This document shows, piece by piece, positions 1-64,000 of a DNA stretch of 64,000 nucleotides (position 1 is its first letter; every line of letters starts with the position of its first letter). The stretch is taken from the NCBI GenBank assembly GCA_015227615.1, contig JAALGZ010000025.1, positions 546,164 to 610,163 on the forward strand, given 5' to 3'. The notes under the pieces are model-generated. The model was given only the letters and a program-made list of their open reading frames with translations. It searched no databases and was not told the origin of the DNA. The position numbers and the translations under genes are program-made. This DNA comes from Labyrinthula sp. Ha. Its lineage: Eukaryota; Sar; Bigyra; Labyrinthulida; Labyrinthulaceae.

Positions 1-1
1 A

Positions 2-145
2 ACAAAGGGTGTTAGAGTTGTGGGTCAAATAGGTAAAGTTACAGTATCAATGCTAGAAAGAAATTTGTTGAGACTAGTTGAACAATTTCATATTGAACCA
101 AGATCAAAGTTAGTTGAAGCAGGAGGTAGAATAGTTCATAAGTAA
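2..145 (+). CDS. 3' end of an unrecognised gene (partial)
   Basis: An open frame enters from the left edge at base 2 and stops at TAA 143-145, giving the last 47 residues of a protein. The end reads ...RSKLVEAGGRIVHK and looks like a folded basic domain; I do not recognise the family. Its codon use resembles the neighbouring host genes. The stop lies inside the 3' end of the minus-strand PPOX gene, so the two genes overlap tail to tail by 10 bp. No start is visible, and a chance open frame cannot be fully excluded at this length. Confidence 0.55.
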   Translation, partial: TKGVRVVGQIGKVTVSMLERNLLRLVEQFHIEPRSKLVEAGGRIVHK

Positions 146-1536
146 CTTTTGAGTGTTGCTTTTTCTATACAGCTTGCTATTCCAACTCCATCAAAGTTAT
201 TACCAAGAAGAACAACTTGAGGATACTTTTGATTCATTTCTTCCACAACTTTGTTCTTTTGCTTTTCATACCCAACAAAATACTGCGGAATAGCATTAAT
301 ATTTCTTGTAACTAGTGTTGCTTCAGGATTTATTTCTACTTTACTTTCTAGCACCTGTTTCTTTATTGCCTTTAAGGAGATATCAATAAAATATTCATCG
401 GTTTCTTCCATAAGTTTTTCATGATCAGGTCCACCTATCATTACAGTCAAGGCAGCAGAGTTTCTTGGAAACTGTCCAGGAAAGACATTGGAATCGTATA
501 ACACTCCAAGTACATTATCCTTTCTTGAAAGAGAAGGAACAAGGTGACCAAACCCAGGGGGAAGAGTCTTTTTAACTGGAGAGTCTTCAGAGAACAATAG
601 ATTTATAACAGCAACAGATGAGAATTTTAGTTTAGAGGAAAGGGTTTGGAGAGAATCAACAGTAGGAAAAAGATCTGCTAATGCAGGAACATCTATGCAT
701 GAATACACTTTGTCAAAAGAATTAGAACTACTCTTGGTAGATAAAGAAATCTTTGAATCTTGTGGTTGAGCTTCATAAATGGGAGAATTTGTAACTAGGT
801 CAACTTTGTCTGGAGGCATATTATCAATAATAGTTTTTGTAAGGGTTTTGATTCCATCAGGGAAAGAAATGGCCGTAGCTTTACTTAATTGAAGAATATC
901 CTCAGGAAAAATAACTTTTTGTTTTGTATTTTTCATAGATAATAAATTTGATAGAATAAGTGAAGGATGTATTTTTTCCATCTCCGCAAAAGCAGGAAAG
1001 CAAGATGCAACACTGAGTTGTCTCGAATCACCAGCATAAATTCCTGCAACCATAGAATCACCAAATACTTCAGCAAAATATTTTCCAAAATGTCGTTCAA
1101 AGAAGGAATATATACTTTCGTCATCAAATTGACTTTTTCTCACACGAAAAGGTTCGAAGAGAATTGCAGATATAAGCGGTCGAAGGGTCTTTTTCGTCAA
1201 AAGTTGAGGAAGCGATGAGAGCTTACTTGGAAGAGAATGCTTCTGTCCCGAATGATAAATATATCTAATTGCAGATTGATCATTTGAAGTTATAACTGTA
1301 TCAAGGAGATCCAAGGACCTTAAAAGGTTCAGTACTGCGAGTCCTGCTTCACCTCTTGGTCTTATACTATGTGGGCCAGTTTCAAAAACAGCACTATTGA
1401 AATTGTGAGACTGGAACCATCCACCAATATGCTGTGATTTTTCAAATATTTTTATAGAAGATACTTTTGAGGATCTGGAAAGATAGTGTGCTGCAGTTAA
1501 CCCACTTATCCCGCTTCCTATTATTCCTACTTTCAT
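136..1536 (-). CDS. PPOX: Protoporphyrinogen oxidase
   Basis: A 466-residue flavoprotein oxidase of the penultimate step of haem synthesis, converting protoporphyrinogen IX to protoporphyrin IX with O2. In eukaryotes it normally works on the inner mitochondrial membrane. The N-terminus has the FAD dinucleotide-binding motif GSGISG (about residues 8-13) followed by a second conserved stretch with GGW at about 38-40. The C-terminus has the typical FAD-contact segment with GNNFDGVGI and a final amphipathic helix. The length matches the family (about 450-540). There is no obvious N-terminal presequence, which is usual because PPOX carries internal targeting. The start is ATG at 1534-1536 and the stop is TGA. 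It is divergent from the Yos1-like gene across only 66 bp, so the two probably share a promoter region. Related monoamine-oxidase-type flavoproteins are the main alternative, but the C-terminal motif favours PPOX. Confidence 0.9.
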   Translation of the reverse strand: MKVGIIGSGISGLTAAHYLSRSSKVSSIKIFEKSQHIGGWFQSHNFNSAVFETGPHSIRPRGEAGLAVLNLLRSLDLLDTVITSNDQSAIRYIYHSGQKHSLPSKLSSLPQLLTKKTLRPLISAILFEPFRVRKSQFDDESIYSFFERHFGKYFAEVFGDSMVAGIYAGDSRQLSVASCFPAFAEMEKIHPSLILSNLLSMKNTKQKVIFPEDILQLSKATAISFPDGIKTLTKTIIDNMPPDKVDLVTNSPIYEAQPQDSKISLSTKSSSNSFDKVYSCIDVPALADLFPTVDSLQTLSSKLKFSSVAVINLLFSEDSPVKKTLPPGFGHLVPSLSRKDNVLGVLYDSNVFPGQFPRNSAALTVMIGGPDHEKLMEETDEYFIDISLKAIKKQVLESKVEINPEATLVTRNINAIPQYFVGYEKQKNKVVEEMNQKYPQVVLLGNNFDGVGIASCIEKATLKSYL

Positions 1537-1580
1537 TTTATGAATTATTTATGGTAATGCAATATCAAGTTATTTAATAT

Positions 1581-1594
1581 ATTTTGGGCAATTG
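1581..1594 (+). promoter_or_regulatory. Candidate upstream element ATTTTGGGCAATTG
   Basis: It lies in the 66-bp gap between the divergent PPOX and Yos1-like genes, ending 9 bases before the ATG of the latter. A near-identical string recurs near other gene starts (5862, 8789, 21082), always in plus orientation. The role as a promoter or start-site element is inferred from position and recurrence only. Confidence 0.4.
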
Positions 1595-1602
1595 TAAAGA
1601 AA

Positions 1603-1848
1603 ATGATAAGTTTAGGAACGATCTTCACAAGTTGTCTTTTGCTAATAAACTCATGCGCTGTCTTAGATGAACGCCGTTTTCTCTCAAAATATGGTCTATC
1701 TAACATAGACATTGAAGGAATAAACAATGGATCTGTAAAATCTCAAGTTAGTGAATTTCTCCGTATGTGCCGTTTAATGAGAGTCCCCCTTATCTTCGTC
1801 AACTCGCTTTCAATTCTTTTTAGCTTTCTTTCTATGATTCTAAGTTAA
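1603..1848 (+). CDS. YOS1: Yos1 / IER3IP1-like ER-Golgi membrane protein
   Basis: An 81-residue protein with two hydrophobic segments, one at the N-terminus (about residues 1-20) and one at the C-terminus (about 60-81). Between them are the conserved signatures of the Yos1/IER3IP1 family: AVLDERRFLSKYG after the first segment, then KSQVSEFLRMCRLMRVPLIFVNS leading into the second (a few residues differ from the family core RxxxMRVPLIxxNS). Length and layout match the family (about 80-85). Known members act with Yip1/Yif1 in COPII vesicle traffic between ER and Golgi. The start is the first ATG after the conserved upstream motif, and the stop is TAA. The 3' end is 41 bp from the 3' end of the convergent C-CAP gene. 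The reading frame has no intron. Confidence 0.87.
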   Translation: MISLGTIFTSCLLLINSCAVLDERRFLSKYGLSNIDIEGINNGSVKSQVSEFLRMCRLMRVPLIFVNSLSILFSFLSMILS

Positions 1849-1889
1849 CGAATAAACTTAATTCCTTAATCGTTAAACTTTCCGTTAGT

Positions 1890-2399
1890 TTAAGAAGAAT
1901 ACAATTCCGAAACTTCTGGAAGAACTTTAAAATCTGCTCCATCTGGTACAAGCTTATAGGTAAATTGCTCTGGAAGAGGTTTCTCCAACTTGGTTCCATT
2001 CAGAGAGTAGGAGATATTCAACTCTGAGCTCTTTGCAGCTATAACAGTGACGGCAGTTGCATCAACGTTTGGTCCTGATGCGTCCACAAGGAGTCCATCG
2101 GTTTTGTCCACCTGTACGCTGTTAACAGTCTTTTGCATTTCAACCACAATATCTTTGCAGTTAGTCACCTGTACACTTGCGACGACATCTGATACAAGGA
2201 GAGTACAGTTATGGCATCCCACTAGTGACACGGAAAGACACTTCTCTGGAACGACGATTTTCGTGTAGTAGCAATTGAAGGCGTTAACAGGTTCACTGAG
2301 TCTGGTTTTTACCTCTACTTCTTCAAGAGCACGTTTATCACCTTGTTTACCGTAGTCTTCTACAAACCATTGTTTTCCTCCTCTTTTAGTAACTGGCAT
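1890..2399 (-). CDS. Stand-alone C-CAP (CARP) domain protein, cyclase-associated protein type
   Basis: A 169-residue protein that is almost entirely the C-terminal beta-helix domain of cyclase-associated protein, which binds ADP-actin monomers and helps recharge them with ATP. Visible signs are the opening GGKQWFVEDY, the repeated short beta-turn pattern (for example CLSVSLVGCHNC, VQVTNCKDI, VQVDKTDG) and the closing AKSSELNI ... PLPEQF. Full CAP proteins of fungi and animals are about 450-530 residues, with adenylyl-cyclase-binding and HFD domains and a proline-rich linker; none is encoded here. The ATG at 2397-2399 follows an A-rich leader. Short C-CAP-only forms are known, for example in apicomplexans. 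A separate upstream exon for the N-terminal half is not seen in the next 3.6 kb, but a distant one cannot be excluded. Confidence 0.85.
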   Translation of the reverse strand: MPVTKRGGKQWFVEDYGKQGDKRALEEVEVKTRLSEPVNAFNCYYTKIVVPEKCLSVSLVGCHNCTLLVSDVVASVQVTNCKDIVVEMQKTVNSVQVDKTDGLLVDASGPNVDATAVTVIAAKSSELNISYSLNGTKLEKPLPEQFTYKLVPDGADFKVLPEVSELYSS

Positions 2400-5300
2400 T
2401 ATTTCTCTTTGATTTGTGTTTTCTTCTTTTGCTTTTCCGGCTGAATTTTTTTCAGGAGATTATAATGGACGATATGGTCATTGATAAAGTTTGAAAGATT
2501 ACAAAATAAAACAATAGTACAAATAAAACAAGAAGAAAAAGGAGAACAGCAGGTTATGGTAGTTTTATTGTTTCTACCTGTTGTTCATTATATTCATTAA
2601 TAGATACAAAGCTAGTATTATAACTTAGATAATATTATTGGATGAAAGCATAATGTTTTGATTTTTATGGGATGGATGGCAGCTTTTACCAATGAAAGCA
2701 ACAATACCTCTAGTGTAGGAAAAATTATGTTTTCTTACTTTCAAAATCCATAATCGGTTCAAACAACTACACTAGACTTATATTATTAGCTTTCAATTTA
2801 AGATGTTTCATTTCTTTTAATATATTTGCTTTTCATGTTCTTTGAACTTTTTCATACCCGATGACAGCTCATTTCCAAGTAAATCTCTGGAAATGCTTAA
2901 AATCTTGGTAAGTAGACCTTTGCTTAAAGTTGGTCACACAAACGCGCCCTGATAACAACACTGCTTAATGAGAGATTGCTACACAAATTTTTCTTATCTA
3001 TTTACACGTTGTGGAGCTTGCAGGCAAAATGAGAGGTTTTAATATAATACCAGCGAAGAGGAAATATCACAAGCTGGAGTCTAGTGATGTTAATACAAAC
3101 CATGGATGTCACTAAGGCATTAATCAAAGGTCACTGAAATGTGCTGAAATTACCCTGCAAGAAAGACTACCTCCTGAGGGTACGACTAAAACAACAATGT
3201 TTTTCAATTGATAGTTAATTGCGAAAGGGAAAAGACCTGTGCAAAATTTAAGGCTATCATACCCGCTTGTTCCTAGTATATATCTCATACATGCTAGTGA
3301 AAAATGGGCATAAGAAAAAGGGGTTCAGAAGATCTATTCAATAGACACAAATTTCAACGAAGAATATGAGTATATACCAAGAAGCAATTAGTTGGAAACT
3401 GAAGGCATTGAGCCATGACAACTAAACTGGTTCTTTTCAGTAAGAGCAAAATAAAACAGAGTTGATTTTTCTTCAACTAGTTCCCACGACCATGAACGGC
3501 GAGCATAGATGTATGTTTCATAGGTGATTAACCGTTAATATCAGCAGCATTAGTGTATGATATCAAGCACTCTGTAAGTTTTTGCTGATACTAACAGTGA
3601 CTTTCACAACTCTTATCAACAGATTCTTCATTGTTCGCATTTTTCAATGCCTCGTCGATAGGTAGCTACCAGAATAATGTATCCTAAACTTCATTACTTA
3701 ATATTGTTAGAAAAAAATTGATGACATCTTCCTATGGTCTGCATTTTTATGAGTAGCGTTCCCTCTAGCTGTACCCATAAGATGTACAAATGCCATGTGA
3801 AGAAATGTAAAAGATCAGTTATTCTCCTCTACATCTCTAATTAGTAACTATAAATGGGCATAGTCTCGACAAAATTAGCTCTTCTGAGAAAAAAAATGTA
3901 AATCAAAACATAAGCCAGAACTATGGGATGTACTTAATTAAGCATGCGGAAATGCAACTCAAAATGTAGTATTCAAGGTCTTTGAAAGTTACCTAGTTGT
4001 CCACAGTCTAAATAAGGTTAACATTAATCCTATCTGCTTTATTAGTAGAGGTGGCTTACATTATGAGAAATAGAGAGTCCATAAATTTGTTTTTAAAAGT
4101 AATGCAATAAACTATAATTTTTTGAGGCGTGGCCTTGTGCAGGAATCTATGACCTCAATATTGGGAATTAGAACCCGTCCTAACCTCAAAATCTAACTAT
4201 CGAATATATATACAACCTAGATGAGATATTTATCGAAAGTTCTGTTACACTGGTATTGTTCAGTTCCTATATAAGTTGAGAATGACAAGAAAAATAAGGA
4301 ATCATTTCAGAATACTATGAATTCTAAGGTCGCAGCCATGGTGAAAAGCAACTATATTTTAGGACAACTGTTTAATTTTCTGACGCTTTAACTAGTTAGA
4401 GATCTTTTTTAATCTAAAAGATATCTTACTTAGCATTTCATAGTATTCTTATTTGCCCTGAACGTGGATATTAGCAATTTCAGAACTTTGATTTGAACAC
4501 ATTGAAAGTTGATGAAGCGGACTTTTTTAAGGTCTCCTGAATATGGTTAAAATTTTTCCACCAAGTTGTTTCATCTGGAGATGTCAATTCGTTTTACTAG
4601 GTGTCAGATTCTGCCAATAATCTTATTTATTATGGGATACCTACCCATTATGTAGCTTGCTACAGAAACGCAACCTAAGAAAACCGGCATAACAGACTGT
4701 GAAAAAACAATGATAATCTAGAGTTGGCAGGCAACTACTGGATCTCAAAATAGTTTTAAATCCGCCTTGTCTCTACAGTTTTACCTGTTTTCTGCATACG
4801 CTAAGAGAAAACTGTGCAGTTTTTCCTTACTAAGGTATGATGAACCATGTACAATATCATTGAACTCCGCGCAAAATCATTGTTTTTAAATCAAAGTGAT
4901 TCTTAATTACTTGGGAAAGCCCTCGAATTATTATATTATTCTTAAATCTACAATTTACTTAGTACAATTGTTTTGATTCTCTAGATTAATTCAAGCAATT
5001 AGCTGTAAATTAGAAATTGGATAAGTAACAATCTTTCTCAGACCATACCAGAAATTTTTTCTGCACGAGATAATAAATCTAAAGCAAAAACGCATGAGAA
5101 TTGTGATTGCTGCGATTATTTGCTACGCAATTGATCATCCTTAGATTGCTCATACCATAGGCAGAAAAATCTTTTTTAAAGATTACACTTAAGTTCTCTC
5201 ATGCGCAAGAGCAGAGTTAACCCACACAAACCCCAACGACATCAATGGGCTGAAGATAAGAGCGAAAGCTATTGCTTGGAAAATTAGTTAGTATTAGTCT

Positions 5301-5861
5301 CACTGGCCAAAGTTTAAGTTTCTGTACCAAAGATTATAATGAGGATAATATGTCTTTTGTAGTTAGATTCTAGATCAGGGAATTCGTCTGCGAGTTAAGT
5401 GGTCAAATCAAACTATCGAGAGGTACCACCAAGAAGAATATTTTTAATTGCACAACATTTACTTAAGTAAACTATACACTATGTTAGAAGAATTTTTCTG
5501 AATATAAGCTGCGAAGACCCGTGAGAGAAATTGCTTTGTACTTCTAGAGGGAAAACTCCGTAGTAGCAGAAAGTACTAAACTAAGACTACGTAATTGCAC
5601 AAACATTCAAAGAATTTAGACAAGGCAAACTTGTTGCACTTAAGTTATTTTAAAGTTAAAACTATGTAATTTATATATCCTTGTTGTTTTTGATGGTGTG
5701 TTTGTATAAACCTCTTATATAATTATTTCAAGCTTTAACTATTCATATTTTGAAATATATGTTTTGTATTGTTGTCTTATTTTGGCTTTTTTATCCATAG
5801 CTAGATAAGGAGAAGATTACTTAACCAAAATTTGATATTGTGAAATGTCCCTAATTAAAAT
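2400..5861. other. Gene-free stretch, no feature recognised
   Basis: About 3.5 kb of AT-rich sequence with frequent stops in all six frames. I found no convincing coding segment, tRNA-like A/B box pair, rRNA similarity or tandem repeat. It should contain the promoter of the C-CAP gene at its left end and that of the calponin-like gene at its right end. Confidence 0.5.
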
Positions 5862-5876
5862 ATTTTGGGCAATTTG
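5862..5876 (+). promoter_or_regulatory. Candidate upstream element ATTTTGGGCAATTTG
   Basis: It matches the motif between PPOX and the Yos1-like gene at 13 of the first 14 bases and lies about 143 bases before the ATG of the calponin-like gene. The intervening leader is rich in A and C with runs such as CACAAACACAATAG, as expected for a long 5' UTR of a well-expressed gene. Function is inferred. Confidence 0.4.
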
Positions 5877-6018
5877 AAAATGAAATGAAATAATCTGTGT
5901 AGAGAAAAATAAACAATTCAGACATAATAACTCACAAGAACGCTGAATACACAAACACAATAGAAATTCAGTTCAAATAACATTCTTATCATACAAAACA
6001 AAACAAAATTCAAGAAAA

Positions 6019-6939
6019 ATGTCATTCAAAGCAGTCAACGAACATGGTATGGATAAGGAAATTGCCGCTAGAATGGCAAGTAAATACGACAAGGCACTTG
6101 AGGAAAAGATCCAAGTGTGGATTGAAACTGTGACTGGAGCAACTTTCGACAAACCGTTCGGTGAAATGCTTCAAAACGGAATTGTTCTATGTGAACTAGT
6201 TAACGCTCTTATCCCTGGTAAGATAAAGAAGATCAATAGAGCAGGGGGGTTGTTCAGGTTCCAAGAGAATATTACCAACTTCATTAAAGTGTGCAGACAG
6301 ATTGGTGTTCCAGAAGCCTCTTTGTTTCCTACTGAAAGCCTAGCTCAATTAAAAGATGTGAACCAGGTTCTCACCTGCATTAACGCGTTTGCTGGAACTG
6401 TACAGAGAAATAAAGATAAGCTAGGTGTAAAATACAATGGACCTTTCCTTGGACCAGCACCTAAGAACACAGGAGGAAACCGAACTACTAAGAAATGGAC
6501 TGTAAAACCAGGTGGATCAGCAGGCCAGACTCTGATCGGAATGGGGTCTAGTAAGACTATGGAAGCTACAAAGCATGTGGATGCTAGAGAGCAAATTAAG
6601 AGGAATCAGCTAGGAGGTGCTGGAAGTGGAGGAACGACTTTGATTGGAATGGGGTCAAGTCAGACAATGGAAGCTTCTAAACATGTTGATGCTAGAGAGC
6701 AGATTAAGAGGAATCAGTTGGGAGGTGCTGGTAGTGCAGGAGCTACTTTGATTGGGCAAGGATCTAGCAAGACTATGGAGGAAACTAAGTTTGTAGATGC
6801 TAGAGAGCAGATTAAAAGAAACCAGCTTGGTGGTGCTGGAACTGGAGGAGCCACATTGATTGGACAAGGTTCAAGTCAAGTTATGGAAGCTAGCAAGCAT
6901 ACTGATGTTCGAGAGGATATTAAGAGAGGTAACTATTAA
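6019..6939 (+). CDS. Calponin/transgelin-like protein: CH domain plus four calponin repeats
   Basis: A 306-residue actin-binding protein. Residues about 26-135 form a single calponin-homology domain, with the typical WIETVTG near its start, NGIVLCELVNALIPG in the core and FPTESLAQLKDVNQV late. After a short linker come four copies of a 36-residue unit (starting at about residues 171, 207, 243 and 279), each with the calponin/CLIK motif LIGxGSS...ME..K and followed by a DAREQIKRNQLGG-type stretch; the last is cut short at ...KRGNY. Known relatives bundle and stabilise actin filaments. The start is the first ATG after the A/C-rich leader, and the stop is TAA. It is convergent with ATP synthase beta, 108 bp between stops. 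The three full repeats share unusually long identical stretches, which points to recent duplication or homogenisation. Confidence 0.9.
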   Translation: MSFKAVNEHGMDKEIAARMASKYDKALEEKIQVWIETVTGATFDKPFGEMLQNGIVLCELVNALIPGKIKKINRAGGLFRFQENITNFIKVCRQIGVPEASLFPTESLAQLKDVNQVLTCINAFAGTVQRNKDKLGVKYNGPFLGPAPKNTGGNRTTKKWTVKPGGSAGQTLIGMGSSKTMEATKHVDAREQIKRNQLGGAGSGGTTLIGMGSSQTMEASKHVDAREQIKRNQLGGAGSAGATLIGQGSSKTMEETKFVDAREQIKRNQLGGAGTGGATLIGQGSSQVMEASKHTDVREDIKRGNY

Positions 6940-7047
6940 TTTGCAAGTAGATTGATGAATATAGCATTCAAATGTAGTCATAATCTTAAAGAAGGGAAAT
7001 ATGGTTTAAAGTCTTCTTGTTTACTCTTAGATGTCAGAAAACTGTAT

Positions 7048-15957
<8,910 letters not shown>

Positions 15958-18900
15958 TCAAAACCCCTTCTTAATTTGAAGTGTCATACGTTGCAGAAAT
16001 TTTCTTCCTAAAAGGGCAAAAAATACCGCTACCGTAACTTGTAGCAACAACCATGGCGAAGATGTATCTTCCTTGTTTATTATAGAATCATTGGATTTGT
16101 TTTCAATATTCTGTTCCTTATGATCCTTTAGGAAGAGCTGAGGGGAAACAAGAAGTTCCTTGAATGCAACAATATCGACATGTTCGTATCTCTTGATGTT
16201 TGACTTGTCAAGCAAGAACTCGTCCACAAAAGGGCTTATGAGTCGGGCCTCTAGAACGGTAAACCCACTAGATTGGGAGATGTTTGCTTCAGAACCAACT
16301 GATAATCCAAAAGAGTAGTGAAATCCACCTATATGTGAAACCTTTATGTCTCCTAGTAGACTATCAAATACTTCAATTCTAGGACCTCGCATCAGCTCAG
16401 TAAACATTCGATTGCCCTCCTTGTCATATAACGCTACCTGAACTTGTTCAAAAATACTTTGATCTATAGTTTCTGGTAGCCTGTTTGATATCTGCTGTAC
16501 GAAATTTATCTCGGCAACTTTGCGCACTATAACAACCGTATGTTGCACCTGTACTAGAAAATCTTCCTGTGAGTGCAAATCTTTTGGCGTGATTCTCAAT
16601 GTTGCAAGGAACTCTGTTTCATATGAGAAATTTGACTCTATTAAACCATGCTTGAAACTCAATGGCAACGAACTCCTTTTATCGAGCGCAGTGACCTCGT
16701 AAGAAGTAAAGAAATCTTCGGAATCGCGTAAGTTTGAGTCTAAAACAAAGGCAGCTTCACCAACTGGTATAACCACCTCTTCATAGGTACAAACCTCGTT
16801 CGAACTAAAATCTTTTCCAAGAGATACTCTCACTGCAGGAAACACTTCTACATTTTCACATGAGGTGAAAGCTCTCCCTTTGAACTCTAAAGTGGCACAG
16901 AGCGAGATAACAAGTTTCTCCTGGGCAGATAACCCATACAGTTCACGAGCAGCTGCTACATTAATAGCCACAGCATGGTTTCCCACTGTGAGGCCAGTTG
17001 TATACCTCTTACTATACCCCTTCGTTTTCACGTCAAGATACCAGTCACTATTTTGATTTGGAGCCGAAAAATACAGCAAATCTTCTAAACCAGAATCTGT
17101 TACAGCTTTTAGGTTGAAGTGAAGATGGTCACGGTAAATAAACTTCAATCGAGAAGTCTCAGTCAAACTTATAATTTTGATGTTATTCAACCTTGGAATA
17201 AAAAGTTCAGAAGTCACATTGGCTAGTGGTTTTAGTCCACCTTTTTCAAGGCACTCAACAGCTAAGCTTCCTGGATTGGAACCTTTCAAAGAACTTTTTG
17301 CCAAGATTGTAACAGAATTTAGCGTTTGTCGAAGAATGTCAATGCTTTCTCTTGCATTTACAGATGGGGTACACTCCACGAAATTAGATCCCGAACGGTC
17401 ATTTTTGTTTCCAGTTGACTCATAAGTAAGAAATAGGGGGCCTCCTCTAATTTGTACTGTTCTTACACTTTTCTCAGCTAGTAGAATTTTAGAGGGCACA
17501 ATTTGGAGTGGAGGAAAAAACACCAGTTCCAATTCCCGGGATTCAGCATTGCGTTCTTCTGAAATCACCTGTGTAAAAACCTTAAAAGTCCTCGATACAT
17601 CTAGAGGGGTTATTGTAGTCTGAAATATTCCAGGACAAGAAGTTAGGGAATCATGGTTACTAAAGCAAACTGAAACTTCTTTTACGACTTGAAACAAAGC
17701 AGGATTTTGTCCAACTACGGAATAGTTAAATTTTTGATATTCACTAAGAGCAAAATTTCGACGTCTCGAGTCAACAACCTTGGTAAATATTTTTTTACTC
17801 TGTCCCACTTCAGCAAAATTAGAGTGAACACCTAGTTCTAGAGCACGCACGTGCTCAAAGTTCAAGTGTGTTGTAAATATATTGCCAAATTGGCCATTGC
17901 CCAACTTGAGCATCTCTTTATTCAAAAGCCCAGAATCTTCACACTGAACTTTCAGCTTGCTACTGACTGGACCTGCCATCCCATTTAGGAGCACGGACCT
18001 TCGTCTTACCAAATTCAACACCGCGGAACCATTAGCAACACGACAAGAAAATTCACCAGAGCCATCAAGAATTGTTAGGTTGGCAGAAAAATTTGTGTTG
18101 GCAAGTATAGTTGGGTAATATGGTGGATCATATGTTGGTAAAGGGACAAAACGGACCTCATGGTTCGTCTTCAGGCCTAGGGAAGAAACTACAGCATCCA
18201 CATCAAACGAACAAGGTTTATGAACTTTGAATCGAGTAAATCTAAATTCAAGGGCTGGTATTTTTTTTCCACCAAAAAAGTCAACCAGTTTAATTTTCTT
18301 ACTAGGAGCATCACAACTGAGATGTTGTGTAGGTGATACTTTCCAAACCGCTTCTCTATGTTTTTCATCTATAGCAGACATTGTAAAATTAAACTTGTCA
18401 ATAAATTCTAAGTGAAAAAAAATATTACTTTCTTTTATACCAGCTAGAATTGAGTAGTTTGTATAAAGACTCTCCTTAGAAGAGAAATATCCTTCATTCT
18501 TTGGGGCATAGTGGACAGCCAAAGAAATCGGATCCTGCACATTAACTATAATTGCCCTCTGTTTGCCAGAACTCGCAATTTTCAAAATGAAGATACCATT
18601 TAGCCTGAAGTCTATAATATACCGCCTTCTCTCGCTGTCATGAAAATTAGAGTCCAAGTTTATGCCCATATAATCAGTTTCCGCTTGGTTCAACCACTTG
18701 GCATCCTGAAGCTTTAAGCGGTTCACTATTCCTCTTAAGCCAGTTAGAGAGTTTGAATCAATATGCAATAGGGTCCAGCTATCACTCTCAAGAAATCCAC
18801 CTTCTAGAATTATTTGAAATGGGGCATTTTTCATAACCGAAATGTACTTATACTCTTGATCTAAGCTTGGCAAAGCAACTTCAGGGTAAATAACAACTAA

Positions 18901-21033
18901 ACTATCCCTCGTTTGAACTTCAAACCTTCCTAAAACCTTTTGATTAAAAGAACTCAGGATTCGGAAAACGGAATTTCCTTCAAGTAGTGGTTCAATCTCT
19001 AATATAAAACAAGAGACGAACTTTGAGTCTGGGTCTACTACTCTTGAGTTTTCTAACTTCCTCATTTGAAGCTGATTAACTTCAAAATCAAGGTCTATTT
19101 GATCAAATAGTGCAGAGCAAAATGAGTATGCAGCACCTGTTCTTATTCTACCTCCCACAAAAACTTTCTTTGCTGCGTTTTTATTGATCAACACTTTTTG
19201 GGTTTCTCGCAACCCACTAGATGTACTTTCAAATAGAAAAACCGTGGATGGATCTTTTACTGCGACATTGAATGCCTGGTAGTTTGATTCATCCAGTGCA
19301 TCCTTAATCTCAACATCACAGTCACCGGTTCTAATTGAGGAAGAAAAACCTTTCGAAATATGATCATAGCTAAAAAAGGTTTCAGGACAGTTTCGACTGC
19401 TCACAACGAAGTTCCCGCTTCCTCCTAAAACCAACGAATCCTGCTCAATCTTTTGTTCCACGGGCACAATTATTTTCGCAATGGGTAGAATAGAACGAAC
19501 CTGCTGAGTAATCATGAGCTTTTGCACCGCACTGAAAATACGCTTTCCAGTTAGAGTTTCATAGTAAGTTGACAAGTACAGAACACCTTCCTTCAACCCT
19601 TGCAAAACAAACAGATTTGGATAGTTCTCATCAATCCCATCTAAAGTTACAAATTTCGATTTTTGTTGTACTTCTTGTCCAAGTTCATTAGTTAGCTGAT
19701 AACCAAAGGACATTCCTGGAACGGCAAAAATAGAGTTTCGGCCAAGATCTAGAGCAGATCCAGAAAATTTTGTGGAGAATAGCTTCGTAAGAATCAAATA
19801 TTTTCGGTTGATAACAAAAATCCAACTTGTGCTGGAGGATGGTATGAACACATCATCATAAACAGAAACTGAGGCAAGTGCTCTGTACTGTGTAAACTTT
19901 CCTGTAGAAAAGTAAAGACAATCGTTATTATGAGCTAGTAAAGCTGATTCAAAGAAATCATAATCAACTACAAGTTTCAGTTGAACAACACTATCTAATG
20001 AAACCACAGAGATTAAGGCACTAATATGGTTTTGAGGAAACCCAATTTCAGCATAGGTAAGAACCTCTGTACCCCGCTTCAAAGTCTTCAATGATCCAGT
20101 TTTAGGGTCAATGTGAAGAACTGGGTTTGAAGAGGTGGTTTGCCACTGATAGTTATCTTTTGAAGAGATCGCAACCGTTTTATATTCTGAATCAGAAGTT
20201 TTTTTCTTTATGTATGAAGTTAGTTGAAACTCTGTTCCATTAAGTAACTCCAAAGGCTGATATAAAGCTTCAGGACAGGTTGATAAACTCTCCACGACAT
20301 TTATCTCAACTCCAGTTTGGATTTTCTTTTGTGAATCAAGCCCAACAAGTTCAGCACTTATATGAACAGCACCACTCGATACACCAGAAACAAGCAAATT
20401 ACTTCCTCTTGTCATCTTTTGTTCTTTCTTCTCTGAACTAAAAGGAAATATATCCAAAACAATATCTTTCTTTTCAGACCATCCAGACTTTTTTTTTCTA
20501 TATGGACAATTCCACAAGAACGCAACATTTTCTAAACTACTGAACACATTTTCATGTCTATCATATGCTTGAAGTTTAAGTGTTTCAAATTCTCCAACTC
20601 CAATTTTTCTAGAAGTTGTTAATATTTCTATTCGCTTAATATCAGAAACGTAGACTTCGAGAGATAGTTCTAAGAATGAGTTTTGAAGCTCAACTGGAAG
20701 GCTATTTCTCTCTGCAGTTGCTTTTACTCTGTATACATCAGTGTCATATGAAGAAGTAGATTTAGACAAAGCATCTGAGGTTGATATTTTAACTCGAGAT
20801 GAAGTTCCTGGATATTGTTCACACGGATCTTCAGTCACTGGAAACGGTTGTAACTTAACCAAGGAATTCTTTGACGTTTCCCAACGAAAGCAACCTGAGG
20901 AGACGTTCACTATTGAGAAACTATTGTAAGTTAATAATAAGCTAACTTCGGAGAGCTGGGGCTTTTTTATTGTGATTGCAAGAGACCCATTGAGTTGTAA
21001 TATAAATATGAATATAAGGATGAAGATATTCAT
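15958..21033 (-). CDS. NUP210: Nuclear pore membrane glycoprotein gp210/NUP210-like
   Basis: A 1691-residue single-pass membrane protein. The first 19 residues are a clean signal peptide. The early lumenal part carries the family hallmarks: a GCFRW motif near residue 47 and the block around SDIKRIEILTTSRKIGVGE / LKLQAYDRHENVFSSL. The rest is a long series of beta-rich Ig-like segments with scattered Asn-X-Ser/Thr sites. A single transmembrane helix (about 1660-1678, PWLLLQVTVAVFFALLG) is followed by a basic tail of only about 14 residues ending in KKGF. Family members are about 1800-1900 residues, anchor the pore ring in the nuclear envelope, and in animals have a longer tail of some 60 residues. 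The start ATG is at 21031-21033 and the stop is TGA. There is no intron in 5 kb. Plants and animals have gp210, while yeasts use Pom152. Confidence 0.85.
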   Translation of the reverse strand: MNIFILIFIFILQLNGSLAITIKKPQLSEVSLLLTYNSFSIVNVSSGCFRWETSKNSLVKLQPFPVTEDPCEQYPGTSSRVKISTSDALSKSTSSYDTDVYRVKATAERNSLPVELQNSFLELSLEVYVSDIKRIEILTTSRKIGVGEFETLKLQAYDRHENVFSSLENVAFLWNCPYRKKKSGWSEKKDIVLDIFPFSSEKKEQKMTRGSNLLVSGVSSGAVHISAELVGLDSQKKIQTGVEINVVESLSTCPEALYQPLELLNGTEFQLTSYIKKKTSDSEYKTVAISSKDNYQWQTTSSNPVLHIDPKTGSLKTLKRGTEVLTYAEIGFPQNHISALISVVSLDSVVQLKLVVDYDFFESALLAHNNDCLYFSTGKFTQYRALASVSVYDDVFIPSSSTSWIFVINRKYLILTKLFSTKFSGSALDLGRNSIFAVPGMSFGYQLTNELGQEVQQKSKFVTLDGIDENYPNLFVLQGLKEGVLYLSTYYETLTGKRIFSAVQKLMITQQVRSILPIAKIIVPVEQKIEQDSLVLGGSGNFVVSSRNCPETFFSYDHISKGFSSSIRTGDCDVEIKDALDESNYQAFNVAVKDPSTVFLFESTSSGLRETQKVLINKNAAKKVFVGGRIRTGAAYSFCSALFDQIDLDFEVNQLQMRKLENSRVVDPDSKFVSCFILEIEPLLEGNSVFRILSSFNQKVLGRFEVQTRDSLVVIYPEVALPSLDQEYKYISVMKNAPFQIILEGGFLESDSWTLLHIDSNSLTGLRGIVNRLKLQDAKWLNQAETDYMGINLDSNFHDSERRRYIIDFRLNGIFILKIASSGKQRAIIVNVQDPISLAVHYAPKNEGYFSSKESLYTNYSILAGIKESNIFFHLEFIDKFNFTMSAIDEKHREAVWKVSPTQHLSCDAPSKKIKLVDFFGGKKIPALEFRFTRFKVHKPCSFDVDAVVSSLGLKTNHEVRFVPLPTYDPPYYPTILANTNFSANLTILDGSGEFSCRVANGSAVLNLVRRRSVLLNGMAGPVSSKLKVQCEDSGLLNKEMLKLGNGQFGNIFTTHLNFEHVRALELGVHSNFAEVGQSKKIFTKVVDSRRRNFALSEYQKFNYSVVGQNPALFQVVKEVSVCFSNHDSLTSCPGIFQTTITPLDVSRTFKVFTQVISEERNAESRELELVFFPPLQIVPSKILLAEKSVRTVQIRGGPLFLTYESTGNKNDRSGSNFVECTPSVNARESIDILRQTLNSVTILAKSSLKGSNPGSLAVECLEKGGLKPLANVTSELFIPRLNNIKIISLTETSRLKFIYRDHLHFNLKAVTDSGLEDLLYFSAPNQNSDWYLDVKTKGYSKRYTTGLTVGNHAVAINVAAARELYGLSAQEKLVISLCATLEFKGRAFTSCENVEVFPAVRVSLGKDFSSNEVCTYEEVVIPVGEAAFVLDSNLRDSEDFFTSYEVTALDKRSSLPLSFKHGLIESNFSYETEFLATLRITPKDLHSQEDFLVQVQHTVVIVRKVAEINFVQQISNRLPETIDQSIFEQVQVALYDKEGNRMFTELMRGPRIEVFDSLLGDIKVSHIGGFHYSFGLSVGSEANISQSSGFTVLEARLISPFVDEFLLDKSNIKRYEHVDIVAFKELLVSPQLFLKDHKEQNIENKSNDSIINKEDTSSPWLLLQVTVAVFFALLGRKFLQRMTLQIKKGF

Positions 21034-22550
21034 ATCTGGATGTGGTTTTTAGAGTTTCCACTTGTTTCAATTGGTTATTTTTTTTGGGCAATTTCCCGAA
21101 AGTAGTAATACCTCTTTAACCAAGATTACGTGTACTAATTTTCACTACTGTCTAAATTGTAGACCTTCATATTTAAATATATTGGACTATTTCATTATAT
21201 ACTTAATATTTAAGGAAAATTATAGAAACCATACTCACAGAAATTATTATTGCAATGAGGATGCGAAACCAAACTTAGAAGAACTATGCACAATAGGGAA
21301 AAATTATTGTGTACGTAGAACTTTGTCTCTATATGAACCTAAAAAATATCAGTAATTTTTCCGTATTGCAGATTTTTGGTTTTAATAATAATCTTAGAAA
21401 TATAATTATTTTCAACAAACCAGCCTAGCTCTAACCTTGCACAGATAAGCGGAATTTAGTGATCTGGAGAACGTACCTATATTCGTGACGGAGTATTGAA
21501 TCGGAGGAGAGTGGTCAGGTGGTTTAATACAGAGTTACTATAATATTTCATATTTAACCCTTTTTTTTCAAACTTCTCTAAAATATGACAATTTTCCAGT
21601 TACTTAATATATTCACTTGAAAGAAATAAAGCTCTATGGCCGTACCACATGAATGACAGTACAGAAATGGGTTATTGAGCTCAATGACACATTTAGTTTG
21701 ACACATTGGCATAAGAACGTTCTAATTATCAATATTTGATATTTGGATGTCTGATGGATTTGACGTTTGTTTATATTACTGTCTGTTACAGAAAGAACAG
21801 GCAGCTGATTCTCGTTCATCTGACTCTCAGTGTGGTTAGTTTTATTAAACCTGTATTTATAAAAAAAAATTACTTCTAACTAAGAATTTATATTTTTAGG
21901 GGAGACTATAAGCTTTGTAAAATCCTTCCCGTTTCAATATATCCAACTCAGAATTCGTAATAGAAGATTTCAGCTAGCTTAAGAAATGTTGGATCTTATT
22001 TTATATGTCTAGTTTTCTGAGGTGATTATCAACAAACAATCCTCCGAGAACATAAATTGCCGTGTATCATAATCTTATGGTTCTTTAAGGGTGAAATGCG
22101 TTAATTTTACACTTAACACACAGCAAGAATCATAGTTTCATTAGCATCTTAACCAGGGACAACAAAATAAACACATTTTCTGGGCTTCGTTATAATTTAT
22201 CTCTTGAAAAAGCGATATTTCTAAGATAGACACATGTATTTAATTTCCATGAAGCTCTGTTTAAGATATTTTTTAAATATTTGCTGTCGTATATTAAACT
22301 CGTTGTCAATTCGATGTTAATTGTATCCACTAAACAACGAGTATATCTTATTGTAGTTAAAATTATGATAAATTAAGAAGTTTATGTTGATTACTGATTA
22401 ATAATATCTATTTAGCTAATCGGAAATTATCCCTCGGAAAGGATTAAATAGAAACTTAACAAGCTTTAGAGAAATTAGCACAGGAGTATTGTTTCCTGAA
22501 AACTGTCAAATTCTCTCACTGGTTGCTTTTTATATCGTAAAAAATCTTAA
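21034..22550. other. Spacer upstream of NUP210, no gene assigned
   Basis: The left end must hold the NUP210-like promoter. The frame on the plus strand from about 21062 to 21355 is open for 97 codons but begins without an ATG and I do not recognise it; an exon of an unidentified gene is possible. Near 21513-21530 a tRNA A-box-like string (GTGGTCAGGTGG) is present without a matching B box. The rest shows nothing recognisable. Confidence 0.35.
21082..21094 (+). promoter_or_regulatory. Candidate upstream element TTTTGGGCAATTT
   Basis: It lies 49 bases from the NUP210-like ATG. Here the motif is in plus orientation while the gene is on the minus strand, so it either works in both directions or serves an unrecognised plus-strand transcript. 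Confidence 0.35.
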
Positions 22551-22559
22551 AGTATGCTA

Positions 22560-25500
22560 CTCCTTCACAATTAGCAGATGAAATTTTTAAAAATATGTCA
22601 ACAAAATATGTCACCACAATTCTATTGAAAAACAATTTACATGTTCCACCATTTGAGTTTAGGAATGTTAGCCTTGAAGAACATATGGAGTGTAACATCG
22701 ACGCAGAAAAGGAAATTAAACTTATTTTGGATGAATACATGTACAGGGGAAATGGTCATTATGACCTAAAGAATGGAATTTATTCTGTTGCTAAGTTGGA
22801 ATATATCTCCTAAATATTGGATTATATTTATCGATGAACGAAATGAGAAAAGGAATGTGATCAAACGTAAAAAAAAGGTCATCCCAGCAATTTTAAAGAG
22901 AACACCACCTGATAGAGCAAGAAGAACACTTCCTTGGATTAAAATTAAATGCTCTAACCTAATGAACATCATATATGCCCGCAAAAAAATCCTGATATTA
23001 AATCACTTGTATTCTTGGCTCCAAAGAAGTTTAATATTGAAATGATATTTCAAGAAATACTAGCCATGGACCAGGACAAGTTCACAGGTGAAAATATTTA
23101 TACTTCTTCAAAATGGTTGCAAATATTTTAAAACTCAAAACTCACATAGTGTCAATGATGCTAACTGAATCACAGTTAGAACGATAGTTCCAAGCCCTAA
23201 GAGAGGAAGCATCTACTTTGATCTGTATATACTTAACAGTGTTGATTTTATGCTAAGTAAACAGGATAGTGAAAAATGCAGCACACTCATCACGTGAAGA
23301 ATTGTTTGAAACTTCTATGTATTCAAACGAGTTCGACAACACTCTACATTGTCATTCCGAGCAAGTCAGAAATGAAGTTATCGACAGTTCTAATGATAAG
23401 ACATTTAGCATACCTACCAATACTGAAATGCATTGGGTAAATGATATTTTAGTTTATGCTGAATATGACAAATATCCTTGTTTTTTATCTATAGGAACAA
23501 TAAAAGGGTCACTCGAAGAAAAGGTAAGGTTTAATATAAGAAATGCATAATCTTTGACATTCATGCGGAAAGATGCGGAAGAATAATCAAGAAGAAGAAG
23601 TATTTTAAGCATAGATCCTAAAATATAGTTTTATCTGTACCTCGCCCAAAGATTACCCATCAACTTAAGCAGATTATTTATTAATATGACTGGTTGACAT
23701 CGGTTATTCCAACTTTTTTCAGATCCGGAAACTTTTTAATTAAATCATGAGCCAAAATGATGAGAAGTTAGTATAGCGGGAGAAGACGGTGATAAGCATT
23801 GTTTGGACATCAGAGCTAGTAAATCCTTTGAACTCTTAAAACAAGGATTTTCAGCGACAGGTAAAAGATATTAAGAAGTTTACAATCCAAAAAAGGTACT
23901 TATAATATTTACAGACGTATCCAAAACTAGTCAATTCATTATAGCTCTGTAGGATGAGGCAAAGAACTTTGTCGACAATATGAAAGTGTTAAGACCGAAA
24001 ACTCTTATATTGTTATTTACAATAATTAAAAAAGACAAAAGCGATGGAAATTTTCTTCGAAAAAATTGTACTCAATCATCTACGCCTTTGAAAGATTTGA
24101 TTCTAAGTTGAGGTCACATTATCTCACAGCTGAAACCTAAATAGATCGTAAAGTCTTACTTGATGTGCTTAGAACTGATCACGCATTGTAACAAATGTAC
24201 CCGAACCAACTTTGCAGGTAGAGTAGGTTGCTACAACTATTTCCCCTAATAGTCCACTGCAACCCCGCTATGAAACAACTCTCTGGGAGATCCTATCACA
24301 AGATGGGGTGATACCAGATGGAAATACAGAAACCCCCAAATAACCACTAAATTCTACTCATATAATTCTGAATCTGCTATTGAGAAGTACGATGAACTTA
24401 TTAAGGACTGTTTAAATGAGTAATTTGAGTGTATTATTATAATAAGAAGAGTAAGTGTGGATGATTGTCTTACCAATTTTACTGCAAAGGAAAGTATTTT
24501 CTCTGATCATTTAAAATTGGCTCAAGAAAAACTACGAAAATATATCCTTTCATTTCTCAATCCTTATAAAGCGAAGAAAACTGCAACAGATTTTAAGCAC
24601 GAAATATTACGAGGGAAAAAGAAAAATTAATACAAAATTAAGATACAAAACAGGTAAAAAGACTAAAATCATATATCTAGGGTCGAGCTTAATCATTCTC
24701 TTTTCTCTTTGCCAGATATGTTAGTCTAATCATGCAGTGCGGCAGGGCATCCGCCATGTTCTGATGAAGCTATGATTTTAAAATTTTGGTATTTTGAGTA
24801 AATAAACAGAAATGATTTGAAGATGCTGTTCGGATTGTTTCGTAAGAAACCCCTTGATTAAAACAGATGCCCGCACATTTTGATAATGCCTATGGATCTC
24901 ACCAGGTAGCATAACCCCCTAAAAAATCATTCAAGTAAACTATCTCTACATCAAGGCGCAAGGTTATGTTTTAATTTTGACGGGATATATTACAAATAAT
25001 ATAAAACTCACTAATTCAAAATCTTCAGCTTCCCTAGTAATGACTCAAGAAATGACGAGAAGAAGAGTGTTATCAGTATGCTGGACCACTGTCTCATCAA
25101 GTGAGAAATAATTTCTGATTTCAGAAACATTTTATTTCATAGCTTTCTGGAACAATCTTTTTTACTAAGAATTTAGCATAATATACGTTCCACGGGCGAA
25201 TGGATCGCTTGAAGTGGACAATTAAAAACTTCTCTACTATACAAAAATTGTGATCTCTGACTAAGGATTAACTGGTTCTGAGTGACTTAGTTTATTTGAA
25301 TATGTTCACTATGTTCGGAACAACCGCCCATGAAAAACCGAAACAAGCTCAATGCAGGTGAAATGTTGTTAGGAATTAAACAAAAGGAAACTATCTATCA
25401 AAGAGACGTAAAAAAATATGATTTGGTTGGAAAAACTAAATCATTCAACTTGATGCCACGAAACTTATTCAGGACATGAATAAGTTGTATAAGAAGTTCA

Positions 25501-26900
25501 TAAAGCTAACTGCACAGTTTTTTTATCTCGTAAAATTATCAAATAAATTAGAAAAAATGAAAAAATGAAGGAAGATCAAAGTATTATAAAGTTCTCTACC
25601 AAGGAGTGAAGACTATGCACTGATGTTCAAAGAAGACCTCAATTCTAGTTAAGATAAAGTATAACTGAATTGGACTGGGACTTCTAACATCACTGAAATA
25701 GTTTACAGGAACATGTGCGGAGTTAAACAGCGGGCTGTAAAACGTGTTTGACATATGCCTACAGATTGTGGCTCTATTTAAATTACAAAGCAACAAATCA
25801 CTCTAAACTACGTGGATTCTTTCTGAAAGGATTTGGACTTTACAATTTGATAAAATACTGGCTATTGAACAATAGGATTCCAACAAGCTTCCATAATGAC
25901 ATGCTAAAATATGCTTGTCAGGTTTCCAAGAAGAAAAATTCCATGTCATTAACTTAGAATTAATTATAATGGCGTAGCTTTGCTTACTACAAACTTTCTC
26001 AGATCCTTAAAAATTTCTGTTAAAACTGAAAAAAGAAGTATTTACAAATTTTTGCATGAATTTGATAAAATATTTGAACTACAGCATGCAAAACAATACT
26101 AAGAAAAGGAAATGAAAACATAATTTTTAGAATAGACGTTAATAAATGTTCAAAAAAATATGTTACTTATCTATAACTTTAACTTCATTGAACTTGCAAT
26201 AGGCTGGTAATCTGTCGAGAATTGGATCCTAAAGATGATCAAATTGAAGTTTGGATATGATGCTTACTATCAGTACTAAAAATCAAGTTTGCTGCCGAGT
26301 AGGAAGAAACAACAATTTCGCATAAGGTTTTTGGCTTTTGCTGGAGCTTCATACACTTCAATCACGTTAAGCATTACTTTTTAATCTCGATGATACCCGT
26401 TAGTATCTTACTTCAACTCTTGGATCCTTCTGCAAAATTAGAATATGTGGGCGAGTTATTGTAGATCAGGGGAATTATTTCTTTAGTATCCTTTTAGAAT
26501 CCGCTTCTAAAAACACATATGAGTCTGATTTTATTCATGTTCCATATTATGGAAGAATTAATCAACCTGGAAGTATGAGTTTTATGATAAAACATCCTGA
26601 ATTAAGGTCAAAGAAAGATTTTAGCTGCAAATAGACTTGCATATAAACATTTGTTGCAAATACAGAAGAGCAAATCACTGAAGACTAAAACTGAAATTAA
26701 GTCTAATGAAGATTTATGAAATGCTTTAGCATTAGAAGTCGCTTCTGTAACATAGTTTACCAACTGTTTTGACAGGCAATTCAGAGCAGTATCTTCCTGT
26801 CGTTCTAAACCTTTGCTCACTCAAATCCATATCAATAATTTTCAAAAAAATTAAACAAATTATACCTCAGATTTCTCTAGTAACTTTATACTAAATATAG
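22560..26900 (+). pseudogene. Decayed Ty3/gypsy-type retrotransposon, relative of the methyltransferase-bearing element
   Basis: Coding remnants appear in order across three frames with many stops. They are a VP..KRG segment of reverse transcriptase (about 23183-23200), WVNDILVYA at 23434 (catalytic-loop position, first Asp replaced by Asn), an RNase H start with FTD near 23907-23915, YLTAE near 24118-24134, RW ... MEI near 24301-24330, integrase SDFRNIF near 25114-25134 and the glutamate region ANGSLEVDN near 25199-25220. Then come a segment like the SANT-like domain of the 54-61 kb element (25778-25900; LN[Y/W], LR, GFG in register) and, at 26469-26590, a segment like the start of its methyltransferase domain (GNYFF against GSYFY, TYESDFIHVPYY against EYDVIVVDPPWY). 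Spacing agrees with the younger element: 479 against 483 bp from RT to RNase H, and about 690 against 675 bp from SANT-like to GxYF. Borders and LTRs were not found. It is certainly non-functional. Confidence 0.7.
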
Positions 26901-29490
26901 TTTTTAAGATATCTCCCATATTTTAAAGACCACATATTCTGATTCGACGTGATTATTATGTTTAAATCAAATGCTATGATCTATATTCAGCCTGCAAGAC
27001 TCTGTTTTTACTAAGGATCTCTGAAGAATAAAGTCAGTTAATGCCAGGCTAATTTTTTAAGTTTGGTGTGCATATCTTGGATTCACTTTTGATGTTTGGA
27101 GCTATAGATTCTGTACGTGAAGTAACTATTGACTATAAGATGATGAACATTGAGGAGTTTAATGGGCTCAACCTTGGTATGTTTAAATCCAATTAACCTT
27201 ACCTATTCATATGAACCGGTACTAAGTACCTCTTTAAAACTTTTTCTTGGTCTTTTAGAAAGCCTTACAAATGTGTGGATTATCTGACTTGAGTCAAAGC
27301 TTATTGTTCTGGATCATTAAAAGGGAACGTTGTATATTTACTTTGACATGGCAAAGAAGTCTGTTCAATCTTTAGAAAACAAGAACATATTAGTTTGAAG
27401 TATTCTAATATATTTAATGAGCCTCACATATACATATATGTATATATATCAACACTTCACCTTTAGTTATCTTGATAATTCCAAATTCAAAAATATCTAG
27501 ATAAGTTTTTGCATACGTTGAGTCTGTTTTACCAAGAGGAAATTTCAATTACTTAGTCTCAAGACCTAATAGTGTTCGTTGTCAGTGGGGAAACCTTGGA
27601 CTAGATCTTAGACCTAGTTGCAACAACAACTAAGTGGTACATCATACTTAGAAGGGGGTATCAAAAGGCTGTAATATACTTGTATTGTCATTTTAATCGT
27701 TCCATGTCAACAACCTAGTCTAACTTTTGAAATATTATGTTACTCTAGTCGTTCACACAATATTTGCATTTAGGTAATCGAAGTAAAAGAAAAGCGAAAT
27801 AAGAAAACGACAAGAGTAACTATTCTTATTGCCTTCATATGTATGTCTGTCTCGGAAAATGTGGTAGACCAGCTCAACTTATTGTACCCAACTCCTTTAG
27901 TTTTGATAAATTTATTCTTATTATACCATGATGCATTGGGGATATAAGGTTTTTGCTATGCCTTTTACTTGAAAAAATATATTGTGGCTATAAGTTTGAT
28001 CATATGGTCTCATGACACCAGTATATAAATTTAAAACCATTTGGTTAACGTATGACAAAATTTTTCTTACTCATCTTATATTTATTATCCCAATATTATG
28101 CAGAAAATTTGAAGAAAAAAGTAACCTTTTAAAAAGGACAAGAATTATGTAGAAATACCAAGAATATATTTGAGGTCTTATTCCTGTATATTAAATAGCC
28201 ATATAGTTTAACTGTCTCCTCCATATTAGCTATCTGAAAGCAGGGGTCGAATCATGACACTAAATCTCTGCAAAAGAGTTGCAACAATAGAAGAATATTG
28301 CCCCAAACAAAAGGAACCTACACGTCATTTATCGGATATTTTATTAATAAATTTAAACAAACCATTCGTAGGCATTTTATTGGTCATTCTAGATTGTATT
28401 TATTCAGTGCAAATTTCTTTCAAAGGACAGTAATTTTTCCATCCTAGAAATATATCAAATCTTCCTGATGTAAGAAATAATCCTTATGTTAAAAATATCT
28501 AATGCGTAACTTTATTGCTTTTAATAATGTTGAATAAGTATTAAATTATCTAGCGTTCGAAATTTGTCATGTTAAAGTTGCTTGTTGAATCAGACTTGAG
28601 AAATCTGATATTTTTATTGAATACGTTTTGTATTTATGTTTAAGAGTAAATATATTAGGCGAGAATTACAACTGGAATTAAATATTATATAGGTAATTTT
28701 TATTTTTTTTATCCTATATTGCTTCAAAATTAAAATTAGTACCTTTTCTACTATTGGCATGAATGTATATGACGGGTTCAGCTTGCGATAGAATTAATTT
28801 TGACAAGACAAATTGATAAATAATTGTATGCTAATTCACGTATTTAGAATATTTTGATTTTACGAATCGCGTGCAGAAACTTCATGTTAAAGTTTAGAGC
28901 TTTTAATTTTAATTGTATTGTTTATCTATAGATTTAATTGCTTGAGCTTCGTTGCCAATTACAGATTGAATGATGTTATCTGCTACTAACTAGCTACTTA
29001 GCAATAGATAAATTTACCCAATCCTTGGTTTTGTTTTTAAATTACATTGAATACCTAAGAAAAGATCAGATTAGCCTTTCCGAGGGCCCAATTAACTTCT
29101 GAATGTTTTATCCCATATATTTCCTTTTTTGGACTCTCTGAACAAATAGAAAAAAGTAAAGGCCTGTATATAACACTTCTATTATTTGGTCTTCACATGA
29201 TGATAATTATTTTAAACTCTTGGCGAATTGGAATTATATATGTTTTCCCTAGACCTCAATATACCTCATATTACCTTCTTCTCAATATTTGTATTAGCTT
29301 CTACTATACAGAATATATATGCGTCGCTGTCTGTAAGCAAACACGTCAGATAACGGCACTGAGAAGCATACCAGCAATGAATGTTCACACAGAAGTTAGA
29401 ATCAGGTAATTTTCATAGTTTTTATCAGGCTCACATTTCAAGCAGCTATTACAGAATTCGTAACCGGTCTTGAAGATTTATTTAAGTACA
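26901..29490. other. Spacer before the 5S array, no feature recognised
   Basis: About 2.6 kb of AT-rich sequence with a short TA-rich microsatellite near 27429-27450. No ORF of note begins with ATG except a 70-codon frame at 29197-29409 that I do not recognise. It may contain further decayed element sequence that I cannot identify. Confidence 0.35.
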
Positions 29491-31305
29491 TTTTGGTTTG
29501 GCTGAACACCTGATAATTTTATTCACTTATGATTACTCATTACAAGCTCGCATACCGCCAAAACTTTACATATATATCCATCAGCCTGGGATAAATTTAG
29601 CACATATATTCCTAATCATAAAAAATATCCAGTTTATAATGGGTTTAAATTTAGTTTGTAAGTTAAACAGAGAACCCCCATATAACTTTATATAGCACTG
29701 CTCCTATTGTTTAGGACCTCAACCATATCTTCTGCAAGGAAGAAGTTCCTACTAGAAGTATTTTCTCAAATGCCTTTAGTCTTATCTAGAAAAATATGTA
29801 CATGTATAGCATGAGGTAAGGATCAATAATTTTCTTCGACCCAGGAAAATTTCATGGATGAAACCTGTTCAAAGATAATTATGAATATTGGAAGCCTCAA
29901 GTGAGGTGTCATGATGAATTGTTCGTGCGAGGTAGTGGCACTAACTATTATTTTACTCCTCAAATATTCTTAAGAAAAAGATACCATATCTTTGCATCTG
30001 CAACTTCTCTTAGATGAGCTTAACTTCCTTTCACTGTTCTTGTATATATCTATGAGGGAATCTGAGGCTGTGTCATGTAGATCCTTGTATTCATTTGAAT
30101 GGCTATAGAGCTGCAACTGCTACTTTCAATCTATACCTTAAACTTAATGATGGGGTTATTTTCTTAATGAATCTCTGTCTTTGGTGAAGCACTTAATAAA
30201 GGCTTCTTCTTGGGGAGCTATTGAACTTCGAATATTGTTCCACATTCATTGCTTAATTTTAAGTAGTTTGGGATATGCTTAGCAACATCTGCTATAGTTC
30301 ATTATACCGGTAACATCTTGCTTTCACTTCCTCAGCCAAGCGAAAACTTATGATTACGTTTCCAGGTTAGTTAGACCGTGTTTAAGTGATTCATGTTTTA
30401 CTGGAAAAGAATGTAGATTAAACAGGAGATATTTTAATGATGAAGATTACATGGTTCTAACCTCTTTCATGCTCTATTTTTAGGGTCTGTTTCTGAAACA
30501 AGAGAAAAACATAGACATTGGCAAAATATCTAAAGACAATACTGCTTAGCTGAACAAGGTCTATTCATTAATTTTTTGAATTCTTGGTAGAATGTATATA
30601 TCATAAGAAAACTTCGTTTTATGGTTGAAACCATAGTATTTACACTAAATGTATTCAGAAATATGGGAATAAAGTATCCAAAAAATATTTTATTCAGGCA
30701 AGTATTTACACATCAGTAAAAAAGTATTAATCACATCTCTGTAGTCGCCATCTACTAATGACTAAAATTTTCCTTCATACAAAAAAAAATTCTTTCACAG
30801 CATTGTCAAAAAAATAAGAACTTAAATGCAGATCTTATCTAAACATCGAAAATCTAGTCTCTTAGGTGACCATAGAGAGCATCATTGAGTGTCTATTATC
30901 CACTTCTTGAGACAAATAGTTTCGCTATAACCAGTTGTGGAACCAAACTTCTTTGAAATTTTGATCTTCTTTTCTTTCGTACCTTAGTAGTTTTAGAGAT
31001 CTTCTATAGCGATTTAGCTTCCAAAACCTATGTACAAAATATTCTTTTTTGATTTAGCAAAGGTAATCCCGTAAAGAATGCAGTCTCAAACACAAGGATG
31101 CATAGAAAAGTACTGACTCACAAAAGGTTTGATAGAAGAATAATAGCTTTTTTAATGTCATGTTTCTGCTCTTACACGTATTCAAGCTTTCTCTTTGTGC
31201 TTTTTCATTTTTTCAGAATTATAGAAGAATTTGATTGGTTGAGCGTACCAATAAAATCATAATACTTGTGTATTATAATTAAACCTAGTTACAATTGATG
31301 ACATC

Positions 31306-31425
31306 ACATTCGTTCATTTCATGAGGAGAACACATTGATCCATTCGAACCAATAAGTTAAACCTCATCAAGCCTGTCTAGTACTACCGTGGGGGACCAGG
31401 TGGGAAGCACGGGTGACGAATGTTT
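31306..31425 (+). rRNA. 5S rRNA, unit 1
   Basis: A 120-nt gene whose ends pair perfectly (ACATTCGT with ACGAATGT). It has the conserved 5S core: CATTCGAAC, the A-box-like AAGTTAAaC...AGC, and the C-box-like GGGGGACCAGGTGGGAA. A TATAATTA element lies about 32 bases upstream and a T-rich terminator (TTTGTCCTTTT) follows. Variable positions 25/56/64 are A/A/A (class A); A at 56 departs from the usual AAGTTAAGC. Confidence 0.93.
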
Positions 31426-31597
31426 GTCCTTTTATCAGACACATCTACTCATCTAATAGAAATGGAATTCGTTAGTACTGATCAATTTAGTTTTCAAGGC
31501 CATCTCTTTTCCTTTTTAATAAAACTAATTCTAAGTCGTGTCACCACTATATACTTTTGACCAGTCTCTATAAAGGAACACACGTTCTTATAAGCAA

Positions 31598-31631
31598 AGA
31601 TCCCAAAGATATTTTGGGGTTTCTTTTTTTT
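31598..31631 (+). terminator. Hairpin plus T-run downstream of each 5S gene (unit 1 copy given)
   Basis: About 170 bases after the 5S gene, each unit has CCCAAA-GATAT-TTTGGG, a 6-bp stem, followed by GTTTC and eight T. A smaller hairpin (GAAC-ACAC-GTTC) lies just before it, and TATA-like strings (CTATATACTT, CTCTATAAAG) lie further upstream. This could be the 3' end of a second small Pol III transcript, or a fail-safe terminator for 5S. Copies recur in every complete unit at 2206-bp spacing. No known RNA family was recognised. Confidence 0.3.
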
Positions 31632-33511
31632 CTGAGTTAACATGAAGTTGGACATATAGTTTAATATATATCGAGGTCAACTCTATCGCATGAGGGTTTT
31701 GGTTTGGCTGAACACCTGATAATTTTATTTACTTATGATTACTCATTACAAGCTCGCATACCGCCAAAACTTTACATATATATCCATCAGCCTGGGATAA
31801 ATTTAGCACATATATTCCTAATCATAAAAAATATCCAGTTTATAATGGGTTTAAATTTAGTTTGTAAGTTAAACAGAGAACCCCCATATAACTTTATATA
31901 GCACTGCTCCTATTGTTTAGGACCTCAACCATATCTTCTGCAAGGAAGAAGTTCCTACTAGAAGTATTTTCTCAAATGCCTTTAGTCTTATCTAGAAAAA
32001 TATGTACATGTATAGCATGAGGTAAGGATCAATAATTTTCTTCGACCCAGGAAAATTTCATGGATGAAACCTGTTCAAAGATAATTATGAATATTGGAAG
32101 CCTCAAGTGAGGTGTCATGATGAATTGTTCGTGCGAGGTAGTGGCACTAACTATTATTTTACTCCTCAAATATTCTTAAGAAAAAGATACCATATCTTTG
32201 CATCTGCAACTTCTCTTAGATGAGCTTAACTTCCTTTCACTGTTCTTGTATATATCTATGAGGGAATCTGAGGCTGTGTCATGTAGATCCTTGTATTCAT
32301 TTGAATAGCTATAGAGCTGCAACTGCTACTTTCAATCTATACCTTAAACTTAATGATGGGGTTATTTTCTTAATGAATCTCTGTCTTTGGTGAAGCACTT
32401 AATAAAGGCTTCTTCTTGGGGAGCTATTGAACTTCGAATATTGTTCCACATTCATTGCTTAATTTTAAGTAGTTTGGGATATGCTTAGCAACATCTGCTA
32501 TAGTTCATTATACCGGTAACATCTTGCTTTCACTTCCTCAGCCAAGCGAAAACTTATGATTACATTTCCAGGTTAGTTAGACCGTGTTTAAGTGATTCAT
32601 GTTTTACTGGAAAAGAATGTAGATTAAACAGGAGATATTTTAATGATGAAGATTACATGGTTCTAACCTCTTTCATGCTCTATTTTTAGGGTCTGTTTCT
32701 GAAATAAGAGAAAAACATAGACATTGGCAAAATATCTAAAGACAATACTGCTTAGCTGAACAAGGTCTATTCATTAATTTTTTGAATTCTTGGTAGAATG
32801 TATATATCATAAGAAAACTTCGTTTTATGGTTGAAACCATAGTATTTACACTAAATGTATTCAGAAATATGGGAATAAAGTATCCAAAAAATATTTTATT
32901 CAGGCAAGTATTTACACATCAGTAAAAAAGTATTAATCACATCTCTGTAGTCGCCATCTACTAATGACTAAAATTTTCCTTCATACAAAAAAAAATTCTT
33001 TCACAGCATTGTCAAAAAAATAAGAACTTAAATGCAGATCTTATCTAAACATCGAAAATCTAGTCTCTTAGGTGACCATAGAGAGCATCATTGAGTGTCT
33101 ATTATCCACTTCTTGAGACAAATAGTTTCGCTATAACCAGTTGTGGAACCAAACTTCTTTGAAATTTTGATCTTCTTTTCTTTCGTACCTTAGTAGTTTT
33201 AGAGATCTTCTATAGCGATTTAGCTTCCAAAACCTATGTACAAAATATTCTTTTTTGATTTAGCAAAGGTAATCCCGTAAAGAATGCAGTCTCAAACACA
33301 AGGATGCATAGAAAAGTACTGACTCAAAAAAGGTTTGATAGAAGAATAATAGCTTTTTTAATGTCATGTTTCTGCTCTTACACGTATTCAAGCTTTCTCT
33401 TTGTGCTTTTTCATTTTTTCAGAATTATACAAGAATTTGATTGGTTGAGCGTACCAATAAAATCATAATACTTGTGTATTATAATTAAACCTAGTTACAA
33501 TTGATGACATC

Positions 33512-33631
33512 ACATTCGTTCATTTCATGAGGAGAGCACATTGATCCATTCGAACCAATAAGTTAAGCCTCATCGAGCCTGTCTAGTACTACCGTGGGGG
33601 ACCAGGTGGGAAGCACGGGTGACGAATGTTT
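33512..33631 (+). rRNA. 5S rRNA, unit 2
   Basis: Same 120-nt gene as in unit 1, with G at positions 25, 56 and 64 (class G), which restores the canonical AAGTTAAGC A-box core. Confidence 0.93.
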
Positions 33632-35717
33632 GTCCTTTTATCAGACACATCTACTCATCTAATAGAAATGGAATTCGTTAGTACTGATCAATTTAGTTTT
33701 CAAGGCCATCTCTTTTCCTTTTTAATAAAACTAATTCTAAGTCGTGTCACCACTATATACTTTTGACCAGTCTCTATAAAGGAACACACGTTCTTATAAG
33801 CAAAGATCCCAAAGATATTTTGGGGTTTCTTTTTTTTCTGAGTTAACATGAAGTTGGACATATAGTTTAATATATATCGAGGTCAACTCTATCGCATGAG
33901 GGTTTTGGTTTGGCTGAACACCTGATAATTTTATTTACTTATGATTACTCATTACAAGCTCGCATACCGCCAAAACTTTACATATATATCCATCAGCCTG
34001 GGATAAATTTAGCACATATATTCCTAATCATAAAAAATATCCAGTTTATAATGGGTTTAAATTTAGTTTGTAAGTTAAACAGAGAACCCCCATATAACTT
34101 TATATAGCACTGCTCCTATTGTTTAGGACCTCAACCATATCTTCTGCAAGGAAGAAGTTCCTACTAGAAGTATTTTCTCAAATGCCTTTAGTCTTATCTA
34201 GAAAAATATGTACATGTATAGCATGAGGTAAGGATCAATAATTTTCTTCGACCCAGGAAAATTTCATGGATGAAACCTGTTCAAAGATAATTATGAATAT
34301 TGGAAGCCTCAAGTGAGGTGTCATGATGAATTGTTCGTGCGAGGTAGTGGCACTAACTATTATTTTACTCCTCAAATATTCTTAAGAAAAAGATACCATA
34401 TCTTTGCATCTGCAACTTCTCTTAGATGAGCTTAACTTCCTTTCACTGTTCTTGTATATATCTATGAGGGAATCTGAGGCTGTGTCATGTAGATCCTTGT
34501 ATTCATTTGAATAGCTATAGAGCTGCAACTGCTACTTTCAATCTATACCTTAAACTTAATGATGGGGTTATTTTCTTAATGAATCTCTGTCTTTGGTGAA
34601 GCACTTAATAAAGGCTTCTTCTTGGGGAGCTATTGAACTTCGAATATTGTTCCACATTCATTGCTTAATTTTAAGTAGTTTGGGATATGCTTAGCAACAT
34701 CTGCTATAGTTCATTATACCGGTAACATCTTGCTTTCACTTCCTCAGCCAAGCGAAAACTTATGATTACATTTCCAGGTTAGTTAGACCGTGTTTAAGTG
34801 ATTCATGTTTTACTGGAAAAGAATGTAGATTAAACAGGAGATATTTTAATGATGAAGATTACATGGTTCTAACCTCTTTCATGCTCTATTTTTAGGGTCT
34901 GTTTCTGAAATAAGAGAAAAACATAGACATTGGCAAAATATCTAAAGACAATACTGCTTAGCTGAACAAGGTCTATTCATTAATTTTTTGAATTCTTGGT
35001 AGAATGTATATATCATAAGAAAACTTCGTTTTATGGTTGAAACCATAGTATTTACACTAAATGTATTCAGAAATATGGGAATAAAGTATCCAAAAAATAT
35101 TTTATTCAGGCAAGTATTTACACATCAGTAAAAAAGTATTAATCACATCTCTGTAGTCGCCATCTACTAATGACTAAAATTTTCCTTCATACAAAAAAAA
35201 ATTCTTTCACAGCATTGTCAAAAAAATAAGAACTTAAATGCAGATCTTATCTAAACATCGAAAATCTAGTCTCTTAGGTGACCATAGAGAGCATCATTGA
35301 GTGTCTATTATCCACTTCTTGAGACAAATAGTTTCGCTATAACCAGTTGTGGAACCAAACTTCTTTGAAATTTTGATCTTCTTTTCTTTCGTACCTTAGT
35401 AGTTTTAGAGATCTTCTATAGCGATTTAGCTTCCAAAACCTATGTACAAAATATTCTTTTTTGATTTAGCAAAGGTAATCCCGTAAAGAATGCAGTCTCA
35501 AACACAAGGATGCATAGAAAAGTACTGACTCAAAAAAGGTTTGATAGAAGAATAATAGCTTTTTTAATGTCATGTTTCTGCTCTTACACGTATTCAAGCT
35601 TTCTCTTTGTGCTTTTTCATTTTTTCAGAATTATACAAGAATTTGATTGGTTGAGCGTACCAATAAAATCATAATACTTGTGTATTATAATTAAACCTAG
35701 TTACAATTGATGACATC

Positions 35718-35837
35718 ACATTCGTTCATTTCATGAGGAGAACACATTGATCCATTCGAACCAATAAGTTAAACCTCATCAAGCCTGTCTAGTACTACCG
35801 TGGGGGACCAGGTGGGAAGCACGGGTGACGAATGTTT
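35718..35837 (+). rRNA. 5S rRNA, unit 3
   Basis: 120-nt 5S gene of class A (A at positions 25, 56 and 64), with the same TATA-like element upstream and T-rich stretch downstream. Confidence 0.93.
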
Positions 35838-37923
35838 GTCCTTTTATCAGACACATCTACTCATCTAATAGAAATGGAATTCGTTAGTACTGATCAATTT
35901 AGTTTTCAAGGCCATCTCTTTTCCTTTTTAATAAAGCTAATTCTAAGTCGTGTCATCACTATATACTTTTGACCAGTCTCTATAAAGGAACACACGTTCT
36001 TATAAGCAAAGATCCCAAAGATATTTTGGGGTTTCTTTTTTTTCTGAGTTAACATGAAGTTGGACATATAGTTTAATATATATCGAGGTCAACTCTATCG
36101 CATGAGGGTTTTGGTTTGGCTGAACACCTGATAATTTTATTTACTTATGATTACTCATTACAAGCTCGCATACCGCCAAAACTTTACATATATATCCATC
36201 AGCCTGGGATAAATTTAGCACATATATTCCTAATCATAAAAAACATCCAGTTTATAATGGGTTTAAATTTAGTTTGTAAGTTAAACAGAGAACCCCCATA
36301 TAACTTTATATAGCACTGCTCCTATTGTTTAGGACCTCAACCATATCTTCTGCAAGGAAGAAGTTCCTACTAGAAGTATTTTCTCAAATGCCTTTAGTCT
36401 TATCTAGAAAAATATGTACATGTATAGCATGAGGTAAGGATCAATAATTTTCTTCGACCCAGGAAAATTTCATGGATGAAACCTGTTCAAAGATAATTAT
36501 GAATATTGGAAGCCTCAAGTGAGGTGTCATGATGAATTGTTCGTGCGAGGTAGTGGCACTAACTATTATTTTACTCCTCAAATATTCTTAAGAAAAAGAT
36601 ACCATATCTTTGCATCTGCAACTTCTCTTAGATGAGCTTAACTTCCTTTCACTGTTCTTGTATATATCTATGAGGGAATCTGAGGCTGTGTCATGTAGAT
36701 CCTTGTATTCATTTGAATAGCTATAGAGCTGCAACTGCTACTTTCAATCTATACCTTAAACTTAATGATGGGGTTATTTTCTTAATGAATCTCTGTCTTT
36801 GGTGAAGCACTTAATAAAGGCTTCTTCTTGGGGAGCTATTGAACTTCGAATATTGTTCCACATTCATTGCTTAATTTTAAGTAGTTTGGGATATGCTTAG
36901 CAACATCTGCTATAGTTCATTATACCGGTAACATCTTGCTTTCACTTCCTCAGCCAAGCGAAAACTTATGATTACATTTCCAGGTTAGTTAGACCGTGTT
37001 TAAGTGATTCATGTTTTACTGGAAAAGAATGTAGATTAAACAGGAGATATTTTAATGATGAAGATTACATGGTTCTAACCTCTTTCATGCTCTATTTTTA
37101 GGGTCTGTTTCTGAAATAAGAGAAAAACATAGACATTGGCAAAATATCTAAAGACAATACTGCTTAGCTGAACAAGGTCTATTCATTAATTTCTTGAATT
37201 CTTGGTAGAATGTATATATCATAAGAAAACTTCGTTTTATGGTTGAAACCATAGTATTTACACTAAATGTATTCAGAAATATGGGAATAAAGTATCCAAA
37301 AAATATTTTATTCAGGCAAGTATTTACACATCAGTAAAAAAGTATTAATCACATCTCTGTAGTCGCCATCTACTAATGACTAAAATTTTCCTTCATACAA
37401 AAAAAAATTCTTTCACAGCATTGTCAAAAAAATAAGAACTTAAATGCAGATCTTATCTAAACATCGAAAATCTAGTCTCTTAGGTGACCATAGAGAGCAT
37501 CATTGAGTGTCTATTATCCACTTCTTGAGACAAATAGTTTCGCTATAACCAGTTGTGGAACCAAACTTCTTTGAAATTTTGATCTTCTTTTCTTTCGTAC
37601 CTTAGTAGTTTTAGAGATCTTCTATAGCGATTTAGCTTCCAAAACCTATGTACAAAATATTCTTTTTTGATTTAGCAAAGGTAATCCCGTAAAGAATGCA
37701 GTCTCAAACACAAGGATGCATAGAAAAGTACTGACTCAAAAAAGGTTTGATAGAAGAATAATAGCTTTTTTAATGTCATGTTTCTGCTCTTACACGTATT
37801 CAAGCTTTCTCTTTGTGCTTTTTCATTTTTTCAGAATTATACAAGAATTTGATTGGTTGAGCGTACCAATAAAATCATAATACTTGTGTATTATAATTAA
37901 ACCTAGTTACAATTGATGACATC

Positions 37924-38043
37924 ACATTCGTTCATTTCATGAGGAGAACACATTGATCCATTCGAACCAATAAGTTAAACCTCATCAAGCCTGTCTAGTA
38001 CTACCGTGGGGGACCAGGTGGGAAGCACGGGTGACGAATGTTT
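37924..38043 (+). rRNA. 5S rRNA, unit 4
   Basis: 120-nt 5S gene of class A, identical in the diagnostic positions to unit 3, its neighbour. Confidence 0.93.
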
Positions 38044-40129
38044 GTCCTTTTATCAGACACATCTACTCATCTAATAGAAATGGAATTCGTTAGTACTGAT
38101 CAATTTAGTTTTCAAGGCCATCTCTTTTCCTTTTTAATAAAGCTAATTCTAAGTCGTGTCATCACTATATACTTTTGACCAGTCTCTATAAAGGAACACA
38201 CGTTCTTATAAGCAAAGATCCCAAAGATATTTTGGGGTTTCTTTTTTTTCTGAGTTAACATGAAGTTGGACATATAGTTTAATATATATCGAGGTCAACT
38301 CTATCGCATGAGGGTTTTGGTTTGGCTGAACACCTGATAATTTTATTTACTTATGATTACTCATTACAAGCTCGCATACCGCCAAAACTTTACATATATA
38401 TCCATCAGCCTGGGATAAATTTAGCACATATATTCCTAATCATAAAAAATATCCAGTTTATAATGGGTTTAAATTTAGTTTGTAAGTTAAACAGAGAACC
38501 CCCATATAACTTTATATAGCACTGCTCCTATTGTTTAGGACCTCAACCATATCTTCTGCAAGGAAGAAGTTCCTACTAGAAGTATTTTCTCAAATGCCTT
38601 TAGTCTTATCTAGAAAAATATGTACATGTATAGCATGAGGTAAGGATCAATAATTTTCTTCGACCCAGGAAAATTTCATGGATGAAACCTGTTCAAAGAT
38701 AATTATGAATATTGGAAGCCTCAAGTGAGGTGTCATGATGAATTGTTCGTGCGAGGTAGTGGCACTAACTATTATTTTACTCCTCAAATATTCTTAAGAA
38801 AAAGATACCATATCTTTGCATCTGCAACTTCTCTTAGATGAGCTTAACTTCCTTTCACTGTTCTTGTATATATCTATGAGGGAATCTGAGGCTGTGTCAT
38901 GTAGATCCTTGTATTCATTTGAATAGCTATAGAGCTGCAACTGCTACTTTCAATCTATACCTTAAACTTAATGATGGGGTTATTTTCTTAATGAATCTCT
39001 GTCTTTGGTGAAGCACTTAATAAAGGCTTCTTCTTGGGGAGCTATTGAACTTCGAATATTGTTCCACATTCATTGCTTAATTTTAAGTAGTTTGGGATAT
39101 GCTTAGCAACATCTGCTATAGTTCATTATACCGGTAACATCTTGCTTTCACTTCCTCAGCCAAGCGAAAACTTATGATTACATTTCCAGGTTAGTTACAC
39201 CGTGTTTAAGTGATTCATGTTTTACTGGAAAAGAATGTAGATTAAACAGGAGATATTTTAATGATGAAGATTACATGGTTCTAACCTCTTTCATGCTCTA
39301 TTTTTAGGGTCTGTTTCTGAAATAAGAGAAAAACATAGACATTGGCAAAATATCTAAAGACAATACTGCTTAGCTGAACAAGGTCTATTCATTAATTTTT
39401 TGAATTCTTGGTAGAATGTATATATCATAAGAAAACTTCGTTTTATGGTTGAAACCATAGTATTTACACTAAATGTATTCAGAAATATGGGAATAAAGTA
39501 TCCAAAAAATATTTTATTCAGGCAAGTATTTACACATCAGTAAAAAAGTATTAATCACATCTCTGTAGTCGCCATCTACTAATGACTAAAATTTTCCTTC
39601 ATACAAAAAAAAATTCTTTCACAGCATTGTCAAAAAAATAAGAACTTAAATGCAGATCTTATCTAAACATCGAAAATCTAGTCTCTTAGGTGACCATAGA
39701 GAGCATCATTGAGTGTCTATTATCCACTTCTTGAGACAAATAGTTTCGCTATAACCAGTTGTGGAACCAAACTTCTTTGAAATTTTGATCTTCTTTTCTT
39801 TCGTACCTTAGTAGTTTTAGAGATCTTCTATAGCGATTTAGCTTCCAAAACCTATGTACAAAATATTCTTTTTTGATTTAGCAAAGGTAATCCCGTAAAG
39901 AATGCAGTCTCAAACACAAGGATGCATAGAAAAGTACTGACTCAAAAAAGGTTTGATAGAAGAATAATAGCTTTTTTAATGTCATGTTTCTGCTCTTACA
40001 CGTATTCAAGCTTTCTCTTTGTGCTTTTTCATTTTTTCAGAATTATACAAGAATTTGATTGGTTGAGCGTACCAATAAAATCATAATACTTGTGTATTAT
40101 AATTAAACCTAGTTACAATTGATGACATC

Positions 40130-40249
40130 ACATTCGTTCATTTCATGAGGAGAGCACATTGATCCATTCGAACCAATAAGTTAAGCCTCATCGAGCCTGT
40201 CTAGTACTACCGTGGGGGACCAGGTGGGAAGCACGGGTGACGAATGTTT
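40130..40249 (+). rRNA. 5S rRNA, unit 5
   Basis: 120-nt 5S gene of class G (canonical A-box core). Confidence 0.93.
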
Positions 40250-42013
40250 GTCCTTTTATCAGACACATCTACTCATCTAATAGAAATGGAATTCGTTAGT
40301 ACTGATCAATTTAGTTTTCAAGGCCATCTCTTTTCCTTTTTAATAAAACTAATTCTAAGTCGTGTCACCACTATATACTTTTGACCAGTCTCTATAAAGG
40401 AACACACGTTCTTATAAGCAAAGATCCCAAAGATATTTTGGGGTTTCTTTTTTTTCTGAGTTAACATGAAGTTGGACATATAGTTTAATATATATCGAGG
40501 TCAACTCTATCGCATGAGGGTTTTGGTTTGGCTGAACACCTGATAATTTTATTTACTTATGATTACTCATTACAAGCTCGCATACCGCCAAAACTTTACA
40601 TATATATCCATCAGCCTGGGATAAATTTAGCACATATATTCCTAATCATAAAAAATATCCAGTTTATAATGGGTTTAAATTTAGTTTGTAAGTTAAACCA
40701 GAGAACCCCCATATAACTTTATATAGCACTGCTCCTATTGTTTAGGACCTCAACCATATCTTCTGCAAGGAAGAAGTTCCTACTAGAAGTATTTTCTCAA
40801 ATGCCTTTAGTCTTATCTAGAAAAATATGTACATGTATAGCATGAGGTAAGGATCAATAATTTTCTTCGACCCAGGAAAATTTCATGGATGAAACCTGTT
40901 CAAAGATAATTATGAATATTGGAAGCCTCAAGTGAGGTGTCATGATGAATTGTTCGTGCGAGGTAGTGGCACTAACTATTATTTTACTCCTCAAATATTC
41001 TTAAGAAAAAGATACCATATCTTTGCATCTGCAACTTCTCTTAGATGAGCTTAACTTCCTTTCACTGTTCTTGTATATATCTATGAGGGAATCTGAGGCT
41101 GTGTCATGTAGATCCTTGTATTCATTTGAATGGCTATAGAGCTGCAACTGCTACTTTCAATCTATACCTTAAACTTAATGATGGGGTTATTTTCTTAATG
41201 AATCTCTGTCTTTGGTGAAGCACTTAATAAAGGCTTCTTCTTGGGGAGCTATTGAACTTCGAATATTGTTCCACATTCATTGCTTAATTTTAAGTAGTTT
41301 GGGATATGCTTAGCAACATCTGCTATAGTTCATTATACCGGTAACATCTTGCTTTCACTTCCTCAGCCAAGCGAAAACTTATGATTACATTTCCAGGTTA
41401 GTTACACCGTGTTTAAGTGATTCATGTTTTACTGGAAAAGAATGTAGATTAAACAGGAGATATTTTAATGATGAAGATTACATGGTTCTAACCTCTTTCA
41501 TGCTCTATTTTTAGGGTCTGTTTCTGAAATAAGAGAAAAACATAGACATTGGCAAAATATCTAAAGACAATACTGCTTAGCTGAACAAGGTCTATTCATT
41601 AATTTCTTGAATTCTTGGTAGAATGTATATATCATAAGAAAACTTCGTTTTATGGTTGAAACCATAGTATTTACACTAAATGTATTCAGAAATATGGGAA
41701 TAAAGTATCCAAAAAATATTTTATTCAGGCAAGTATTTACACATCAGTAAAAAAGTATTAATCACATCTCTGTAGTCGCCATCTACTAATGACTAAAATT
41801 TTCCTTCATACAAAAAAAAATTCTTTCACAGCATTGTCAAAAAAATAAGAACTTAAATGCAGATCTTATCTAAACATCGAAAATCTAGTCTCTTAGGTGA
41901 CCATAGAGAGCATCATTGAGTGTCTATTATCCACTTCTTGAGACAAATAGTTTCGCTATAACCAGTTGTGGAACCAAACTTCTTTGAAATTTTGATCTTC
42001 TTTTCTTTCGTAC

Positions 42014-42018
42014 CTTAG
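42014..42018. repeat. Target-site duplication CTTAG, left of copia
   Basis: The five bases CTTAG flank the element on both sides (here and at 47043-47047). Uninterrupted units read ...GTACCTTAGTAGTTTT, with CTTAG only once, so the pre-insertion site is known exactly. Confidence 0.95.
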
Positions 42019-42141
42019 TGTTAAATAATATAAATATATTTATGGCAGTTGCTTTTTATAAGTAGTCGTTGCAAATAGTACATTGGTACTAAAGCAGACT
42101 TTAATCGGTTAATTGGTTTTTAAATATAAAACTGTTCAACA
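42019..42141 (+). repeat. Copia 5' LTR (123 bp)
   Basis: Begins TGTTAAATAATATAAATA and ends AACTGTTCAACA, with TGTT/AACA inverted ends. It is very short for a copia LTR but must contain the promoter; AT-rich TATA-like sequence is present near its start. Confidence 0.95.
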
Positions 42142-42157
42142 GGTTAAGAGCCTAACC
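42142..42157 (+). other. Putative primer-binding site of the copia element
   Basis: GGTTAAGAGCC follows the LTR directly. It lacks the TGG expected for pairing with a tRNA 3' CCA end. It resembles the binding sites of Drosophila copia and yeast Ty5, which pair with the anticodon arm of initiator tRNA-Met, but reads AAG where those have ATG; a CUU-anticodon tRNA would match better. Inferred. Confidence 0.4.
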
Positions 42158-42486
42158 TCTGCTACTGATCCTATCTTTCTCGATTCACTTAAGTTTAGAT
42201 TCTAAGAAGGTCTAGAAGAAAAAGACAAACTTCAAGAGAAAAACTACTTGAGTTCCTCAATATTCAGGTTAAGAAAGAAAAGAATTTATTTAACAAGTTG
42301 TCTTACTTCACAACTTGTACTTTTCCTTGAAAGACTGGTATCAACCAAAAGTTATAAATATTACAACATCACCTTATCTATATTCACGGATACCATATAC
42401 AATACCACATTACTACGCAAACAAATACCGTACCAAAACAAATCAAAAACGACAAAATAAGAAAACAAATTATAAAGTTAAAGACT

Positions 42487-45400
42487 ATGAACATTGGCAA
42501 AGAATCCAACAAACTTCCTAAGCTCGGAACCCCAAGAGTCCCATTTAGAGACTGGGAAACAACTATTCTTGCATATCTTGGCAAAAAACACCTATCCATG
42601 TTCCTACAATATGAAATTACATCACCTAGACTGTTAAAAGAAGATTCCTCCGCTAGAGAAGGTCTCCAACAATATCTTAACGAAATTAACAACGAAGAAT
42701 TCTACGATGTAAAGAAAGTTAAAGTATATAACGATGAATCCATGGATACGCCTCTGGAACTTATGAACCTTTCTATGACAGCATCTGTAGTTGTATTGGA
42801 TAAATTAGTTGTACCTTGCTACTATGATAAGAAAGTGTTTCTTAAGGATAAAATGGAGCTAGCTTCGAAACAACTTGAGGTTATTCACACTCTAAGAAGA
42901 TCTATGACTATAGAATTGGTTCACTACATTGACAATGGACCTACAATATTTCATGGAATGATGCAAATTCGGATTCACTATATGAAGGACAAAGATACAG
43001 CTAGAATACAAGCAAAACGAAGACTTCAAAATATTCAATATCGGGATCTTGCTTCTTACATTAATATTTTTCGAAAAAGATTCTCTGAATACTGTCTATA
43101 TGGAGGCCAAGAATCTAAAGATATTGCTGAAAACTTCATCCAAGGACTTCCTGATGATAGGTTCTATGTGCACAAATCCATGTGCAATGAGACCACGCTT
43201 GCAGGGACCATAAGTTTCTTCCTCAAAGTAAACGCCAACATTACTCTCCGATGTCCTGAGCAAAAATCCAGATCCAACAACGTGAAAGTTAAAGTGGCCA
43301 ATGTCCAAAACAATAAGTTTTCCTCTACCTCTACCAATCCCACAAGAAAGAAGATTTTCAAAGCAAAAAACAGATGCTTGAAATGTGGGGGTTTCGGCCA
43401 CTACATAAAAATGTGTCCAAATAAAGAACACGTCTGCTTCTTGTGCGGATCCGGTTCTCACACATACAAAAACTGCACGATCCAAGTTATTAGAGTAAAT
43501 ACGGTCGATATTTTAGAAGATGAATACGCGTCAGAGGATGAAACGAGCCAAAACGAGGAATGTAACGCAGAAGAAAACCAAGTAGAAGAAGAGTATGAAC
43601 TGAATGAGTATCCGACGAACGTTGACTACTCTCTCATGACCCTAAACATTCAACTGAAAGATGTATCTGTCTCAAAAGAAAAATGTACCCACAGGTTCAA
43701 TGAACAGTGCTTATGCTGCCTAGTTGATTCTGGAGCAACGCAACACGTCACAGGAAATCGAAATCTTTTATCGAATCCTAAAGACATCTCTAACGTCAAA
43801 GTATCTGGAGCACTTCACACCAGAAACATCAACACTGTCCAAGGATCTTTGAAGCTACTTCTTAAAAACAACACAGCTATACATCTAAAAAACGTTGTGT
43901 ACATACCTGGAATCAAACAAACCATTATCTCCGAACCTCAGCTGGTGGATGACAACTTTGCTATTATTAAAGACAAGAAAGGAGCCAGAATAACAAAACA
44001 TGATCTTACAGTTGCACACCTACACAGAAAAAACAACCATTATATTCTTCATTGTATCAAAAATCCAAACAACAGAATTGCGTTGAACGAACTTAACGTA
44101 TCCTCTTCTGATCTCTCCCACTACAGACTTGGTCATCTAAATAAAGAATACATAAAAAGAAACGGATACCCTGAGATGAAACAAGATTTCTGCATTGGAT
44201 GCTCAGCTGGAAAACTGGTTCAAAGTCGCAAACACAAAGCAGTTCAATACTCTAACAGCTCTCTCATGAAAGGAACGTATCCTTTTGAAAAGTTACACAC
44301 AGATACTATGGGCCCGTTCCCCTTATCCTTCCAAAATTTCATCTGGATCAACCTTTCAGTCTGCAACTACACTGGATATCTCATACCTATACTTACAAGA
44401 AAGAAAGATACAATATCAAACGAGCTGATAAAATGCATAAAAAAGCTTCAAAAACAATATGACAAACCTGTGAAGTGTATTTTCTCTGACAACGGAACTG
44501 AATTTAAAAACCTGGATCACTTCTGTTTAAAATCTGGAATAAAGCGGGAGTATTCGAACGCATATCAACCTTCTGAAAATGGACGTATTGAAAGACAGAA
44601 CAGAACTGTCGTATCCATGATGAGGGCCCTCTTATTCCAATCCAACTTATCCGAACGTTTTTGGTGCTTTGCAGCCAAACACTCCTGCTACATCCTCAAC
44701 CGAATAGCAAAACAACTATCAAAGTCACCCTTCGAAATAATCTATAACATCCCTCCAAAGCTAGAGAACATAAAGTTATTTGGCGCAAAAGGCTTCGCAC
44801 TCAAACCGAGGAAATCCAAACTATCAACTACGACTCCCATCATCTACTTAGGAAATGACGTCCAATCCAAAGCATATATCACACTCAACTTGAAGACCAA
44901 CAAAATTCAACTATTTCGAACCATCCAACTCGACGAGATCGGCACCATACGTGCAACATACAATAAATTCATATCACTCTCACCAAAAGACTTAAAAAAC
45001 AACATCCACAAAGACCGTATGAGAAAACTGATCAACAAAAACCTCCCACATCTTCAGATACAACAACCAGAGTACTACGAATTGTCAGATAACAGCTCCG
45101 ATACGTCCGAATCTCCATCAATCGAGGAAATCAAACCAAACAGTTGTGTTTCATCTCCAATTCAATTTAATTCTAAGGTGTCTCAAAAGGATCAAAATTT
45201 GGGCAATTCTACAAAGTGGGTGAATTCTGAAATTAGCACAGATAACATCATTCAAGGATGCAGAAATAGGAATCACACAGTTAAAAAATTAGGAGTAAAA
45301 TCAGCCAATAAAATCAAAAGAAATCAAAATTCAGATGAAGAAGAGGTTTATTCATCCAATAAAATCACGAATAGCACAATACCACCGAGAACCTATTCAC

Positions 45401-46929
45401 AAATACAATACAGAAACGACAAACAATACTGGTTAGAAGCATATGAGAAAGAACTCAAAGCTCTCGAAGAAACAGGGATTTTTAAGGTCGTTGACAGACC
45501 AGAGCCTCCTAATAGGGTGATACCTATTGTTGAGCTGTTCAAAGTGAAAAAGGATTTCTATGGAAATATGATCGCAAAAGTCAGGATCTGTGCGAACGAC
45601 AACAAAGCTAGAAGTCAGTTCAAGAAAAGAGATACAAGATTTTACGCTCCTGTTGCTCCAATAACTACAATAAGAATATTTCTATGTATTGCAATTGGAT
45701 TTAAGATGTGGATTAGACAGATGGACATCACAGCTGCCTTCATCTATGGATCTCTTCCAAACGATATATTTTTAGAGCTTCCAAGAGGTCACCCAAAAAG
45801 AGACGGCAACAAAAAAGTATGGAAATCTTCAACATCAATATATGGACTCCGCCAAGCCCCGAAGATTTGGTATGAAACTTTGAGAAACACATTAGAGACG
45901 TTAAATTTAAAACCGGTGGTTGGAGAAAGCTGTCTGTTTTCTGACGGGGAAAGGAAAGAAATAGTCGTTTTAGTGTATGTGGACGATCTTTTATACTCTG
46001 GAACAGAGTTTAGAGTATCTGAATTCGAAGATCTTATGAAGAAAAGCTACAAGCTGAAGAGTAACGAAGTGGCTGACACGTATATTGGAATACGTCTTAC
46101 CAAAGGTGCGAAAAATAGCTGTATTTGCAACATGTCTTCTCACATAGTAAACGGATTCTACAAACACAAGCTCAACTTAGAACAAGTTCAAACTGCTCCT
46201 ACTCCGATCAACACAGATCTTACGTCCGATGATACTCCTAAACTATCTGAAGAAAAAGAATATCAGCAAATGGTTGGATTAGCTAACTATATAGCTATAA
46301 ACGGAAGACCAGACATATCTTTTGCTGTTCAAACTCTAGCTACTTCTATGTCTTGTCCAACTGAGCTGGGCCTTACGCAGGTAAAACGTTTATTTACGTA
46401 TCTTAAAAACACGAAAGAATACAGTTTAGTTTATCCAAAACTGAAGGAAGTGAACACGCTGAATATGATGGTGGATAGTTCTCATGCTAATGGAAAAGAA
46501 GAAAAGACTGTATATGGAAACATCATTACGTTAAATAATAATGTTATCTCATATCGAAGCAAATTGGAACCTATTTACACTCGAAATTCTACGATAGCTG
46601 AGTTTATTGGAATTAGTTTATCTGTGAAGGAACTTAAAGCAATATATGAAACTCTTAAGAACTTGAAGATAAAAGTTGCTACAAGAATATTTATTGATAA
46701 TCAGGGAGCACTTCGTATGTGCAAAGGTGAATCTGCTCAACATGCTGTGAAGCATATTAGTTCAAAGTATAAATGTGCAAGTCAAGAAATTAAGGAAATG
46801 AATGCTGAACTTATTTACGTTCAGACTGCAGAAAATTTAGCTGACCCCTTTACTAAACTTGTTGGTAAGAACAAACTGTTCAACTTATGTGAAAAAGTAT
46901 TTCAAATGAAGGGGAAAGGTGTTAAATAA
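42487..46929 (+). CDS. Copia gag-pol polyprotein
   Basis: One 1480-residue frame from ATG 42487. The gag region (about 1-290) is followed by two CCHC zinc knuckles (Cys297-Cys310 and from Cys317). An aspartic protease site DSGAT lies at Asp414. The integrase has its HHCC finger (His545, His550, Cys569, Cys572) and catalytic Asp606, Asp668 and Glu702. Reverse transcriptase has Asp1080 (MDITAAF) and the YVDD loop at 1164-1167, with YGLRQAPK between. RNase H at the C-terminus has the MMVDSSHANG, LSVKELKAI and FIDNQGAL segments. Gag and pol are fused without a frameshift, as in Drosophila copia. The last codons and the TAA stop (46920-46929) are supplied by the 3' LTR. No inactivating change was seen. 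Confidence 0.96.
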   Translation: MNIGKESNKLPKLGTPRVPFRDWETTILAYLGKKHLSMFLQYEITSPRLLKEDSSAREGLQQYLNEINNEEFYDVKKVKVYNDESMDTPLELMNLSMTASVVVLDKLVVPCYYDKKVFLKDKMELASKQLEVIHTLRRSMTIELVHYIDNGPTIFHGMMQIRIHYMKDKDTARIQAKRRLQNIQYRDLASYINIFRKRFSEYCLYGGQESKDIAENFIQGLPDDRFYVHKSMCNETTLAGTISFFLKVNANITLRCPEQKSRSNNVKVKVANVQNNKFSSTSTNPTRKKIFKAKNRCLKCGGFGHYIKMCPNKEHVCFLCGSGSHTYKNCTIQVIRVNTVDILEDEYASEDETSQNEECNAEENQVEEEYELNEYPTNVDYSLMTLNIQLKDVSVSKEKCTHRFNEQCLCCLVDSGATQHVTGNRNLLSNPKDISNVKVSGALHTRNINTVQGSLKLLLKNNTAIHLKNVVYIPGIKQTIISEPQLVDDNFAIIKDKKGARITKHDLTVAHLHRKNNHYILHCIKNPNNRIALNELNVSSSDLSHYRLGHLNKEYIKRNGYPEMKQDFCIGCSAGKLVQSRKHKAVQYSNSSLMKGTYPFEKLHTDTMGPFPLSFQNFIWINLSVCNYTGYLIPILTRKKDTISNELIKCIKKLQKQYDKPVKCIFSDNGTEFKNLDHFCLKSGIKREYSNAYQPSENGRIERQNRTVVSMMRALLFQSNLSERFWCFAAKHSCYILNRIAKQLSKSPFEIIYNIPPKLENIKLFGAKGFALKPRKSKLSTTTPIIYLGNDVQSKAYITLNLKTNKIQLFRTIQLDEIGTIRATYNKFISLSPKDLKNNIHKDRMRKLINKNLPHLQIQQPEYYELSDNSSDTSESPSIEEIKPNSCVSSPIQFNSKVSQKDQNLGNSTKWVNSEISTDNIIQGCRNRNHTVKKLGVKSANKIKRNQNSDEEEVYSSNKITNSTIPPRTYSQIQYRNDKQYWLEAYEKELKALEETGIFKVVDRPEPPNRVIPIVELFKVKKDFYGNMIAKVRICANDNKARSQFKKRDTRFYAPVAPITTIRIFLCIAIGFKMWIRQMDITAAFIYGSLPNDIFLELPRGHPKRDGNKKVWKSSTSIYGLRQAPKIWYETLRNTLETLNLKPVVGESCLFSDGERKEIVVLVYVDDLLYSGTEFRVSEFEDLMKKSYKLKSNEVADTYIGIRLTKGAKNSCICNMSSHIVNGFYKHKLNLEQVQTAPTPINTDLTSDDTPKLSEEKEYQQMVGLANYIAINGRPDISFAVQTLATSMSCPTELGLTQVKRLFTYLKNTKEYSLVYPKLKEVNTLNMMVDSSHANGKEEKTVYGNIITLNNNVISYRSKLEPIYTRNSTIAEFIGISLSVKELKAIYETLKNLKIKVATRIFIDNQGALRMCKGESAQHAVKHISSKYKCASQEIKEMNAELIYVQTAENLADPFTKLVGKNKLFNLCEKVFQMKGKGVK
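46908..46919 (+). other. Polypurine tract of the copia element
   Basis: GAAGGGGAAAGG ends exactly at the 3' LTR start, the expected site of plus-strand primer formation. It also encodes part of the polyprotein C-terminus. Confidence 0.85.
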
Positions 46930-47042
46930 TATAAATATATTTATGGTAGTTGCTTTTTATAAGTAGTCGTTGCAAATAGTACATTGGTACTAAAGCAGAC
47001 TTTAATCGGTTAATTGGTTTTTAAATATAAAACTGTTCAACA
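46920..47042 (+). repeat. Copia 3' LTR (123 bp)
   Basis: Identical to the 5' LTR except for one transition. It overlaps the last 10 bases of the gag-pol gene. Confidence 0.95.
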
Positions 47043-47365
47043 CTTAGTAGTTTTAGAGATCTTCTATAGCGATTTAGCTTCCAAAACCTATGTACAAAAT
47101 ATTCTTTTTTGATTTAGCAAAGGTAATCCCGTAAAGAATGCAGTCTCAAACACAAGGATGCATAGAAAAGTACTGACTCAAAAAAGGTTTGATAGAAGAA
47201 TAATAGCTTTTTTAATGTCATGTTTCTGCTCTTACACGTATTCAAGCTTTCTCTTTGTGCTTTTTCATTTTTTCAGAATTATACAAGAATTTGATTGGTT
47301 GAGCGTACCAATAAAATCATAATACTTGTGTATTATAATTAAAGCTAGTTACAATTGATGACATC

Positions 47366-47485
47366 ACATTCGTTCATTTCATGAGGAGAGCACATTGATC
47401 CATTCGAACCAATAAGTTAAGCCTCATCGAGCCTGTCTAGTACTACCGTGGGGGACCAGGTGGGAAGCACGGGTGACGAATGTTT
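47366..47485 (+). rRNA. 5S rRNA, unit 6 (downstream of the copia insertion)
   Basis: 120-nt 5S gene of class G. The copia element lies upstream: about 318 bp of original unit sequence remain between its target duplication and the gene, so the TATA-like element is still in place. Just upstream one base differs from the other units (AAAGCTAGTT at 47341 instead of AAACCTAGTT). Confidence 0.93.
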
Positions 47486-49571
47486 GTCCTTTTATCAGAC
47501 ACATCTACTCATCTAATAGAAATGGAATTCGTTAGTACTGATCAATTTAGTTTTCAAGGCCATCTCTTTTCCTTTTTAATAAAGCTAATTCTAAGTCGTG
47601 TCATCACTATATACTTTTGACCAGTCTCTATAAAGGAACACACGTTCTTATAAGCAAAGATCCCAAAGATATTTTGGGGTTTCTTTTTTTTCTGAGTTAA
47701 CATGAAGTTGGACATATAGTTTAATATATATCGAGGTCAACTCTATCGCATGAGGGTTTTGGTTTGGCTGAACACCTGATAATTTTATTTACTTATGATT
47801 ACTCATTACAAGCTCGCATACCGCCAAAACTTTACATATATATCCATCAGCCTGGGATAAATTTAGCACATATATTCCTAATCATAAAAAATATCCAGTT
47901 TATAATGGGTTTAAATTTAGTTTGTAAGTTAAACAGAGAACCCCCATATAACTTTATATAGCACTGCTCCTATTGTTTAGGACCTCAACCATATCTTCTG
48001 CAAGGAAGAAGTTCCTACTAGAAGTATTTTCTCAAATGCCTTTAGTCTTATCTAGAAAAATATGTACATGTATAGCATGAGGTAAGGATCAATAATTTTC
48101 TTCGACCCAGGAAAATTTCATGGATGAAACCTGTTCAAAGATAATTATGAATATTGGAAGCCTCAAGTGAGGTGTCATGATGAATTGTTCGTGCGAGGTA
48201 GTGGCACTAACTATTATTTTACTCCTCAAATATTCTTAAGAAAAAGATACCATATCTTTGCATCTGCAACTTCTCTTAGATGAGCTTAACTTCCTTTCAC
48301 TGTTCTTGTATATATCTATGAGGGAATCTGAGGCTGTGTCATGTAGATCCTTGTATTCATTTGAATAGCTATAGAGCTGCAACTGCTACTTTCAATCTAT
48401 ACCTTAAACTTAATGATGGGGTTATTTTCTTAATGAATCTCTGTCTTTGGTGAAGCACTTAATAAAGGCTTCTTCTTGGGGAGCTATTGAACTTCGAATA
48501 TTGTTCCACATTCATTGCTTAATTTTAAGTAGTTTGGGATATGCTTAGCAACATCTGCTATAGTTCATTATACCGGTAACATCTTGCTTTCACTTCCTCA
48601 GCCAAGCGAAAACTTATGATTACATTTCCAGGTTAGTTAGACCGTGTTTAAGTGATTCATGTTTTACTGGAAAAGAATGTAGATTAAACAGGAGATATTT
48701 TAATGATGAAGATTACATGGTTCTAACCTCTTTCATGCTCTATTTTTAGGGTCTGTTTCTGAAATAAGAGAAAAACATAGACATTGGCAAAATATCTAAA
48801 GACAATACTGCTTAGCTGAACAAGGTCTATTCATTAATTTTTTGAATTCTTGGTAGAATGTATATATCATAAGAAAACTTCGTTTTATGGTTGAAACCAT
48901 AGTATTTACACTAAATGTATTCAGAAATATGGGAATAAAGTATCCAAAAAATATTTTATTCAGGCAAGTATTTACACATCAGTAAAAAAGTATTAATCAC
49001 ATCTCTGTAGTCGCCATCTACTAATGACTAAAATTTTCCTTCATACAAAAAAAAATTCTTTCACAGCATTGTCAAAAAAATAAGAACTTAAATGCAGATC
49101 TTATCTAAACATCGAAAATCTAGTCTCTTAGGTGACCATAGAGAGCATCATTGAGTGTCTATTATCCACTTCTTGAGACAAATAGTTTCGCTATAACCAG
49201 TTGTGGAACCAAACTTCTTTGAAATTTTGATCTTCTTTTCTTTCGTACCTTAGTAGTTTTAGAGATCTTCTATAGCGATTTAGCTTCCAAAACCTATGTA
49301 CAAAATATTCTTTTTTGATTTAGCAAAGGTAATCCCGTAAAGAATGCAGTCTCAAACACAAGGATGCATAGAAAAGTACTGACTCAAAAAAGGTTTGATA
49401 GAAGAATAATAGCTTTTTTAATGTCATGTTTCTGCTCTTACACGTATTCAAGCTTTCTCTTTGTGCTTTTTCATTTTTTCAGAATTATACAAGAATTTGA
49501 TTGGTTGAGCGTACCAATAAAATCATAATACTTGTGTATTATAATTAAACCTAGTTACAATTGATGACATC

Positions 49572-49691
49572 ACATTCGTTCATTTCATGAGGAGAGCACA
49601 TTGATCCATTCGAACCAATAAGTTAAGCCTCATCGAGCCTGTCTAGTACTACCGTGGGGGACCAGGTGGGAAGCACGGGTGACGAATGTTT
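49572..49691 (+). rRNA. 5S rRNA, unit 7
   Basis: 120-nt 5S gene of class G with intact flanks. Confidence 0.93.
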
Positions 49692-51777
49692 GTCCTTTTA
49701 TCAGACACATCTACTCATCTAATAGAAATGGAATTCGTTAGTACTGATCAATTTAGTTTTCAAGGCCATCTCTTTTCCTTTTTAATAAAACTAATTCTAA
49801 GTCGTGTCACCACTATATACTTTTGACCAGTCTCTATAAAGGAACACACGTTCTTATAAGCAAAGATCCCAAAGATATTTTGGGGTTTCTTTTTTTTCTG
49901 AGTTAACATGAAGTTGGACATATAGTTTAATATATATCGAGGTCAACTCTATCGCATGAGGGTTTTGGTTTGGCTGAACACCTGATAATTTTATTTACTT
50001 ATGATTACTCATTACAAGCTCGCATACCGCCAAAACTTTACATATATATCCATCAGCCTGGGATAAATTTAGCACATATATTCCTAATCATAAAAAATAT
50101 CCAGTTTATAATGGGTTTAAATTTAGTTTGTAAGTTAAACAGAGAACCCCCATATAACTTTATATAGCACTGCTCCTATTGTTTAGGACCTCAACCATAT
50201 CTTCTGCAAGGAAGAAGTTCCTACTAGAAGTATTTTCTCAAATGCCTTTAGTCTTATCTAGAAAAATATGTACATGTATAGCATGAGGTAAGGATCAATA
50301 ATTTTCTTCGACCCAGGAAAATTTCATGGATGAAACCTGTTCAAAGATAATTATGAATATTGGAAGCCTCAAGTGAGGTGTCATGATGAATTGTTCGTGC
50401 GAGGTAGTGGCACTAACTATTATTTTACTCCTCAAATATTCTTAAGAAAAAGATACCATATCTTTGCATCTGCAACTTCTCTTAGATGAGCTTAACTTCC
50501 TTTCACTGTTCTTGTATATATCTATGAGGGAATCTGAGGCTGTGTCATGTAGATCCTTGTATTCATTTGAATAGCTATAGAGCTGCAACTGCTACTTTCA
50601 ATCTATACCTTAAACTTAATGATGGGGTTATTTTCTTAATGAATCTCTGTCTTTGGTGAAGCACTTAATAAAGGCTTCTTCTTGGGGAGCTATTGAACTT
50701 CGAATATTGTTCCACATTCATTGCTTAATTTTAAGTAGTTTGGGATATGCTTAGCAACATCTGCTATAGTTCATTATACCGGTAACATCTTGCTTTCACT
50801 TCCTCAGCCAAGCGAAAACTTATGATTACATTTCCAGGTTAGTTAGACCGTGTTTAAGTGATTCATGTTTTACTGGAAAAGAATGTAGATTAAACAGGAG
50901 ATATTTTAATGATGAAGATTACATGGTTCTAACCTCTTTCATGCTCTATTTTTAGGGTCTGTTTCTGAAATAAGAGAAAAACATAGACATTGGCAAAATA
51001 TCTAAAGACAATACTGCTTAGCTGAACAAGGTCTATTCATTAATTTTTTGAATTCTTGGTAGAATGTATATATCATAAGAAAACTTCGTTTTATGGTTGA
51101 AACCATAGTATTTACACTAAATGTATTCAGAAATATGGGAATAAAGTATCCAAAAAATATTTTATTCAGGCAAGTATTTACACATCAGTAAAAAAGTATT
51201 AATCACATCTCTGTAGTCGCCATCTACTAATGACTAAAATTTTCCTTCATACAAAAAAAAATTCTTTCACAGCATTGTCAAAAAAATAAGAACTTAAATG
51301 CAGATCTTATCTAAACATCGAAAATCTAGTCTCTTAGGTGACCATAGAGAGCATCATTGAGTGTCTATTATCCACTTCTTGAGATAAATAGTTTCGCTAT
51401 AACCAGTTGTGGAACCAAACTTCTTTGAAATTTTGATCTTCTTTTCTTTCGTACCTTAGTAGTTTTAGAGATCTTCTATAGCGATTTAGCTTCCAAAACC
51501 TATGTACAAAATATTCTTTTTTGATTTAGCAAAGGTAATCCCGTAAAGAATGCAGTCTCAAACACAAGGATGCATAGAAAAGTACTGACTCAAAAAAGGT
51601 TTGATAGAAGAATAATAGCTTTTTTAATGTCATGTTTCTGCTCTTACACGTATTCAAGCTTTCTCTTTGTGCTTTTTCATTTTTTCAGAATTATACAAGA
51701 ATTTGATTGGTTGAGCGTACCAATAAAATCATAATACTTGTGTATTATAATTAAACCTAGTTACAATTGATGACATC

Positions 51778-51897
51778 ACATTCGTTCATTTCATGAGGAG
51801 AACACATTGATCCATTCGAACCAATAAGTTAAGCCTCATCGAGCCTGTCTAGTACTACCGTGGGGGACCAGGTGGGAAGCACGGGTGACGAATGTTT
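51778..51897 (+). rRNA. 5S rRNA, unit 8 (mosaic class)
   Basis: 120-nt 5S gene with A at position 25 but G at 56 and 64, a mosaic of the two classes, which suggests exchange or conversion within the gene. Confidence 0.93.
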
Positions 51898-53857
51898 GTC
51901 CTTTTATCAGACACATCTACTCATCTAATAGAAATGGAATTCGTTAGTACTGATCAATTTAGTTTTCAAGGCCATCTCTTTTCCTTTTTAATAAAACTAA
52001 TTCTAAGTCGTGTCACCACTATATACTTTTGACCAGTCTCTATAAAGGAACACACGTTCTTATAAGCAAAGATCCCAAAGATATTTTGGGGTTTCTTTTT
52101 TTTCTGAGTTAACATGAAGTTGGACATATAGTTTAATATATATCGAGGTCAACTCTATCGCATGAGGGTTTTGGTTTGGCTGAACACCTGATAATTTTAT
52201 TTACTTATGATTACTCATTACAAGCTCGCATACCGCCAAAACTTTACATATATATCCATCAGCCTGGGATAAATTTAGCACATATATTCCTAATCATAAA
52301 AAATATCCAGTTTATAATGGGTTTAAATTTAGTTTGTAAGTTAAACAGAGAACCCCCATATAACTTTATATAGCACTGCTCCTATTGTTTAGGACCTCAA
52401 CCATATCTTCTGCAAGGAAGAAGTTCCTACTAGAAGTATTTTCTCAAATGCCTTTAGTCTTATCTAGAAAAATATGTACATGTATAGCATGAGGTAAGGA
52501 TCAATAATTTTCTTCGACCCAGGAAAATTTCATGGATGAAACCTGTTCAAAGATAATTATGAATATTGGAAGCCTCAAGTGAGGTGTCATGATGAATTGT
52601 TCGTGCGAGGTAGTGGCACTAACTATTATTTTACTCCTCAAATATTCTTAAGAAAAAGATACCATATCTTTGCATCTGCAACTTCTCTTAGATGAGCTTA
52701 ACTTCCTTTCACTGTTCTTGTATATATCTATGAGGGAATCTGAGGCTGTGTCATGTAGATCCTTGTATTCATTTGAATAGCTATAGAGCTGCAACTGCTA
52801 CTTTCAATCTATACCTTAAACTTAATGATGGGGTTATTTTCTTAATGAATCTCTGTCTTTGGTGAAGCACTTAATAAAGGCTTCTTCTTGGGGAGCTATT
52901 GAACTTCGAATATTGTTCCACATTCATTGCTTAATTTTAAGTAGTTTGGGATATGCTTAGCAACATCTGCTATAGTTCATTATACCGGTAACATCTTGCT
53001 TTCACTTCCTCAGCCAAGCGAAAACTTATGATTACATTTCCAGGTTAGTTAGACCGTGTTTAAGTGATTCATGTTTTACTGGAAAAGAATGTAGATTAAA
53101 CAGGAGATATTTTAATGATGAAGATTACATGGTTCTAACCTCTTTCATGCTCTATTTTTAGGGTCTGTTTCTGAAATAAGAGAAAAACATAGACATTGGC
53201 AAAATATCTAAAGACAATACTGCTTAGCTGAACAAGGTCTATTCATTAATTTTTTGAATTCTTGGTAGAATGTATATATCATAAGAAAACTTCGTTTTAT
53301 GGTTGAAACCATAGTATTTACACTAAATGTATTCAGAAATATGGGAATAAAGTATCCAAAAAATATTTTATTCAGGCAAGTATTTACACATCAGTAAAAA
53401 AGTATTAATCACATCTCTGTAGTCGCCATCTACTAATGACTAAAATTTTCCTTCATACAAAAAAAAATTCTTTCACAGCATTGTCAAAAAAAATAAGAAC
53501 TTAAATACAGATCTTATCTAAACATCGAAAATCTAGTCTCTTAGGTGACCATAGAGAGCATCATTGAGTGTCTATTATCCACTTCTTGAGATAAATAGTT
53601 TCGCTATAACCAGTTGTGGAACCAAACTTCTTTGAAATTTTGATCTTCTTTTCTTTCGTACCTTAGTAGTTTTAGAGATCTTCTATAGCGATTTAGCTTC
53701 CAAAACCTATGTACAAAAGATTCTTTTTTTGATTTAGCAAAGGTAATCCCGTAAAGAATGCAGTCTCAAACACAAGGATGCATAGAAAAGTACTGACTCA
53801 AAAAAGGTTTGATAGAAGAATAATAGCTTTTTTAATGTCATGTTTCTGCTCTTACAC

Positions 53858-54540
53858 TGTAACGTCTGATAATACTTCTATAAAATATTCAGCTTCTTTA
53901 TATGATATTACGTGGAGTTTTTGTTATATTTTGGTCTTGGATCAAGTGTTGGTATATAAGGTGTGTGTTTGATTGTGAAATGTTGTTGTACAAAGAAAAC
54001 TGGGTGTTCAGGAGGTGTTTAATAGGTCCCTATAGGAGCTGTGAATTGTTTGTGAGTGTCTTTGACGTGTTTTTGGAGAGATATGATCGATTTGAGTGAA
54101 TTGGGAACCTTATTTTTTGTCTTTTAGCATTCGTATTGCATGACAGTTTTCGCCCGTGATGAGACCCTGGGTGGTTTGTTCACCGATGTTTTTATGCTAT
54201 AGATTTACATTTTGTGACATTTGCTGATATAAATTTGAGATGAGATATTGTTAGTCACGATTGAGGTGCAATAGCTTTGAGTAAGGGTTTTAGTATATGT
54301 TATATATATGGTGTGGTATTGGAATTAGGTTGAAATATGATGTATTATACATATATGCTTTGGAATAGTTAGTGTAATATAACCGTTAAGAGAAGTAATA
54401 AGAAAAAGTTTGTTAAGAAAGAAAAGAAAAGAATATATTGTTGATTGTTTTATAAGAAGAGTTTACGCTTACATTTATATTAAAACTACTGAATTTCCTG
54501 GGACGTGTAGCGTACATAAGTTAATCGCACGATAAACGCA
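53858..54540 (+). repeat. Gypsy 5' LTR (683 bp)
   Basis: Aligned end to end with 61033-61715, same length, with TG...CA ends. By eye there are about 48 differences, including a few one-base indels. Near 54420 it has an A/G-rich stretch. Confidence 0.9.
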
Positions 54541-54556
54541 ATATTTCGAAATATTG
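54539..54556. other. 18-bp perfect palindrome across the LTR/internal junction
   Basis: CAATATTTCGAAATATTG starts with the last two bases of the 5' LTR. No TGG-type tRNA primer site follows the LTR, so this is the place where a primer-binding site would be expected. A role in priming is speculative. Confidence 0.5.
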
Positions 54557-54639
54557 AAAGTTTAATTCAGAAGTTTTAATTTGTTTGAAGATTTTAAGAA
54601 GTTTGAACAACGGAGGAGTTTTTAGGAAGATATATCGCT

Positions 54640-55608
54640 ATGAGCGAAAGACAAGCTAATATGAACCAAATGTTCAAGGCATTTGAGGATATTTTGATAA
54701 GATTAGATGAGAGGAACGCCAAGAGACAAGAGGATCTTTTAATAAGAATGGAGGAAAGAAACTCTAGAAGAAGTGAAGAGATCACGAACAGAAACAGGGA
54801 GGTCATTCAGACGCTGACGGAAGAAAACAGAGTGAGTATGAATATGTTAACGAGTCGAATGGCAGGCTGTCATGCTAGGATCACAACACTGGAAGATCTT
54901 GAGATGAGGAGCATGTAGAAGTTCATTTATGAGGTGGAGCGCCTTAACCCCTGCACTAGGAAGTTTATCTATTTAAAAGAAATGTTAGGAGAAGAAGTTT
55001 TTAAGAGGTTAAGCAATGCTGGCACTGTTGATTCGAATGAAAGTATTATCGAAGCAATCAAGGAAAGAATTAGAAGTGAAAGAAGTAGGACTGCGACGAA
55101 TGCAGTCGCTCTTATTGAAAAATATGTGAAGTTCAACACTGAAATAATTGAAGAAGATGCAATAGAAGCAGTATTTCAAGACGTTGAAGAAGTTTTGACT
55201 TATCTTCCATCTGAAGCAGAGAAAAAACCTAAGGACATCGCGAAGGCAATCTTGAAGTTGATGCCGGACTTTATGTGGGTCCGGGAGGATGATTTAACTT
55301 TGAGACCAGAACTTAAAGCAGCAGATAGAACTGCGTTAAAGGCTTATGTTATGGGCTGTATGCCACCGCCTTACGCGAGGAAGTCTAAAGTTACGAAGAA
55401 AGAGAAAGGTCCGATAATAAAAACGCCAATGAAGAAGACGAGGTTTGCGGTCAAGGCGCAGAAACCTGTAGTTAGAAAGCAGAACCCATCGCAGAATATT
55501 AAGCGTACACCTCTTTTGTGTACACACGAGTGGGAATACGGGCACACAGAGCCCTATTGTTATAAGAAGAAAGCAGGAGAATCTGCTAAACCCCATCCAG
55601 GTGAATAA
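54640..55608 (+). pseudogene. Gypsy gag region (interrupted)
   Basis: Starts at ATG 54640 and stays in one frame for 323 codons apart from a TAG at 54916-54918; the TAA at 55606-55608 separates it from pol in the same frame. The first 92 residues are charged and probably coiled-coil (repeated Glu/Arg/Met heptad-like pattern). The middle part is helical, as in capsid. Near the end is a degenerate zinc knuckle with the CCHC spacing in which the second Cys is Glu (CTHEWEYGHTEPYC). The frame downstream of TAG 54916 reads on as gag, so that stop is probably a mutation; the TAA at 55606 might be a genuine gag/pol boundary. Confidence 0.75.
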
Positions 55609-57831
55609 GTTTTGAAGAAGCGGATGGAGGATTATGTAAGAAGAAAGGAAGCTGAGTTAATATCAGCAAAAAGAGTCCAAGAGGCTGAGGTGCTTGCGGA
55701 GAAAGCAGAGAAGCTTTTTGGAACTAAGACCTACAAATGTTTTCAAGACAAGTCGTCTGGAGATTGTAATAAGACGGATGAGGTTTTTGAGAAGGCAGAA
55801 GTAGGAGATGTGAAAGGATATGAAGAAACTAGAGATAAGCTAGGAAAGAAGGAGAAGTGTTTTAAAGTGAAAGAGAAAAAGGAAGTTTCGAACAGAGCTA
55901 TTATTGAAGTTGATATAAGTGGATTTAAGTACAAAGCTTTGCTAGATTCTGGAGCCTTCAGGAGTACGATCCATCAAAGTTTGAAGAAGCATTGCAGCAA
56001 AATAAAGAAGTTAGAGAAACCTTTCAGGGTACAAGCCGCCGGAGGTGCTATATATCCGGTTTGGAAAGTGGGACAGTTTCCAGAGATCACCGTAGTAGAT
56101 CAAGATGGGCATCGTGGTTTTGTCTTTTACGAGGTTGAAGCCCTTATATTAGACGTCCAGGAATGGGACGATCTAATCCTAGGAAATGAAATACTGTCAA
56201 GATATAACTTAGACCCTTTTAGTGCCCTTAAAAGAAGAATGGGAAAAGGGAAAAGTATGGAAGAGAAACCCACATTCGCGAAATGGTTTTTGGATTATGT
56301 AGGAGAAGAGGAAAGTGAGATGATCAATGTAAAATCCTTCTACTCTGGAATGGACAGTTCTGCTCCGAAAAACGCACTCAAAGTACCACCTTATATATTT
56401 GGAGCAGACTTTCCTGAGCAAGAAGAGTTCATGGAGTTGGAAAATATTGACGTAGGTTTAGGTGCTGCAAAAAGTGGACAAAGTGATGATAATAGGATGC
56501 GTGCAAAGATTAAAGACAAAGTGGAAGCAATAGATGTGGTTCATTTTTCTTCCTCTCCTGCGTGGAAAACGAAGTTTGTAGAACTATTTGAAAGCAACTT
56601 TAAAGCCTTTGGCGATGCAGAAAGCTCAACTCAACTTTCCATTATTACCCCAATAAGATGTGATTTATTACCAGGAGAGAGAGTGGGGATTCAAAAGCAG
56701 TTACCATTAGGACAAGAGCAGGAGAATTTTTTACATAAACGTATTGCTCATATGGAGAAGGCGGGTATTATTTACCCGAATAAAAATCCAACTACTGCTA
56801 TGTCAGTGTTGGTGGTTCCAAAGAAGGGACCGAAGAAGTTCAGATTGGTCGTTGATTTTAGACCGCTGAACAAAATAACTCAGAGGGTCAATAATACACT
56901 CCCGAGGATAGAGTTACAGTTGAACCGCGTTAGAGCAAACAAGTTTTTTGCGGGTTTTGACCTTTTGAGCGGTTTTGACTACCTGGCTTGTGAAGAGCAA
57001 GCCGGTCAGTATTTTACTTTTACGACCCCCTGGGGAATGGCCTACTCTTTTTTAGGAGCACCCCAGGGGTGGTGTAATACACCAAGTCTTTTTTCTATGA
57101 GACAGATAGGTGAAGTTTTAACACCTATTGGTCTCTGGCCTCATAAAGCTCTACAGTGGATCGATGACTCCATCATCATGGGGGAGTCGATTAACGAGCT
57201 TTATTCAAATGTTGAAAGTTTTTTACGTCAAATACAGAGCAAGAAGCTAAGGTTAAATATAGACAAGTGTGAGCTTGTTGCAAATAACCTGGTATTTTGT
57301 GGTAGAAGTTTTGATAAAGATGGGTGGAAATATGACATACACTACGCTAAAGGATTATTAAATAGGGTTAAACCTGTGTATTTACACGAGTTAGCCCAGC
57401 TGATTTATACAGCAAACTTTATTTCTCCTACTATTCCTGGGTTTAGTAGGATGAGAAAAATAGTTCTAGGCTCACATAAAATAGGAGGAAAGATGAGGAA
57501 CTTAGAGAAAAAGAAACTTAAAATCATTTGGGATGAAGAAATGGAGATGGCCTACACTGAGATGATCGAAGCTATCAAGAGAAGCATGGAATGTTCAATA
57601 GGATATTATGACCCTGAGCAGAATATATATTTATTCACAGACGCTAGCGAGTTTTTTTATTCTCTTTTTATTACTCAAAGTGCAGAAGCTGTGGATGTTT
57701 ATGATCCTTTTAAATCTAACTTCAGAGTTATTGCAATAAACTCGGGTGGTTTTACCGGGTCCCAAATCAAGTGGCATATTTCGTGCAAAGAGTTGTTTCC
57801 AGTCCTTATGGCTATCAAAAATATCCCTTTT
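55609..57831 (+). CDS. Gypsy pol part 1: protease, reverse transcriptase, RNase H start
   Basis: Same frame as gag, continuing after TAA 55606. Retropepsin-type LLDSGA has its Asp at 55945. Reverse transcriptase has VVDFRPLNK, the first catalytic Asp in FAGFDLLSG (56959), LGAPQGWCNTP, and the WIDD loop (57157-57168) in place of YVDD. RNase H begins with FTDAS (Asp 57640) and includes CKELFP (Glu 57790). No separate start codon is evident, so expression would be by readthrough of the stop or from an unidentified initiation. Homology leaves this frame at about 57826-57831 and continues one base back (-1 frame). Confidence 0.88.
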
Positions 57832-58574
57832 ATTTACGTTTTAACGCGAAGGAAAAGATCTTATTTACAGATCATAAAAACTTAGTCAACATTATAAATC
57901 CTAGAGAGGTTAAATTAAAATCTCATGGATCCAGACTAAGTCGTTGGGCTCTTGACTTTATGGAAATAAACTTGCAGGCTTATCACTTAGAAGGGTATAG
58001 AAACATACCAGCAGACTGTTTGTCTCGCTGGTTAAACCCTAAATATCATGATGAAGTCGAAGAGGTTATTATTCAAAGAGCTATTTTTAATTCAGAAGAT
58101 CAGGATGATGAAATAGAATTCTGGAGAGTTATTGATGAGATGAATGTTTCTCCCAGACATCCTGGTAGTTTAGACTTGGCTGGAAAAGGATGGGAAATAA
58201 TTGATGACAAACTTATTTTGATGTTTCAAAAAAGGGATATACCTGAACTAGAAGTAGTAAAGAAGATGGAAGGAAAGATGTATGTGACAAAAAGTATATT
58301 ACCTTTAGTGATCATGCACACTCATTTTATATTCAACCATTCTTCAGTCAAGAAAGAAATCAATTTTATTAAAGAAAACTATTATTTTGAGAAGGATATT
58401 TTTAGTTTATTTAAGAAGGCAATTATTGTATTACATCGACAATGTATACATTGCCAAAAACCTAGTCTTGTGATTAGGCGCCCGCTGAATGTAACAGCGT
58501 GGGGCAGTAAGGCTGGTGAAGTCTTACTGTCAGATTTTTTATATGTTAATAAAAAGGGATGGATTTTAACTTAA
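57832..58574 (+). pseudogene. Gypsy pol part 2: RNase H end and integrase zinc finger
   Basis: Reads in the -1 frame relative to part 1. The C-terminal half of RNase H (LFTDHKNLV, SRLSRWALDFMEI, NIPADCLSRW) is followed by the integrase N-terminal HHCC finger (HTHFIFNHSS ... CIHC) and the first catalytic Asp (LLSDFLYV, 58533). It ends in an in-frame TAA at 58572-58574 inside the integrase core, after which the same frame continues without loss of homology. The stop therefore looks like a point mutation. Confidence 0.85.
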
Positions 58575-61013
58575 GTAGATTCGCTTACTAGAACTACTAT
58601 TTTAAAGTATTGCGATAAAGCTACTAGTGATAAAGTAGTTAGCATTTTATGGGACTGGCATGCCCATTTCCAGTTATTACCTGCTTTTACTTTAGTTACA
58701 GACAGAGGTTCTCATTTTACCTCGGAAGTTTTGGAACAGTTTCTAAAGAAGTCTGGTTGTGCACACCAGTTTAGTGCTACTTATGTTAGCCACACCGCAG
58801 GTGCGGTAGAAGTGCAGAATAAAACTATCTTAAGAAACCTTAGATCCATAGTGAGTGAGTGGGGCTTGGGGGATGAAGAGTGGCCAGATGTTTTACCAAT
58901 GGTCCAAGCTTTTATTAATCAAAGCCCACTCACTTGTAGAGGTATGGAGATGAGCCCGTTGCAACTCATGATTGGTGTAGGGAAGAATGGATCACCGCTT
59001 GGGGCAGTATACAAAGAGATGGAGAAGCAGGATTACAATAAATTGAAAGAAGTTTCTTTGGACTTAAGAAGGAAGATCATGGACTTACAAGCTAAAGCTG
59101 ATAAATGTGGATTAGAGCACAGGATGAAGGTGAATAAGAGAAGGAATATGAGGGGAAAGTTGAAACCTATTTACTTTGGAGTAGGAGAGTTTGTTTGGCT
59201 TTCTGAAAAAGAAGCTGGAGAAGGTAGACGAGACAAGTTAAAGCCTCGCTGGTGCGGACCGTATCAGGTTATTGAATGCATTAGCGAGCACATTTATGTT
59301 ATTCAAGATGTGGATGGTAAAAAGAAAACTCGTCACTCTATGTTATTAGCACCTTATGCTCCAATAGGTTTTTTACCTAGTTCTGCTACGTCTTTGGTTT
59401 ACAGAATGGACAAAGGTAAGTTGGAGTTGGATAAGTTGATTAAGCTTGTGAAAGATGATGAAGGGCAGTTGAAGTTTTTATGTAGGTGGAGAGGTTTTTC
59501 TGAGAATGATGATACTTTTGAACCAGCTCTTACTATTTTTGAAGATTTACCTTATTTTGTTGTTGAGTTTTGCAGAGATAATAAGTCTTTAGAGACGGTA
59601 CAGTTGATGGACTTTTTGATGACAGTATACCCTGACTCAGAATACTTAGGACAGATTGAGATGCAGAAGAAGATCTTTGCCATGAGTGAGAATGAGGTTA
59701 GTAGTTTTGAAGAGAAGCTTATTTTTGGTAAAATATTTATTGATGAAAAAGGTAACTGGAATAGGCTGAATTGGTCGACATTTGAATTGCAATCATTAAG
59801 AGTCGGATTATTGAGCAGAGGTTTTGGAAACTTTGAAGAACTGAAACTTTTTATTCCTGGAAAAAGTAAACAACAAATATATACTAAAATACAAAGAACT
59901 GTGGGTAGACAAAGTCTAAACATCTACCATGGATTGTATTTAGATCTATTTGCCTTGAGACAAGATAACTCAAGATGGAGAAGTGAAGATTATTTTGTGC
60001 AGAAGAAACCTTTATCTGAAGGAATGAAGCTATTGAGGAAGTATTTATTTAAATGGAAGTATGTTAAAAAGAGTGTTGAGAATCAGAAACAATATGGGTC
60101 TCTTTTTATTGAAGTTTACAATTTGACTTACAGTGGGGGTGTTAAGATTATGATGGATGAAATGATGTCTAATGAAAATAAGAACCGGAGAAGTTTCCCA
60201 AGAATAACAGGAACACGAGAAGAAGCTTTACTATTTTTAAAAAATCTATGGTCAAAACTTAAAAAACGTGAAAAGGAAGTTGAAAAAGAAATATACAAAG
60301 CAGAAGATTTAATTTCGCAAAATGTTTTAATGCCAACTAAGAAAGCTGATTTATTATTTTCTGAAGGTGAAACAAATAATTTAGTAAAAGTGGAAAGTGA
60401 AAAGTTGAATTTTATTGTTTATCTTTGGAAAATACCTGAAGGGTCATATTTTTATGCTGGTAAAGTTGAGGAGTTTTTGGTTAGCCACAATAAGGAATAT
60501 GATGTAATAGTGGTTGATCCACCTTGGTATACTTTTTCAGCTGACCCAGTTAGAGGTCCAGCTGTTAATTACAATGTAATGAAGGATTTTGACATAGTAA
60601 ACTTGAATCTCAAGAGAGTGATGAGTAACACAATGATTTTTGTCTGGGTGATTAGAGGAAAAGAACATGTAGTTGAACAACTTTTTGAAGCTAATGGAGT
60701 TAAGAAGCTAGGTCATTTGGTTTGGATAAAAACAAATGGCAAGGACAAAATCGTTTCTACTTTGGGAAACGTTACAATGAAGTGCACTGAAGAGTGTATC
60801 ATTGGAGTTTATAATTCGTTTCCAAAAACTTTAATTCAACGCAATTTTGGTAAAGAAGTATTTTATGGTAAGCGTTCTGGCAACGCTCAAAAGCCAATTG
60901 AATTTTATGAGCTCATTGAGAGTAATTTTGAGTCAGATGCGACCAAGTTAGAATTATTTGGACGTAAAAATAACTTAAGAAATGGATGGTTAGTGGTTGG
61001 AGATGAACTTTAA
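58575..61013 (+). CDS. Gypsy pol part 3: integrase core, chromodomain, SANT-like domain, MT-A70 adenine methyltransferase
   Basis: 812 codons in the same frame as part 2. The integrase core has the second Asp (TDRGSHF, 58701) and the Glu (GAVEVQNK, 58809), 35 residues apart. A chromodomain follows at about 59400-59570 (FLCRWRGFSENDDTFEPA). At about 59755-59920 is a Myb/SANT-like helix segment (LNWSTFELQSL, RGFGNFEEL, KSKQQIYTKIQ). After a lysine-rich region comes the MT-A70 domain (about 60430-61013): YDVIVVDPPW (DPPW at 60516-60527), FVWVI, VWIKTN, CTEECIIGV, QKPIEFYELI and ELFGRKNNLRNGW near the end. This pattern is that of METTL3/Ime4/MTA1-type N6-adenine methyltransferases of RNA or DNA. 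Positions that are Asn-Gln near the C-terminus of METTL3 are Asp-Glu here. The stop is 20 bp before the LTR, so the domain is the end of pol and not a separate host gene. Confidence 0.9.
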   Translation, partial: VDSLTRTTILKYCDKATSDKVVSILWDWHAHFQLLPAFTLVTDRGSHFTSEVLEQFLKKSGCAHQFSATYVSHTAGAVEVQNKTILRNLRSIVSEWGLGDEEWPDVLPMVQAFINQSPLTCRGMEMSPLQLMIGVGKNGSPLGAVYKEMEKQDYNKLKEVSLDLRRKIMDLQAKADKCGLEHRMKVNKRRNMRGKLKPIYFGVGEFVWLSEKEAGEGRRDKLKPRWCGPYQVIECISEHIYVIQDVDGKKKTRHSMLLAPYAPIGFLPSSATSLVYRMDKGKLELDKLIKLVKDDEGQLKFLCRWRGFSENDDTFEPALTIFEDLPYFVVEFCRDNKSLETVQLMDFLMTVYPDSEYLGQIEMQKKIFAMSENEVSSFEEKLIFGKIFIDEKGNWNRLNWSTFELQSLRVGLLSRGFGNFEELKLFIPGKSKQQIYTKIQRTVGRQSLNIYHGLYLDLFALRQDNSRWRSEDYFVQKKPLSEGMKLLRKYLFKWKYVKKSVENQKQYGSLFIEVYNLTYSGGVKIMMDEMMSNENKNRRSFPRITGTREEALLFLKNLWSKLKKREKEVEKEIYKAEDLISQNVLMPTKKADLLFSEGETNNLVKVESEKLNFIVYLWKIPEGSYFYAGKVEEFLVSHNKEYDVIVVDPPWYTFSADPVRGPAVNYNVMKDFDIVNLNLKRVMSNTMIFVWVIRGKEHVVEQLFEANGVKKLGHLVWIKTNGKDKIVSTLGNVTMKCTEECIIGVYNSFPKTLIQRNFGKEVFYGKRSGNAQKPIEFYELIESNFESDATKLELFGRKNNLRNGWLVVGDEL

Positions 61014-61015
61014 TT

Positions 61016-61032
61016 GGAAGCTGAAGGGGCAG
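61016..61032 (+). other. Polypurine tract of the gypsy element
   Basis: GGAAGCTGAAGGGGCAG abuts the 3' LTR; it is purine-rich with three pyrimidine interruptions. Confidence 0.6.
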
Positions 61033-61715
61033 TGTAACGTCTGTTAACATTCCTATAAAATATTCAGCTTCTTTATATGATATTACGTGGTGTTTTTGTT
61101 ATATTTTGGTCTTGGATCAAGTGTTGGTATACAAGGTGTGTGCTTGATTGTGAAATGTTGTTGCACGAAGAAAACTGGGTGTTCAGGCGGTGTTTAATAG
61201 GTCCCTATAGGAGCTGTGAACCATTTGTGGGTGATTTTTATGTGTTTTTGAAGAGATATGATCGATTTGAGTGAATTGGGAACCTTATTTTCTGTCTTTT
61301 AGCATTCGTATTTCATGATAGTTCTCGCCCGTGATGAGACCCTGGGGTGGTTTGTTCACTGATGTTCTTATGCTATGAATTTACATATTGTGACATTTGT
61401 TGATATAAATTTGAGATGAGATATCGTTAGTCACGATTGAGGTGCAATAGCATTAAGTAGTGGTTTTAGTATATGTATTATATATGGTGTGGTATTGGAA
61501 TTAGGTTGAAATATGATGTATTATACATATATGCTTGGAATAGTTAGCGTAATATAACCGTTAAGAAGAAGTAATAAGGAAAAGTTTTTAAGAGAAAGAA
61601 AGAAAGAATATATTGTTAATTGTTTTATAAGAAGAGTTTAAGCTTACATTTATATTAAAACAGCTGAATTTCCTGGGACGTGTAGCGTACATAAGTTAAT
61701 CGCACGATAAACGCA
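61033..61715 (+). repeat. Gypsy 3' LTR (683 bp)
   Basis: Direct repeat of the 5' LTR, ending ACGCA. The four bases after it (ATAT) happen to equal the first four internal bases after the 5' LTR, so the exact end could be four bases further on. Confidence 0.88.
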
Positions 61716-62319
61716 ATATGTCTGACTAGTAGAAACTGTAACTTTATCGCAGAAAGAATGAAACCAAATCATCTAAAATATAAGCCTAATGCAATAGGGG
61801 TGGAGCTCTGATAAGTTAATCGATAATTGAATTGATGAAATAGTCGAAAAAATATTGCTTAATCAATGTTCCCCATCCCCCACAAACAGATTTAATCGTT
61901 AGCTACAACAATTAGCAAGCTAGAGCTAGACCGCTGCATATTGTTCGAAATGTATGGGTAGGGTACAGATTTGTGAAACGTGCTACATTGCATATTTACG
62001 AGTGTTATCCAGGAATCTGAAAGAATAACGAGCAGCTTTCCTAGAACATACAAACCGAAGCCTAAGAGTTGACCTTTCTCGGTATACAAACGAAACAAGG
62101 ACGATAGTAGTAAAGGTTCACAAAGGAACAGTATAGGTAGGAGGGTGAAGATAAGACACAGCGGGAGGAGAGACAAAAAATACGGGAATGGGATATATAT
62201 AGAGAAGAATTAGGATATAAAAAAAGGGATAAGGGATAAAGAACAAATCGAATAAGTTTTTTCATTCTTAGTGAGCACAAGGTTAAAATTAAATTCAATT
62301 CTTAAGAATATTACTGAGA

Positions 62320-63801
62320 ATGCGCAAAAGTAAACGTTTACAAGGAGAGACGCCCCCAGAGGTGGGCGAAACCGACCAAGAAAAGGGAACTGCAGTCTCT
62401 GTTGGTCGTTTTAGGGAGGATGAACAAGTAGGAACGGGATCCACAGGACAAGAATCGGAACGCTCAGACACGAACTCCGTGGGGAGTGAACAGTAAATAG
62501 AAACGGAAGAAGAGGTTCAGGATGCTTATGGCCCAATGGCTAGCATACCAACCACCAGTTTGGTCACATCGGAATTAATACTTCAGTTAGTGGAGGCCCT
62601 TAAACCTGGAATAACGGATATAGTACACGAAGCGGTGACACAGTTAAGGGACGAAATATTAGAAAAACAAAATAAAAATCAAAAAAGAACAGAAAAACAG
62701 CATAAAAATAAGGAAGTTATTGGGACTGATGAGGAAGAAGTTACAGATGGACTGGATAAACAGAATGACGATAATTCAACGGATCATAGCGAATACTCGT
62801 TCGGTGGATCTCAAAGAAGAGGAACCCGAAGAGGAGACGGTAGAAAGGAAAGCGACTTGGATGTCGGGAAGGCCCGTTTAAACAAAACCCAGATGTCGGG
62901 TAAACCAATGTTAAAAGGACTTCAAGCGGATGAGATATATAAGTTCCAACTGCTGTTTAGCAGATGGGAGAAAGCCGTAGTGCAGGAAGGGCTAGGGTTA
63001 ACAGAGGCAACCATAATGAACTATTTATCGGAAGAAGTTCTACTGGAGTTGCACATGTCGAAGATAGATACGTCCTCGGGAGCAGCGGTGATGCATCATC
63101 TGGAAAAGATAAGAAGTTAGGGGATCGAGAGCAAGAAGGCGAGCATACTAACGGATGTGTCGCGAAAAGTGAAATGGACCAATGAAGGAAATATAAGTGT
63201 ATCCATGTCAAGTTATTTGCAGCAAGTTGATAAACTCCTTCTGGGAATTGAACTAGCTGAGGACCCGTATTTAGATAAATTCTTGTGTTTGGAAGTGCTT
63301 AAACGGCTTGCAAAAGCCTTTAAAGACCCCAACCCTAAGCATACGATTAAACGACGAAGATGGACTAGCTACTATGTTATGAGGAAGGACTTATCTGATT
63401 TGACAAGGCTGCTAGTCCCCCCCCAGGATTTTGATGACCCGGCTCTCAGGATGGCGCCCAATAATATGGGGCCAGTCAAGCGGGAACCACGAACAGAAAA
63501 TGTGCGTGATAAACAACCACGAAGACATCCGCAAGGCCCCGGTGGGGTCGAGCAGAGGGTGCGTATGGAACAGACTCCTGAAGGCCAAAGACAAAGATTA
63601 CCCGATTCTTGGAGTAAGGAAAGGAAGAAGGAATATGCGAAGCATAAATATTTATGTTTGTTTTGCTTCACAGAAGGACACAGAATCAACGACTGCAAAG
63701 TATTGAAGCAGCGTAACTCATCAGTGAATCGAGTGGAGCACTTATCCCAAAAAGAAAGTTCCCGGGCGAGAATCAGCAGTCGTAGGTGGAGATACAGTTA
63801 A
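62320..63801 (+). pseudogene. Gag of the third LTR element (two in-frame stops)
   Basis: From ATG 62320 one frame runs to TAA 63799-63801, interrupted by TAA at 62494-62496 and TAG at 63118-63120. The N-terminal part is charged and low-complexity, and the middle is helical. Near the end is a CCHC zinc knuckle CLFCFTEGHRINDC (about 63654-63695), which identifies it as a retroelement nucleocapsid. If the first stop is real, translation could begin at ATG 62536. I do not recognise the family beyond LTR-element gag. Confidence 0.7.
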
Positions 63802-64000
63802 TGCAACGACACACTATGAGGATACAGAGCCAGAAAGTAGTGGGGTGTCGATCTTTTCGGATGAGGAGTGTTACAGAGTCCACGTCTTCGAGGACCCGGA
63901 TTCGGAAGAGCAAGAAGAAAAAGCTATAGTAAGGACACTAAATGAAGTAACAAGGGAATTAAAATGTCCGGAACCCTCGGATCCCTCAGGTCTTGAGGCG
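63782..64000 (+). CDS. Start of the downstream (pro/pol) frame of the third element, partial
   Basis: Open to the window edge in the +1 frame relative to gag and overlapping its end; the frame is open from about 63728. The encoded stretch is acidic (YEDTEPESSG ... DEECYRVHVFEDPDSEEQEEK). The protease or reverse transcriptase motifs that would confirm it lie outside the window. Confidence 0.45.

Follow-up and report, generated by a model that had tools for sequence, protein, structure and literature searches.

A Ty3/gypsy chromodomain lineage of a labyrinthulid with a fused p1-AMT1 adenine methyltransferase cassette at the end of pol

What does an adenine methyltransferase do at the end of a retrotransposon polyprotein, and does it belong there at all? 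The question is raised by a 64,000-nucleotide stretch of Labyrinthula sp. Ha DNA (the window), for which a preliminary description made from the letters alone proposed a Ty3/gypsy element carrying an MT-A70 domain. The element is confirmed: a pair of 686-bp LTRs encloses protease, reverse transcriptase (RT), RNase H (RH), integrase (IN) and chromodomain (Table 1). So is the domain. In a profile search of the frame at 58575-61013 (forward strand, 812 codons from stop to stop), residues 642-811 match positions 1-172 of PF05063, which is the whole model, with an E-value of 3.3e-26 and 92.7 bits (cut-off 23.9). The DPPW motif lies at 60516-60527, as had been read. The stop codon (61011-61013) is 19 bp 5' of the 3' LTR at 61033, close to the 20 bp given earlier. 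The same frame contains an SH3_Tf2-1 match under the Pfam cut-off.

Table 1. Features of the window, with positions counted from its first letter.
Feature	Position	Strand	Evidence
Flavin amine oxidase, host gene	139-1548	-	
ATP synthase beta, mitochondrial type, host gene	7051-8607	-	PDB neighbours
NUP210-like protein, host gene, 1696-codon frame	15961-21048	-	
5' LTR, TG...ATA, 686 bp	53858..54543	+	
Perfect 18-bp palindrome CAATATTTCGAAATATTG spanning the LTR/internal junction, at the expected primer binding site	54539..54556	+	
Gag region, two pieces in the same frame with an in-frame stop between them	54607..55608	+	placed by position
Aspartyl protease (LLDSGA), 5' of RT	55924..56238	+	
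Reverse transcriptase	56731..57333	+	RT E 1.1e-18
RNase H, shortened by a frame break near 57720-57885	57508..57861	+	
Remaining RNase H through the beginning of the integrase, in a different frame, with a terminal in-frame stop	57720..58574	+	placed by position
Integrase core, remaining part	58575..58994	+	rve 1.5e-5, under Pfam cut-off
Chromodomain	59409..59579	+	Pfam Chromo 25.6 bits, barely above cut-off of 25.1
p1-like (AMTP1) Myb/homeobox-like domain of the MTA1c DNA-6mA complex	59769..59981	+	fold evidence taken from L015 and its relatives, homologous region
Long helix of the predicted model; corresponds to the N-terminal arm helix of MTA1 in the alignments with six of the ten MTA1 entries listed	60216..60317	+	
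MT-A70 methyltransferase domain, AMT1-like, with PVRG motif	60465..61004	+	Pfam match 60498-61007
3' LTR, 686 bp, 92.7% identical to the 5' LTR	61033..61718	+	

The window copy itself is a damaged one. Its pol is broken by in-frame stops at 54916, 55606 and 58572 and by a frameshift between 57720 and 57885. The methyltransferase was said to be in frame with the integrase; this holds for the integrase part after 58575, but the remainder is separated from it by the upstream stops and the frameshift. The gag region has no Pfam gag match, and a duplication scan of the flanks found no target-site duplication at this copy.

The domain is a genuine gene of the element and not a lone fragment, for it stands at the end of pol in all 20 other loci that were read. 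The assembly comprises 50.8 Mb in 153 contigs, and counts in it are lower bounds, since 150 of 354 candidate MT-A70 matches and 150 of 579 integrase candidates were scored. All 150 listed MT-A70 matches exceed the cut-off, many of them in long frames; one is a host gene, AMT1. The 20 loci (L009-L028, 8.9-10 kb each) were picked for long open frames, so that the share with frames of more than 2000 codons (14/20) does not describe the genome. Every one is flanked by a pair of direct repeats with 93.5-100% identity, the MT-A70 frame ending just before one repeat. The pairs are at least 99% identical in 13 loci, so that some of the lineage must have been active in recent times. Target duplications of 4 bp were found in 12 of 18 testable elements from the pool of these loci and the window, compared with a mean of 2.2 and a maximum of 7 when the flanks were shuffled 2000 times (shifts up to 14 and 8 bases were permitted). 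The flanking repeats and target duplications thus identify mobile LTR elements, partly recent, to which the MT-A70 domain belongs. The order RT, RH, IN is found in 19 of the 20 loci, those whose read frame contains all three. A custom profile detects the chromodomain in 21/21 elements; Pfam Chromo is above its cut-off in the window and in six of ten scanned C-terminal pieces and weaker in the other four.

The reverse search, starting from the integrase, gives the same picture. The 150 scored integrase matches are 33-100% identical to that of L018, and 74 of them have, among the matches listed, an MT match 0.9-3.6 kb downstream. The preliminary description had named family copies without the domain as the observation that would count against it, and this search was run in part: at 20 of the other 76 loci the expected place was read, and p1 was present in all 20 and MT in 19, the last one running off its contig. 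Several of these copies contain stops. Among these 20 of the 76 integrase loci lacking a listed MT match, no Ty3/gypsy copy was found to be missing the module.

The more telling half of the cassette is the p1 domain, which the preliminary description missed. Its likeness to p1 (AMTP1) exceeds that of a generic Myb domain, and the parts follow each other in the elements as integrase, chromodomain, p1, helix and methyltransferase. No chain named p2 occurs among the best 60 PDB matches of the element profile; MTA9 matches the profile at 50 bits, through the common MT domain. The computations show that a Ty3/gypsy chromodomain lineage bears a fused p1-AMT1 cassette at the end of pol, made up of relatives of the DNA-binding and the catalytic subunit of the eukaryotic DNA N6-adenine methyltransferase, in an order common to deeply diverged families.

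The affinity of the methyltransferase was examined in trees and in a predicted model. A phylogeny with METTL3, METTL14, METTL4 and MTA1 had been proposed at the outset, and its outcome is a preference. When the references are two AMT1, two METTL3 and three METTL14 sequences, the best tree groups the elements with AMT1 against METTL3/METTL14 (support 96/91). Placing the elements with METTL3 or with METTL14 gives an AU p of 0.057 in either case, so that neither is formally rejected; neither grouping occurs in the best tree. An earlier tree, containing a single AMT1 and a fragment of METTL4, left both of these unplaced and gave an AU p of 0.071 for the METTL3 grouping. METTL4 was rejected as the closest relative, since 7cv6 (Methyltransferase-like protein 2 by name, which we take to be METTL4) scores 25 bits and MTA1 109. 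In six of ten listed MTA1 entries the predicted model is aligned from residues 290-292 to MTA1 from 135-137, judged by the range ends; the other four align only from 358, without the helix. An arm helix like the MTA1 helix that binds p1/p2 thus appears to be present in the predicted element domain. Pfam scans of pieces of the elements list no CCCH zinc finger. Together, the fusion to p1, the tree and a putative arm helix of MTA1 type favour the AMT1 branch, the one acting on DNA; host METTL3 and METTL14 were also not detected.

The catalytic motif is largely but not uniformly kept. Among 41 domains the DPPW site reads DPPW in 24, DPAW in eight, DPPY in six, and DPPG, DAPW and NPPW in one each. 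The catalytic D is conserved in 40 and R357 in all 41. Since 17 of the 41 deviate from DPPW, part of the lineage may be inactive.

The host has a solitary AMT1 gene (L049; G000:C91, match 220653-221273) with a 327-codon frame, and chromodomain, p1 and integrase are absent from the 3.6 kb read around it. Its product is 57% identical to Tetrahymena AMT1, 40% to human METTL3 and 41% to the nearest elements. Orthologues of METTL3 and METTL14 were not detected in the assembly with a METTL3-like (P0013) and a METTL14-like (P0011) query, though introns or gaps could hide them; the best matches, at 90 and 87 bits, include none better than the host AMT1 and the element domains.

The cassette has been inherited largely jointly with the RT and integrase, as computation shows. 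Trees of RT, integrase, p1 and MT were compared for 16 elements, leaving out four near-copies and L016, which is without RT. Pairwise they have 7-11 of 13 splits in common, compared with a mean below 0.4 and a maximum of 4 by chance (four pairings shuffled), and their path lengths correlate with Mantel r of 0.71-0.92 (p 0.0001 each). L024 and L027 are unstable in the trees. Such congruence fits a capture that predates the split of the families, after which the parts were passed on together. That there was only one capture is not evident from the MT tree. When two AMT1 references are included, the AMT1 pair sits in an unresolved fork among the elements, and a branch that has all elements on one side occurs in only 2% of the 200 bootstrap trees; with a single reference it occurs in 88%, AMT1 and METTL4 being unplaced. 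A single capture is read from the fact that p1 and MT occupy the same place throughout.

Selection was estimated in ten pairs of elements, of which only three, two of them sharing L015, are near enough for dS to be generally unsaturated. In these three, dN/dS is 0.14, 0.05 and 0.07 for MT, 0.10, 0.07 and 0.07 for p1, and 0.02-0.06 for RT/IN. Purifying selection on the cassette is thus measured in close pairs. The only values obtained from the other pairs are 0.26 at a dS of 1.44 (MT, L018 and the window) and 0.15 at a dS of 3.06 (p1, L022 and L028). In more distant pairs the dN of MT is about 1.3 to 2 times that of RT/IN, for example 0.40 versus 0.21 and 0.23 for L018 and L021.

The elements occur in two protease architectures. 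The protease precedes RT in five of the 20 loci and in the window, and lies between p1 and MT in 12 (L009-L017, L019, L020 and L027). In the integrase tree and in the p1 tree a branch (96 each) sets these 12 apart from the rest; the trees of RT and MT place L024 with them. In three loci, L024 included, the frame examined shows no protease. A protease between p1 and the methyltransferase would be well placed to separate both halves.

On balance we favour, by a modest degree of belief, the explanation that the p1-AMT1 cassette marks the element's own DNA with 6mA. Protease cleavage would release the cassette, and p1, perhaps together with the chromodomain, would anchor it on element DNA. The methyltransferase, alone or with host AMT6/7 and p2, would then write 6mA at ApT sites of the element cDNA or of a fresh insertion. 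The new copy might so begin its life resembling an active gene rather than an unmarked silencing target, because 6mA marks transcriptionally permissive DNA and 5' ends in AMT1-encoding eukaryotes, with peaks near transcription starts (PMC12695648, in its available passages). The same passages report transposons without 6mA enrichment in the species mapped, which counts against self-marking. The ciliate methyltransferase requires partners, p1/p2 serving DNA binding or activation (PMC9174199 and PMC9852454, as excerpted); as no p2 or AMT6/7 is seen in the element, the cassette would borrow host partners or work without them. Also counting against this explanation are the motif variation, the faster MT dN, the AU p of 0.057, the 2% bootstrap value, the helix-less alignments in four of ten entries and a host AMT1 about as close to human METTL3 as to the nearest elements. 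A fuller version is offered tentatively and is itself rather doubtful: the fused p1-AMT1, released by the element protease and completed by host partners, would mark the element's cDNA or new insertions as active genes ahead of silencing by the host; the copies being many, transposons, not the single host AMT1 gene found, may be the main source of 6mA here.

MT-A70 enzymes also produce m6A in RNA, which speaks for a different substrate. The cassette could write m6A on the element's genomic RNA, steering packaging, translation or stability, as METTL3 does on mRNA. A host in which METTL3 and METTL14 are not detected could find an RNA writer useful, the METTL3 grouping survives the AU test at 0.057, and Ty3/gypsy elements with an m6A eraser are described (PMC9289625). 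We nevertheless hold an RNA role to be unlikely: p1 is the subunit of a DNA enzyme, the helix is aligned to the MTA1 arm in six of ten entries, AMT1 is nearest by both sequence and tree, and the Pfam scans of element pieces list no CCCH zinc finger. The place of the cassette behind integrase and chromodomain in one polyprotein would agree with a role in integration. Here p1 and the chromodomain would guide the pre-integration complex towards active, promoter-proximal DNA rich in 6mA, the methyltransferase being more a binding or structural module than an enzyme. The 6mA peak near transcription starts (PMC12695648, in part) and the 17 of 41 domains that differ from DPPW agree with this. The catalytic D in 40 and R357 in 41 of 41 domains, together with an MT dN/dS of 0.05-0.14 in the three close pairs, do not, and we regard such a role as fairly improbable.

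The elements might also act on their host. Their p1-AMT1 could compete for the p2 and AMT6/7 of the host, or deposit 6mA throughout the genome, altering host chromatin to the element's benefit. The copies are many, no p2 or AMT6/7 partner is seen in the element, and MTA1 alone recruits p1, p2 and MTA9 (PMC9174199); against this, the host AMT1 is still a separate open frame, and interference of this kind seems distinctly improbable. Self-methylation that silences or slows the element, favouring long-term survival with the host, has been proposed for retrotransposon DNMTs (PMC5890265, in part). For the present elements it is very hard to credit: 6mA accompanies permissive, not silent, chromatin (PMC12695648, same passages), and the repeat pairs of at least 99% identity in 13 of 20 loci speak of recent activity.

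The comparison with known systems begins with MTA1c, or AMT1-AMT7-AMTP1-AMTP2, of Tetrahymena. The elements have in common with it an AMT1-type methyltransferase with DPPW and PxRG, an arm-like helix in the predicted model, and the Myb/homeobox-like subunit p1. In Tetrahymena p1 and AMT1 are separate proteins, whereas relatives of both are fused in the retrotransposon polyprotein; moreover, in one group of elements the two are separated by a protease, and neither p2 nor AMT6/7 is seen in the element. Ty3/gypsy chromoviruses share the order AP-RT-RH-IN-chromodomain with the window's group, but lack the added p1-AMT1 module, the protease behind p1 of the second group and the palindrome at the expected primer site. 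Eukaryotic adenine methylation has reportedly been reviewed by Iyer and Aravind in 2016.

Other retrotransposons have acquired methylation enzymes. Those of dinoflagellates and a charophyte (de Mendoza 2018, PMC5890265, in part) likewise captured and multiplied a DNA methyltransferase, but theirs is a cytosine-C5 enzyme of a family unrelated to MT-A70. DIRS-type elements with a Dam-like methylase, cited in the available parts of PMC5890265 and PMC6338049, resemble the present ones in having an adenine methylation domain in a retroelement; they are tyrosine-recombinase elements, whereas here MT-A70/AMT1 and p1 are found in an integrase-bearing Ty3/gypsy element. A DIRS identity was rejected, since in place of a tyrosine recombinase and a Dam-type methylase the pieces scanned contain an integrase (rve) and MT-A70. 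In orchids, Ty3/gypsy elements that encode an AlkB m6A demethylase also combine such an element with an N6-methyladenine enzyme, but AlkB is an RNA m6A eraser in an additional ORF and the present module is a writer in the pol frame (PMC9289625, in part). Thus methylase-bearing retrotransposons are known for cytosine or Dam-type enzymes, and none of those precedents is an MT-A70/p1 module. No report of an MT-A70 or p1 retrotransposon occurs among the titles and abstract openings listed for open-licence papers on methylase domains in retrotransposons and on MT-A70 with RT or integrase.

If the explanation is true, a eukaryotic-type 6mA writer has been retained together with its own DNA-binding subunit over deep element diversity. 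The families of this enzyme superfamily are described as relatively static since ancient duplications (PMC12695648, in the passages available). The elements make it testable whether 6mA itself renders DNA permissive, because a writer-bearing element should profit only if the mark has an effect. Furthermore, a natural p1-AMT1 fusion becomes available for structural and biochemical work.

The palindrome at the LTR junction is not peculiar to the window. A perfect palindrome of 12-18 bp lies over or just behind the end of the 5' LTR, at the expected primer binding site, in 19 of 21 elements; the exceptions are L012, whose LTR end was probably called short, and L018, whose LTR reaches the contig end. 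The 19 elements have 11 distinct sequences, so the symmetry is conserved though the letters vary. Random 65-nt windows have a mean palindrome of 5.4-6.0 bp and attain the observed length in 0.2-2%; a single control, the Copia-type element in the window, has 6 bp. One idea is that a second, cleaved element RNA pairing at the palindrome primes instead of a tRNA.

The surroundings of the element are repetitive. Positions 29491-53857 are occupied by a tandem array whose 2206-bp unit contains a 5S rRNA gene (eight found). Where the element's 5' LTR begins the array breaks off, some 130 bp short of the expected start of the next 5S gene as reckoned from the repeat register, and it was not seen again downstream up to 64000 in the window. 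Inserted into the array, at 42018-47042, is the Copia-type element (RVT_2 1.5e-34), with one 1523-codon frame and 124-bp LTRs that are 99% identical. A further retroelement-like gag, with a CCHC-like zinc-knuckle motif recognized by eye, starts at 62497 and leaves the window at 64000.
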